A stretch of DNA of 64,000 nucleotides, taken from contig JAEBUN010000015.1 in NCBI GenBank assembly GCA_023014365.1, positions 62,001-126,000 on the forward strand, read 5' to 3'. The stretch is from Lepiota brunneoincarnata (taxonomy: Eukaryota; Basidiomycota; Agaricomycetes; Agaricales; Agaricaceae). Below the pieces are notes generated by a model. The model was not told the origin of the DNA and made no database searches. It saw only the letters and a list, made by a program, of their open reading frames with translations. The position numbers were made by a program, and so were the translations under genes. This document shows positions 1-64,000 of this stretch, in pieces; positions within the stretch are counted from its first letter, which is position 1, and each line of letters opens with the position of its first letter.

Positions 1-1967
1 GGGACCTGGACACTAATTGCGTCCTGCTCTGCAGATCTTACGAGGTGGTCCATGACACCTTTACTTGGTTTGTGCTTGTCATGGAGCACAACAAGTCTGA
101 GCTCTTCCATTTCTCACAGGATCATTCCAGTGAGAATCCCCCAGTGGACTTGGGGTTTCCCCTGTTCACTGGTGTCACCCCCCTTTGGCCCAAGACCTAT
201 TGGAGGTACTTGGGTTTCTATTTTGATCATGCCCTCACATTTAAGGAGCACATTTGCTTCTACTCTACCAAGGCTGTCTCTACAGTCAGGGTCATGGGGA
301 TGCTTGGTAACTCTGTCCAGGGGCTTCTGCCTGATCAGAAGCACCTTCTTTATCAGTCATGCGTGGTTCCTATAGCCACGTACGGCTTTCACTTGTGGTA
401 TTACCAGGGCGCTAGGTGTAAGGGCGTGCTGGACCACCTCCACTGGATGCAGTGTTGGGCTGCACTCTGGATTACCGGTGCCTTCAGGATGTCACCCAAT
501 GGGGGGGTCGGGGCCATTGTGGGCCTGATCCCCATTCATCTCCATCTCCAGAAGCTCTGTGATCATGCCAAGTTGCGGTACACCACGCTTGCTCTGGGCC
601 ATCCTGTTTGTGCCCTCCTTGGCTGGGGCTACAGCAGCGATCTCCAGTCTCATGTCTGGTCCATAGCCAGGCTCCCTCCCCACAAGTTGATCAAGGTGAA
701 GGGGCCTGTTGTTGACGCTAACCAGCATCTTGCTGCTCTCACCGGGCCTTTCGATGCCATTGCGCCAGAGGCTTGGCCAGGGCATCGCCTCTTGGATGTG
801 TATCCGGGGAGGGTCCACTTCCATTTGTATGACCGGGGGGTGGAGGGTGCCCTTATGGCCCACGTTGCAGCTCTTGACTGGGTTCTTGCCTGGGCGCAGG
901 CTGATCCAGGGGTTTTGGTGGCGGTGATGGACACGAGTCTGCCGCCCTGCCAGGTCCACCAGGCAGTTTCAGCCACCCAGGTTTTCCAGGGGCTGGACTG
1001 TGTCCATGTCATCTGGCTTCCAGGGGGAAAGGTTATGGCTTCCGAGGCTGAACTTTTCGCCATCTGGCTGGCAGTGTCCAAGGCAGTTAGTGTCAAGGGC
1101 ACCACTGGTCTTATCTTGTACACCGACTCAATGGCCTCGGCCAGGCAGGTGGTGGACCCATCAGTGCACTCCACCCAGGGTCATTCCTTGGTGGTCTGCC
1201 ACCTTCTTGCTGGATGGTTGGCCAGAGGTCTGGCCCACTTGGTCCATTTCTGGGATGTCCCTTCGCATGCGAAGTGGCCTTTCCACACTCAGGTGCACAA
1301 TTTCACACAGTTGTTGCCTCCTGTTGGGGTAGGGGCTCATCCCTGGGCCTTACTTGACTACCTCCGCAAGGAGGAAGTACATTTGTGTCAGGACTGCTGG
1401 ATCGATTTGTTCCAGGATCCTGACCATCGCGGGCATGGTTTCCTCCAGCTCGCCAGGGACGATAATCGTCCCCTGCGGCCCACGTATCTCTGCGGTGGGG
1501 CCTGGATCCCGCATGCTCACTCGGTATTGGTGATGGCCTGGATGGTGCATGCTATACTTAACCATGTACCGATAGGGAGCTATCGGAGGTGCTTTTTCCC
1601 ACAGGAGGACTTTTCCTGTCACTGCAGGTTTTGGGAGGAGACCTGTGAGCATGTGTTCCAGAGCTGCCCTAGGCACTCCATGGCTGGGGTCCCAGCTACA
1701 ATCAAGGCCCTCATTGCTTTCCTCAAGGCATCACCAACGGCGTTCATGTTCGCTGAGAGGGCTGGGCCCCCCCTGGGGGGTATTGGCTAGTAGCTCTGCC
1801 TGGCGCCAGTTGGGTCCGGGCCAGGGTGTTGGTTATTCCCCTGCCGCCTTCGGGTGGCATGTAGGGATTTACGTGGGAATTGACCCCTAGCCCCTGGTAA
1901 GGGGGGGACCTTGCCCAGGTTGGGTTCTCACGCCATGTGCTGGGTGGCAGCTGTCCTCCTGCCTCCA
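1..1967 (+). mobile_element. LINE family A, copy a (5' part outside window)
   Basis: This is the 3' part of a Tad-like non-LTR retrotransposon. It holds the end of ORF2 and most of the 3' UTR. It stops abruptly at the poly-T of copy b, before reaching its own poly(A). The 3' UTR matches the other family A copies up to the phrase CTGCCTCCATTT. The missing distal UTR does not reappear beyond copy b at 4371, where a different copy's 5' UTR begins. The right edge is therefore a rearrangement rather than a clean nested insertion. Confidence 0.85.
3..1790 (+). pseudogene. LINE A ORF2 C-terminal fragment: RT end, RNase H, zinc knuckle
   Basis: An open frame of about 595 codons runs in from the window edge. 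It begins just after the RT catalytic box, in the thumb region. It continues into an RNase H domain: D in VAVMDTS, E in SEAELFAI, D in LYTDSMAS, and the terminal PSHAKWPFHTQVH. It ends with the Cys/His segment CHCRFWEETCEHVFQSC that is typical of ORF2 C-termini. The RNase H would remove RNA from the cDNA hybrid during target-primed reverse transcription. No internal stop occurs in this piece, but the N-terminal EN and RT parts are outside the window, so function cannot be judged. Confidence 0.85.
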
Positions 1968-4370
1968 TTTTTTTTTTTTTTTAAATCTCCAATTTATTAC
2001 ATGGGCCATGTAGGGAGGCCGTGTGCAGCAACGTACTACAGTACAAATGACCGAGCCATACACTACAGGGTATCTGTACATACAATGCGTGACCACGGAT
2101 GTGGGCATGCATTTCCCCATGCCCAGGACAAAGCTGCCCTGAGCGAACAGAGGTGGGAAGATGACTGCTGCCCAGCACGTGGTGTGGGAACCAAACCAGG
2201 GCAAGGTCCCCCCCCTTGCTGGGGGTTAGGGGTCAATTCCCATGTAAATTCCTACACGCCACCTGAAGGTGGTGGGGGAATAACCAAAGCCCTGGCCTGG
2301 ACCCAACCGGGCACCAGGCAGAGCCACTAGCCGATACCCCCCAGAGGGGACCAAGCCCTCTCAGCGAACGCAAATGCGGTTGGCGACGTCTCGAGGAAAG
2401 CAATGAGGGCCTCAACCATAGCCAGGACCCCTGCCATGGAGTGCCTAGGGCAATTCTGGAACACATGCTCACAGGTCTCCTCCCAAAACCCGCAGCAGCA
2501 GGAATAATCTTCCTGTGGGAAAAAGCACCTCCAATAGCTCCCTATCGGCATGTGATTAAGAATAGCATGCATCATCCAGGCCATTACTGACACCGAGTGA
2601 GCGTGTGGAATCCAGGCCCCACCATGGAGATATGTGGGCCACAGGGGACAGTCATCATCCCTGGTGAGCTGGAGGAACCCATGCCTGTGATGGTCAGGAT
2701 CCTGGAATGAATCGATCCAGCGGTCCTGACATGAACATACTTCCTCCTTACGGAGGTAGTTGAGTGAGGCCCGGGGATGAGCCCCTACCCCAATGGGAGG
2801 CAACGACCTAGCAAAGTTGTGCACCTGAGTATGAAAAGGCTACTTTGCATGCGAAGGGACCTCCCAGACATAAACCGAGCAGGCCAGATCTCCGGCAAAC
2901 CACCCGGTGAGAAGGCGACAGACCGCCAAGGAATGACCCTGGGCAGAGTGCACCGATGGGTCCACTGCCCGCCTGGCCGAAGCCATCAAGTCAGTGAACA
3001 AGACAAGACCAGTGGCACCCTTGACAGTAACTGCCTTGGACACCACCAGCCGGATGGCAAAAAGTTCGGCCTCTGGAGCTGTAACCTTGCCCCCCAGAAG
3101 CCGGACTGCATGGATGCAGTCCAGCCCCTGGAAAACCTGGGCAGCCGAAACCGCCTGGTGGACCCAGCAAGGTGGCAGACTCATGTCCATCACTGCCACC
3201 AGAACCCCCAGATCAGCCTGCACCTGGGCAAGAACCCAGTCAAGAGCCACAACATGGGCCGTAAGGGTGTCCTCTGCCCCCCAGTCATATGAGTGGAAGT
3301 GGACCCTCCCCGGGTACACATCCAAGAGACGACACCCCAGCCAAGCCTCCAGCACAACGGCATCAAAAGGCCTGGCAAGGGCAGCAAGACACTGGTTAGC
3401 TTCAACAACAGGCCCCTTCACCTTGATCAGCTTGTGGGGAGGGAGCCTGGCTATGGACCGGACATGAGACCGGAGATCACTGCTGTAACCCCCAGCCAAG
3501 GAGGGCACGAATGGGGTGGTCCGGTGCAAGTGTGGCATACCACAACTCAGCATGATCACAAAGCTTCTGGAGATGAAGATGGATGGGGATCAGGCCCGCA
3601 ATGGCCCCAATCCCCCCATCAGGTGACGTCCTAAAGGCGCCGGTAATCCAGAGTGCAGCCTGACACTGCATCCGGTGGAGATGGTCCAGTGTGCCCTTAC
3701 ACCTAGCACCCCAGTAATACCACAAGCGAAAGCCATACGTGGCTATAGGAACCATGCATGACTGATAAAGAAGGTGCTTCTGATCAGGCAGAAGCCCCTG
3801 GATGGAATTACCAAGCATTCCCATAGCCTTAAACGTCAAGACAGCCTTGGTAGAGTAGAAGTGGACGTGCTCCTTGAATGTAAGGGCATGATCAAAATAG
3901 AAACCCAAGTACCTCCAATAGGTCTTGGGCCAAAGGGGGGTAGTGCCAGTGAACAGGGGAAACCCCAAGTCCACTGGGGGATTTTCACTAGAGTGGTCCC
4001 ATGAGAAATGGAAGAGCTTGGACTTGTCATGCTCCATGACAAGTGCAAACCAAGTAAAGGTGTCATGGACCACCTTGTAAGATCTGTGGAGCAGGATGCA
4101 ATTAGCATCCAGGTTCCAGGCCTGTGCCACGATGGTGCCATTGTTGACATAAGACAGGAGCAGGAGGCCTGGTCGAGGGAGCCCCTGCTCAATAATATAC
4201 ATGGCCAGAGCCAGATAGAGGCTGGACAGGACGGGTGAGAGGACAGACCCCTGGCCCACCCCCACCTCCGCCCAGAACAGTTCAGACAGGAAGGAATTCC
4301 AGGCATAGCTGGTAAACCTCCCCGTGAGATACGAAGCGAAGAACTTGCCAATGCAAGGGGAGAGCCCCTG
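1968..4370 (-). mobile_element. LINE family A, copy b (5'-truncated)
   Basis: It starts with a poly-T (1968-1982) followed by the family A 3' end AAATCTCCAATTTATT. It continues through the 3' UTR and ORF2 and is truncated in the RT domain at about 4370, where the 5' UTR of copy c begins without a spacer. Flanks are CTGCCTCCAT on the left and CATCCCTTCTTGG on the right. They are not duplicates, so no target-site duplication survives. Confidence 0.85.
2327..4370 (-). pseudogene. LINE A ORF2 fragment (RT, RNase H, zinc knuckle), broken
   Basis: It encodes RT from the GQGSVLSPVL region through the RNase H and the CCGFWEETCEHVFQNC knuckle. An in-frame TAG at 2840-2842 sits where other copies have Trp (SHAKWPF). 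An extra C in the run near 3488-3493 shifts the frame. The RT catalytic box reads SYVNNGT instead of SYVDDGT, so both metal-binding Asp residues are lost, as expected from G-to-A changes. This copy is dead. Confidence 0.85.
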
Positions 4371-4488
4371 CATCCCTTCTTGGAAGTCAACCACCACCAA
4401 CTTGCTTGCACAGCCACAAGCCTACCCCTTCATCGTCCTATACAACAAGCTCTAGTGGTCTGATCCTCGATCTTAACTTCCTACGCGC

Positions 4489-5499
4489 ATGCCTCCTAGG
4501 TCTACTTGCTCTTCTCAGGGAGCGGGGGCTTCTCCGCCGGCGGATCCTTTGTCACCGGACCCCCTCACTATGGCTATCGTTTGCACTCAGGACACCCCCC
4601 CCGGCTCCTCTTGACCTGGCTACAGCTCTGCCTCGCAGGCTGCTGCCCCTGCTCCAGCTGCTGATGCCCCCAAAAGGCCTCATGAGTCCACCATCTACCC
4701 GGATGATGCCCTGGTGACTCCCCATCCCAAGCGCACCCGTATGCCTGAGCTGTCCACCTCTTTCAGGCAGGACCTCGACCTCAAATTGGTCTCCAGTTCA
4801 GCCAGGATGGCGATCGACACTCCTGGCCCTGAGCTGTCCCCTGGCCCCACAAACCTTCCTCGGTCAAAGAGCTACCTCAAGCTCCTTGACACGCCTATGT
4901 TCCGGGGCAGCCAGCCCTGGCTCACGCCCAACAGGGGTGTCGAGGCCATGCAGCGCTCTGTATGGTCTGAGTATTTCGTGCTGGCCACCAGGCCACGCAT
5001 CGTCAAGAACTCGAGGGCTGCTGACACAGCCACCATGTTCTTTGAGATATGGGACTCTCAACAGGGTTCCAACATGAAGACAGTCTTGCGACACATCATC
5101 ACTATCGACGGCACACCGTGCAGGATTATCCCTGCTAAGGCCAACCTGGGTGTTCCCCTCTGCCAGTACTGCTGGAAGTGGGGTCACCCCTCTCTAGCCT
5201 GCTGACGCAAGGCTATCCGCTGCTCTCATTGCGGCAGCCCGCACTCCCTGACTAACCATCGGGCATTTGTGTCATGTTGCAAGGGGCAGCCCAACCACAG
5301 GCCACCCATTGCCCCCACCCCCGCTGACTGTCCCTGCCCTCACGCACCCGTATGCATGAACTGCGGTGGCGCTCATGCTGCATTGGCTTTGGCCTGCCCA
5401 TTCTGGGCTCACCGCTTTGACCGGGAGTGGATTGAGTGCCGGTACGATTCTCCGGTAAGGGTCTATTCCCCACTGTGTCAACCCCGCTTACCCCAATGA
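4489..5499 (+). pseudogene. LINE A ORF1 (gag-like, zinc knuckles), deleted and broken
   Basis: ATG 4489 opens MPPRSTCSSQGAGA, matching the start of ORF1 in copy f. One frame runs to TGA 5497-5499 but has TGA at 4612-4614 and 5203-5205. About 400 codons present in copy f are missing around 4855. The C-terminus has a CCHC knuckle (C-x2-C-x4-H-x4-C, at CQYCWKWGHPSLAC) and two further Cys/His clusters (CSHCGSPH and CMNCGGAH). ORF1 proteins of this type bind LINE RNA in the RNP. The ORF1 stop overlaps the ORF2 start in ATGA. Confidence 0.8.
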
Positions 5500-8400
5500 A
5501 TAGGGACCATCAGGAACCTAGGAGATTGAGGAGAGCGTGCCACGTCTGGTCGCAGAATGTATTCTGTAGTTACATTCTTGTCGACTCTTTACTCAAATAA
5601 TTCAAAGATGTTGTGGATATGTTCCTACTGCAGGAGCCACCCTGGCACTCCATCCACCACGTTCTGTCTTCCTCTGACCCTGATGGGGATGAGGTTGTCG
5701 GGGTGCCTAAGCATCCGGAGTGGCTGTGTTTGTTCCACCCTCCTTCTTCCCCAGATCAGCCTCCTCGGGTTATGGCATATGTACATAACCGGATGATGTG
5801 GCTCTGTCCATTGCTTTGACGTGATGTCATCGATCACTGTGACATCATGGCCATCTCCATGTTCCTGCATGGGGAGGCTGTGTACTTTCTCAATGTCTAC
5901 TCGGACGACAGGCAGTCAGGCATTCGCTATCTGGCGGATGCCGCTGACTCTCTCCTGCAGTGCACCCTCATGTTGGGGGACTTTAACTGCCGTTCGCCGC
6001 AGTGGGACCTGTGGGCTCCCCACAATCCTGCTGCTACCGCCGCCCTGCTGGAAATGGCAGACTCACTGGGCCTGGACCTCTCGCTCACTGAGAACCCGGG
6101 CCCCATGCACTTCCCCTTTGAGGAGGGGCTTGCTTCTACCGTGATCAACCTTGTGTTTGCAAGGGCAGCTGCTGGCCATCTGCCGCTTCCCACATGGTGT
6201 CCTGATCTGCGGGGTCAATCTGACCATTGCCCCCTTCGGATCACTGTCCCTCTGGAAGCCTTCGAGGAGGCTGTGCCCAGGTGCTTGCTGAAGCGGGGCT
6301 CGGATGAGGAGGCCAAGTTCCTAGCTGAGGTCTCGACGGGGCTTGTGGGCCTGGATTACCCAGACCTGGGCTCATCTGACAGGATCAATGAGGTGGCTCT
6401 GGCTATCTCTGCGGTCTTCTCTGAGGTGTGGCTTACCCACTCCAAGGAGATCTGCGTTGTCTCACGGTCTAAACCATGGTGGAATGACGAGTGCTTGCGC
6501 ACTTACGCGGTGTATTCTCGGTCTCAGGACCGGGAGGATGCCCGCACGTTTAAGCGGACCTGGAAGGCTGCCAAACACAAGTTCTTTGATGAGTGCATCG
6601 AGGAGGTTGCTTCTACCAACAAGCGCCCCTGGGACCTGATGGATTGGGTCAGGGCACACAAGTTACCCCCCTGTGAGGTGATCCGCTATTGGGATCGCCC
6701 CTGCAACACTCTCAGGGAGCTCTGGGAGGGGCTCCACGGCTCTTACAACGCCGCTAACGACTACCCGGTTGATGTCAGGGTTCTTGATCAGATCGATCCG
6801 CTCCTACCATGGGAGTGGCTGGTCTTTTCCAACTTGGAGATGCATGAGGCCTTGCGCACATGCTCCTCTTTGTCGTTGCCCAGTCCGGACCACGTCATGT
6901 GGACGTACCTCAAGTCTATTCTGGCGGGCCCGACGGTTACCCATTTGGTCTGTCGGATTGCTGATGCCTGCATGGAGTGCGGGCATTGGCCTCGTCACTT
7001 TAAGGAGAGCATGTCGGTTATCATACCAAAGCCTGGCAAGCCCTCCTATGCTACTCCGAAGGCATTCAGACCGATCATCCTTCTCAACACTCTTGGTAAA
7101 CTTATCGAGAAAATAATCTTGCGCCGCTTGCAGTTCGAGGCTGTCAAGTTTGGCGTGTTTCATCCAAACCAGTTCGGAGGTGTGATCCAGCGGTCCACTG
7201 AAGATGCTGGTGCCTACCTCATGCACCTTGTCCATGCTGGGTGGGCCTGCAGGTTGAAGACAAGTGTTCTCGCCTTCAACATTGCACAGTTCTTCCCATC
7301 CCTGAACCATGGGATGCTTCTCGCAGTTCTGGCTTGGCAGGGGTTCTCCCCTTGTGTGGGCTGGTTCTTTGCTTCTTATCTCACAGGGAGGTTCACCAGC
7401 TACACCTGGAACTCCTTTCTGTCTGAACTGTTCCGGGTGGAGGTGGGGGTGGACCAGGGGTCCGCCCTCTCACCCATCCTGTCTGGCCTTTACCTGGCTC
7501 CCACCATGTATATTATCGAGCGGGGGCTCCCTCAGCCAGGCCTCTCGCTCCTGTCTTATGTTGACAATGGTACCATCGTGGTGCAGGCCTGGGACCTGGA
7601 CACTAACTGCGTCCTGCTCCACAGATCTTACGAGGTTGTCCATGACACCTTCACTCGGTTCACACTTGTTGTGGAGCACGATAAGTCCAAGCTCTTCCAT
7701 TTCTCATGGGATCGTTCCAGTGAGAATCCCCCAGTGGACTTGGGGTTTCCCCCATTCACTGGTGCCACCCCTCTTCAGCCCAAGACCTATTGGAGGTACC
7801 TGGGTTTCTATTTCAATTGTGCCCTTATGTTTAAGGAGCATGTTTGTTTCTACTCTACTAAGGCTATTTCCACGGTCAAGGCCATGGGGATGCTTGGTAA
7901 CTCTGTCCGGGGGCTTCTGCCAGACCAGAAGTGCCTTCTTTATCGGTCGTGCGTGGTTCCCATTGCTATGTATGGCTTCCGCTTGTGGTATTACCGGGGC
8001 ACCAGGTGTAAGGGTGCTTTGGACCACCTCTGCCGGATGCAGCGTTGGGCTGCACTCTGGATTACCGGCGCCTTTAGGACATCACCCGATGGGGGGGTTG
8101 GGGCCATTGCGGGCCTGATCCCCATTCATCTTCATCTCCAGAAGCTTTGTGATTGTGCCGAGTTGCGGTATGCCACACTTCCGCCAGGCCATCCCATTCG
8201 TGCCCTCCTTGGCTGGGGCTACAGCGGAAATCTCCGGTCTCACGTCTGGTCTATAGCCAGACTCCCTCCCTGTCAGTTGATCAAGGTGAGGGGGCCTGTT
8301 GTTGACGCTAACCAGTGTCTTGCCGCCCTCGCTGGGCCTTTCAACACTGTTGCGCCAGAAGCCTGGCCAGGGCGCTGCCTCTTGGATGTGTACCCGGGCA

Positions 8401-9461
8401 GGGTCCACTTCTACTCATACGACTGAGGGGCAGAGGATGCCCTTATGGCCCATGTCATGGCTCTCGACCGGGTTCTTGCCTGGGCACAGGCCAATCCGGG
8501 GGTTCTGGTGGCAGCGACAGACACAAGTCTGCCGCCCTGCTGGGCCCACCAGGTGGTTTCGGCTGCCCAAATTTTCCAGGGGCTGGACTGCATCCACACG
8601 GTCCAGCTTCCGGGGGGGAAGGTCACAGCTCCCAAGGCCAAGCTTTTCGCCATCTGGCTGGCAGTGTCCAAGGCAGTTGCTGTCAAGGGCGCCACTGGCC
8701 TTGTCCTGTTCACCGACTCAATGGCCTCGGCCAGGCAGGCAGTGGACCCATTGGTGCACTCCGCCCAGGATCACTCCTTGGTGGTCTGCCGCCTTCTTGC
8801 CAGGTGGTTTGCCGGGGGTCCAGCCCGCTCAGTTTACTTCTGGGAGGTCCCTTCACATGCGAGGTGGCCTTTCCATACTCAGGTGCATGACTTTGCACAG
8901 TCATTGCCTCCCATTGGGGTAAGGGCACGTCCCCGGGCCTTGCTTGACTACCTCCGTAAGGAGGAAGTATGTTCTTGTCAGGACCGCTGGATCAATTTGT
9001 TCCAGGATCCTGACCATCGCAGGCATGGTTTCCTCCAGCTTGCCAGGGACGACGACCGTCCCCTGTGGCCCATGTACCTCCACGGTGGGGCCTGGATCCC
9101 GCACACTCATTCAGTGTCTTTGATGGCCTGGATGATGCATGCTATTCTTAACCACGTGCTGATAGGGAGCTATCGGAGGCGCTTTTTCCCACAGGAAGAC
9201 TATTCCTGTCGCTGCGGGTTTCGGGAGGAGACTCATGAGCACATGTTCCAGAGTTGCCCTAGGCACTCCATGATGGGGGTCCCGGCTATGGTCAAGGCTC
9301 TCATTGCTTTCCTTGAGGTGTCCCCAACCGCGTTTGTGTTTGCTGAGAGGGCCAGGCCCCCCCAGGGGGTATCAGCTAGTAGCTCTGCCTGGCACCCAGT
9401 TGGGTCCGGGCCGGGGTGTTGGTTATTCCCCTGCCACCTTTGGATGGTGTGTAGGGATTGA
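5496..9461 (+). pseudogene. LINE A ORF2 polyprotein: endonuclease, RT, RNase H, zinc knuckle
   Basis: ATG 5496 opens a single frame of about 1,300 codons with stops at 5598 (TAA), 5817 (TGA) and 8424 (TGA). The order of domains is as follows. The AP-like endonuclease has SQN, LLQEP, GDFN and QSDHC. The RT has FRPIILLNTLGK, LAFNIAQFFPSLNH, DQGSALSP and SYVDNGT, the last with Asp changed to Asn in the catalytic box. The RNase H has the TDSMAS and PSHARWPFH signatures. The zinc knuckle is CRCGFREETHEHMFQSC. A small deletion near 9358 removes the usual stop and extends the frame to 9461. The product would nick target DNA and prime reverse transcription there; this copy is inactive. Confidence 0.85.
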
Positions 9462-9566
9462 CGTGGGAATTGACCCCTAACCCCCATTAGGGGGGGGACC
9501 TCACCCCGGTTTGGTTTCTGTACCATGCACTGGCCTCCCTATGCGGCCCGCATAATAAATTGGAGA

Positions 9567-9598
<32 letters not shown>

Positions 9599-9601
<3 letters not shown>

Positions 9602-9823
9602 ACAGCATGAGAGCTGCCCTGGAGTTTGGGTGATCCCTACTAATGTCCTGCACCTGGCTAAGCTTTACTCACTTGGAATACAGGAGGGGGGTGGCCTGTC
9701 CTCTCGGTCGGCTTGTTTTCACAGCTATGCCCCCTCTTACCGTCCCCTATCCTCTCGGTCCCTTGCAGGCATGCCCTTGTTTTCAAGCTGGAGACTCCCT
9801 ACTCATGAGGGGGTATTTGGGGG
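9599..9823 (+). repeat. 225-bp SINE-like fragment (S2), CpG-decayed copy
   Basis: This 225-bp block matches the reverse complement of 58951-59175 over its whole length with no indel. Almost every difference is C/T or G/A, usually where the other copy has CpG. In the other copy the same unit is preceded on its strand by pol III-like A and B boxes, so it may be the body of a SINE. It abuts the poly(A) of LINE copy c on the left and Copia sequence on the right. Confidence 0.65.
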
Positions 9824-9883
9824 CTTGAGGGAGTTACCATTGCTTCCCAGCTCACTTCTGCAGCCTCTATCTCTCTCCCTCTT

Positions 9884-11285
9884 GACTTGTCACTCTGGCA
9901 CAGAAGGCTCATCCACCAGAACTATGCTGATGTGAAGAAGATGATCTCCCAGCAATTGGTGACTGGTCTCACTCTCACCTCTCAGACACCTCCTGATCCT
10001 GTTTGTGAACCTTGCTTGGCTAGCAAGATGCATGCTCCCTCATTTCCTCCCTCGACCAATCATACACACGCACTACTTGATCTCGTGCACTCAGATCTTC
10101 ATGGACCACTCCCTGTACCTACCAATCAAGGTTACAAGTACTGGATCACATTCATTGATGACTCAACATGATTCTAAGCAGCTTACTTCCTAAAGAAGAA
10201 ATCAGAGGCATTTGATGCATTTCACACTTTCAAGTCTTGGGCAGAAAACCAGCTCTCCTGCAAGATTCGTGCACTTCAGGACGATAAAGGGGGTGAATAC
10301 ATGTCTAATGCCTTCATCAAATTCACCACTGACTGTGGGGTTGAGCAGAGACACTCTGCACGCAACTGGCCCCAACAGAATGGTTTGGCTGAACGCACTA
10401 ATCGGACGATGGGTGAACGTATCACTGCGATGCTTGCTGAAGCCCATCTCCCTCCTTCATTTTGGGGCGAGTGCCTCACTGCAATGATTCATGTCTGGAA
10501 TCGCCTCCCTACTGCTCCCCTTCCCAACACCACTCCTTATGAGGCCTTTTACAAATGTAAGCCTGATGTTGCTCACTTACGAGTCTGGGGGTGCAATCAT
10601 TGCTTTCCTCAAGGCATCGCCAACTGCATTCGCATTTGCTGAGAGGGCTGGACCCCCTCTGGGGGGTATCGGCTAGTGGCTCTGCCTGGTGCCTGGTTGG
10701 GTTCGGGCTGGGGCTTTGGTTATTCCCCTGCCGCCTTTGGGTGGCATGTAGGGATTTACATGGGAATTGACCCCTAACCCCCGGCAAGGGGGGGGACCTT
10801 GCCCCAGTTTGGTTCCCACGCCATGCGCTGGGTGGCAGTTGTCTTCCTGCCTCCGTTTGCTCGGGGCGGCTTTGTCCTGGGCATGGGGAAACGCATGCTC
10901 GCATCCACAGTCACGTGTTGTATGTACAGATACCCTGTAATGTACAGCTCAGTCATTTGTACTGTAGTATGTTGCTGCACCCAGCCTCCCTACGTGGCCC
11001 ATGTAATAAATTGGAGATTTAAAAAAAAAAAAAAAAAAGTCTGGGGGTGCACTGTGTACATTCATGTGCAGAGAGACAAGCGGATGTCACTTGGACCACA
11101 CATGCAATGGTGTGTATTTATTGGCTATCCTATTGGCTACAAAGCATGGAGGTTTTACAATCCTGTGACTAAACAAGTTGTGATCTCAGAGAGAGCTGAC
11201 TTTGACGAACAGCACTTCCCTGGACTGTCTAGTGTGCAGATAACTGCACTACGTCCACTGGCTGTCCTATCTGCTCCATCTAACT
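9884..11285 (+). pseudogene. Copia integrase region (gag_pre-integrase plus rve)
   Basis: The sequence SLWHRRLIHQNYADVKKM followed by CEPCLASKM is the HHCC zinc motif that precedes Copia integrases. The catalytic DDE residues fall in FIDDST, ALQDDKGGEY and GLAERTNRT. After the LINE insertion the frame continues YIHVQRDKR, CVFIGYPIGYKAWRF and ISERADF, the segment between integrase and RT in Copia. The part between FIDDST and AAYFLKKK has two stops (10169-10180) at positions that look like former Arg codons. There is no RT, so this is a dead fragment. Confidence 0.85.
10597..11038 (+). mobile_element. LINE family A, copy d (442 bp, 3' end only)
   Basis: This is a short 5'-truncated insertion holding the last codons of ORF2, the full family A 3' UTR and an A tract. 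The target-site duplication GTCTGGGGGTGCA flanks it exactly. It inserted into the Copia integrase frame and gives the cleanest definition of the family A 3' UTR, about 340 bp from the ORF2 stop to the tail. Confidence 0.93.
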
Positions 11286-11290
11286 TCCCC

Positions 11291-12357
11291 TTTTTTTTGT
11301 TTTTTTAAATCTCCAATTTATGAGATATAGGGTCCTCCCTCATGCCCTATTGCTTTGTGCCCTTGCAAGGCAAGCACCAGATAATGCACCGGTCCCCGGA
11401 ATCAACTTAGACTCTAACCTGACTTAGTCAGCCAAGAGAACTGACAGAGGATTTAGTGCACTCTAGCCAGATCATGGGAGACTGTCCCAGCCTGCTACGG
11501 CCCACGCTTCACCAGGGAGTTTGTATAGAGCCCTGGCTACTGGGGTTCCTGTCCCCAGGCAGGTGGTTCGCTGATGCCAACCAGTGCAGATCCCCACCTG
11601 TCCCAGGTCTCTGCCTTGCCCACAGCCAACCACATTGCACTTCCAGAGGTCCATAAACCCCTAGCATGGAGTTGTTTCAGCCCCAAGCCTGTGCCACACA
11701 CTGTCATGTGGAACACCCATTTGGGGATCGAACCCAGAGCATGCCCAGATGCGGTCCCACCCAGGAGTCCATGGTGCGGACAGCGGACCTCCCCAATTAG
11801 CAACCCCTAAGGGAAGCTGTGGGTCACCACAGAACACCCAGCGCCCCATCCTTTGCCACAGACCCAGGAACCTACTACCATGGACTAACGACTGGTACTC
11901 ACCCGGGGTATGCCAGCAGCACACCAGACTGGGCTTTCCCAATGTGGGGGGTTGCCTGGCCCTAATTGGGACATTCGACTTGTTTTTGTTATCTTTCCCC
12001 ACTTACTGTGCCCTGTGCTTTCGCTCCCTTATTGGGCACAGCTGATCTAGTCTGATCAAGATTGATCCAGATCCGCCACTTTGGGCTCCAACAATCTCTC
12101 CCCCAGATTTACCCCAAATCAGCGATTGCCAGATGCCAAATCGAGAACTGAGATCAAGGAGACCATTGACTTTCCTCAGAGATAGTTTACCCACCCAAAG
12201 AACCGAGCACACGGTAGTATCTGATGACAACTGTGCAACCTTTCCCCACTTCACAGGTATGGAGGATGAGAGGGAATCAAACCCCCAACCTTTCCAGCAG
12301 CCATGCGCAGCCACCTCTCCCCATCTTTAGTGATCAAAACCACTGGGCTAGGGGGGC
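11291..12357 (-). mobile_element. SINE S1: tRNA-like head, 1-kb body, LINE A tail
   Basis: Read on the minus strand, the element starts at 12357 with GCCCCCC, like a tRNA acceptor arm. It continues with a perfect pol III A box and a good B box, then a body of about 900 bp without an ORF. It ends with CATAAATTGGAGATTT plus an interrupted A tract, the same 3' end as LINE A. That combination is what is expected of a SINE mobilised by LINE A. At about 1,070 bp it is unusually long for a SINE. A second perfect B box (GGTTCGATCC, 11725-11734, minus) lies in the body and may mark a second tRNA-like unit. Its 5' end abuts the poly-T of LINE B copy 1. Confidence 0.7.
12273..12350 (-). promoter_or_regulatory. 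Internal RNA polymerase III promoter of SINE S1
   Basis: The A box TAGCCCAGTGG lies at 12340-12350 (minus) and fits TRGCNNAGYGG at every position. The B box GGTTTGATTCC lies at 12273-12283 and differs from GGTTCGANTCC by one C-to-T. The spacing of about 57 nt is normal for tRNA-derived promoters. Confidence 0.7.
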
Positions 12358-13114
12358 TTTTTTTTTTTTTTTTTTCAAATCAACAATTTATAATGCAGTG
12401 CTCGAATGCAGTCTGCATGCACTAGCTATGTACAAGGCAACTAATACAGGGTATAACTACCACTAAAAGTAGGGAAGAGAGTCCCGCTGACTTGAAAGGC
12501 TACACTTTGTAAAGAAGTGTGCGTGGGTGAAGAGCTTGCTGTCCCGACAAAAACCAGGGTGCAACAGACAAGGGGTGGATAGGGCCAACAGGTCCCCCCC
12601 CCTGAGGGGGTTAGGAGTCAATTCTCCGTAAATCCCTACACCCTGCAAGCTAAGGCTCTAAGAGCTTTGGGTCTCTGCCCTTATCGGGTGTTAGGAGTCA
12701 ATTCTCCATAAATTGCTACACCCCACCCAAGGGCGGGGGGCGAATAACCATCGGCTCCTTGAGGCCAAAACCCATGAGGGGAGAATAACCTGAAGGCCCT
12801 CCCCAGTTATCCCACCCCTTGGGGCTGGGATAGGAACGCAAACACGGAAGGATTGCGTTCCAGAAAGCCCAGAAGGGCATCAAGGTCACGGGGTAAACTG
12901 CCACGTTGCATGTACTATTGGATAGGAAGTGAGTATGTAAGTGCGGGTTTCAAGCTGCAACCCACAGGGACAGGAGTGATCCTCCTGGGGGTGGAATCTA
13001 GTGTGGTACTCTCCTATAGGGGTGTGACTGAGTATGGTGTGGACTGCCCGCACCATGCTAGCAACAGACATCTGAGGGCTGATTTCTCAGAGCCAGGTAC
13101 CTCCAGAGAGGTAC

Positions 13115-15350
13115 AAGGGTCCTCCTATGCTACACCGAAGGTGTTCAGACTGATCATCCTTCTTAACACTCTCAGTAAACTTATTGAGAAATGATCTTGC
13201 GCCACTTGCAGTTTGAGGCTGTCAAGTTTGGTGTGTTCCATCCAAACCAGTTTAGCAGTGTGATCCAACAGTCCACCGAAGATGCTGGCACCTACCTTGT
13301 GCATCTTGTCTGTGCCAGGTGGGCCTGCGGGTTGAAGACGAGTGTTCTTGCCTTCGACATCACACAGTTCTTCCCATCCCTGAATCATGGGATGCTTCTC
13401 GCGGTTCTGGCTCAGCAGGGGTTTTCCCCTTGTGTGGGCCAGTTCTTTGCTTCTTATCTCATGGGGAGGTTTACCAGCTACACCTGGAACTCCTTCCTGT
13501 CCGAACCGTTCTGGGCAGAGGTGGGGGTGGGCCAGGGGTCTGCCCTCTCACCTGTCCTGTCTGGCCTTTACCTGGCTCCTGCCATGTACATTATCAAGCG
13601 GAGGCTCCCTCAGCCAGGCCTATCGCTCCTGTCTTATGTTGATGATGGTACCATTGTGGTGCAGGCCTGGGACCTGGACACTAACTGCATCTTGCTCCGC
13701 AGATCTTACGAGGTGGTCCATGACACCATTACTCGGTTCGCACTGGTCGTGGAGCATGACAAGTCCGAGCTCTTCCATTTCTCACAGGATCACTCTGGTG
13801 AGAACCCCCCAGTAGACTTGGGGTTTCCTCCGTTCACTGGCGCTACCCCCCTTTGGCCCAAGACCTATTGGAGGTACTTGGGCTTCTATTTTGATTGTGC
13901 CCTTACATTTAAGGAGCATGTTTGCTTCTATTCTACAAAGGCTATTTCCACGGTCAAGGCTATGGGGATGCTTGGTAACTCTGTCCAGGGGCTTCTGCCA
14001 GACCAGAAGCACCTTCTGTATCAGTCGTGCGTGGTTCCTATCACCACGTATGGCTTTTGCTTATGGTATTACCGGGGTGCCAGGTGTAAGGGCACATTGG
14101 ACCACCTTTGCCAGATGCAGTGTCGGGCTGCACTCTGGATCACTGGCACCTTTAAGATGTTGCCCGATGGGGGGGTTGGGGCCATTGCGGGCCTGATCCC
14201 CATTTATCTTCATCTCTGGAAGCTTCGTGATCGTGCCAAGTTGAGGTATGCCACACTTGCACCGGACCACCCCATTCATGCCCTCCTTGGCTGGGGCTAC
14301 AGCAGTGATCTCCAGTCCCATGTCCGGTCTATAGCCAGGCTCCCTCCCCGTGAGCTAATCAAGGTGAAGGGACCTGTTGTTGATGCTAACCAGTGTCTTG
14401 CTGCCCTTGCTGGGCCCTTCGACGCTGTTGTGCTAGAGGCTTGGCCAGGGTGTTGTCTCTTGGATGTGTACCCAGGGAGGGTTCACTTCCACTTGTATGA
14501 CTGGGGGGCAGAGGATGCCCTTGCGGCCCATGTTACGGCTCTCGACCAGGTTCTTGCCCAGGTGCAGGCTGATCCAGAGGTTCTGGTGGCTGCAATAGAC
14601 ATGAGTCTGCTGCCCTGCTGGGTCCACCAGGCAGTGTCCAAGGCAGTTACTGTCAAGGGCGCCGCTGGTCTTGTCTTGTTCACTGACTCATTGGCCTCAG
14701 CCAGGTGGGTGGTGGACCTGTTGGTGCATTCCGCCCAGGGTCACTCCTTGGTAATCTGCTGCCTTCTTGCCAAGTGGTTTGCTGGGGGTCTGGCCCGCTC
14801 GGTCCATTTCTGGAAGGTCCCTTCACATGCGAAGTGGCCTTTCCATACTCAGGTGCACAACTTCGCTAGGTCGTTACCTCCCGTTGGGGTAGGGGCTTGT
14901 CCCCAGGCCTCACTTGACTACCTCTGTAAGGAGGAGGTATGTTTGTGTCAGGACCACTGGATCGACTCATTCCAGGATCCTGACTATCGCAGGCATGGTT
15001 TCCTCCAGCTTGCCAGGGACAATGACCATCCCCTGCAGCTCACGTATCTCCATGGTGGGACCTGGATCCCGCATGCTCACTCAGTGTCAGTAATGGCCTG
15101 GATGTTGTGTGCTATTCTTAATCACACACCGATAGGGAGCTATCAGAGGTGCTTTTTCCCACAGGAGGATTATTCCTATTGCTGCGGGTTTTGGGAGGAG
15201 ACCTGTGAGCATGTGTTCCAGAGCTGTCCTAGGCACTCCATGGTGGGGGTACCGGCTACAGTTGAGGCCCTCATTGCTTTCCTTGAGGTGTCGCCAACTG
15301 CGTTTGTGTTCGCTGAAAGGGCTGGGCCCCCCCCAGGGGATATCAGCTAG
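13115..15350 (+). pseudogene. LINE A ORF2 fragment with intact YVDD but truncated RNase H
   Basis: From 13191 a 719-codon frame runs to TAG 15348-15350. It keeps the RT palm motifs LAFDITQFFPSLNH, GQGSALSP and SYVDDGTIVV; this is one of the copies in the window with both catalytic Asp residues. Just upstream, GAGAAATGATC has lost bases relative to other copies, shifting the frame from the LNTLSKLIEK segment. In RNase H the stretch between HQAVS and KAVTVKG is missing, removing the catalytic Glu segment (EAELFAI). Short GGCAGT repeats flank the equivalent stretch in other copies, so the loss is probably a microhomology deletion. Confidence 0.85.
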
Positions 15351-15713
15351 TGGCTCTGCCTGGTGCCCAGTTGGGTCTGGGCCGGGGCATTGGTTATTCC
15401 CCTGCTGTCCTCGGATGGTGTGTAGGGATTTACGTGGGAATTGACCCCTAACCCCCAATAAGAGGGGGGACCTCACCCCGGTTTGGTTCCTGCGCCACGT
15501 GCTGGGCAGCAGCCATCTTCCTGCCTCCATTTGTTTGGGGCGGCTTCGTCCTGGGCATGGGGAAACACATGCCTGCATCCACGGTCACGCGTTGTATGTA
15601 CAGATAGCCTGTGGGTTACGGCTCAGGTTGTACCGTAGTTAGTAGCTGCACGCGGCCTCCCTACGTGGCCTGCATTATAAATTGGAGATTTGAAAAAAAA
15701 AAAAAAAAAAAAA
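13115..15713 (+). mobile_element. LINE family A, copy e (inserted in LINE B copy 1)
   Basis: This copy is 5'-truncated in the RT domain and has a complete 3' UTR and A tract (15692-15713). The B sequence GAGGTACAAGGG before it (13103-13114) is repeated as GAGGTATGAGGG after it (15714-15725), and the B element then continues in register. The two mismatches in the duplication are transitions. Confidence 0.9.
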
Positions 15714-16049
15714 GAGGTATGAGGGTTGGAAAGGCTTCCTGAGGGAGTCCAACAGGGGGAGGAAATTCCTATCCCTATACAAGGGTGAGCAAAACATGTT
15801 CACCCACTTGTTGATGCACCCCCTCGTGACCTCAGCATGGAGGGAGTCAATTGTAGTCGCTGGGCAAACGCCCAATGAGATGTGGAGCTCCTTCACCATT
15901 GCAACGGTATCGGAGTGAAGCTCTGCAACAGAGCCCGAAGGCACCTGCCAGAAAGTGATGGTCCGCTGGCCCTTGGCAGACAACCAGCGATCCAGAGACC
16001 GACATACCTCCAGGGAGTAAGCCTGGCCAGCATGCACAGAGGGATCAAC

Positions 16050-16435
16050 TGTTATCAGAAGCCACATCAGAAGGACGGTTACTTTTAGTTCACATTCCCA
16101 TGTCACTATGAAACTATCAGTAGTGTACATCAGAAGGACTATTCTTAGTATACGCCTCATGTTTTCTTATCTCTGACTCATAGTTACCCCAGTCCGAACT
16201 ATTATAGTAGGAGTACAGCCACACTTAGGAGTATATAAGGATACAGTACAATACCTTGTATCCTTATCTTAGTGTTATACAGTTCTTGCCTCCTATATCT
16301 CTTTGCCCTTAAACCGGCTGGACTATAGTGCTCCATTGTCTCCAAGTCACGCCTAGTAGGACAAGACCAAGTCTGTATAGACATCTTGCCCCGAACGCCA
16401 TGCTACTCAAGAGCAAACCCCTAACCCGGGTAACA
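16050..16435 (+). repeat. Gypsy-1 5' LTR
   Basis: 386 bp, starting TG and ending CA. It contains a TATA box (TATATAA, 16232-16238) that should drive the element transcript. It is identical in length to the right LTR. Confidence 0.95.
16232..16238 (+). promoter_or_regulatory. TATA box in Gypsy-1 LTR
   Basis: The motif TATATAAGG lies near the middle of the LTR and is conserved in the right copy (about 23919). The position suits a U3/R boundary, with transcription starting a few tens of bases downstream. Confidence 0.55.
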
Positions 16436-16861
16436 AAACACTAAGATACTCTGCTGCTTATCTCTTGCTCGCCCTCTACTCTGCTCTGCTCTGCCAATGT
16501 ACTGAACGCGTTGAGATACCCTGGTCGTTCAAAAACGACGTGCGAAAGAAAACCACCTCTCTGTGTAGCCATCGCTACGTCCCTCAACCTCTCCCCGCCA
16601 GAAGATCTGGCTTACCTACTCATTTTCGTTTTCACTTCTACCGCCACCCTCATCACCTACCAAATCATCACCCTAGAACTCGAACGCATCACGTGCCCCT
16701 GCCACTGCTGTGTCATCAGATCGTGGAACCTATATTCAGGAATATCCATAATCGCCACCCAATTCTTCATACTTCTAGCAATAATTGATCGCTAGACAAA
16801 TATCACCACACCTCCAAAGAAATTCTCGGCCTGAGAATCCCCATCACCCCCCCCTCCCAAA
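16436..16861 (+). other. Gypsy-1 5' untranslated leader
   Basis: The 426 bp between LTR and gag hold only short open frames. It begins AAACACTAAGATACTC, which is not a recognisable tRNA complement. Self-priming, as used by some chromoviruses, is possible, but I could not identify a pairing partner. Confidence 0.5.
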
Positions 16862-18391
16862 TTGAGAAGCAGAATCTCAGGATCAGGAACCCAAAACCCA
16901 GATCCCAGAAGAAATCCTATCCCCACTCAGACACCATCCCCATTCTATCCTCCATTCCCATTTGATTCACCTAAACCACATGCATCAACGTCCATTCAAC
17001 TAGTCCCAACAACATCATCAAGTTTCTCAGCCACATTAGCCGAAAAACAAAGACAACGTGAAGAACAAGAAAAACGCGATATCATCGCAAACCAACTTTC
17101 CCCACTTGAACTTAAAAGACTTCAACAAGCCGTACAACAACCAAGAGAACTCACAGGTTCTGAAGAGAATCTCCTTTCAAGACACAAAGCCTTCGTTGAA
17201 CTCAACCGAGGAAAAACTCCCATAGATAACGATTCAGACGTCTACATAACAGACAACAACCAATCAGATCCCGATCCACAACCACCTGCATTACCCATCG
17301 CACCCTTAGCCCTACCAGCTCCTCCTTTACGACCAATGCAACCACCATCACCACCATCGCCACCGCCACCCGGACAATCACAAATAATGGCCGCCGCAGC
17401 TACCCCAAAGGAGCTAGGACTCCTCAAACCCATCGCCTTCGATGGAACTAGAAGACTATTCAAAGATTGGATCTTCCAATGTGAAGTTTACGTGCTTGCT
17501 AATGCGACCACTTACAACACCGACCTTGCTAGGACCCTATTCATCCTTTCGACAATGCAATCAGGAGATGCCCGAGCCTGGGCTAGACAATACCTCCACG
17601 AGAGAAATGCCCAAACTCAACAAGGGCAACCCATAGCCATGGAGTCATGGGACAACTTCACCGCTCGACTTAGGGCTGACTTCACCCCAGCAGACGAACA
17701 TGCGTACGTGCATACCAGACTTCAAACCCTGCACCAAGCAGGCAAACCAATGACTGAATTCAACGCACAGTTCAAAGAACTCGTCTGCCAATCCGGACTA
17801 AACGAAGATCGCACATTGATCGATCTATACCGCAAGGCAATCGACTGTCACATTGCCATGAAAATCAACAAATCGGAGAACCCTCCGACAACTATCACCG
17901 CTTGGTACACCCGAGCCAATAAACTCAATGACAATTTCCGCCGAATCAATGCCCTCTATGGCACCCCCAGAAATACATTTCCCCAGAGGAACCAATACCA
18001 ACCCAACCGCGGACCAAACCATCCAAACAACAACGTACCCTACGCACAATTCTACCAGAGGAGCAATGCTCCACGATTCACTCCACGCAACCCACATGCC
18101 ATGGAAGTAGACCATGTCACAATAGAAGAAGGATTCGAGGATCCTTATCCCGAAATCCTACAACCGGAATATACCAAAGAAAACTCCACACAAGAATCGT
18201 TGGAGTTAGATGCCGTTGTCACTGGACAACAAATGAAATCATACCAAAACCAGGAATGCTTCCGATGTGGAGCCAAAGATCATTGGGTCAGCAAATGCCC
18301 TCAACCACCGCCAGCTAGACGCTTCCCAGGAATGCGCACCAATCCCCCTCGTCCTGCAAGAAACCCCAACCGTCCCTTTCCTGGACAATAA
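16862..18391 (+). CDS. gag: Gypsy-1 Gag (capsid/nucleocapsid)
   Basis: A 509-residue intact frame. The N-terminal third is low-complexity and proline-rich, ending near PPPPGQSQIMAA. The retrotransposon gag capsid domain follows (about residues 180-350, from LKPIAFDGTRRLFKDWIF through NAQFKELVCQSG). After an Asn/Pro-rich linker the nucleocapsid carries one CCHC knuckle (CFRCGAKDHWVSKC, about residue 467) followed by a basic tail. Gag would package element RNA in virus-like particles. It is the only undamaged frame of the element. The exact Met start is uncertain because the frame is open upstream. Confidence 0.9.
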   Translation: MRSRISGSGTQNPDPRRNPIPTQTPSPFYPPFPFDSPKPHASTSIQLVPTTSSSFSATLAEKQRQREEQEKRDIIANQLSPLELKRLQQAVQQPRELTGSEENLLSRHKAFVELNRGKTPIDNDSDVYITDNNQSDPDPQPPALPIAPLALPAPPLRPMQPPSPPSPPPPGQSQIMAAAATPKELGLLKPIAFDGTRRLFKDWIFQCEVYVLANATTYNTDLARTLFILSTMQSGDARAWARQYLHERNAQTQQGQPIAMESWDNFTARLRADFTPADEHAYVHTRLQTLHQAGKPMTEFNAQFKELVCQSGLNEDRTLIDLYRKAIDCHIAMKINKSENPPTTITAWYTRANKLNDNFRRINALYGTPRNTFPQRNQYQPNRGPNHPNNNVPYAQFYQRSNAPRFTPRNPHAMEVDHVTIEEGFEDPYPEILQPEYTKENSTQESLELDAVVTGQQMKSYQNQECFRCGAKDHWVSKCPQPPPARRFPGMRTNPPRPARNPNRPFPGQ

Positions 18392-18553
18392 AACGCTTGT
18401 CCCGGATTTCCAAACCGGAACACCCAACAATCACCGCAACGCAAGTATTCCCTTGCCGTCGCAGAAGTCGCATCTCAGATGCGCCATGGTCAATGATCTC
18501 GATCCTGAACTCCAACAAGAACTCCACTCCGCGCTAGCCGAGGACCTGGAGAT

Positions 18554-21500
18554 GTGTCCATTCCAGGATTTTTAAAAAGGAACACTGTCGACAGATGTGC
18601 CCCTGCATGTTCCAGAACTCAGAAGGACATTTTCTCGATAAACTCTGTACAATTACGACTATCCCCAAATAAACGATCCCTTTTCTTACCCATCGAGATT
18701 TGGAGTGAACGGACATCAAAACCCGTGGCCATCACTGCCCTGATAGATTCAGGAGCCCAAGGGAACTTCATCTCCCACAAAGTCGTTGAACGACATGGTT
18801 ATCAAACCAAATGGCTGGACCAACCAATTCCACTCAGTAATGTTGACGGAACTGATAATCAACATGGCAAGATCCATGAATACATCAAAATCAGAACCAT
18901 CATTGATGGAAGAGATTGCACGCTAGAAGCGTACGTCACAAACACTGGTGAGAAAGACCTCATCATCGGATTTCCCTGGCTGGAACAATACAATCCCGAC
19001 ATCAACTGGAAGACCAAGACGTTTTCTTGGAAACCACAAATCGATCACCAAGACTTTTCCAAACTCCTCAGAACCCTACAACAACCTGTCGAACTCAACT
19101 CCATCGCCATGGACATAATGGCTGGAAAGACCTCCCAACCTGAGGAAAACCCCGAAGAATACGTCAACCTATCAAACGTTGATCTTGACACCTTCTCTTT
19201 GGAAAGAGAAATGAATCCGATGCTTCTAACCCCATTAGAAGTAAATGCCAAAGCTACACATGCCACAACGCTCCACAATGAGCAACACAACCCGACAAAA
19301 TTGGCAAACCAAAAAGGAAAACAACCGGAACCAAACAAGGAACTACCCGAGATCCCTCGAAGATTCGCTCAATGGGCTAGAATATTCAACAAAAAAGCCT
19401 CCGAATGATTCCCACCATCAAGAACATTTGATCACGAAATTGAACTAAAACCAACATTCGAAGCAAAATCGATGAAACCCTATCAAGTGGCACCTGCCGA
19501 AGAAAAAGCACTGAAAGAATTCATAGACGAAAACCTCCGAAAAGGCTACATCCGCCCTTCAAAATCCCCTATGGCATCACCCTTCTTTTTCGTTGCCAAG
19601 AAAGGAGGAGACCTCCGACCCTGCCAAGACTATCGTTATCTAAACGATCATACCATCAAAAATGCCTACCCAATCCCCATGATTTCCTCTATCATGGATA
19701 AACTCAAAGGAGCTAAGTATTTCACTAAGCTCGACGTCCGCCTAGGATACAATAATGTCAGAATCAAAGATGGCGATCAATGGAAAGCAGCGTTCAAGAC
19801 TCCCATGGGTCTTTTCAAACCAACTGTTATGTTTTTCGGACTCTGCAATAGTCCCGCGATGTTCCAACATATGATGGACACGTTATTCTCCGAAATAATG
19901 GAAAAAGGAGGAATCATCATCTACATGGATGATATCCTAATCTATGGTAAAACCCAAGAAGAAACCAACCGACTTACGGAAAAAGTACTGCAAATCCTGC
20001 AGGAAAACGACCTCTACCTCAAAACAGAGAAATGCAAGTTCAACAAACAATGACTTGAATATCTCAGCATGATCATCACGCCAGACGAGATCAACATGGA
20101 TCCCGGAAAACTCAAGGGAATAGAAGACTGGCCAGTACCAAAAACAGTCCGACATGTTCGGAAATTTATCGGATTTTGCAACTTCTACCGGAAGTTCATC
20201 TGCAACTACTCCCACCACACCAAACCCCTGAACCAACTCCTTTCCAAATCAAACAAATTCGAATGGAAAGAAGAACAACAGAAAGTGTTCGAAATGCTCA
20301 AGAATGAATTCCTAAAAGAACCGGTACTCCTCATGCCCGACTCCACAAAACCCTTTGAAATAGAAGCCGATGCTTCTAAATTTGCATCAGGAGCTGTCCT
20401 ATATCAACACGACATCAACGGAATACGGAAACCCGTATCATTCTATTCAAAGACGTTCGGACCAGCAGAACGAAACTACGATATCTACAACAGGGAACTT
20501 CTCGCAATTATCCAAGCCCTCAAAGAATGGCGCCATTACCTCCTTGGCAGCCCTCATACCGTCCGTATCAGAACGGATCACCAAAACCTAACATACTGGC
20601 GTAAACCCCAGAAAATCAACTGCCGACAAGCACAATGGGTCCAGACCCTCGCTGACTACAACTTCAAATTAGAACACGTCCCAGGATCAAAGATCCCTGC
20701 ACCAGACGCCCTATCAAGATGTCCAGACCACATCCCTGATGAGGATAACGATAACGAAGACGTCACCATGCTCCCAAACAACCTCTTTATCGCCACCGTC
20801 GATATGGAACTCCAAGAAAGAATCACGGAATCACCCAAATACAATGCTAGAACCACCGAAGCATTCAAACTCCTAAAAGAAACCCATCCTAACACCACCG
20901 ATAAGGACTTCGGAACAGTTCCGACCTCAAATGGTTCACTCCTCACATTCCAAGAACGTGTCATTATTCCAGAAGACCTCCAACTCAGACGCGATGTCAT
21001 CGCAAGATACCACGACCACCCTACACGTGGCCACCCTGGAGAACAGGAAACATACCGCCTGGCCAAGAAAGAAGTACATATTGGCCAGGAATGTCAACAT
21101 TCATAAAGAACTACGTCAAAGGCTGTCCAGAGTGTCAGCAACACAAAATCATACACAGACTGGATCACGCACCAACTCAACCGATCCCACCATCATCGTC
21201 CAAACGCCCATTTGCACAGATCTCATGGGATCTTATCACCGGTCTACCACCTAGCGCCGGTCACAATGCGATATTGTCCGTGGTGGACCACGGCCTCACA
21301 AAGGGGGTAATTTTCATCCCAACCTCAGATTGATCAAACGCTGATGACATCGGACGACTATTAATAGAAAAAGTCTTCACCAGATTCGGACTACCCGACA
21401 AAATCATATCAGATCGAGACCCCAGATTCACTGCCAACTCCTTCTGACAACTAGCTAAACGATTAAACATACAACAGGCATTCTCAACTGCATACCATCC

Positions 21501-22326
21501 CCAGACAGATGGTTCCACCGAACGATACAATCAGGAAATCGAAACCTACCTTGCCATATACTGCACCAGAAACCCTCTCGACTGGTCAGAAACCCTCCCT
21601 ATCGCCGAGTTCACACACAACTCCAAAATACATGCCTCAAGGCAGAAATCCCCATTTGAACTAATCATGGGATACAACCCCCCACCAATACCCACGGTAA
21701 TGGAAACATCAAACTTTCCATCAGTAGATGAATGCATCAGACTCCTTGATGATGCCAGAAAAGAAGCACACGCGGCACATCAACTCTCTGCCAATATTAT
21801 GAAACAAAGAACCAGAAGAACTGTGAAACCCCTTGAAACACGTCAAAAAGTATGGCTAGAAGCCAAGAACCTCAAACTTCCCTTCATTTCCAACAAAATA
21901 TCCCCAAAACGACTAGGACCCTTCCTCATCACAGAAGTCTTATCACCACTCACCTCCAAGCTAAAACTTCCGATCAAATGGAAGATACATCCAATATTCC
22001 ACAGAAACCTTCTAACTCCATACACCGAAACAGAAGCATACGGATCTCATCTGACTCCACCACCACCAGACATCATCAATGAAGAAGAGGAATACGAAAT
22101 AGAAGCCATTCTAAATCACCACCAACACTGCGGAAAACTCCAATACTATGTCAAATGGAAAGGATACTCCCACACGGAGAACGAATGGATCACCGATGAA
22201 ACACTTCATACAAACACCGAAGAATACTTAACCAAGTATAAAGAAGCTCATGGAATCCTCCAGAAAGAACAGGAACCCACCAGAACCAACCAAAGACAAC
22301 TTCGCTCCCACACCAAACGTACTTAA
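18554..22326 (+). pseudogene. pol: Gypsy-1 Pol: protease, RT, RNase H, integrase, chromodomain
   Basis: Protease: ALIDSGAQGNFIS near residue 60. [29 protein letters not shown] and YMDDILIYG, with the active box intact. RNase H: IEADASKFASG, then the tail EHVPGSKIPAPDALSR. Integrase: YVKGCPECQQHK, with D in SWDLIT, D in ISDRDPRF and E in GSTERYNQE. Chromodomain: YYVKWKGYSHTENEW (about 22140). TGA stops lie at 19406, 20051, 21331 and 21445, and a one-base shift near 21070 moves RT/RNase H (frame of 18554) to integrase (frame of 21091). The chromodomain in such elements directs integration to heterochromatin marks. Confidence 0.9.
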
Positions 22327-22330
22327 AAAG

Positions 22331-23455
22331 ATGCCCATGAACCTTGACCTCACTTGCCCCCAAACTACTCCCCCTTTTTCAACAACACCTTCACCAACCT
22401 CCTCATCATCCTCTGTCGTCATTATAAACAATGCAAGCATCGAACATACTACACTTCAAACAACTCCCATTCCGGCCCCGTCTCCCTACACCCCCTCTCA
22501 CACCTTCGCCACAACATACACCTCCCTCAGGGACAAGACCCCCGACCCCAACGACACCCCAGAACCAACAGCCGCCCCAGCCGCCTCCCTTAGATACCAT
22601 ACAGCTGGAGTACAATCATATGGACCAGATCACCCTTCTGACAGAGATCTGCACGAGGCTGCCACCGATGGAGCCTTTACGACTAAATTGGAACACACTT
22701 CAATTTCAGAATACGACCGACAACTCTGGTACGACTATACCCACCACGTACGACAGACTAAGGCTCTCGCTACTGCGTACAATACGCAATGCGCCTGGGC
22801 AGAATCACTCGAGCGACTTCTCCGCTCAAGATCGGGCCTCATGTCCGAGGTGTCGAAGAACCTACCCAAACGAGATGAGGTACATACCTCGCAGCCCCCC
22901 ACCGCAACCATCCCCACCACTACCACGACGACCACTGCCGCTATCATCACCACCATCCCCAACAAGGGAAGAAAGCCCACCAGTGTCAGAAATCCCTTCA
23001 GACTTCTCACCCCCACCAAGGACACCACCCACACCGTCGCCAGTAACAACGTCCCAATTCAGAACTCCCCCAACCCCATTCACCCATGAACCAACCCCTG
23101 AACCACCGACAGATCAGTCTGCATCCAATACAGACACACAGGACACTGGGCCATGGATTGCCCCCAATTTGCCTGCCTCGGATGCAAGCAATATGCCCCA
23201 GGGCACTACTCATACAACTGCATCAAATATAGATGCCCCCATTGCGCTGTCTTCCAACCGCGCCATAAACGGACCGAATGCCCAAGTCGAAAGACTTGAC
23301 ATGCCCCCTACTCCAGAAATCCTACAACCTGTCCCTCGACCATTCCCACAACTCACCATTGATACATCGACCTCACCCATGACGATTACTACGAGGAATG
23401 CTACGACGACGTGGCCGAATCAAACATCACAGGAGAACTATGCGGTTCCTTCTAA
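22331..23455 (+). pseudogene. Gypsy-1 third ORF with three zinc knuckles, broken by TGAs
   Basis: The frame starting MPMNLDLTCPQ five bases after pol has a Ser/Thr/Pro-rich N-terminus and a helical middle (SEYDRQLWYDYTHH to SLERLLRSRSG). TGA stops at 23087 and 23099 interrupt it. In the same frame, 23120-23284 encodes three tandem Cys/His units. The first is C-x2-Y-x4-H-x4-C, with Tyr in place of the second Cys. The next two are both C-x2-C-x6-H-x4-C. Another TGA at 23297 and an acidic stretch (HDDYYEECYDD) follow. It could bind nucleic acid. A longer 422-codon frame overlapping it is only proline-rich and is probably not coding. Confidence 0.6.
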
Positions 23456-23736
23456 AGCAAACCAAATCACCCCACCAGAAGAAAGGATCGAAAGTCCCCA
23501 TTTCAGACGCCTTCTATACGACATCTTTTACCCAGGACAACCCCCATCCCCAGAAACTGCCACTATACTTGATCTTCACAGAACTCCCACTCCCACCTTC
23601 TCCCCCATCATTCCCCCCAGACCAGACTCCACTGACCCACCACAGATTGATTACTATGAACCAAATTACCTAACTGAGTACCCGGAAGAAGGAAACTAAC
23701 GAGTTGTATGGAAAACAACTCTAGAAACAGACCTAA

Positions 23737-24122
23737 TGTTATCAGAAGCCACATCAGAAGGATGGTTACTTTTAGTTCACATTCCCATGTCACTATGAAA
23801 CTATCAGTAGTGTACATCAGAAGGACTATTCTTAGTATACGCCTCATGTTTTCTTATCTCTGACTCATAGTTACCCCGGTCCGAACTATTATAGTAGGAG
23901 TACAGCCACACTTAGGAGTATATAAGGATACAGTACAATACCTTGTATCCTTATCTTAGTGTTATATAGTTCTTGCCTCCTATATCTCTTTGCCCTTAAA
24001 CCGGCTGGACTATAGTGCTCTGTTGTCTCCAAGTCACGCCTAGTAGGACAAGACCAAGTCTGTATAGACATCTTGCCACGAATGCTGTGCTACTCAAGAG
24101 CGAACCCTTAACCCGGGTAACA
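23737..24122 (+). repeat. Gypsy-1 3' LTR
   Basis: 386 bp, about 97% identical to the left LTR. Changes include several CpG-type C/T and G/A pairs near its 3' end (CCACGAATGCTGTGC against CCCCGAACGCCATGC). A purine-rich stretch GAAGAAGGAAAC lies about 50 bp upstream, but it is not adjacent to the LTR. Confidence 0.95.
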
Positions 24123-25664
24123 TCAACAGCTCTGTGGGCGGAGCCCGTGCAGCTGGTGTATATAAAAATGTGATCGGTTTCAGCACAATCCAAGACCATG
24201 CCTACTCCCAATTGAATGGAGTGGAGCTCTGCATCAGTGAGCAGAACTCTCCCTGCAGCCTGCCTGGCCTGCCTGACCAAGCACCCACCTGCAAACACGC
24301 AAGCTGCCGAAACAGCCTGCAGTCTCCTGCATGGCAGCTGGTGGATACCAGCCACTATGCAAGCAGATGACAGGTCGGCCTGCGCCCTCCGGATAGAGGC
24401 GTGCAATCCGTTGAGATGCTGTTGCTTCAAATCCCCCTCCGGATCAACGGTGTAAAGCATGAATTTGATCCGCTCCGAGAAGCGGTCCAAAAGTTGGAGA
24501 CCTGGCCTGTTCTTGTCCACGAATGGAATGAACGGCTCAGTAAGCTGCAGAAGTATGTTCTGCACCTCCATGAGGGCACTCTTCACCTTGGGCCAAAGCG
24601 CCAGGGTGAGAGATGAAATAGAGCAAGGGTGTGCTGGGGTGCTCCCCCTGAACTTGTGGCCCAGCAAGGGCTGAAGCAGATGATTTGCTGCAAGTGTGGC
24701 AACGCGGAATATCATTTGGGAAGCTAGCTTCTTGAGATGCAGCAGGAAGGGCAGACGGCCCACAAGGGCCTCTGCCCCCCCAGAGGGGGATGTGCAAAAC
24801 ACACCAATGATCCAATTAGTGGCGCGCTGCTGCATGGAGTTGAACATCTTGAGGATTCCCTTGTTATGGAAACCCTCATGATACCACATACGGAATCCAT
24901 ATGTGGCAATGGGAACCATGCAGGACCGTTAGAGGAGGTGCTTCTGATCAGGAAGCAGTCCCCAAGTTGAATTACCAAGCATCTCCATTGCTCCAACCAT
25001 GGAGAACACCTTGGTAGAATAGTAGCATACATGCTTGTGGAAAGTGAGAGCACAGTCAAAATAGAAACCCAAGTACTGCCAAAACAGCTTAGGTCTCAAA
25101 GGGGTGTCCCCCATATACAGATGGAAGCCCAGGTCAATGGGTGGGTTGGCATCCCTTGGGTTGTGAGAGAAGTGAAAGACCTCAGACTTGGTATGCTCAA
25201 GTGTGAGGCCAAAGGAGTCAAAGAGCTCTTGCATGCAGTGATAGGCCACCTGCAGGGCAAATACGTTGTCCTCCCAAGTTTTGGTCTGAACTATAAGGGT
25301 CCCATTGTCAACATATGACAGCATATCAACGCCAAGGCTGGGGGTCCTCTGGTAATAAAGATAAACCAGGGGGGCCAGATACAAGGCCAACAAGACTGGA
25401 GACAGAGCTGAGCCCTGCCCCACACCTACATCAGCCTGTCTGGGATCCTTTTTTTTTTTTTTTTTTTTATATCTCCAATTTATTACGTGGGCCGCGTAGG
25501 GAGGCCATGTGCAGCAACGTACTACAGTACAAACAACCGAGCCATACACTACAGGGTATCTGTACATACAATGCGTGACTGCAGATGTGGGCATGCATTT
25601 CCCCATGCCCAGGATGAAGCTGCCCTGAACAAATGAAGGCGGGAAGACAGCTACTGCCCAGTGC

Positions 25665-26967
25665 TGAAAAGGTGGAGAAACTTTTGTTGGTTTTAATATA
25701 GATAGTGGGCTTGTTTTCACTAAGCTTAGCCGCAATTCGATAAGCTTAAGCTAATACAAGTGGAATGAGATAGATAATGAACAGTTTCGTCTTTTAGGGT
25801 GTTCTGGGGGTGCGTTCTGACAGCGAAATTCAAGAGAGTAGTGTTTTTAGAGGTTAACAAACAGCCATTGAAGTTATCTTAGCCGTACGGTGCAACAATG
25901 AAAGGACAATCCCTGCCAATTCAAAGCGCTGGGTCTCTGGTCTCTAGTCTCTGGTCTCTGAACTCTGGTCTCTGTCTCTGTCTCTGTCTCTAGCACTCTG
26001 GAACTCTAAACTCTAAACTCTGGTCTCTGTCTCTGTCTCTGGGTTGGTCGACGACCGAAGAAATCACACTTAATGACGCACACTAAATAGCCCTCTGAAA
26101 CCGTTCTTGATCACGGCTCGCAGACTTGCATGTGGAAGTGGGGGTGAGACCTCTTGCTTCTTCACGAACAAGTGCGACTGTATTTATATTGTTTGGATAC
26201 ATACGAGAGATAGTAAATATGAAATAGAAAACAATAAGCTTAATTGTTACAGGCACTGTAGAACATTTTGGAAGGTTTGGCAGCATTTCTACCTCACCCT
26301 GGGTTATGGGTTTTTCTCTGATTAACGAATGGCAATCCAGCCAGACGTGTTCCGTGCTCGTCTGCATTATTCTGCGTCCACGCGAGCGCGTTAAGTTTCC
26401 AGATCAATTATGATCGAAATGTATAGTGGATGGACAATTCCTTGATCCGTTGTAATTAATCTCAGTTAAGTAGTATGCCGAAGTGCCGGGACCCCCAAAG
26501 CACTTGTTAATTAGGAGTCTTTGATATTTCTAGGGTTTTGGGCATCGGGTATTGCCTCCCAAACATTGGATGTTCCGTTCCGTGGTCCGGTCATCATTAT
26601 TGAACTCGCTATAGACGTAATACGCCTGCGACAGCCGCTAGGTACATTCTTTTATGTTCAAACGCATTCGGGTTCATCAGAAAACTGCTTGTAAGGTCCC
26701 TTGATGCGACCGGGGTATACTCGATAGGCTATGTAGAGCCCTGAATCCCTCCGGAGAGCGTTCTGATAGCTTGGTTCACTAAGCTTAGTGATAATGAGCT
26801 GGTTTGAACACTTCCGAGGCTTGAATATCCTTAGTTTGGTCGAACTGGCTACTACGGGATATAGTACCAATCCTCTATAGAGTTCTTTAATGATATAGCC
26901 AATGATTCTATGCAGAGAATCGTTCCGGAGTACGGAATTCAGGTATAGGCGTGAAATTGGCATATCA
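25665..26967 (-). repeat. LTR-RT-2 3' LTR
   Basis: 1,303 bp; on the element strand it begins TGATATGCC and ends CCTTTTCA. It contains a GTCTCT-rich microsatellite (about 25930-26042) and four TAAGCTTA palindromes at 25721, 25741, 26235 and 26780. The last lies in the 14-bp perfect palindrome CACTAAGCTTAGTG. Confidence 0.93.
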
Positions 26968-26980
26968 TCTCCCCCTAACC
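26968..26980 (-). promoter_or_regulatory. Polypurine tract of LTR-RT-2
   Basis: On the element strand GGTTAGGGGGAGA lies immediately before the 3' LTR start TGATATGCC. Position and composition fit the primer for plus-strand DNA synthesis. Confidence 0.7.
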
Positions 26981-27294
26981 AAATTGCTGACTGTCCTCAG
27001 TCATTATCTCCTTCAAATTCGCAGTATCTGAGTCTCTCTGATGTGCTCTATGGTCTAGAACGTTCACCAGCTTCGAGGGTAGTGCACTTTCGCTAAGCTT
27101 ATTTCAGAATGATGTCATGTCACCAAGTTTAAATGTATAGATCAACTTCTTGTCGTTATAGCTTAAATTTTTATCTCGTTATTGGGTCTTTTAAATGTCC
27201 CAAGGTCTCATTTCATCTCTTTCGTTCTCCCTCTCGCTTCTTACTCGTCTATCCTGCTCGCATACTCACTTTTTAACGCCCACTTCTATCAACA
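26981..27294 (+). promoter_or_regulatory. Upstream region of cargo gene 1
   Basis: These 314 bp between the LTR and the first ATG have no ORF of note. They contain one TAAGCTTA (27094-27101), an A/T-rich block near 27157 (TTATAGCTTAAATTTTTAT) and a strong pyrimidine-rich stretch (about 27215-27290), as often seen just upstream of fungal start codons. The adjacent LTR could also supply antisense promoter activity. Confidence 0.45.
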
Positions 27295-29323
27295 ATGGAC
27301 AGAAACACACGCAGCAGCAAACGTGCTCGCTACGAGGAGGACTCGGACTCTTCTTCCAGTAAGTAGAGTTTGAGTTACAGTTTTCTCCGTTTTCTTAACC
27401 TGTTTTCAGGCTACCCTGGGCCGAGCAACGCCTCAACGGCTTCCCAAGGCGCGCCTTCATCATTGATCGTGCAACGTAAGTCGCGTTTTCCCCTGTTCTT
27501 GTTGTCTTTACTTATGTTTTCTCTACTTTTAGGTCTCACTATTCGCCTCCCGGCGCGTTGCAACCTCCTATCTCAATGGGAACCACCAGCACTGCGTACT
27601 AGGAGAGCTAGAGGAGGGTGAGGAGCTCGAGGAGCTTGCGGAAATCGTCAGGTGGGTGTGGCAAGGACCCCTCCTCCACCGTACTCTCCGCCTCATGCAC
27701 CAACTCCTCCACCAGCCTCTCCCTTGTCCGCTCCAGTGCCAAGGCGCGTGATTTCCATCGCGTCGTTGTGCAATCCAACCAACGAGCGTTCTGCTGGATT
27801 TTCCGCAGAACCCTCGTCAGGTATCCCCGTTGGCGGGCCCTCTGGTGGATTGTCCACAGAGGCCTTGTCAAGTTTAATGTCGCTGCCCCCTCTTGCTGTC
27901 TCTCTGCGCTCCTTTGACAGTGAAGGCTCGCTGGTGCTCCCTCCCCTGGGTATTGCATCAGGTTCAGAGGTGCCGGGCCCTTCAACAAACCGCCCCTCCT
28001 CTCTCATAGCCTCTTCGACTGTTTCAACGCGTAAGCTTAGTCTTTTACAAGGTATATTTGTCCTTTCTGCTAACTTCCACTTTAGCACGTATCCCAGCTG
28101 CCCTTAAAGGAAAACAGAAGGCGAAACCATCGACACCGCCCCCTACACCTCTATTTTTGGCGAATTCAAACTCGCCATCGCGTTCTCCAGTCCCTGAGGT
28201 CTCTCAAGCCAACCTCTTTAAAATTTTTAGCTGGTCCTCGTCTCTGGATGGGCAACATGTGCTGGCTTCGCCTAGGTGCCCATCACCATCACCACCTCAC
28301 TTAGCTGGCGCTCCAGTCGCGTCTCCCGCAAGCGCTGTGGAGATTTCTCCTTCGCCAGATTTGGAGCTCCTTCTGGAGCCTTCACCTGCCCCTCAAGAAC
28401 CGACTTTTGTTTTTCAAGATGCGTTCTTAGCTTCTCCGACCCCCGTCCCTTCTCGTTTGCCTAGCCCGGTGGTTCCGGAGATCCCTCAAGAGTCCCCTCA
28501 TGCTGGCCCGTCGCGTCAACAACGTGTCCTTTCGTCCAAGAAGAGTTCCAACATGCGGACAAAGAAATACGTTCCCCGGGCTTGCGTTTGGCGCTCTGAG
28601 GCCAAAATTATTCGGGACCATGGATACCGGCACCCAGTCCCGCTCTTTTGTGAGGACTTTCCTAGGCTGCTGGCAGCTAGCCAGCTTTCGGTATGTTCTC
28701 CAAGTTTTTTCGTGGTTCCTTACTGACGGCTTTGACATCTGCTCCAGTACGTGCCACCTTGGCCTCGGTGTCCTTCTTGCGCTGCTTGTAAGTTGGAGTG
28801 CGAGCCTCTGGGCAAGGGTAAGAAGTGTCGCAGCTGCAACTTGTACAACTACCCTTGTACCTTTGCAGACCATCCCCGGGTTTCAGCCGGTGTTGTGAAC
28901 GCCCTGGTCACATCCTCACTGACCAGTGAATACCGTAAGTTTCTCTGTTCACTATTTTTCCCTTTTCTTATTCTCTTTATTTTTCTAGATCTGGCCGCGT
29001 TCGCGCGTGTTGTGTCCTCTAGCTTGGTCAGCCTGGAGGCAAACTGCGTCACTTACGAGGCTTCGGCGTTTCACCACCGCTGTGTAGTTTACCAATTCGT
29101 CCAGGAGATGCAAGCTACCAGGACTGCCTTGGATGGTAATGACATGGCTTTTGTAGAGATGGGTATGACCAACTCCCTTGAAGACGTCCGGGCGTTCTTT
29201 GAGTTCGCCAACAACTTTCCGGGGGTCCCGACATACGAGGAATTCGAGGAGCTCAAATCGCTTCTCTTCCTTGCTTTCCCGATGACTCAGGATCCGGAGT
29301 CTGTTCTAGAAGACCTTGAGTGA
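27295..29323 (+). CDS. Cargo gene 1: Zn2Cys6 zinc-cluster protein, spliced, antisense to gag-pol
   Basis: Proposed exons: 27295-27358, 27410-27475, 27533-27617, 27666-28030, 28086-28690, 28748-28934, 28989-29323, giving 568 residues in frame. Introns are 48-57 bp with GTAAGT-type donors and CTAAC/CTGAC branch sites. The 48-bp intron (27618-27665, GTGAGG...CAAG) is the weakest; if retained it gives a TGA at 27619. The N-terminus has a basic KRAR patch, followed by a Pro/Ser-rich region. The cluster at 28769-28858 fits C-x2-C-x6-C-x8-C-x2-C-x6-C (Cys403, 406, 413, 422, 425, 432), the spacing of fungal Zn2Cys6 DNA-binding domains, with a short helical C-terminus. No fungal-specific transcription factor middle domain is seen. 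A nuclear DNA-binding role is inferred. Confidence 0.75.
28769..28858 (+). other. Zn2Cys6 cluster coding segment of cargo gene 1
   Basis: The segment reads CPSCAACKLECEPLG and continues to a second CRSC...C half. Six of its seven Cys residues fit the binuclear zinc cluster spacing exactly; Cys409 is extra. Proteins of this class usually bind short dyad DNA sites, often as dimers. Confidence 0.8.
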
Positions 29324-30009
29324 TCTCTGCACCTAGTTTACTTCTTGGATGTAGTATATAATCTTGTCATGTATATACATCCCAATAGTCATCTTGTTGT
29401 TCCTTGTCTCCTACTGAGTTAAGCTAAACTGTTTCTGACTTTCTTGTCATCTCCTAAAGCTAAGCTAAAGACCTCCTGGGAGACTCCTAAGCTAGTTTAG
29501 GTTGCCAGTCACTTATATACTCATTATATGCCTCTCTGATCTATCAGTGATGTTTATTGACATCTCAGCGCGCCGTGACCCGCAACGTGTAGTGACCCGG
29601 TCATCCGTTCTGGTTTTCTTACAAGCCCGGACCCGAACCAGCCTGTACACGGTGTTTGCCGCGAAAAAGGTCGCATCAAACAAAACTGAAGCGCCACTTG
29701 CGCCACTTGGGGCCCATCTCCCCCTAGCCAAATTGAACTCGGTGCCCTCACCATTCCATCAGAATCCCTGTGCACACTGATAACCGCGAGACCCTGGCGA
29801 CATGTTACCTAATAAGGCAACTGTGGTTCAGCAAGTCTGTTGAAGGCTGGCTACTCAAGATTACAGGTTTCCTAGGCCCCTCAGGTCATAAGCTTAGGGT
29901 GGAGGGTGCTCTTCATCCACTCGTTATGATTCGTCATCACTGCCTATGGCCTTTTCTTATAAAAGTGAGGGAGCGACGCCTCATTCTAGCAGACACCCTT
30001 CACAAGAAA
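29324..30009 (+). other. Intergenic region between cargo genes
   Basis: 686 bp with no supported gene. It holds several near-copies of the dispersed motif (TAAGCTAA, CTAAGCTAG around 29420-29500), one exact TAAGCTTA at 29889, and a TATA-like TATAAAA at 29958-29964, 46 nt before the ATG of cargo gene 2. Confidence 0.55.
29958..29964 (+). promoter_or_regulatory. Putative TATA box of cargo gene 2
   Basis: TTATAAAAG lies 46 nt upstream of the start context AAAATGG at 30010. This suits a short 5' leader. Confidence 0.5.
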
Positions 30010-31179
30010 ATGGCTTCTTCTAGTCTGCTTATATTGAAGTGTTATCGGAGGATAATGAGGCTATCAAGCTTCATGTCAACCAGGACTACGTCTTCTGTAT
30101 CCGCAAGCTCTACGAAATTTACCAAAACAACTACCATTTGTCTTATGAGATGCCCGCGATCTATAAGGTGCTCTCTGAATGCTGTAGCCGCATTAATCAC
30201 GTTCATTCTGAAGAATCCCACAAATCCAGGACCGAAGAGGCTCAGAACCCATCGTCCACGACTGGCTCTACTTCCTCCAATGTTGCCGAAGGCTCTGCTG
30301 TCCCCAAACGCGTAAGCTTAGCGTTCTTTTGGCTCCAATCGTCTCCTCATGTATAAGCTTAGCCTCGCAAAGGTCGCAAGGCCCCTGTCTCTGCTGCTGT
30401 TGTGGTAGACACCAATACCGAGCTTGCTGAGAGTATGACCAGTGCTTCCAACTCCCAAGCAACCAGTGCTGATGCGGTAATATAGCTGCTTCTCAACCTA
30501 TTACATTGGCTGAGATAATCGCTCGTCTCCAGGACATGATGGTCGATGAGGAGGTCTTTCAAGCTATCATCGAAGAGGTTCGTGTAGTCTCGCCTTATCG
30601 CAAGCATCGTTTGTCTACCTCCGACGTGGTGCGCCAGCTCCACTCCCCCTAACCACTGATTCTGACTTCATCCTTCGCTAGGAGGCCATCAAAAAGTCCT
30701 CCTCGTCTAAAGGCACCGTCCGTCTTCTTCCCTATTGTCAAGTTCCCAATATGAACACTAAACACTGCTGTTATGCCCAGGCTGAACAGGTTCTAGCCAA
30801 AGCCAACGCCAATACTGCCAAGCGTGCCCGTACCGAGTCTGCTTCCGATGAGCGCACCTTCGCTGGCTTATCCGGTGGGCAATTTCTCACTTCTGTTTGC
30901 TAAGCTTAGTGGTTCTGACACTTGTTCCGGGCAGCTCGTTTGCTCCAGGAACTCCAAAACCTCCTGTCTTACTCTCGCGATGAGTACAAGTCCGAATCTC
31001 GCAGTGACAATGCTCGGTCTGTCAAATGCGACCTCAATTCGCTCAGCCGGGACTTCATTGAGGCTATTCCCTCGCTCGAAGCTAACTTAAAGAGGTTCCA
31101 ATTCCTTATTCAAGAGCGCATCCGTCTCAAAAGTCTTTTGCGCAACCTTTCCAACGTGAACAAGCCCTCCCCCGCTTAA
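30010..31179 (+). CDS. Cargo gene 2: unknown basic protein, spliced, antisense to gag-pol
   Basis: Proposed exons: 30010-30311, 30363-30476, 30533-30628, 30682-30717, 30781-30874, 30935-31179, about 295 residues. The 63-bp intron 30718-30780 is optional because it is also open when retained. In exon 1 the ATG frame (MASSS) and the body frame (AYIEVLSEDNEAIKLHVNQD) differ by one base near 30023, so this copy seems to carry a one-base deletion or starts elsewhere. Features are an N-terminal helical region with LHVNQDYVFCIRKLYEIY, a basic PKRPRKGRK patch across intron 1 (nuclear-localisation-like) and a C-terminal helical stretch. TAAGCTTA lies at both ends of intron 1, in the last intron, and over the TAA stop. 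I do not recognise the family. Confidence 0.6.
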
Positions 31180-31255
31180 GCTTAACGCTTTTACAGTCCC
31201 CAGGATAGTTTTCCTTCGATAAGTAGATAGTTCTGTCCACAATATCAGGTTTTTT

Positions 31256-34200
31256 CTATCCCTCCAACTCTTCTGGCTCCCATCTGTCACTAGGCTCATC
31301 CTCAGTAGTCTCCTCCAGGGTCTTCAGTCCCTCTGGCGACAGATCTAACAACTCTTGTAACTCCAGCGGCAACGGCATATGTTTTCTGGCTAAGTAGGGA
31401 ATTACTCTGAACGCCGCCACTTTATTCTGCCATACAGAGCCATCCAACTCTGCCAGGATATATGATCCTCCCTTCGATCTAGATATGACCACCATGGGTC
31501 CTAGATACCTGGGTTTCATCTTCCTGTCCGCTGAGCTCTCTATAGCTGTGTTTCTCACTAATACTAAATCTCCCGGGCCGAAGCGATAATCTTTTATCTT
31601 ATGCGCTGCTTGTCGTTCCATCTCCCAAGCCTTGCTAAGCTTAGTGTCCGAAACACGCTGACGCACCTCCTCAACATGCCAAACATGTTTTGCCAAAGCC
31701 TGAGCTTGGTATCCTATCAACTCGGCCGTGGTTAAGTACTTATTTGGTAGTTGTACTAGCCAAGTGGCCTCTTTGACATCCAGAGGTAGCGTCGGGTGCG
31801 CTCCGGTTACCAGAAAGTACGGGGAACACCCCATTCCTTTTCTAATGGTTATCCGATCTGCCCACATAACGTGCGGTAGGTGCCAATACCACTTTTTGAC
31901 ATCTCCATCTGTAGCTTTGTACAACATTTGCCGCACATCCCAGTGGGCTCTTTCAATAATCCTGTTTGCTTTGGAATTGTAAGGAGATATCATTACTCCT
32001 TTTATCCCATATTTTTCTTCCAGCCATCGGACAGCTTTCTTAAATGGAGAACCATTGTCCGTGACAATCTTCACTATACAGCCCCATCGGCAAATGATAT
32101 CTTCAAATAACCACTGCGCGATCGAACTGGCGTTCTCTTTTCTCAACACTTTTGCCTCCATCCAGGATGACAGTCCACACCTTCCATGCACAATATAACT
32201 ACACCCATTGGAACTTGGCGTCATATGTAGTGTGTCCACATGTAGCAATTGGAATATCGACGGCGTGGGCGTTACTATTGGCGGCGTCTCGATGATTGCC
32301 TTTTGTCGTTGCTGGCATAGATGGCATGATTGCACATACCAAGCTATGTCTCCTTCAACTTCTGGCCACCAGAACCTCTGCATTATAAGCTTAGTGGTTG
32401 CGTATATTCCCCTGTGTCCTAGGAAGTCGTGGCTGGCTCACAACATATACATATGTTGCTCCTTATCCACTACTAGCTGATGCTGACCGCTAGGGCTCAT
32501 CCTATACAGTCTCCCCTCTTCGTCCAAGAAGAAATGCTCCACCATATGCTTAAGCTTATGCAGATCTGGCTCATCCAAGCCTTCAGCTGCGCTACTGCCC
32601 CCTGTTTTCAGGTATTCCCTGACTTTGGGTATTCTTTTGTCCTGTATTCGCGCTGTATCTGTCCTGCGTGACTCATCATATGCTTCCTCTATCTCGGTCA
32701 ACTTTTCCTCTTCGAAATCTGGCACTAGCCTGACATCCGTCATTAAGCTTAGTACTTGTCGATGGTTTTCTGGACAGGCTGGGTCTTCTATAACCCTAAG
32801 CTTAGCCTGTTGTTCATCCAAGTACTCTTCCCGAGCTTGATCCAGCTCATACTCAAAATCATACACATCATGCGCCAGACCCTGGTAGAAGCCAGAGCGA
32901 CTGTCGATCTCATCAGAGAAGGCTTCCAAGGGTAACGGATCTGCAGCCCCCGGATCTTCTTTGATCAACTCGAACTCCTCTCCCTCGTCCTCGGATCCGT
33001 CATCAAAACAACGGGCTGTCTTATCACCGGGATAGTAACATCGTCTGGACAGTCCATCCGGCCCAAATGTCTTTCCTTCTTTGTGTACTAGCGTGAAGTG
33101 GAACAATCTAATGAAGTCTACCCAACGGTTTACAGTAGCATTCGGGAGTTTTCCTGGGTTGTTTAACATCCCAAAGAGAAACTTCGCGTCTGTTTCCACT
33201 ACTAGATTTCTCAATCCCCACAATAAATATTTCTCCTGTTCCAGCACCATTCTTAAGCCGCATAGCTCTCGCTTGGGCTGAGAATACCTCTGCTGTCTCT
33301 TGTCCAATAATATTGACCCAAACTTCACATAATGTATAAGCTTAGTGTCTTCTCCATCTCGCTGATATATGTAGTATCCCACCGCCCTCCATGAGGTATC
33401 CACGGCTACTACTATGGGTTGTTTACTCGAGAATTCGGGGTTCCTGGTCAGGAAACAGCGTTGAATCACTTCTTTCAGCTCCTGCTGCACTTTCCGTTCA
33501 TTTTCTCCCCATTCAAACTCTTGCCCTTTCTTAAGCTTTTCATATAGAGGTGCAGCAATGGCTATGAACTTCAGGATATGATTCCTGCAGCGCGTAGCTG
33601 TTCCTAGAAAACCCCTTAGCTCGGAAACATTCTCACAATCCCCCCATCTTAATATCTTCCCAATGGTGTCTGTGGCAGGCAACCGTCCTTTATAAGAGCA
33701 TTCAAAACCCACTACGGTGATTTCATCAGTGCAGATAGTCGTCTTGGGCCCAGAGAAGGTTCCTCCTATGTATTTCATCCTCTGTAGAATCCTATTGACC
33801 GTCTGCATGTGTTCCCATACAAATCGTCGGATCCCTGGGTTTTCTTTCAGCATCTCTTCCGTGCCATCTGGCAACTCATATCTAGTTTTGGGTCCTCTGA
33901 TAGGTACATCATCTATGTACGGCATCATGTATTCTGGTATCTCACTGGCCAGGATCGCTGTTACATCCTCATGAAATATAGGCACTGAATTGGTCCATCC
34001 CATGGGTAACATCACTAAGCGTAGCGCTCCAAAAGGCGTCTGGAACATTGTTAGGTCCCGAGACAACTTGGCTAACAGTCGTTCGTCATAGCCAACATAT
34101 AGATCCAGAATGCCTCCACAAGCTCTGCCTGCGAAGTGCATTGCCAAATCTTCCGTTGCTGGCAGCAGTCCTGAATGCGCTATCGTCACTTTGTTCAGCG

Positions 34201-35005
34201 GTTCCAAGCTGTGTACCAGTCTCAAACTTTTCCCATCTTTCTTCACCACACAGAACCATCTGGATCTATAGGATGAGTTTGACGGCTTGTATACACCAGC
34301 ACTAATCTTTCTTTTTATAATGGCACAAACTTCATCATAGATCACTGGTGGAATCGGAATGGGCTTCTCAACCCACGGAGTATGTTCTACCGTCGGTATC
34401 TCGATCGGCGGGAAGAAATCTTCCCTAAAACATCCCTTTTCCTTATCTGTCCAGGCGAATGCCTTTTCTTGAAGCATCATGATGTGGTGCATCAGCTTTC
34501 TTTCCTCTGGCCACAAGAAATCCCCTGCATGGGCTTTGTCCAGCTTAAGCTTACGCTCCTCCGTATATCTGCCTGTCGGGACAAACTCTGGAGGATGCAC
34601 GCTAAGCTCAGGCATTTCTGCCAGTGGGTCCCCTTTTATTTCTCGTTTTATCCTGAATCTCTCCGGTAGATCACCCAACACTGGCCTCACTTTTAAGGCT
34701 ACTGGTTTATATTTCTTCCCAGCCAGGCATTGTACCGTATCTTTGTCATCTTCTTCTGTTTCAAAGACAGTTATTCCCTGGTCCTCTGTGCCCTGCACAT
34801 TGGCTATGCGTCCTAGGCACAATAACGCCATCGCTTTATCTTCTTGTGGACAGTCCTCATCGTGTATGACTCGGTCAATGAACATTAGCTGTAGCTCGGC
34901 CTCTGAGAAGCTTCCTTTTGCTAAGCTTAGTGTTTGTGCAACGACAGGGCCCTTCTCATCATCATAGTCTATTATACAAGCCACCTCTCCTTGTCCCTCA
35001 GTCAA
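31256..35005 (-). pseudogene. pol: LTR-RT-2 Pol: RT, RNase H, integrase (one TGA)
   Basis: A single frame of 1,250 codons, interrupted only by TGA 32438-32440 where a basic residue is expected before [16 protein letters not shown] has SRWFCVVKKDGKSLRLVHS, ILDLYVGYDER and the active box PYIDDVPIRG (about residue 365). RNase H follows: D in VAVDTSW, E in KRELCGL, D in VETDAKFL. The integrase has the zinc motif [10 protein letters not shown] in HVDTLHM, D in VTDNGSPF and E in RIIERAHWD. The start shown is the first TTG-type codon; translation probably enters from upstream. It ends 76 bp from the convergent cargo gene 2. Functional apart from the TGA, as far as can be read. Confidence 0.88.
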
Positions 35006-35067
35006 CTCATCGAGGTTTCTTGAAAATTTTGACTGTTTTCCCTAAGCTTAGGAGGATTACACTCTCC

Positions 35068-36120
35068 TCAAGCATAAGTTGGTAACACAGCCCTTTCTCT
35101 GGTGTTTGGGTCCGTAATAACCAAGGTTTGCTCGCCACTGGCGCTATTCCTGACTTCGCTAGCCATCATTACATCAAAAGGTCGTCCCAGGAGTACTTGA
35201 TACGTGGGGCTACGAACGATGTGAACTTGCAAATAGATTGTGACTCCCCCGCAGGTAAAGCCTACATTCTTTGCCAATCCACAAGTCTTTTCAACCTGCC
35301 CATTCGCACTCTGCAAATTTATCATAGTATCTGGGTCCCAAGAAACTTGACATGCAATCGCCGCTTCCTGACTCATGGAGACGATCTGTGACCTGCTATC
35401 TAGCAAGGCCTCTTCCTGCCGAATCCCATTTATCAGAGTTGGCACTACTCTCAACGGCTCGCATTCTTTTGCAATAAACACTTGTCGTCCCCTGTCTCTT
35501 CGGGGTAGTGACTCCAAGTACTGCATGATTGGATCCTGAGCTACCCAGGCTTGGGTTGCCAAGCCTTCTCGGAGCACCGTATCATACTTCCGAGGACCAT
35601 CTGCTAGCTCCATTATCATGACTTGTACTGGCCCACTATTAATCTCTATATCTTCTGTATCATCGTCCCCAGGCCCTACTCCTGCTATTAAGCTTTGACT
35701 CGTGGGTACCCGTTTTCTCATAATGTGCTCTCTATAAGCATTCCTGTATATCGGTGACAATGCCAAGAGTTCTCCATGCGATACTGAGGCTTCTCGCTTC
35801 AATACCCTGCTGAGTACTTCCTCAACATCAACATTCCTCTCTATAGGGGCCTGGTGCTTATACGCAGGCTCTTTCTTGGATGATTCCATCCTTCTGACAG
35901 GCAGCGGTGGTACCTCAACGACCAGGCACAGTGGTTTCACATCCTTATATGGTAATTCTCCTGCTGCGGCACGCATTGGTTTCTCCGTTGTCTGCCCTAT
36001 TTCCTCATTTTCTGATTCTTCTGATCGCTCGGAATCCAACGCATCCTCAGGAGTCTGTCCTCTGGCGAAGGCGACCTTCTTCTTCAGAGCCGGCTCCTTC
36101 CTCGAACCCTTTAGAAACCC
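35068..36120 (-). CDS. pro: LTR-RT-2 protease region, reached by -1 frameshift from Gag
   Basis: The frame continues from the slippery site through GFLKGSRKEPALKKKVAF and TPEDALDSERSEE to TGA 35068-35070. The aspartic protease loop reads LLDSRSQIVSMS near 35400, where the family has D-S/T-G, so Gly is replaced by Arg; this is a single G-to-A change and probably inactivates the enzyme. The later hydrophobic strand YQVLLGRPFDVM is the usual second half of the fold. Pol lies in another frame after a 60-nt gap that contains one TAAGCTTA, so how Pol is expressed is unclear. Confidence 0.7.
   Translation of the reverse strand, partial: GFLKGSRKEPALKKKVAFARGQTPEDALDSERSEESENEEIGQTTEKPMRAAAGELPYKDVKPLCLVVEVPPLPVRRMESSKKEPAYKHQAPIERNVDVEEVLSRVLKREASVSHGELLALSPIYRNAYREHIMRKRVPTSQSLIAGVGPGDDDTEDIEINSGPVQVMIMELADGPRKYDTVLREGLATQAWVAQDPIMQYLESLPRRDRGRQVFIAKECEPLRVVPTLINGIRQEEALLDSRSQIVSMSQEAAIACQVSWDPDTMINLQSANGQVEKTCGLAKNVGFTCGGVTIYLQVHIVRSPTYQVLLGRPFDVMMASEVRNSASGEQTLVITDPNTRERAVLPTYA
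36111..36120 (-). promoter_or_regulatory. -1 ribosomal frameshift site G GGT TTC, next to gag stop
   Basis: The last gag codons are TCG GGT TTC TAA. The heptamer GGGTTTC (36114-36120 on the minus strand) fits X XXY YYZ in the gag frame, and a -1 slip leads directly into the open protease frame. The GC-rich palindrome GAGCCGGCTC lies about 18 nt downstream, but I cannot judge whether a pseudoknot forms. Confidence 0.65.
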
Positions 36121-38072
36121 GACTCCGAGTTCCTAGTCTTCACGCCACTTCTGGTGTCCAAATACTGGCTTGCCGAGGGCGTACCATCCATCAAACTGCT
36201 AAGCTTAGCCTGTATCTGGGCCAATTGCTTGGCCAAAGACTGTATTTCGACGTTATCCTCCTTCCTGGTCATAAGCTTCACCTTTGGGGCACTCCCAGCA
36301 TGGATGGCAGCTGTCTCCAACATTTCCATGTGCTGCTTCAGATGGCGGACTTCTTCTTCCGCTGGTGACCTTTGGTTTTCTGACCTCGGGAACGCTCTCT
36401 GTGCAAACACCGCTGACGTTGGCACTTGCGGTAACTCAGGCTCAACCTCCAGCAGTTCTGGTATCTGAACGAAGAGTTGTCCCTTTGTCGCATAGTACTT
36501 TGCCACTTTCTCTTTAATAGGCCCTTCTCCTCGAGGGATACTCGAGCCATCTCCCATATATATTTTGTTCCCTTCGACTCTAATTCGGCCAGCTTGCTTA
36601 TCCGCCTCCATGTCCGGGCAGAATAACCAACTATGCCCTAATAACCAGCAGTAGAAACACTTGCGGTCGGAAAGCGACCCTGCCGACCTACTTCCGGTAT
36701 TCCTCTGAGCGTGATTATAACCGGCATGATTATGTCCGTCTTTCGCCAAGCTCTCTAAGTATGATTTTAAGGTATGCCCCTGGATATTCATGAGGTCCTT
36801 AAGCTCAGCGAGGCCACCTGCCATCTGCGAGACTTCATCCTGAAATTTCTGCTTTAAGCTTTGCAGCTCTCGCTTTACTACCGGGTCATAAGTCCCTGTT
36901 CTGGATGTCGCGGGTGGATGGCTCATCGATGCCGAGTTTACCGGCCTCAAATCCTGATGAAGGGATCGCATAAGTGTTTTGCCAATCGAAATTTCGACGG
37001 CTTTATCCATGACGATCCTCCAATCATAGGGGTCCTCTTCGCGTAAATCCTTTGCAGTCAGTGCTGACCCATCGCTTGCGGTTCTACGCGCCCCGGTGAT
37101 CGCTAATCTCGCATTGAGTACATCCTGGAACACTGAGTCCAGTGCGCTCGTAAATAACCTGACTAGTTCTCGGTTCGAGACTACTGCCGGCGACTTCAGA
37201 CACTTCTCTGCTTCGAGAATGAATCGCCTTTTAAAGTCCAAGACTTTATGCTTCTCATTCATCACAATGCCTCTACTCTCTGCGCAGAGTTCCCTCAATC
37301 GTTGCACTGAGCCCTGCTCGGCTGCCACAGTCTTGGGATACTCTTTCTTCAATCTCTCCACAAAGTCTGTCCAGCTTCCTGCTGGGAACTCCGCAAAACT
37401 CATCCACTCTTCACGGATATCCTGGTCCACATATGACACTGCCCAATTTATCCTTTCTGCATCGTCCGTCGTCTTCGTTATTGTGAAGAGCCGTTCAAGC
37501 GTCCAGAGATAATTGCTCGATGTCTGTGGTTTTGATGCATCCCATCTGGGAGCATTATTGCTAAAGGGAATTGGCATACGCTCGTGTCCCATTTTACTAG
37601 CTGTAGTCATCGTAGACGGCGTGGTTTGGTTTGTCTGTACAGTTGGTGTTGACTGTGATATCTGTGGTACCGTAGAGGCACCAGGAGGGTTCGTATGAAA
37701 TGAGTTTTGGTTTGTAAACGCTAAGCTTAGCATAGGAATGGTCTGACTGTCCTGGATTTCGGTGTGCAGAATATGCGCTATGTTGCGAGCTGAGGCTGGA
37801 AGCCTTATAGTAATTCTGGGAACAGTAGAGGTCGACGGTGCGACTTCTCTTGATACTGCAACCACTGAACCACTCGCTGTGTTCGCAGCTAAAGAGTTAA
37901 CGGGATCTTTTCGCTTTTGAGAGGTACTAGTGGTGATGAGGCCTTCAGAACCTTCTGGACGATTGGAATTCCGAGTAGTTCTCTGTTTTGGGGGGTCGAC
38001 CTTCCTGAGACTGTTCTCAAAGGACGTGTTGGGTGACTTTACGGTCTTTGCTTGAACCTTTTTCTGCTTCAC
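36111..38072 (-). CDS. gag: LTR-RT-2 Gag (653 residues)
   Basis: An intact frame starting about 85 bp inside the 5' LTR. A Ser/Thr/Pro-rich basic N-terminus is followed by a capsid-like helical domain (from APRWDASKPQTSSNYLWTLE to the LFTSALDSVFQD region), a linker, and one CCHC knuckle (CFYCWLLGHSWLFC, about residue 470). A C-terminal region with a heptad-like segment (EEEVRHLKQHMEMLETAA) follows. It ends with TAA 36111-36113 immediately after a slippery heptamer. TAAGCTTA occurs in frame twice, as MLSLAF and AKLSSL. The TTG or ATG start is uncertain. Confidence 0.85.
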   Translation of the reverse strand: MKQKKVQAKTVKSPNTSFENSLRKVDPPKQRTTRNSNRPEGSEGLITTSTSQKRKDPVNSLAANTASGSVVAVSREVAPSTSTVPRITIRLPASARNIAHILHTEIQDSQTIPMLSLAFTNQNSFHTNPPGASTVPQISQSTPTVQTNQTTPSTMTTASKMGHERMPIPFSNNAPRWDASKPQTSSNYLWTLERLFTITKTTDDAERINWAVSYVDQDIREEWMSFAEFPAGSWTDFVERLKKEYPKTVAAEQGSVQRLRELCAESRGIVMNEKHKVLDFKRRFILEAEKCLKSPAVVSNRELVRLFTSALDSVFQDVLNARLAITGARRTASDGSALTAKDLREEDPYDWRIVMDKAVEISIGKTLMRSLHQDLRPVNSASMSHPPATSRTGTYDPVVKRELQSLKQKFQDEVSQMAGGLAELKDLMNIQGHTLKSYLESLAKDGHNHAGYNHAQRNTGSRSAGSLSDRKCFYCWLLGHSWLFCPDMEADKQAGRIRVEGNKIYMGDGSSIPRGEGPIKEKVAKYYATKGQLFVQIPELLEVEPELPQVPTSAVFAQRAFPRSENQRSPAEEEVRHLKQHMEMLETAAIHAGSAPKVKLMTRKEDNVEIQSLAKQLAQIQAKLSSLMDGTPSASQYLDTRSGVKTRNSESGF

Positions 38073-38138
38073 AGGTGAATGGCAGGCCAGTGTCCAAGTC
38101 TTTTGGTGTTTGTCTCATAAAATTCAACTGAAAACCCC

Positions 38139-38155
38139 CCTCGTGGTGGGCTCCA
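38139..38155 (-). other. Primer-binding site of LTR-RT-2
   Basis: Two bases after the 5' LTR, the element reads TGGAGCCCACCACGAGG. This would pair with a tRNA 3' end finishing in GGGCTCCA, including CCA. Its position and TGG start are those of a minus-strand primer site. The tRNA identity cannot be fixed from here. Confidence 0.65.
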
Positions 38156-38157
38156 GA

Positions 38158-39467
38158 TGAAAAGGTGGAGAAACTTTCGTTGGTTTTAATATAGATAGTG
38201 GGCTTGTTTTCACTAAGCTTAGCCGCAATTCGATAAGCTTAAGCTAATACAAGTGGAATGAGATAGATAATGAACAGTTTCGTCTTTTAGGGTGTTCTGG
38301 GGGTGTGTTCTGACAGCAAAATTCAAGAGAGTAGTGTTTTTAGAGGTTAACAAACAGCCATTGAAGTTATCTTAGCTGTATGGTGCAACAATGAAAGGAC
38401 AATCCCTGCCAATTCAAAGCGCTGGGTCTCTGGTCTCTGGTCTCTGGTCTCTGGTCTCTGAACTCTGTTCTCTGTCTCTGTCTCTGTCTCTAGCACTCTG
38501 GAACTCTAAACTCTAAACTCTGGTCTCTGTCTCTGTCTCTGGGTTGGTCGACGACCGAAGAAATCACACTTAATGACGCACACTAAATAGCCCTCTGAAA
38601 CCGTTCTTGATCACGGCTCGCAGACTTGCGTGTGGAAGTGGGGGTGAGACCTCTTGCTTCTTCACGAACAAGTGTGACTGTATTTATATTGTTTGGATAC
38701 ATACGAGAGATAGTAAATATGAAATAGAAAACAATAAGCTTAATTGTTACAGGCACTGTAGAACATTTTGGAAGGTTTGGCAGCATTTCTACCTCACCCT
38801 GGGTTATGGGTTTTTCTCTGATTAACGAATGGCAATCCAGCCAGACGTGTTCCGTGCTCGTCTGCATTATTCTGCGTCCACACGAGCGCGTTAAGTTTCC
38901 AGATCAATTATGATCGAAATGTATAGCGGATGGACAATTCCTTGATCCATTGTAATCAATCTCAGTTAAGTAGTATGCCGAAGTGCCAGGACCCCCAAAG
39001 CACTCATTAATTAGGAGTCTTTGATATTTCTAGGGTTTTGGGCATCGGGTATTGCCTCCCGAACATTGGATGTTCCGTTCCGTGGTCCAGTCATCATTAT
39101 TGAACTTGCTATAGACATAATATGCCTGCGACAGCCGCTAGGTACATTCTTTTATGTTCAAACGCATTCGGGTTCATCAGAAAACTGCTTGTAAGGTCCC
39201 TTGATGCGACTGGGGTATACTTGATAGGCTATGTAGAGCCCTGAATCCCTCCGGAAAGTGTTCTGATAGCTTGGTTCACTAAGCTTAGTGATAATGAGCT
39301 GGTTTGAACACTTCCGAGGCTCGAATATCCTTAGTTTGGTCAAACTGGCTACTACGGGATATAGTACCAATCCTCTATAGAGTTCTTTAATGATATAGCC
39401 AATGATTCTATGTAGAGAATCGTTCCGGAGTACGGAATTCAGGTATAGGCGTGAAATCGGCGTATCA
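38158..39467 (-). repeat. LTR-RT-2 5' LTR
   Basis: 1,310 bp, about 2-3% different from the other LTR. Nearly all substitutions are C/T or G/A, mostly at CpG. The main length difference is in the GTCTCT microsatellite (about 38421-38543). All four TAAGCTTA copies are conserved in place. Confidence 0.93.
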
Positions 39468-39619
39468 GCGCACAGCGTGGGAACCAAACTGGGGCAAGGT
39501 CCCCCCCCTTATCAGGGGTTAGGGGTCAATTCCCACATAAATCCCTACACACCGCCTGAAGGCGGCAGGGGAATAACCAACGCCCCAGCCCAGTCCCAAC
39601 CGGGCGCCAGGCAGAGCCA

Positions 39620-42600
39620 CTAGCCAACACCCCCCAGGGGGGGCCCAGCCCTCTCAGTGAACATGAATGCCATCAGCGACACCTTGAGGAAAGCAATGAG
39701 GGCCTCAACTGTAGCCAAGACCCCTGCCATGGAGTGCCTAGGACAGCTCCAGAACATGTGCTTGCAAGTCTCCTCCCAAAATCCACAGTGACAGGAGTAA
39801 TCCTCCTGTGGGAAAAAGCACCTCTGATAGCTCCCTATCAGTGCGTGATTAAGAATAGCACATGTCATCTGGGCCATTACTGACACCGAGTGAGCGTGTG
39901 GGATCCAGGCCCCACTGTGGAGATACGTGGGCTGCAGGGGACAGTTATCATCCCTGGCGAGTTGGAGGAAACCGTGCCTGCAATGGTCAGGATCCTGGAA
40001 CAAATCGATCCAGCAGTCCTGACATGAATGTACTTTCTCCTTGCAAAGGTAGTCAAGCAAGGCCCAGGGACGAGCCCCTACCCCAACAGGAGGCAACGAC
40101 CGTGCAAAGTTGTGCACCTGAGTGTGGGAAGGCCACTTTGCATGCAAAGGGACCTCCCAGAAATGGACCAAGCAGGCCAGACCTCCAGCAAACCACCCAG
40201 TAAGAAGGTGACAGACCACCAAGGAATGACCCTGGGCGGAGTGCACTGATGGGTCCACCGCCTGCCTGGCCGAGGCCATCAAGTCCATGAACAAGGCAAG
40301 ACCGGCGGTGCCCTTGACAGTAACTGCCTTGGACACTGCCAGCTGGATGGCGAAAAGCTTGGCCTTGGGGGCTGTAACCTTCCCCCCTGGAAGCCAGACC
40401 GCATGGACACAGTCCAGCCCCTGGAAAACCTGGGTGGCCGAGACCGCCTGGTGGACCTGGCAGGGCGGCAGACTCACATCCATCGCCACCACCAGAACCC
40501 CTGGATTGGCCTGTGCCTGGGCAAGAACCCGGTCGAGAGCTGCAATGTGGGCCATAAGGGCATCCTCTGCCCCCCAGTTGTATGAGTGGAAGTGAACCCT
40601 CCCCAGGTACACATCCAAGAGATGACACCCTGGCCAAGCCTCCAGCGCAACGGCATCAAAAGGCCCAGCGAGGACAGCAAGATGCAGGTTAGTGTTGACA
40701 ACAGGCCCCTTCACCTTGGTCAACTTGTGGGGAGGGAGCCTGGCTATGGACCGGACATGAGACCGGAGATCACTGCTGTAGCCCCAGCCAAGGAGGGCAC
40801 GAATGGGGTGGCCCGGAGCAAGCATGGCATACCGCAACTCAGCACGATCATGAAGCTTCCAGAGATGAAGATGAATGGGGACCAGGCCTGCAATGGCCCT
40901 GACCCCCCCATCGGGTGACATCCTAAAGGTGCCGGTGATCCAGAGTGCAGCCCAATGCTGCATCCAGTGAAGGTGGTCCAAAGTGCCCTTATACCTGGCG
41001 CCCTGGTAATACCACAAGCGGAAGCCATACATGGTGATAGGAACCATGCATGACCAATACAGGAGGTGCATCTGGTCTGGCAGAAGTCCCTGGACAGAAT
41101 TACCAAGCATCCCCATGGCCTTGACCATGGAAATAGCCTTGGTGGAATAGAACCGAACATGCTCCTTAAATGTAAGGGCACGATCGAAATAGAAACCTAA
41201 GTACCTCCAATAGGTCTTGGGCTGAAGAAGGGTAGCGCCAGTGAACAGGGGAAACCCCAAGTCCACCAGGGGATTCTCACTGGAACGATCCCATGAGAAA
41301 TGGAAGAGCTTGGATTTGTCGTGTTCCACGACGAGTGTGAACCGAGTGAAGGTGTCATGGACTACCTTGTAAGATCTGCAGAGCAGGACGCAGTTAGCAT
41401 CCAGGTCCCAGGCCTGCACCACGATGGTACTATCATTGACATAAGACAGGAGTGAGAGGCCCAGCTAAGGGAGCCCCCATTCAATAATATACATGGCCGG
41501 AGCCAGATAGAGGCCAGACAGGACAGGTGAGAGGGTAGAACCCCTGGCCCACCCCCACCTCCGCCTGGAACAGTTCAGACAGGAAGGAATTCCAGGCATA
41601 GCTGGTAAACCTTCCTGTGAGATATCAAGCAAAGAACCTGCCAATGCAAGGGGAAAACCCCTGCCAGGCAAGAATCGTGAGAAGCATCCTATGGTTCAGG
41701 GATGGGAAGAACTGTGCAATATTGAAGGCGAGAACACTTGTCTTCAACCCGTGGGCCCACCCAGCATGGACCAAGTACACAAGGTAGGCACCAGCATCCT
41801 CGGTGGACCGCTGGATCACACCACTGAACTGGTTCAGATGGAACATGCTGAACTTGACAGCCTCAAACTGCAAGCAGTGCAAGATCATTTTCTCAATAAG
41901 TTTACTGAGAGTATGAGAAGGACGATCAGTCTGAACGCCTTCAGGGTAGCATAGGAGGGCTTGCCAGGCTTCGGTATGATAACCGACATGCTCTCCTTAA
42001 AGTGACGAGGCCAATGCCCGCACTCCATGCAGGCATCAGTGATCCAACAGACCAAACAGGTAACTGTTGGGCCCGCCAGAATGGACTTGAGGTGCGTCCA
42101 CATGACATGGTCCAGACTGGGTGAAGATAAGGAGGAGCACGCGCACAAGGCCTCGTGCAACTCCAGATCAGAGAAGACCAGCCACTCCCACGATGGGAGT
42201 GGATTGATCTGATCAAGAACACCAACATCAATCGGACAATTGTTGGCAGCGTTGTAGGAGCCATGGAGCCCTTCCAAGAGCTCCTCGAGAGTGTTGCAGG
42301 GGCAGTCATGATAGTGGATTGCCTTGCAGGAAGGTAACTTGCATGCCCTGACCCAGTCCATCAGATCCCAGGGGCACTTGTTAGTAGAAGCAATCTCCTC
42401 GATGTGCTCATCAAAGAACTTGCGCTTGGCAGCCTTCCAGGTCCACTTAAATGTGCGAGCGTCCTCCTGGTCCCAAGACCAAGAATACACCATGTAGGTG
42501 TGAGAGCACTCGTCATCCCACCACGGTTTAGACTGTGAGATGATGCATATCTCCTTGGAGTGGGCAAGCCACGCCCCGGAGAAGACCACAGAGATAGCCA

Positions 42601-43504
42601 GAGCCATCTCGTCGATCCTGCCGGATGAACCCAAGTCTGGGAAGTCCAGACCCATAAGCCCCGTCAAAACCTCAGCAAGGAACTTGGCCTCCTCGTCCAA
42701 GTCCCGCTTCAGCGAGTGCCTGGGCACAGCCTCCTCAAAGGCCTCCAGGGGGACAGTGATCTGAAGGGGGCAATGGTCAGATTGACCCTGCAGATTGGGA
42801 CACTGCATGGGAAGCGGCAGATGGCCCACAGCCACCCTCACAAACACAAGGTCGATCATGGTAGAAGCAAGCCCCTCCTCAAAGGGGAAGTGTGTAGGGC
42901 CGGGGTTCTCAGGAAGCGAGAGGTCCAGGCCCAACAAGTCTGCCATTTCCAGCAGGGAGGCAGCAGTAGTGGGGTTGTGGGGAGCCCACGGGTCCCACTG
43001 CGGCACGCAGCAGTTGAAGTCCCCCGACATGAGGGCACACTGTGGGAGAGAGTCAACGGCATCCACCAGATAGCGGATGCCCAACTGCCTGTCGTCCAAA
43101 TAGACATTGAGAAAGTACATGGCCTCCCCATGCAAAAACATAGAGATAGCCATGATGTCATGGTGATCGACAATGTCACATCAAAGCAAGGGCCAGAGCC
43201 ACATCATCCAGTTATGCACATATGCCATAACCCAAGGGGGCTGATCCAGGGAAGAAGGAGGGCGGAACAAGCACAGCCACTCCGGATGCTTGGGTGCCCC
43301 GACAACCTCATCCCCATCAGGGTCAGAGAAGGACAGAACATGGCAGATGGAGCACCAAGGCAGCTCCTGCAGTAAGAACATATCCATGTCACCCTTGAAT
43401 TGTTTGAGTAAGGAGTCTACAAGAATGTAACTACAAAATATATTCTGAGACCAGATATGACAAGCCTGCCTCAATCTCCTAGGTTCCTGATGGTCCCTAT
43501 TCAT
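39620..43504 (-). pseudogene. LINE A ORF2 of copy f, broken
   Basis: It starts MNRDHQEPRRLRQACHIWSQN at 43504, overlapping the ORF1 stop in ATGA. The endonuclease (LLQELPW, GDFNCCVPQWD, QSDHCPL), RT, RNase H (MDVSLPP, PKAKLFAI in place of the usual Glu, MDLMAS in place of TDSMAS) and a final knuckle CHCGFWEETCKHMFWSC can be followed over 43504-39620. The frame is broken by a TGA at the same place as in copy c (before CDIVDHHDIMAIS), by damage near 41885-41950, and by indels near 41465 and 41640. It is inactive. Confidence 0.8.
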
Positions 43505-46500
43505 TGGGGTAAGCGAGGTTGACGTGGTGGGGAAGGAACCCTTACTGGAGAATCATACTGATGTTTGATCCACCCCCGATCAAAGTGGTGGGCCCAGAAT
43601 GGGTAGGCTAAAGCCGATGCAGCATGAGTGCCACTGCAGTTCACACACACAGGGGTGTGGGGGTAGGGATAGTCAGTGGGGGTAGGCGCAATGGGTGGCC
43701 TATGGTTGGGCTGGCCCTTGCAGCATGAAGCAAACACCCAATGGTTAGTCAGGGAGTGCAGACCGCCGCAGTGCGAGCAGCAGATAGCCTCGCACCAGCA
43801 GGCTAGAGAGGGGTGCCCCCACTTCCAGCAGTGCTGGCAGAGGGGGACACTGGGGTTGGCCTTTGCAGGAATGATCCTGCATGGAGTGCCGTTGATAGTG
43901 ATGACTTGCCGAGAGACGGTCTTTACATTGGAGCCCTGTTGAGAGTCCCAGATTTCAAAGAACACAGTGGCTGTTGATACGCCGATTTCATGCCTATACA
44001 TGAATTCCATACTCCGGAACAATTCTCTACATAGAATCATTGGCTATATCATTAAAGAACCCTATAGAGGATTGGTACTATGTCCCATAGTAGCCAGTTC
44101 AACCGAACTGAGGATATTTGAGCCTTGGAAGTGTTCAAACCAGCTCATTATCACTAAGCTTAGTGAACCAAGCTATCAGAATGCTCTCCGGAGGGATTCT
44201 GGACTTTACATAGCCTATCGAGTATACTCTGGTCACATCAAGGGACCTTACAAGCAGTTTTCTGATGAACTTGGATTTGTTGGAACCTAAAGAATGTACA
44301 TAGCGGCTGTCGCAGGGGTATTACGCCCATAGCAAGCCCAATAATGATGACCAGACCACAGAACGGAACGTCCAACGTTTGGGAGGCAACACCCGATGCC
44401 CAAAAACCCTAGACATATCAAAGACTCATAATTAACAAGTGCTTTGTGGGTCCCGGCACCTCAGCATACTGCCTGACTGAGATTAATTACAATGGATCAA
44501 GGGATTGTACATACGCCATACATTCCGATCATAATTGATCCGGAGGCTTAATGCGCTCGCGTGGATGCAGAATAATGCAGATGAGCACAGAACACATCTG
44601 GCTGGATTGCCATTTGTCAATCAGAGAAAAACCCATAACCCAGGGCAAGGTAGAAATGCTGCCAAACCTTCCAAAATATTCCGCAGTACCTGTAACAATT
44701 AAGCTTATTGTTTTCTATTTCATATTTACTATCTCTCGCATGTATCTAAACAATATAAATACGGTCATGCTTGTTTGTGGAGAAGCAAGAGGTCTCACCC
44801 CTGCTTCCACACGCAAGTCTGCAAGCCATGATCAAGAACGGTTTCAGAGGACTATTTAGTGTGCATCATTAAGTGTGATTTCTTTGGTTGTCGACCAACC
44901 CAGAGACAGAGACAGAGAACAGAGTCCAGAGTTTAGAGTTCCAGAGTACTAGAGACAGAGACAGAGACAGAGACAGAGAACAGAGTTCAGAGACCAGAGA
45001 CCAGAGACCAGAGACCAGAGACTAGAGACCCTGCGCTTTGAATTGACAGGGATTGTCCTTTCACTATTGCACTGTACAGCTAAGATAACTTCAACAGCTG
45101 TTTGTTAACCTCTAAAAACACTATTCTCTTGAATTTCGCTGTCAGAACGCACCCCCAGAACACCCTAAAAGACAAAACTGTTCATTATCTATCTCATACT
45201 ATTTGTATTAACTTAAGCTTATTGAATTTCAACTAAGCTTAGTGAGAACAAGCCATTTATCTATATTAAAACCCACAAATGTTTCCACCTTTTCACCATG
45301 TCAGCAGCCCTCGAGTTCTTGACAATGCGCAGCCTGGTGGCCAGCACAAAATACTCAGACCATACAGAGTGCTGCATGGCCTCAACAACCCTGTCCAATG
45401 TGAGCCAGGGCTAACCACCCCGGAACATAGGCGCATCAAGGAGCTTAAGGTAGCTCTTCGACCAAGGAAGGTTCACGTCCACGATGGCCTGAGGCCAGTT
45501 TGCGTGGACCGCATTCCTGATGGTGCCAATGTCCAGTTTGCTGGGCACGGCGGTGGTGTAGCAAGCTACATGCACATCTATCTGCTGGACCCGCTCGATA
45601 CAAACGATCAAGCCTGCAGAAGCTAGAGCAGTGGCAGCCACTCAATGAATTTCCGCGCAGATGATGGGACCCAGGTTAACTGGGAGACCACCCCCCACGA
45701 GGGTGAGCATGACCTGCTTGCGTGAAGGTCCAGATGTGGTCATCCTAGGCTTGGGAGTCTTGGGTGGCTGCTGGGCAGCTGCTGCCTGCCGATGAAATGA
45801 GACTACCTTGTGGGAAGGCAGCCCCGGAAGAGCACACGCCAGGTTGATGAGACCCAACAGGGAAGAGACAGCCACAGCTGCATAGGAGTGGGGCAGGGAA
45901 TGAGGCTTGGTAGCCAGGTTGATGCATGGTGGGGGGAGACCAGGGGACAGCCTGGCAGCCAGCCGAGCCCTGTCTGCTGCTGACAGCGGGGGAATGAGGG
46001 TGGCATGTGCTGCCCTGATGTGAGATGGTTGCTGCCCCGCCCTGGGGTTACAGGCCACTAGGACAGGATTGCCCAACCATGTGTAGGCCAGGTTCCTGAA
46101 GAATTGCTGGGTAGGTGCCAGATGTGCATACCCTGCAGGAAAACGCCCCAAATCCTCTGCCGGTGGGGGAGGTAGGGGGAGGTTACCCTCCACAGGGGGG
46201 CGGTGAGAGCCACCAGCCTGCAAAGCACCATCCACCTCCATAGGAGCCATGGAGGCCCTAGAAGAAGGGGCATGCATACTGCCCACCACCCCAGCAGGAG
46301 CAGCAGCTGCAGCAGAGTCCAGCCGTTTGCCCTTCCCTTGCACAGGGGTGGGGGTGCTTGGCCTGGACGGACCATACACCTCAGAGGCCCACTCATGGAG
46401 CCTATGGGTGTGCTTGCCCTCCATAAAGGGGATATTGTCCCAGTCATGCTCCTCCACCTTGTGGAAGAGCCTGGCCAGGGAATGGGCAACCTCTGTGCTG

Positions 46501-47033
46501 CTGCCCTCAGAAAGACGTGCCCTCTTGGCTCTCTCCAGCCAAAAGGCAACTGTGTTGAGTGCATCCACCACAATCCCAGTCTCACCCTCTACATCTGCAA
46601 GACTGCGGGAAAGGGTAAGAAAGGTGGGGACGAAGTCAGGATCCTCCTCCTCATCTGTGACAAAGGTAGGGCTGGAGGATGGCTTGGGGCCAGGGATGTC
46701 AACCACCATCCTGGCCGAACTGGAGACCGATTTGAGGTCGAGCTCCTGCTTGAGGGAGGTGGAGGGCTTGGGCATGCGGGTGTGCTTGGGATGGGGGGTC
46801 ACCAGAGTGTCATCCGGATAAACAACAGACTCGCGAGACCTTTTGGGGGCCTTGGCAGCCGGAGCAGGGACCACAGCCTGCGATGTAGAGCTGTAGCTGG
46901 GTTGGTAGGAGCCAGGGGGGGCAGCCTGAGTACGAGAAGAAGCCATGGCGAGGGGGTCCGGCGACAAAGGATCCGGTGGCAGAGGAGCCCCCGCCCCCTG
47001 AGAAGAGCGAGTAGACCTTGGAGGCATGCGCAT
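43501..47033 (-). pseudogene. LINE A ORF1 of copy f, split by a solo LTR
   Basis: This is the most complete ORF1 in the window, about 735 codons when the solo LTR (43975-45295) is ignored. It opens MRMPPRSTRSSQGAGAPLPP. Serine/proline-rich and acidic stretches (TDEEEDPDFVP) follow, then a folded region shared with copy c (VEAMQ.SVWSEYFVLATR) and three Cys/His knuckles (CQHCWKWGHPSLAC, CSHCGGLH, CVNCSGTH). Stops occur at 45642 (TGA) and near 45408 (TAG where copy c has Gln). The product would be the LINE RNA-binding protein. Confidence 0.8.
43975..45295 (+). mobile_element. Solo LTR of the LTR-RT-2 family
   Basis: 1,321 bp reading TGATACGCC...CCTTTTCA, in the orientation opposite to the full element. 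It carries TAAGCTTA at 44155, 44700, 45214 and 45234, including the 14-bp CACTAAGCTTAGTG. It sits inside ORF1 of LINE copy f. The flanking tetranucleotides CTGT and CCAT are related by two transitions, in line with a 4-bp target duplication. Solo LTRs form by recombination between the two LTRs of a full copy. Confidence 0.9.
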
Positions 47034-47275
47034 AGGACTTTAAGATCGTAGATCAGGACAATAGAGCTTGTTGCAGAGGATGGTGTAGGGGAAGGCTGTG
47101 GCTGTGCAAGTGAGTTGTTGACAGTTGAAGTCCAAGAAGGGATGTGGCAGTAATAGCCTCTGCAACCTTGGTATCACCATCCCTTGAGACCAGGGGGGAG
47201 GCAGCCACCTGAGCGAAAGAGCACTTAGCATCCCTGTTAGAGCCAGTGCGGGTCGGGACCAAAGCAGAGGGTCAG
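47034..47275 (-). other. LINE A 5' UTR of copy f
   Basis: Its first 110 bp match the start of copy c (4371-4488). The remainder has no counterpart in the window. A 69-codon frame (47053-47262) with SNRDAKCSFAQVAAS could be an upstream coding segment, but support is weak. Confidence 0.5.
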
Positions 47276-47775
47276 GGTGGTATCCTTGATATAAGGTAAC
47301 TGGGGGACGGGGTGAAGTCAGTATGTAGACTTTGGAACCGAGGCGGAGTACGTCGGGTGGGGGGTTGGACTTGCGGCCTCAGCTTATGTGCTGTGCCCTC
47401 CTACTATCCTAGTCCGTATTTCAGGAAGTCAGAGCCGAAGCGGAGCGAGGCAGAAGAGAGGAGAGGATAGGGAACAGGGAGCTGGTCCACTGCTCGATTC
47501 GATTATCAGACTGAGGAGTACAAGCCAAGTACCTACAGTATATATACTACTGGCCTTACAAACTATGACTTGTACTGACTATGTGCGGAGCGAAGCGGAG
47601 ACCGATCTAGTTACAAACGGATTACGAACGGATTACGAATGGAATGGAAACAGGTACAGGTATGGAGACTAATAACGTATCTTGACTATGGATGGGAAAT
47701 GGAGACGGGGGTATGAGACACCGAGGGTCAGGTGACCATGGCACGCGTGGAGGTGGTCGTGTGATCGGGGCAGTG
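47276..47775 (-). mobile_element. Candidate solo LTR (about 500 bp)
   Basis: On the minus strand it reads TGCCCCGATCACACGACC...AAGGATACCA, with a TATA-like GTATATATACTG and a CT-rich stretch. The LINE-like sequence on either side could be continuous without it. GTGG occurs at both edges but overlaps the possible TG...CA ends, so the exact boundary and duplication are unclear. No ORF. Short direct repeats (ACGGATTACGA) occur near 47620. Confidence 0.4.
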
Positions 47776-48227
47776 GGTTGCGGTCGGAGCAGGTTGGGGC
47801 TGAGTCGGAGGGCAGAGGGTTGGTGTGTGGAACACACATAGAGTTGAGAAGCCGAAGTTTAAATGATTAGACTCTGAGTTGGCATGGATATGACAATCCC
47901 TGGGCTTGGTGGAGAGATTGACCTTCAGCGGCGGCGGGAACGCCGTCCGTACATAGGACATGCCTGCTTGCGATGGGCCTGGCCCTACAGAGTTAGGCAG
48001 CAGCACAGGAGGAGGGGAGGCCTTGCCCTTGCCCTTGGACCTGGAGGACTTGGCCCCACCTGTCACTGCAGCCGAGGTAGCATTGGAGTCAGAGGCTGTA
48101 TCTCATGTGAGGGTGCAAGTACTACTGGAGGGATCCAACATTAGGGGTGCACAGGACGAGAGATAAAGCATCGAGGTGGGTGTGGCTGTGCATGTTGCTG
48201 GTGGTAGTACCAGATCAAGAAGCAATG
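47776..48227 (-). pseudogene. LINE ORF1-like 5' fragment (family unassigned)
   Basis: The minus strand encodes TGGAKSSRSKGKGKASPP, then FPPPLKVNLSTKPRDC. This resembles the style of LINE A ORF1 (PPPCINLATKPHS) but is distinct from it. It might be the missing 5' part of family B. Its first 124 bp form one arm of the inverted repeat. Confidence 0.4.
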
Positions 48228-48494
48228 CACCCCCTTACCATCAAGAGGTGGTACTCCCTTAGAATGCAGAGAGGTGGGTGGTAATAGAGTTGGTGCAGTG
48301 GGTGGAGGAGTAAATCCTGGATTGGAGTTGGAATGTGAGAGGAAGTTAGATGCAGGGCCCCCCTAGCCCACATTGCTTCTTGATCTGGTACTACTACCAG
48401 CAACATACACAGCCACAACCACTTCGTCGCTCAACCTCTTGTCCTGCGCACCCCCACTGTTAGATCCCTCCAGTAGTACTTGCACCCTCACATG
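48104..48494. repeat. Inverted repeat, 124-bp arms, 143-bp spacer
   Basis: The left arm 48104-48227 and right arm 48371-48494 are equal in length and reverse-complementary with scattered mismatches, mostly transitions. On each side the sequence outside the arm is LINE ORF1-like, pointing outward. The structure is therefore two copies of the same LINE 5' region, head to head. Confidence 0.8.
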
Positions 48495-48586
48495 TCCTCC
48501 TCCTCAGCCTCTCAACAGGCAGCGTGAGGAGGGGCAGATCGTGGCGGATCCCATGGTTCAGGCTGTGGTCCTCCCCCTACCCCCTC

Positions 48587-51500
48587 TTTTTTTTTTTTTT
48601 TTTTTTTTTATATCTCCAATTTATAATGCAGGCCACGTAGGGAGGCTGCATGCAGCTACTAACTACGGTACAACCCAAGCCATAAACTACAGGGTATCTG
48701 TACATACAACACGTGACCGTAGACGCGAGCATGCATTTCCCCATGCCCAGGACAAAGCCGCCCCAAAAGAATGGAGGCGGGAAGACGGCTGCCGCCCAGT
48801 GCGCGATGCAGGAACCAGACTGGAGCAAGGTCCCCCCCCTAATGGGGGTTAGGGGTCAATTCCCATGTAAATCCCTACACGTCGCCCAGAGACAGCGGGG
48901 GAATAACCAACACCCCGGCCCAGTCCCAACCGGGCACCAGGCAGAGCTACTAGCCAATACCCCCTGGGGGGGGCCCAGCCCTCTCAGCAAATGCAAACAT
49001 GGTCAGGGACGCCTCGAGGAAAGCAATGAGGGCCTCAACTGTAGCTGGGACCCCTGTCATGGAGTGCCTGGGGCAGCTCCGGAACACATGCTCACAGGTT
49101 TCCTCCTGAAACCCGCAGCAACAGGAGTAATCCTCCTGTGGGCAAAAGCGCCTCCGATAGCTCCCTATCGGCGCATGGTTAAGAATAGCATGCATCATCC
49201 GGGCCATCAGAGACACTGAATGAGCGTGTGGGATCCAGGCCCCACTGTGGAGGTATGTGGGGCACAAGGGATGGTCGTCGTCCCTGGCGAGCTGGAGGAA
49301 ACCATGCCCACGATGGTCAGGATCCTGGAACAAATTGATCCAGCGGTCCTGACATGAACGTACTTCCTCTCTGCGGAGGTAGTCAAGCAAGGCCCAGGGA
49401 TGCGCCCCTACCCCAACAGGAGGCAACGACTGCGCAAAGTCATGCACCTGAGTATGGAAAGGCCACTTCGCACGCGAAGGGACCTCCCAGAAATGACCCG
49501 AGCGGGCTGGACCCCTGGCAAACCACGCAGCAAGAAGGCGACAGACCACCAAGGAATGACCCTGGGCAGAGTGCACCGACAGGTCCACCGCCCATCTGGC
49601 CGAAGCCATCAAGTTGGTGAACAGAACTAGGCCAGCAGCGCCCTCGACAGTAACTGCCTTGGACACCACCAACCGGATGGCGAACAGCTTGGCCTCGGGG
49701 GCCATAACCTTCCCCCCCAGGAGCCGGACCGTGTGAACACAGCCCAGCCCCTGGAAAATCTGGGTGGCTGAAACCGCCTGGTGAACCCGGCGGGGCGGCA
49801 GACTTGCATCCATTGCTGCCACCAGAACCCCTGGATCAGCCTGTGCCTGGGCGAGAACCCAGTCAAGAGCCGCGACATGGGCCGCAAGGGTGTCCTCCGC
49901 CTCCCGGTCATATGAGTGGAAGTGGACCCAGCCTGGGTACACATCCAAGAGATGATGCCCCAGCCAAGCCTCCGGCGCAACAGCGTCGAAAGGCCCAGTG
50001 AGGGCAGCAAGATGCTGGTTAGTGTCGACAACGGGCCCCTTCACCTTGACCAACTCTTGGGGAGGGAGCCTGGCTATGGACTGGACATGAGACTGGAGAT
50101 CTCCACTGTAGCCCCAGCCAAGGAGGGCCCGAATGGGATGACCTGGAGCAAGCGTGGCATACTGCAGTTCAGCATGGTCACGAAGCTTCCGGAGATGAAG
50201 ATGAATAGGGATCAGGCCCGCAATGGCTCCAACCCCCCCATTGGGCGACGTCCTAAAGGCACCGGTAATCCAGAGTGCAGCCTGATGCTGCATCTGGTGA
50301 AGGTGGTCCAAAGCGCCCTTACACCTGGCGCCCTGGTAGTACCACAAGTACCACGCACAACTGATACAGAAGGTGCTTCTGGTCTGGCAGAAGCCCCCAG
50401 ACAGAATTACCAAGCATCCCCATGGCCTTGACCGTGGAAATAGCCTTAGTAGAGTAGAAGTGAACATATTCCTTAAACGTAAGGGCAGGATCAAAATAGA
50501 AGCCCAGATACCTCCAATAGGTCTTGGGCTGAAGAGGGGTAGTGCCAGTGAATGGGGGAAACCCCAAGTCCACCGGGGGATTCTCACCGGAACAATCCCA
50601 TGAGAAATGGAAGAGTTCGGACTTGTCGTGCTCCACAACTAGCACAAACCAAGTAAAGGTGTCATGGACAACCTCATAAGATCTGTGGAGAAGGATGCAG
50701 TTAGCAACCAGGTTCCAGGCCTGCACCATGATGGTGCCATCGTCGACATAAGATAAGAGCGAGAGGCCTGGCTGAGGGAGCCTCCACTCGATAATATACA
50801 TGGCGGGAGCCAGGTAAAGGCTGGACAGGACAGGTGAGAGGGCAGACCCCTGGCCCACCCCCACCTCCGCCTGGAATGGTTCAGACAGGAAGGAGGAGTT
50901 CCATGCGTAGCTGGTAAACCTCCCCATGAGATAAGAAGCGAAGAACTGGCCCACACAAGGGGAGAACTCCTGCCAAGCCAGAACCACGAGGAGCATCCCA
51001 TGGTTCAGGGATGGGAAGAACTGTGCGATGTCGAAGGCAAGAACACTTATCTTCAACCCATGGGCCCACCCAGCACGGACAAGGTGCATGAGGTAGGCAC
51101 CAGCATCTTTGGTGGACTGCTGGATCACACTGCTGAACTGGTTCAGATGGAACACGCCAAACTTGACAGCCTCAAACTGCAAGCGGTACAAGATCATTTT
51201 CTCAATAAGTTTACTGAGAGTGTTGAGAAGGACGATCGGTCTGAACGCCTTCGGGGTGGAATAGGAGGGCTTGCCAGGCTTCGGTATGATAACCGACACG
51301 CTCTCCTTAAAGTGATGAGGCCAATGCCCGCACTCCATGCAGGCATTGGTGATCTGACAGACCAAACGCGTAACCGTCGGGCCCGCCAGAACGGACTTGA
51401 GGTGCATCCACGTGATGTGGTCTGGACCAGGCGAGGACAAAGAGGAGCATGCATGCAGAGCCTCGTGCATCTCCAAGTCGGAGAAGACTGGCCACTCCCA

Positions 51501-51746
51501 TGGTGGGAGCAGATCAATCTGATCAAGAATCCTGACATTGACTGGGCGGTCATTGGCGGCATTGTAAGAACTGTGGAGCCCTTCCCAGAGCTCCTCGAGA
51601 GTGTTGCAGGGGCGATCCCAATAGCGGATCACCTCGCAGGGAGGCAACTTGCGCACCCTGACCCAATCCATCAGGTCCCAGGGGCACTTGTTGGTAGAAG
51701 CAATCTCCTCGATGCACTCATTGAAGAACCTGCACTTGGCAGCCTT
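48587..51746 (-). mobile_element. LINE family A, copy g
   Basis: Poly-T from 48587, full 3' UTR, ORF2 back to the segment before RT (5' truncation at 51746). Perfect 16-bp target duplication on both sides. Confidence 0.93.
48950..51746 (-). pseudogene. LINE A ORF2 fragment of copy g (RT, RNase H, knuckle)
   Basis: Two long overlapping frames cover RT (51671-50319, with LAFDIAQFFPSLNH, GQGSALSP and SYVDDGTIMV, catalytic Asp pair intact) and the thumb, RNase H and knuckle (about 50330-48950). The break lies near 50345, where a segment between LLYQLCVV and YLWYYQGARC is shortened. RNase H residues are kept (MDASLPP, PEAKLFAI, TNLMAS), with the third Asp changed to Asn. Inactive, but among the better RT copies. 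Confidence 0.8.
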
Positions 51747-51762
51747 CTCCCCCTACCCCCTC

Positions 51763-52383
51763 TTTTTTTTTTTTTTTTTTTTTTTAAATCTCCAATTTAT
51801 TACGTGGGCTGTGTAGGGAGGCTGCGTGCAGCAACATACTACAGTACAAACAACCGAGCCATACACTACAGGGTATCTGTACATACAACGTGTGACCGCA
51901 GACGCGGGCATGCATTCCCCCATGCCCAGGATGAAGCCATCCCGAATGAACGGAGGCGGGAAGATGGCTACTGCCCAGCGCATGGCACAGGAACCAGACC
52001 GGAGCAAGGTCCCCCCCCTAATAGGGGTTAGGGGTCAATTCCCACATAAATCCCTATACACCACCTGAAGGCAGCAGGGGAATAACCAATGCCCCAGCCT
52101 GGCCCCAATCGGGCGCCAGGCAGAGCCACTAGCTGATACCCCCCAGGGGGGGCCTGGCCCTCTCAGTGAACACAAATGCAGTCAGGGACACCTTGAGGAA
52201 AGCAATGAGAGCCTCGACTATAGCCGGGACTCCCACCATGGAGTGCCTAGGGCAGCTCCGGAACACATGCTCACGGGTCTCCTCCCAAAACCCGCAGCGA
52301 CAGGAGTAGTCTTCCTGTGGGAAAAAGTGCCTCTGATAGCTCCCTATCGGCACATGGTTAAGAATAGCATGTGTCATCCGGGC
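51763..52383 (-). mobile_element. LINE family A, copy h (621 bp)
   Basis: Poly-T, complete 3' UTR and about 80 codons of the ORF2 C-terminus (CRCGFWEETREHVFRSC knuckle). It lies between the second and third copies of the 16-bp target duplication. Confidence 0.93.
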
Positions 52384-52708
52384 CTCCCCCTACCCCCTCC
52401 ACCAACCCACTGGACATCCTGTCCCCCAGCTCCCCGAGGAGCCCTCTTCAAGAGCCTGCTGGCCACTATGGTACAATGGCAAGCATGCACGCAGCAGTTT
52501 CCCCACCTCATGGGATAGCTGTCAACCTGGTGGAGACGCCATGGCAGGCTTGTCCTGTCTCCTGCCTCTCTGCGTTTTCTAACAAATCTCAGTCATCATC
52601 CAAGCAACTGCGACATAACTCCAGCGAAGGGGGATGCCCCCTCTTTGCCCCCCCTGCAATCTCCCCCCTGCAGGTTGACTTAGCCACCAAACCGGATGGT
52701 GACAGTCT

Positions 52709-53353
52709 CCCCGCACGCTCACTTGATGTCAGTAATGGCCTGGATGTTGCGTGCTATTCTTAATCACGTGCCAATAGGGAGCTATCGGAGGCACTTTTTC
52801 CCACAGGAGGATTATTCCTGTCACTGCAGATTTTGGGAGGAGACCTGTGAGCATGTGTTCCAGAGCTGTCCTAGGCACTCCATGGCAGGGGTACCAGCTA
52901 CAGTCAAGGCCCTCATTGCTTTCCTCGAGGTGTTGCCAACTGCGTTCGCATTTGCCGAAAGGGCTGGGCCCCCCCCGGGGGGTATCGGCTAGTAGCTCTG
53001 CCTGGCACCCAGTTGGGTCTGGGCCAGAGTATTGGTTATTCCCCCACTGTCCTCGGACAGCATGTAGGGATTTACATGGGAATTGACCCCTAACCCCCAT
53101 TAGGGGGGGGACCTCGCTCCGGTCTGGTTCCCGCGCTGCGCACTGGGTGGTAGCTGTCTTCCTGCCTCCGTTCGTTCAGGGTGGCTTCATCCTGGGCATG
53201 GGGGAACGCATGCCCACATCCACGGTCACACGTTGTATGTACAGATACCTTGTGGCTTACGGCTCAGGTTGTACCATAGTTAGTAGCTGCACACAGCCTC
53301 CCTATGTGGCCTGCGTTATAAATTGGAGATTTAAAAAAAAAAAAAAAAAAAAA
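52709..53353 (+). mobile_element. LINE family A, copy i (645 bp)
   Basis: A 5'-truncated insertion with the last 85 codons of ORF2 (to 52992), the 3' UTR and an A tract. Flanked by GATGGTGACAGTC (52695-52707) and GATGGTGATAGTC (53354-53366), a 13-bp duplication with one transition. Confidence 0.93.
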
Positions 53354-53366
53354 GATGGTGATAGTC

Positions 53367-55635
53367 TTTTTTTTTTTTAAAAAAAATCAACAATTTATAA
53401 TGTGGTGCTTGAATGCAGTCTGCGTGCACTAGCTACGTACAAGGTAACTAATACATGGTATAACTACCAATGAAGGTAGGGAAGAGAGTCCCGCTAACTT
53501 GAAAGGCTACACTCCATAAAGAAGTGTGCATGGGTGACGAGCTTGCTGCTCCAACAGAAACCAGGGCACAACAGACAAGGGGTGGATAGGGCCAACAGGT
53601 CCCCCCCCCCCTGAAGGGGGTTAGGAGTCATTTCTCCATAAATCCCTACATCCCGCAGACTAAGGCTCTAAGAGCTTCAGGTCTCTGCCCCTAAGGGCAC
53701 TAGAAGTCAATTCTCCATAAATCACTACACCCCACCCTCTGGGTGGGGGGTGAATAACCATTGGCTCCTCAAGGCTGAAGCCCATGAGGGGGGAACAACC
53801 CAAAGGCCTCCCCAGTTATCCCACCCCTTGAGGCCAGGATAGGAATGCAAACATGGTGGGATTGCATTCCAGAAAGCCCAAAAGGGCATTGAGGTTGCGG
53901 GGTAAGCCACCATATTGTGTGTACTCTAGACAGGAGGTGAGAATGTGCGTGTGGGTTTCAAGCCACAACCCACAGGGACAGGAGTGATCCTCCTGGGGAT
54001 GGAATCTAGCGCAGTACTCCCCTATAGGAGCGTGACCGAGTATAGTGCGGACTGCCTGCGCCATGCCAGCAATGGACATCTGGGGGCCAATTTCTCGGAG
54101 CCAGGTACCTCCAGAGAGGTATGAGGGTTGTAGTGGCTTTCCGAGGGAGTCCAGCAGGGGCAGGAAATTCCTACCCCTATACAAGGGTGAGCAAAACATA
54201 TTCACCCACTTGTTGATGCACCCTCTCATGACCTCAGCCTGGAGGGAGTCAATAGTGGTCATTGGGCGAATGCCCAGCAAGCCGTGAAGCTCCTTCACCA
54301 TTGCAACAGCGTCAGAGTGAAGCTCTGCAACAGAGCCCGAGGGCACCTACCAGAAGGTGATGGTCCGCTGGGCCTTGGCAGACAACCAGCGATCCAGAGA
54401 TCGGCACATCTCCAGGGAATGAGCCTGGCCGGTGTGCACAGAAGGATCAACAGCTCTGCAGGCTCCATCCACAGAGCTGGTGTAAATAAAGATGTGGTCA
54501 GTTTCAGCATGATCCAGGACCATGCCTACTCCCAACCGGATGGAGTGGAGCTCCACTGGCCTGTTCTCATCTGCAAATGGGCTGAACGGCTCAGTAAGCT
54601 GCAGAAGCACGTCCTGTACCTCCATGAGAGCGCTCTTCACCTTAGGCTGAAGCACTGGAATGAGAGACAAGATAGACCAAGGGTACTCCAGGGAGCTCCC
54701 CCTGAACTTGTGGCCCAGTAAGGGCTGAAGCGGGTGATTTGCCGCAAGCATGGCGACCCGGAATATCATTCAGGAAGCCAACTTCTTAAGATGCAGCCAG
54801 AAGAGCCTCTGCCCCCCCGGAGGGGGACATGCAAAATGCACCAATGATCCAATTAGTGGCATGCCGCTGCATGGAGTTGAACATCTTGAGGATTCTCTTA
54901 TTATGGAAACCCTCATGATACTACATACGGAATCCATACATGGCAATAGGAACCATGCAGAACCGGTAGAGGAGGCACTTCTGATTGGGAAGCAACCTCC
55001 AGGTTGAATTACCAAGCATCCCCATTGCACCAACCATGGAGAAAGCCTTGGTAGAACCTCCCATGTCTTGGACTGGACTATAAGGGTCCTGTCATCAACA
55101 TACAATAGCATGTCAACATCGAGGCTAGGGGTCCTCTAGTAATACAGGTAAACCAGCGGGACCAGATACAAGGCCAACAAGACCGGTGACAGAGCAGAGC
55201 CCTACCCCACACCCACATCCGCCTGTCTGGGATCTGACCGGAAGGAATTCCACAAGTAAGTGGTAAACCTCCCAACCAGGTAGGAGCCGAAGAACCACAC
55301 CAGCTCAGGCACAAATCCCAACCAAGAAAGTACCGCAAGAATCATGTCATAATTCAGTAAAGGAAAGAACTGAGCAATGTTGAAGGCAGCAATGCTCATC
55401 TGCAGCCCCCTAGCCCACCCCGCACAAATGAGATGGGTGAGGATCAACTTGGCATCCTCCGTGGACTTCTGGCGGATACCGCCAACCCAGTTGGGATGAA
55501 ATACCCCCCACTTGATGCAGTCAAACAGGAGGTGATTGGAGATCATCTTCTCCATAAGCTTACCCAATGTGTTCAAAAGCATGATCGGCTGAAAGGCCGT
55601 AGGCGTGGAGTATGAGGGCTTCCCTGGCTTAGGTA
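53367..55635 (-). mobile_element. LINE family B, copy 2
   Basis: Poly-T at 53367 directly follows the right target duplication of copy i. It holds the B 3' UTR, knuckle, RNase H and RT back to PKPGKPSYSTPTAFQPIML. At 55635 it is joined to another B piece in the same orientation but out of order. No target duplication can be seen for this copy. Confidence 0.85.
53816..55635 (-). pseudogene. LINE B ORF2 fragment of copy 2, broken
   Basis: It encodes RT (LNTLGKLMEKMIS, AAFNIAQFFPLLNYDM), part of RNase H (VELHSIRLGVGMVLDHAE, VDPSVHTGQAHSLEMC) and the final knuckle CPCGLWLETHTHILTSC. Stops and deletions break it into at least five frames. Two segments present in copies 1 and 4 are missing here: one between the RT box and the thumb (near 55055) and one before RNase H (near 54560). 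Confidence 0.75.
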
Positions 55636-55867
55636 TGAGTTACGGAAACCCTCGTGATACCACATGCAGAATCCATATGTGGCAATAGGAACCATGCAGG
55701 ACCAGTAAAGGAGGCGCTTCTGGTCAGGAAGCAGCCCCCAGGTTGAATTACCAAGCATCCCCATTGCACCAACCATGGAGAAAGCCTTGGTAGAATAGTA
55801 CTGCACGTGCTCGTGGAAAGTGAGAGCACAGTCAAAATAGAAACCCAAGTACTGCCAGAACAGCTTG
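55636..55867 (-). mobile_element. LINE family B fragment 3 (RT thumb piece)
   Basis: It encodes RPKLFWQYLGFYFD through MWYHEGFRN and then joins copy 2 upstream of its RT. The order is impossible for one element, so this is a separate B copy cut by copy 2 or by recombination. Its other side meets the poly-T of copy 4. Confidence 0.75.
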
Positions 55868-58583
55868 GGCCTCTTTTTTTTTTTTTTTTTTTTTTTGAAA
55901 TCAACAATGTATAACGCGGTGCTTGAATGCAGTCCATGTGCACTAGCCATGTACAAAGCAACTAATACATGGTATAACTACCAATGAAGGTAGGGAATAG
56001 AATCCCACTGACTCAAAAGGCTACACTTCATAAAGAAGTGCGCATAGGTGAAGAGCTCGCTGCCCCGACAGAAACCAGGGCGTGACAGATGAGGGGTGGA
56101 TAGGGCTGACAGGTCCCCCCCCCAAAGGGGGTTAGGAGTCAGTTCTCTGTAAATCCCTACACCCCACAGACTAAGGCTCTAAGAGCTTCAGGTCTCCACC
56201 CCTAAGGGCGTTAGGAGTCAATTCTCCATAAATTGCTACACCCTGCCCAGAGGGCGGGGGGTGAATAACCGTCAGCCCCTTGAGGCCAAAGCCCACAAGG
56301 GGGGAATAACCCGAAGGCCCTCCCCAGTTATCCCACCCCTTGGGGCCAGGATAGGAACACAAATGTGGAAGGATTGTGCTCCAGAAAGCCCAGAAGGGCT
56401 TTTTTTTTTTTTTTTTTTTTTAAAATCTCCAATTTATTATGTGGGCCATGTAGGGAGGCCACGTGCAGCAATGTACTACAGTACAAACAACCAAGCCATA
56501 CACTACAGGGTATCTGTACATACAATGCGTGACCGCGGATGCAGGCATGCATTTCCCCATGCCCAGGACAAAGCCGCCCCAAGCAAACGGAGGCGGGAAG
56601 ACAGCTGCTGCCCAGCGTGCGGTACGGAAGCCAAACTGGGGCGAGGTCCCCCCCCTAATGGGGGTTAGGGGTCAATTCCCACATAAATCCCTACACACCA
56701 TCCAAAGGTGGTGGGGGAATAACCAACACCCCAGCCCGGACCCAACCGGGTGCCAGGCAGAGCTACTAGCCGATACCCCCCGGGGGGGGCCTGGCCCTCT
56801 CAGCGAACATGAACATGGTCGGGGACGCCTCGAGGAAAGCAATGGGAGCCTCGACCGTAGCTGGGACCCCCATCATGGAGTGCCTAGGGCAACTCCAGAA
56901 CACGTGCTTGCGAGTCTCCTCCCAAAACCCGCAGCGACAGGAATAGTCTTCCTGTGGGAAAAAGTGCCTCCGATAGCTCCCTATTGGCACATGGTTAAGA
57001 ATAGCACGCATCATCTGGGCCATCAAAGACACTGAATGAGCGTACGGGATCCAGGCCCCACTGTGGAGGTACGTGGGCCGCAGGGGACAGTCGTCGTCCC
57101 TGGCAAGCTGGAGGAAACCATGCCTGCGATGGTTAGGATCCTGGAACAAATCAATCCAGCGGTCCTGACAAGAACGTACTTCCTCCTTATGGAGGTAGTC
57201 AAGCGAGGCCCGGGGACGTGCCCCTACCCCAATGGGAGGCAATGACCGTGTGAAGTTGTGTACCTGAGTATGGAAAGGCCACCTCGCATGTGAAGGGACC
57301 CCCCAGAAGTGAACTGAGTGGGCTGGACCCCTGGCAAACCACCTGGCAAGAAGGCGGCAGACCACCAAGGAGTGACCCTGGGCGGAGTGCACCGATGGGT
57401 CCACCGCCTGCCTGGCCGAGGCCATTGAGTCAGTGAACAGGACAAGGCTAGCGGCACCCTCGACAGCAACTGCCTTGGACACTGCCAGCCAGATGGTGAA
57501 AAGCTCGGCCTTGGGAGCCGTGACCTTCCCCCCCAGAAGCCGGACTGTGTGGATGCAGTCCAGCCCCTGGAAAACCTGGGTGGCTGAGACCGCCTGGTGG
57601 ACCTGGTGGGGCAGCAGACTTGTGTCCATCGCTGCCACCAGAACCCCCGGATCGGCCTGCGCCTGGGTGAGAACCTGGTTGAGAGCCGCAACATGGGCCA
57701 TAAGGGCATCCTCTGCCCCCTGGTCATACGAGTGGAAGTGGACCCTGCCTGGGTACACATCCAAGAGGTGGCGCCCTGGCCAGGCTTCCGGCGCAACAGC
57801 GTTGAAAGGCCTGGTGAGGGTGGCAAGACGCTGGTTAGCGTCGACAACAGGCCCCCTCACCTTGATCAACTCACAGGGAGGGAGTCTGGCTATAGACCGG
57901 ACATGAGACCGGAGATTTCTGCTGTAGCCCCAGCCAAGGAGGGCATGAATGGGATGGCCCAGCGCAAGCGTGGCGTACCGCAACTCGGCACAATCACGAA
58001 GCTTCCAGAGATGAAGATGAATGGGGATCAGGCCCACAATAGCCCCAACCCCCCCATCGGGTGATGTCCTAAAGGCGCCAGTAATCCAGAGTGCAGCCCG
58101 ATGCTGCATCCGGCGGAGGTGGTCCAAAGTGCCCTTACACCTGGTGCCCTGGTAATACCACAAGCGGAAGCCATACGTAGCAATGGGAACCACGCATGAC
58201 CAATAAAGAAGGTGCTTCTGGTCTGGCAGAAGCCCCTGGATGGAGTTACCAAGCATCCCCATGGCCTTGACTGTGGAAATAGCCTTAGTAGAGTAGAAAC
58301 GAACATGCTCCTTAAATGTAAGGGCACGGTCGAAATAGAAACCCAGGTACCTCCAATAGGTCTTGGGCTGACGAGGGGTGGTGCCAGTGAATGGGGGAAA
58401 TCCCAAGTCCACTGGGGGATTCTCACTGGAACGATCCTGTGAGAAATGGAAGAGCTTGGACTTATCGTGCTCCACAACAAGTGCAAACCGAGTGAAGGTG
58501 TCATGGACAACCTCGTAAGATCTGCGGAGCAGGATGCAGTTAGCGTCCAGGTCCCAGGCCTGCGCCATGATGGTACCATTGTC

Positions 58584-60600
58584 CGGCACTCCTTTCCCTC
58601 TTACCACCATCATCCCCCCTCTTATATTATTTTCTACTCCTAATCTACAGGCAGCTGTCCCGTTTTTAGTGGGTTGTCTACACTATTCCACCTCTCTTCA
58701 CCCTTCTGGAGCGTCCCGGGGCTGTCTGGGGTTGTTGGGGAGTTGGGTGCGCCCTTGGCAAAGGTGCTTAATGGCTGGGTATGCTGGCCGCCTGATGAGC
58801 TGGCAATTCTGGGCGGTCTCTGCTGGGGTCAGTGGATCCCTGGCTGGCCGAAATGGGTTAGGAGTCCCCCTGGGCATGTCCTGGGCAGGTTCGCAGTGGG
58901 ACAACCGCGCTCCTCACCAAGCTCTCGCGAAACCTGTAGCGAGTGCGCTTCCCCCAAATACCCCCTCGCGAGTAGGGAGTCTCCCGCTTGAAAACGAGGG
59001 CACGCCCGCAAGGGACCGAGAGGATAGGGGACAGTAAGAGGGGGCATAGCCGTGAAAACAAGCCGACCGAGAGGACAGGCCACCCCCCTCCTGCATTCCA
59101 AGCGAGTAAAGCTCAGCCAGGTGCAGGACGTTAGTAGGGATCACCCAAACTCCGGGGCAGCTCTCACGCTGCGACTTCCATCCTGGTAGCGGCCCCTGCG
59201 AGACAGTAAGCCCAGACAGTTATACAGGGATCCGTGCTTATCATAGATCTGGGCGACCGGATCTCGATCACGAACCGGCTGCTGGGTAACGGGAAGGTGG
59301 TCCGGGGGTCGCGCCCTGGGTAGCCACTGGGCCATAGCGGTTCGTTCAGAGAATGGCAAACCGGCTCAAGAGATCAAGATCTGCTGTCGATCGATCCCGG
59401 GTAAGATCCGGGTTTATCGGTTTGAGTTGTTACCATGTCAGTGGTTCTAGTGTGAGCCTGTGAGTTGAGTGGCGGAGTTTAGCCCGCCTTGTACACCCTT
59501 TAGGAAGGCCTTCTGTGCCAACCCGCTACCCTGGGGATTACCTAGTTGGGAGGGCAACGGGTTTAGGGTGTTCCGCGTTTTTGCACCGCCTCATGTAAGT
59601 CCGGCCCGTTGGCTTTAGTGCTGCACCAATTAGGGAGGCTGTTAGTGTGCCGACCCATGCCCCCGGGTGCACCACCTATAGGGGAGGCCCCCGCCTGTGT
59701 CTATGGCAAGTAAAGCTCAGTCTGGCATGGGAGTAACGGGCGCCATAGCACTCATCTTACGCCAAGCGGGCCATGTTGGGATCACGCGGAGTTTGCCCGC
59801 AAGGGGCTCCTTGGATGGGTGCAGCAGAGTTCTCCTCCAGTGGGGGACTCTGGCTATGCCTCATATTTACCGACAGTCTCATCAGAGACTTACCCCAGTG
59901 TGGGGATGTCTCAGTCTCAAACAGGATGCCGGAGACCCCGACATCACCGTCCTTGATCTTAGGGTCAGGTCCGGTGTGTATTCCTGTATTAGCTACTGAT
60001 GAAGTGGCTAGGCCTCCCCTATGCCCAGGATGCCTTCCGTCACCGACATCATGGTTGACTTTTTCCCTTCCTCTTCAGGAAGTTTACCTTGCCTCCTTGG
60101 TTTTTGTCCAACCACCTGGGCATTTACGGTGAATTAACACCAACGTGCTACATGCATGGGGACCAGGGACCCTTGGCTATCTGGCAGGTTCTCCAACCTG
60201 CCCACCTGCATTAGGCTCCCAGGGCCTGCAGATTTTACTCCCACAGGAACTCCTTGTGATTTACGCTGGTGCTGTTTAAGTACTAGCATTTGTCTGGAGG
60301 GGAGTATGTACCACATGCTCCCTCCTCCAGCCACTGTCCTCTGGGAAGGTGTGGTAGCAGAGTGGGCTACTTGGTGGGACCCCGTGCATCTGGTGCCCTT
60401 CGGGTGCAGGCATGTGCTAACCACTGGGTAGTCTCCCACTTGTTTCTCCGCTTCTTTTGGGCAGTCCTCTCCTGAGCTTGGGGTAATGCAAGCTCGCGTT
60501 GGCAGGCATGCCAGTATGTAGGGCGGACTTTGTAGCTACTTGCCCCCTGTAGTAGGTAGTTGCACGCAGCCTCCCATCATGGCCCGTGTTATAAATTGTA

Positions 60601-60633
<33 letters not shown>
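58584..60633 (+). mobile_element. Element C: 2-kb non-autonomous retroposon with LINE A tail
   Basis: 2,050 bp flanked by the 14-bp duplication ATGGTACCATTGTC (58570-58583 and 60634-60647), ending in a 28-nt A tract. Only the last ~58 bp (TGTAGTAGGTAGTTGCACGC to TTATAAATTGTAGATTT) resemble the LINE A 3' end. The rest encodes nothing convincing on either strand. It carries an antisense SINE-like unit (58951-59345). It was probably copied in trans by LINE A machinery, and may derive from a host non-coding transcript or a chimera. Confidence 0.8.
58951..59345 (-). repeat. SINE-like unit S2 with pol III boxes inside element C
   Basis: On the minus strand an A box TGGCCCAGTGG (59324-59334, perfect) and a weaker B box GGTTCGTGATC (59266-59276) precede a body whose 225-bp end (58951-59175) is the source-like, CpG-rich version of 9599-9823. 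No A tract marks its 3' end, so the full extent is uncertain. Confidence 0.5.
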
Positions 60634-60637
<4 letters not shown>

Positions 60638-61994
60638 TACCATTGTCAACGTAAGACAGGAGCGAGAGGCCTGGCTGAGGGAGCCTCCACTCAATAATAT
60701 ACATGGCGGGAGCCAGGTAAAGGCCAGACAGGACAGGTGAGAGGGCGGACCCCTGGCCCACCCCCACCTCCGCCCAGAACAGTTCAGACAGGAAGGAGTT
60801 CCAGGTGTAGCTGGTGAACCTCCCCGTGAGATAAGAAGCGAAGAACCGGCCCATGCAAGGGGAGAACCCCTGCCAAGCCAGAACTGCGAGAAGCATCCCA
60901 TGGTTCAGGGATGGGAAGAACTGTGCAATGTCAAAGGCAAGAACACTCGTTTTTAACCTGTGGGCCCACCCAGCATGGACAAAGTGCACGAGGTAGGCAC
61001 CAGCATCTTCAGTGGACTGCTGGATCACACCTCTGAACTGGTTTGGATGAAACACGCCAAACTTGACAGCCTTGAACTGCAAGCAGCGCAAGATCATTTT
61101 CTTGATAAGTTTACCGAGAGTGTTGAGAAGGACAATCAGTCTGAACGCCTTCGGAGTAGCATAGGAGGGCTTGCTAGGCTTCAGTATGATAACCGACACG
61201 CTCTCCTTAAAGTGACGAGGCCAATGCCCGCACTCCATGCAGGCATCAGCGATCCGGCAGACCAAGTGGGTAACCATCGGGCCCGCCAGAACAGACTTGA
61301 GGTGTGTCCACGTGACGTGGTCTGGACCAGGCGACGACAAAGAGGAGCACGTGCGCAAGGCCTCATGCATCTCCAAGTCGGAAAAGACTGGCCACTCCCG
61401 CAGTGGGAGCGGATCGATCTGATCAAGAACCCTGACATCAACCGGGTGGTCATTAGCAGCATTGTAAGAGCTGTAGAGCCCCTCCCAGAGCTCCCTGAGA
61501 GTGTTGTAGGGGCGATCCCGATAGCGGATCACCTTACAGGGGGGTAACTTGCGTGCCCTAACCCAATCCATCAGGTCCTAGGGGTGCTTGTTGGTAGAAG
61601 CAACCTCCTCAATACACTCATCGAAGAACTTGCATTTGGCAGCCTTCCAGGTCCGCTTAAACATGCGGGCATCCTCCCAGTCCCGAGACCAAGAATACAC
61701 CGCATAAGTGTGCAAGCACTTGTCATCCCACCACAGTTTAGATCATGAGACAACGCAGATCTCCTTGGAGTGGGTAAGCCACGCCTCAGAGAAGACCACA
61801 GAGATAGCCAGAGCCACCTTGTCGATCCTGTCAGATGAGCCCAGGTCTGGGTAATCTAGGCCCACAAGCCCTGTTGAGACCTCAGCTAGGAACTCGGCCT
61901 CCTTGTCTGAGCCCTGCTTCAGCGAGCACCTGGGCACAGCCCCCTCAAAGGCTTCCAGAGGGACAGTGATCTGAAGGGGGCAGCCCAGAAGGGC

Positions 61995-63989
61995 ATTGAG
62001 GTTGCGGGGTAAGCTGCCACACCGTGTGTACTCCGGACAGGAGGTGAGAATGTGAGTGCGGGTTTCAAGCCGCAACCCACAGGGATAGGAGTGATCCTCC
62101 TGGGGGTGGAACCTAGCATGGTACTCCCCTATAGGGGCGTGACTGAGTATAATGCAGACTGTCCACACCATGCCAGCAACAGACATCCGAGGGCCGATTT
62201 CTCGGAGCCAAGTACCTCCAGAGAGGTATGAGGGTTGGAGAGACTTCCCAAAGGAGTCCAACAGAGGGAGGAAGTTCCTGCCTCAATACAAGGGTGAGCG
62301 AAACATATTCACCCACTCATCAATACACCCCCTCGTGACCTCAGCACAAAGAGAATCAATGGTGGTTGCTGGGCAGACGCCCAACAAGATGTGGAGCTCC
62401 TTCACCATTGCAACAGCATTGGAGTGAAGTTCTGCAACAGAGCCCAAGGGCACCTGCCAGAAAGTGACGGTCCGCTGTGCCTTGGCAGACAACCAGCAAT
62501 CCAGAGACCAGCATACCTCCAGGGAATGAGCCTGGCCAGGGTGCACAGAAGGATCAACAGCTCTGCGGGTGAAGCCCACAGAGCTGGTGTATATAAAGAT
62601 GTGATCAGTTTCAGCACAATCTAGGACCATGCCTACCCCCAATCAAATGGAGTGGAGCTCCGCATCAGCAAGCAGAACTCTCCCCACAGCCTGCCTGGCC
62701 TGTCTGACCAAGCGCCCGCCTGCAAACATGCAAGCCACCGAGATGGCCTGCAGCCTCCTGCACGGCAGCTGGTGCACACCAGCCGCTATGCAAGCAGATG
62801 ATGGGTTGGCCTGCGCCCTCCGGATAGAGATGTGCAGTCTGTCGAGATGCCATTGCTTCAAATCCCCCTCCGGATCAACAGTGTAAAGCATGAATTTGAC
62901 CCACTCCAAAAAGCAATCCAAAATCCAGAGACCTGGCCTGTTCTTGTCTGTGAATGGGCTGAATGGCTCAGTAAGTTGCGGGAGCACATTCTGTACTTCC
63001 ATGAGGGTACTCCTCACCTTGGGCCAAAGCACCGAGGTGAGAGATGAAACAGATTGAGGGTGCGCAGGGGTGCTCCCTCTGAACTCATGGCCCAGCAAGG
63101 GCCAAAGCAGATGATTTGCCACAAGTGTGGCAACCCAGAATATTGTTCAGGAGGCCAATTTCTTGAGATGCAACCTGAAGGGCAGAAGGCCCATGAGAGC
63201 CTCTGCCCCCTCAGAGGGAGACATACAAAAAGCACTGATGATCCAATTAGCAGCGTGCCGCTGCATGGAGTTAAACATCTTGAGGATTCCCTTATTGCGG
63301 AAGCCCTCATGATACCACATACAAAATCTGTATGTGGCTATAGGAACCACGCAGGACTGATAGAGGAGGTGCTTCTGATCAGGAAGTAGCCCCCGGGTTG
63401 AATTACCAAGCATCCCCATCGCTCCAACCATGAAGAAAGCCTTGGTGGAATAGTAGTGCACATGTTCACAGAAAGTGAGAGCACGGTCAAAATAGAAACC
63501 CAAGTACCGCCAAAATGGCTTAGGTCTCAAAGGGGTGTCCCCCATATACGGATGGAAGCCCAGGTCTATAGGCAGGTTGGCATCCCTCGGATTGCAAGAG
63601 AAGTGAAAGACCTCAGACTTGGTGTGCTCAAGCGTGAGGCCAAAAGAGTCAAAGAGCCCATGCATGCAGCGATATACCGCCTACAGGGCAGTAACATTGT
63701 ACTCCCATGTCTTGGACTAGACTATAAGGGTCCCATCATCAACATATGAAAGCATGTCAACGCCAAGGCCAGGGGTTCTCTGGTAGTAGAGATACACCAG
63801 GGGGGCCAGATACAAGGCCAATAAGACCAGGGACAGAGCAGAGCCCTGCCCCACGCCTACATCCACCTGCCTGGGGTCAGACCGGAAAGAATTCCATAAG
63901 TATGTGGTAGACCTCCCGACCAGGTAAGAGCTGAAGAATTGCACCAGCTCTGGCGCAAACCCCAACTGTGACAGCACCGCAAGAACCAT
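61995..63989 (-). pseudogene. LINE B ORF2 fragment of copy 4
   Basis: From the window edge it encodes RT (GQGSALSLVL, SYVDDGTLIV with both Asp kept), the thumb (WRYLGFYFDRALTF), the linker, RNase H (LADAELHSI, IYTSSVG, TFWQVPLGSVAELHS) and the knuckle CPCGLRLETRTHILTSC. Several frame breaks (near 63715, 63125, 62640 and 62280) inactivate it. Confidence 0.78.
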
Positions 63990-64000
63990 ATCATGGTTCA

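Follow-up and report, generated by a model that had tools for sequence, protein, structure and literature searches.

A sharp palindromic word dispersed over a fungal Ty3/gypsy retrotransposon and its candidate element-encoded reader

A palindromic 8-mer, TAAGCTTA, is strongly over-represented along the whole length of a Ty3/gypsy-type LTR retrotransposon of Lepiota brunneoincarnata (here the family A element). It is intact wherever we could align it in close copies. The same genome also holds a sister family (family C) in which this word is almost absent and another is enriched. We propose that TAAGCTTA is recognised by a sequence-specific DNA-binding protein of the element's own, most likely the product of a predicted antisense gene (gene 1), and that binding would be used for anti-silencing. 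Judged from sequence patterns, this reading is probable, with modest confidence. An earlier note on this DNA had suggested a dispersed cis signal, with four candidate roles side by side: protein binding, packaging, silencing escape and chromatin. The general idea is supported by the excess of the word in LTRs, coding sequence and elsewhere in the element, by the lack of change in its aligned copies, and by the difference from family C.

The window, by which we mean the whole stretch of 64,000 nucleotides analysed, contains 31 TAAGCTTA. The earlier note had counted 26 exact copies within the element (25665-39467), four in a related solo LTR, and a single one in the remainder; our recount gives the same numbers, with the four at 44155, 44700, 45214, and 45234 and the last at 55555. 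Dinucleotide shuffles of the whole window (n = 100) contain 0.64 on average and 4 at most. Because the two LTRs duplicate four sites, we worked with a non-redundant set of 22 TAAGCTTA in 12,493 bp (one LTR counted), a density of about one per 570 letters. The shuffles that the note had named as a possible refutation leave the enrichment standing: dinucleotide shuffling of the element with one LTR yields a mean of 0.17 and a maximum of 2 against the 22 observed, and codon-permuting shuffles of the gag-pol ORFs a mean of 0.085 and a maximum of 1 against 9 (200 shuffles each). An 8-mer count, also proposed there, places TAAGCTTA first among the 8-mers of the element. The nine gag-pol sites code for Lys-Leu or Ser-Leu, as the note had said, in two frames.

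The word is sharp, because its 24 one-mismatch neighbours sum to just 22 occurrences in the element. Across the genome (55.6 Mb, 95 contigs) there are 5,370 TAAGCTTA, compared with 842 occurrences of its reversed control and 419 of TTAGCTAA, a control palindrome of the same composition. The other Ty3/gypsy element of the window has no palindrome among its 12 top words of each length. A directional extension had also been claimed, and a G indeed follows TAAGCTTA directly at 18 of the 26 sites (16 of the 22 in the non-redundant set, where seven sites have the right G without a left C and one has the reverse). The orientation is weak.

The element was classed as Ty3/gypsy by its pair of LTRs with TG...CA ends and by the order protease, reverse transcriptase, RNase H, and integrase; Pfam profiles for RNase H and H2C2 score above their cut-offs and those for RVT_1, rve, and the protease below. 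All these parts lie on the minus strand. The left LTR, with its TG...CA ends (25665..26967, 3' relative to gag-pol), carries TAAGCTTA at 25721, 25741, 26235, and 26780, and the right LTR (38158..39467, the 5' one) at 38214, 38234, 38735, and 39280. The two are 97.2% identical, and transitions make up 29 of their 30 substitutions. The gag-like ORF (36111..38072; sites at 36200 and 37722) was assigned by position and gave no Pfam gag match. It is followed by the protease ORF (35068..36039; PF13975 just below cut-off), with no site inside and one at its junction (35043), and by the ORF for reverse transcriptase and RNase H (32438..35005), with sites at 32551, 32744, 32797, 33337, 34546, and 34922. 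The integrase ORF (31256..32383; H2C2 above cut-off, rve just below) has one at 31636, and another lies just beyond it, at 32386. The solo LTR (43966..45250, plus strand, opposite in orientation to the element) shares 87-91% identity with the element's LTRs in long aligned arms up to 44974 and has all four LTR sites, from whose places its end at 45250 was estimated. A search with the integrase returned 993 relatives, and the named organisms among the 120 matches listed are agaric fungi (Cyclocybe, Mycena, Leucoagaricus, Armillaria); the viral_contigs search returned zero relatives.

In the remaining 4.3 kb, between the integrase and the left LTR, we predict two multi-exon genes on the plus strand, antisense to gag-pol. 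One TAAGCTTA lies upstream of gene 1 (27094..27101) and another between the two genes (29889..29896). Gene 1 (27295..29323) is the candidate binder of TAAGCTTA; its predicted exon stretches 27673-28030, 28086-28690, 28748-28934, and 28989-29323 join into a single open frame of 494 aa, counted from 27673, downstream of the start and the earlier exons. The 5' splice site of its predicted intron at 28031..28085 overlaps the TAAGCTTA at 28032. Gene 2 (30010..31179) has sites at 30313, 30354, 30901, and 31177. By inspection, the first two overlap the 5' and 3' splice sites of a predicted intron (30312..30362), and the last supplies the predicted stop codon through its own TAA. Overall, 13 of the 22 sites fall within an LTR or the gag-pol ORFs and the others elsewhere, including between genes. 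The earlier description of a word present in LTRs, coding sequence, introns, and intergenic DNA holds for all but the introns, where it stands as far as the predicted introns do. The flanking sequences of the 22 sites are unrelated to one another.

The plus-strand exon at 28748..28934 of gene 1 encodes a cysteine cluster, C-x2-C-x6-C-x8-C-x2-C-x6-C. The spacing rule for Zn2Cys6 (GAL4-type) domains is C-x2-C-x6-C-x(5-12)-C-x2-C-x(6-8)-C, and the six cysteines are so spaced in 33 of the 35 family A loci (clades A and B) that cover the exon; in the other two (L080 and L082) the frame is shifted. The profile of the domain, PF00172, scores 9.3 bits in the window copy and higher, 18.9 and 16.7 bits, in two others, with a curated cut-off of 21 that none of the gene 1 cluster sequences reaches. 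Its E values in two copies are 0.0017 and 0.0082, and five of seven cluster sequences match at E ≤ 1. Five of the seven also match zf-ChsH2 (best E 5e-5, just above its cut-off). Pfam searches with ORF pieces of genes 1 and 2 returned weak sub-threshold matches only, a PDB sequence search with one cluster sequence returned none, and two protein-database searches revealed no gene 1 homologue at E ≤ 0.001. Between the two gene 1 clades, dN/dS is 0.04-0.07 (dS 0.32-0.82; two exons), which indicates strong purifying selection on the protein. Within clade A, where changes are few, the ratio is higher (0.17-0.39), and in one pair it is 1.95 on seven changes, one synonymous and six other.

The earlier note had asked whether family members carry the word and whether its positions are conserved beyond neighbouring synonymous sites. 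We aligned 57 of 60 loci to the window, the three left out being the window itself; these are the top-scoring copies, in which older copies are under-represented, and four pairs of loci overlap by 1.2 kb, so that 32 motif cells are counted twice. Close copies of the element do carry TAAGCTTA, intact where aligned; the more distant family C is nearly without it. Among positions that 15 loci or more cover, 0 of 1,880 motif cells are changed, compared with 6,897 of 139,767 other cells. With no coverage threshold, none of 2,048 motif bases is changed; 39.1 changes would be expected from trinucleotide context. Since the copies are related, we prefer the figure per position: with at least 25 loci, none of 64 motif positions is variable, against 940 of 4,645 others (Fisher P 8e-7), or 156 of 761 when nearby positions are taken for comparison (P 1e-6).

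We took 17 further copies for the sites of the reverse transcriptase, and in the 16 that aligned, at 3-12% divergence, all 70 scored instances of TAAGCTTA are intact (the copies left 15 of 85 possible instances uncovered). The site at 28032, in the predicted intron, is unchanged in 36 of 36 loci (32 distinct copies), with a flank that differs by 17%. At one LTR site, searched genome-wide with exact flanks, TAAGCTTA is changed in 6 of 326 cases and the neighbouring 8-mer in 15 of 335, a difference that is not significant (Fisher P 0.07). A mismatch-tolerant LTR search found 583 places, and the 100 matches listed were all perfect, and so uninformative on decay. In the aligned copies, C-to-T differences reach 12% at CpG, 3% at CpA, and 2% at other C; this excess at CpG is the kind of footprint that methylation or a RIP-like process leaves, and would be expected of an element methylated or mutated by its host.

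Family C (C1 and C74) was reached through integrase matches of 72-73% identity in the same genome. It has a single TAAGCTTA in 15.4 kb (0.30 expected), and its enriched word is TAGNTAAC (GTTANCTA), which is not fully palindromic. There are 17 TAGNTAAC in family C, with 1.90 expected and a maximum of 6 in 60 shuffles, compared with one in family A (1.12 expected) and two in the rest of the window (1.75 expected). Seven lie in coding ORFs (0.95 expected), a number matched by none of 300 codon shuffles. By piece, the gene 1 region has none, the sequence upstream of gene 2 one, gene 2 with the 3' part three, the stretch from reverse transcriptase to integrase four, protease with gag five, and an uncertain flank four. 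The assignment of that flank (L083) as a family C LTR was unconfirmed (it does not match L085), but the enrichment stands without it, the five remaining pieces having 13 sites in 13,118 bp. Twelve of these 13 internal sites point the same way (P 0.003).

TAGNTAAC was picked after a dyad scan of family C. In a first scan (gaps 0-8), it or its parts came top with 3+3 and 3+4 letters, and two unrelated dyads outranked it with 4+4. In a second one (gaps 0-4, low-complexity dyads dropped) it was top in all three settings, and of 100 shuffles for each setting 0, 1, and 1 attained the best score. Its conservation, over a set of four regions of which one (L088) did not align, falls short of significance (changes in 1 of 133 core bases and in 210 of 9,104 others). 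This second word is less secure than TAAGCTTA.

The gene 1 homologue of family C is 26% identical over 175 columns (tblastn E 6e-5 against a 5.5 kb piece). Its diverged cluster only nearly fits the Zn2Cys6 spacing, with x7 in two loops, and PF00172 gives no match to the exon. Family C also has a stretch resembling gene 2 (52% over 31 aa, E 9e-6). When the C-terminal piece of this homologue was searched against the genome, none of the 13 matches lay at the listed places of family A gene 1; the search pointed to two further gene 1 relatives, near C5:111193 and C6:110841 (32-35% identical). The homology of gene 1 between families A and C, suggested by the tblastn match, the cluster, and the position, is weak. 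The association of a different word with a diverged gene 1 is an observation of moderate strength, made in one family only.

The comparison with family C also bears on how sites come and go. In a codon alignment of the two families, 4-6 of the 8 bases are different at each of the nine family A coding sites, mostly with a change of amino acid, which indicates that the sites were gained singly since the families separated, or lost singly in family C. Identity between the families is 11 of 33 at site codons and 952 of 1,782 elsewhere, and 223 of 5,000 random placements equalled or undercut the former; the coding sites seem to have arisen or been lost at fairly tolerant residues. Among the 57 family A loci, none has an aligned TAAGCTTA that is absent from the window. 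Two clade B copies of gene 1 (L062 and L082) have one extra TAAGCTTA at an alignment gap near 29441-29467 of the window, which carries at 29420, close to this extra site, the one-mismatch word TAAGCTAA. The extra site is a case of slow turnover of TAAGCTTA sites.

In the mechanism that we favour, the product of gene 1 would bind TAAGCTTA through its Zn2Cys6-like cluster, probably as a dimer because the word is palindromic. The sites along the whole element would let the protein single out the element's own copies, and once bound it would keep their chromatin open or unmethylated, in a VANC-like manner. The expression of gene 1, its binding to TAAGCTTA, the dimer, and the anti-silencing outcome are steps that we infer. 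Gene 1 is the leading candidate because it has a Zn2Cys6-like cluster, is kept within the family, and differs between families as the word does; gene 2 could be the binder instead. Anti-silencing is favoured because of the analogy with VANC and the CpG mutation footprint.

An element-encoded binder might also serve another purpose, such as transcriptional self-activation, control of copy number, or the steering of integration to existing copies. This shares all the evidence of the anti-silencing reading, and a related LTR does lie nearby in the window. Sites spread over the body of the element suit an effect on its entire chromatin better than promoter control, which is not decisive, and we consider such other purposes possible, if on the unlikely side. 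It is unlikely, by our estimate, that TAAGCTTA is instead bound by a transcription or chromatin factor of the host, which the element exploits as a many-site enhancer, a boundary, or a tether. A sharp palindrome found in both LTR and internal DNA would fit such a factor, but dispersal over the coding sequence of pol would be unusual for an enhancer, and in the same host family C, with a single TAAGCTTA in 15.4 kb, is enriched in another word.

We give very little credit to a signal at the RNA level, either a splice-site consensus (GTAAGC / TTAG) or a palindromic loop for RNA dimerisation or packaging. TAAGCTTA is self-complementary and, by inspection, overlaps predicted splice sites at 28032, 30313, and 30354. 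However, these copies sit in transcripts antisense to gag-pol, more than half of the sites (13 of 22) are in an LTR or the gag-pol ORFs with others between genes, and TAGNTAAC is not a full palindrome. The sites in predicted introns and the non-palindromic TAGNTAAC of family C together argue for recognition at the DNA level by an element-encoded factor, over an RNA signal or a host factor. Least credible of all is a mutational artefact, in which TAAGCTTA resists mutation or spreads by duplication or gene conversion: the word lacks CpG, the most mutable context, and the 6 of 326 changed LTR words against 15 of 335 neighbours, a difference short of significance, would be unexpected under selection on mostly inactive LTRs, but 39 changes were expected after context correction and none was seen, the flanks of the 22 sites are unrelated, and those same six altered LTRs show that the word can mutate and is not simply immune.

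If the anti-silencing reading is right, it would offer a function for the antisense genes, hitherto unexplained, that lie between pol and the 3' LTR, and it would mean that selection writes a DNA-binding word into protein-coding sequence, the codons of pol included. Gene 1 and TAAGCTTA would form a directly testable protein-DNA pair. More broadly, LTR retrotransposon families of this agaric fungus might each carry an antisense Zn2Cys6-like gene and a private word that change together, each unsilencing its own copies only; we put this generalisation forward tentatively, as somewhat short of probable.

To our knowledge, the best-described transposon with a private word on its own DNA is the VANC/VANDAL system of plants. 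The available part of its description presents VANC proteins as sequence-specific anti-silencing factors that bind the word of their own VANDAL, a group of MULE DNA transposons of Arabidopsis; the VANC21 word, YAGTATTAY, is dense, in one orientation, and family-specific, and VANC6 uses a different one (PMC5735166). The family A element is similar, on that description, in having a dense short word in its own copies that is rare in other TEs, an orientation, and another word in a related family (PMC5735166). The element-encoded binder is shown for VANC, whereas it is inferred here, and VANC sites are described as mainly non-coding and often in tandem repeats, whereas 9 of 22 TAAGCTTA are in coding ORFs and have unrelated flanks (PMC5735166). 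Family A also differs in being a fungal LTR retrotransposon with a Zn2Cys6-like gene. The likeness is one of way of working, and we do not claim membership among the VANC proteins.

Boty-like elements of Botrytis reportedly carry an antisense gene, brtn; compared by description only, they resemble family A as fungal LTR retrotransposons with an added antisense gene. In the plant Ty3/gypsy elements Retand (TRP28) and Grande (gene23), additional antisense ORFs lie between pol and the 3' LTR, the same place as in family A, and may likewise encode a DNA-binding or nuclear product, according to the portions of the two accounts used here (PMC11963269, PMC7264820). Their domain is different, and family A is fungal and has two predicted multi-exon genes; those portions mention no dispersed target word for TRP28 or gene23 (PMC11963269, PMC7264820). 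Transposon-encoded TET/JBP dioxygenases of fungi have been suggested to counter host C-to-T hypermutation or methylation; they sit on DNA transposons and Helitrons, the part of the report used here naming no retrotransposon carrier, and their counter is enzymatic, unlike the one proposed for family A (PMC12730594). Searches of open-access literature brought up no comparable system. If our reading is correct, family A would be a second case after VANC/VANDAL, in another kingdom and transposon class and with a different-looking protein, and would point to self-recognition as a recurring strategy of transposons.

The two clades of gene 1, the predicted plus-strand gene of the family A element that is a candidate binder of the motif, are separated by a dS of 0.32-0.82 (L062 and L082 versus L032 and L040, all genomic loci holding family A copies), whereas the RT of the sampled copies differs from that of the window by merely 3-12%. 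This discrepancy suggests that the gene 1 region has been swapped among elements through recombination.

By inspection, the motif also coincides with signals of gene 2, the other predicted gene antisense to gag-pol: the copy at window 31177-31184 provides its predicted stop codon, and two further copies (30313 and 30354) overlap the 5' and 3' splice sites of an intron predicted in this gene. The element is flanked by GTGC (25661-25664) and GCGC (39468-39471), which could, with some uncertainty, represent a 4-bp target duplication altered by one CpG-type transition. The LTR contains a microrepeat of CTCTGTCTCTG type (25948-25991).

A second Ty3/gypsy element lies on the plus strand (16862-22326), with gag, RNase H and a chromodomain; its top words (12 per length) include no palindrome. 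The ORF at 5847-8426 is of LINE type: it has a reverse transcriptase and, scoring slightly short of the cut-off, an endonuclease. ORFs that look similar, and are putatively of LINE type too, lie elsewhere, e.g., at 13191-15350, 39620-43153, 48950-51671 and 56766-61571.

Searching the host genome (G000) with a C-terminal piece of gene 1 from family C, a related family enriched in a different word, revealed distant relatives (32-35% identity) at C5:111193-111528 and C6:110841-111086. These are perhaps further families, each with its own word.
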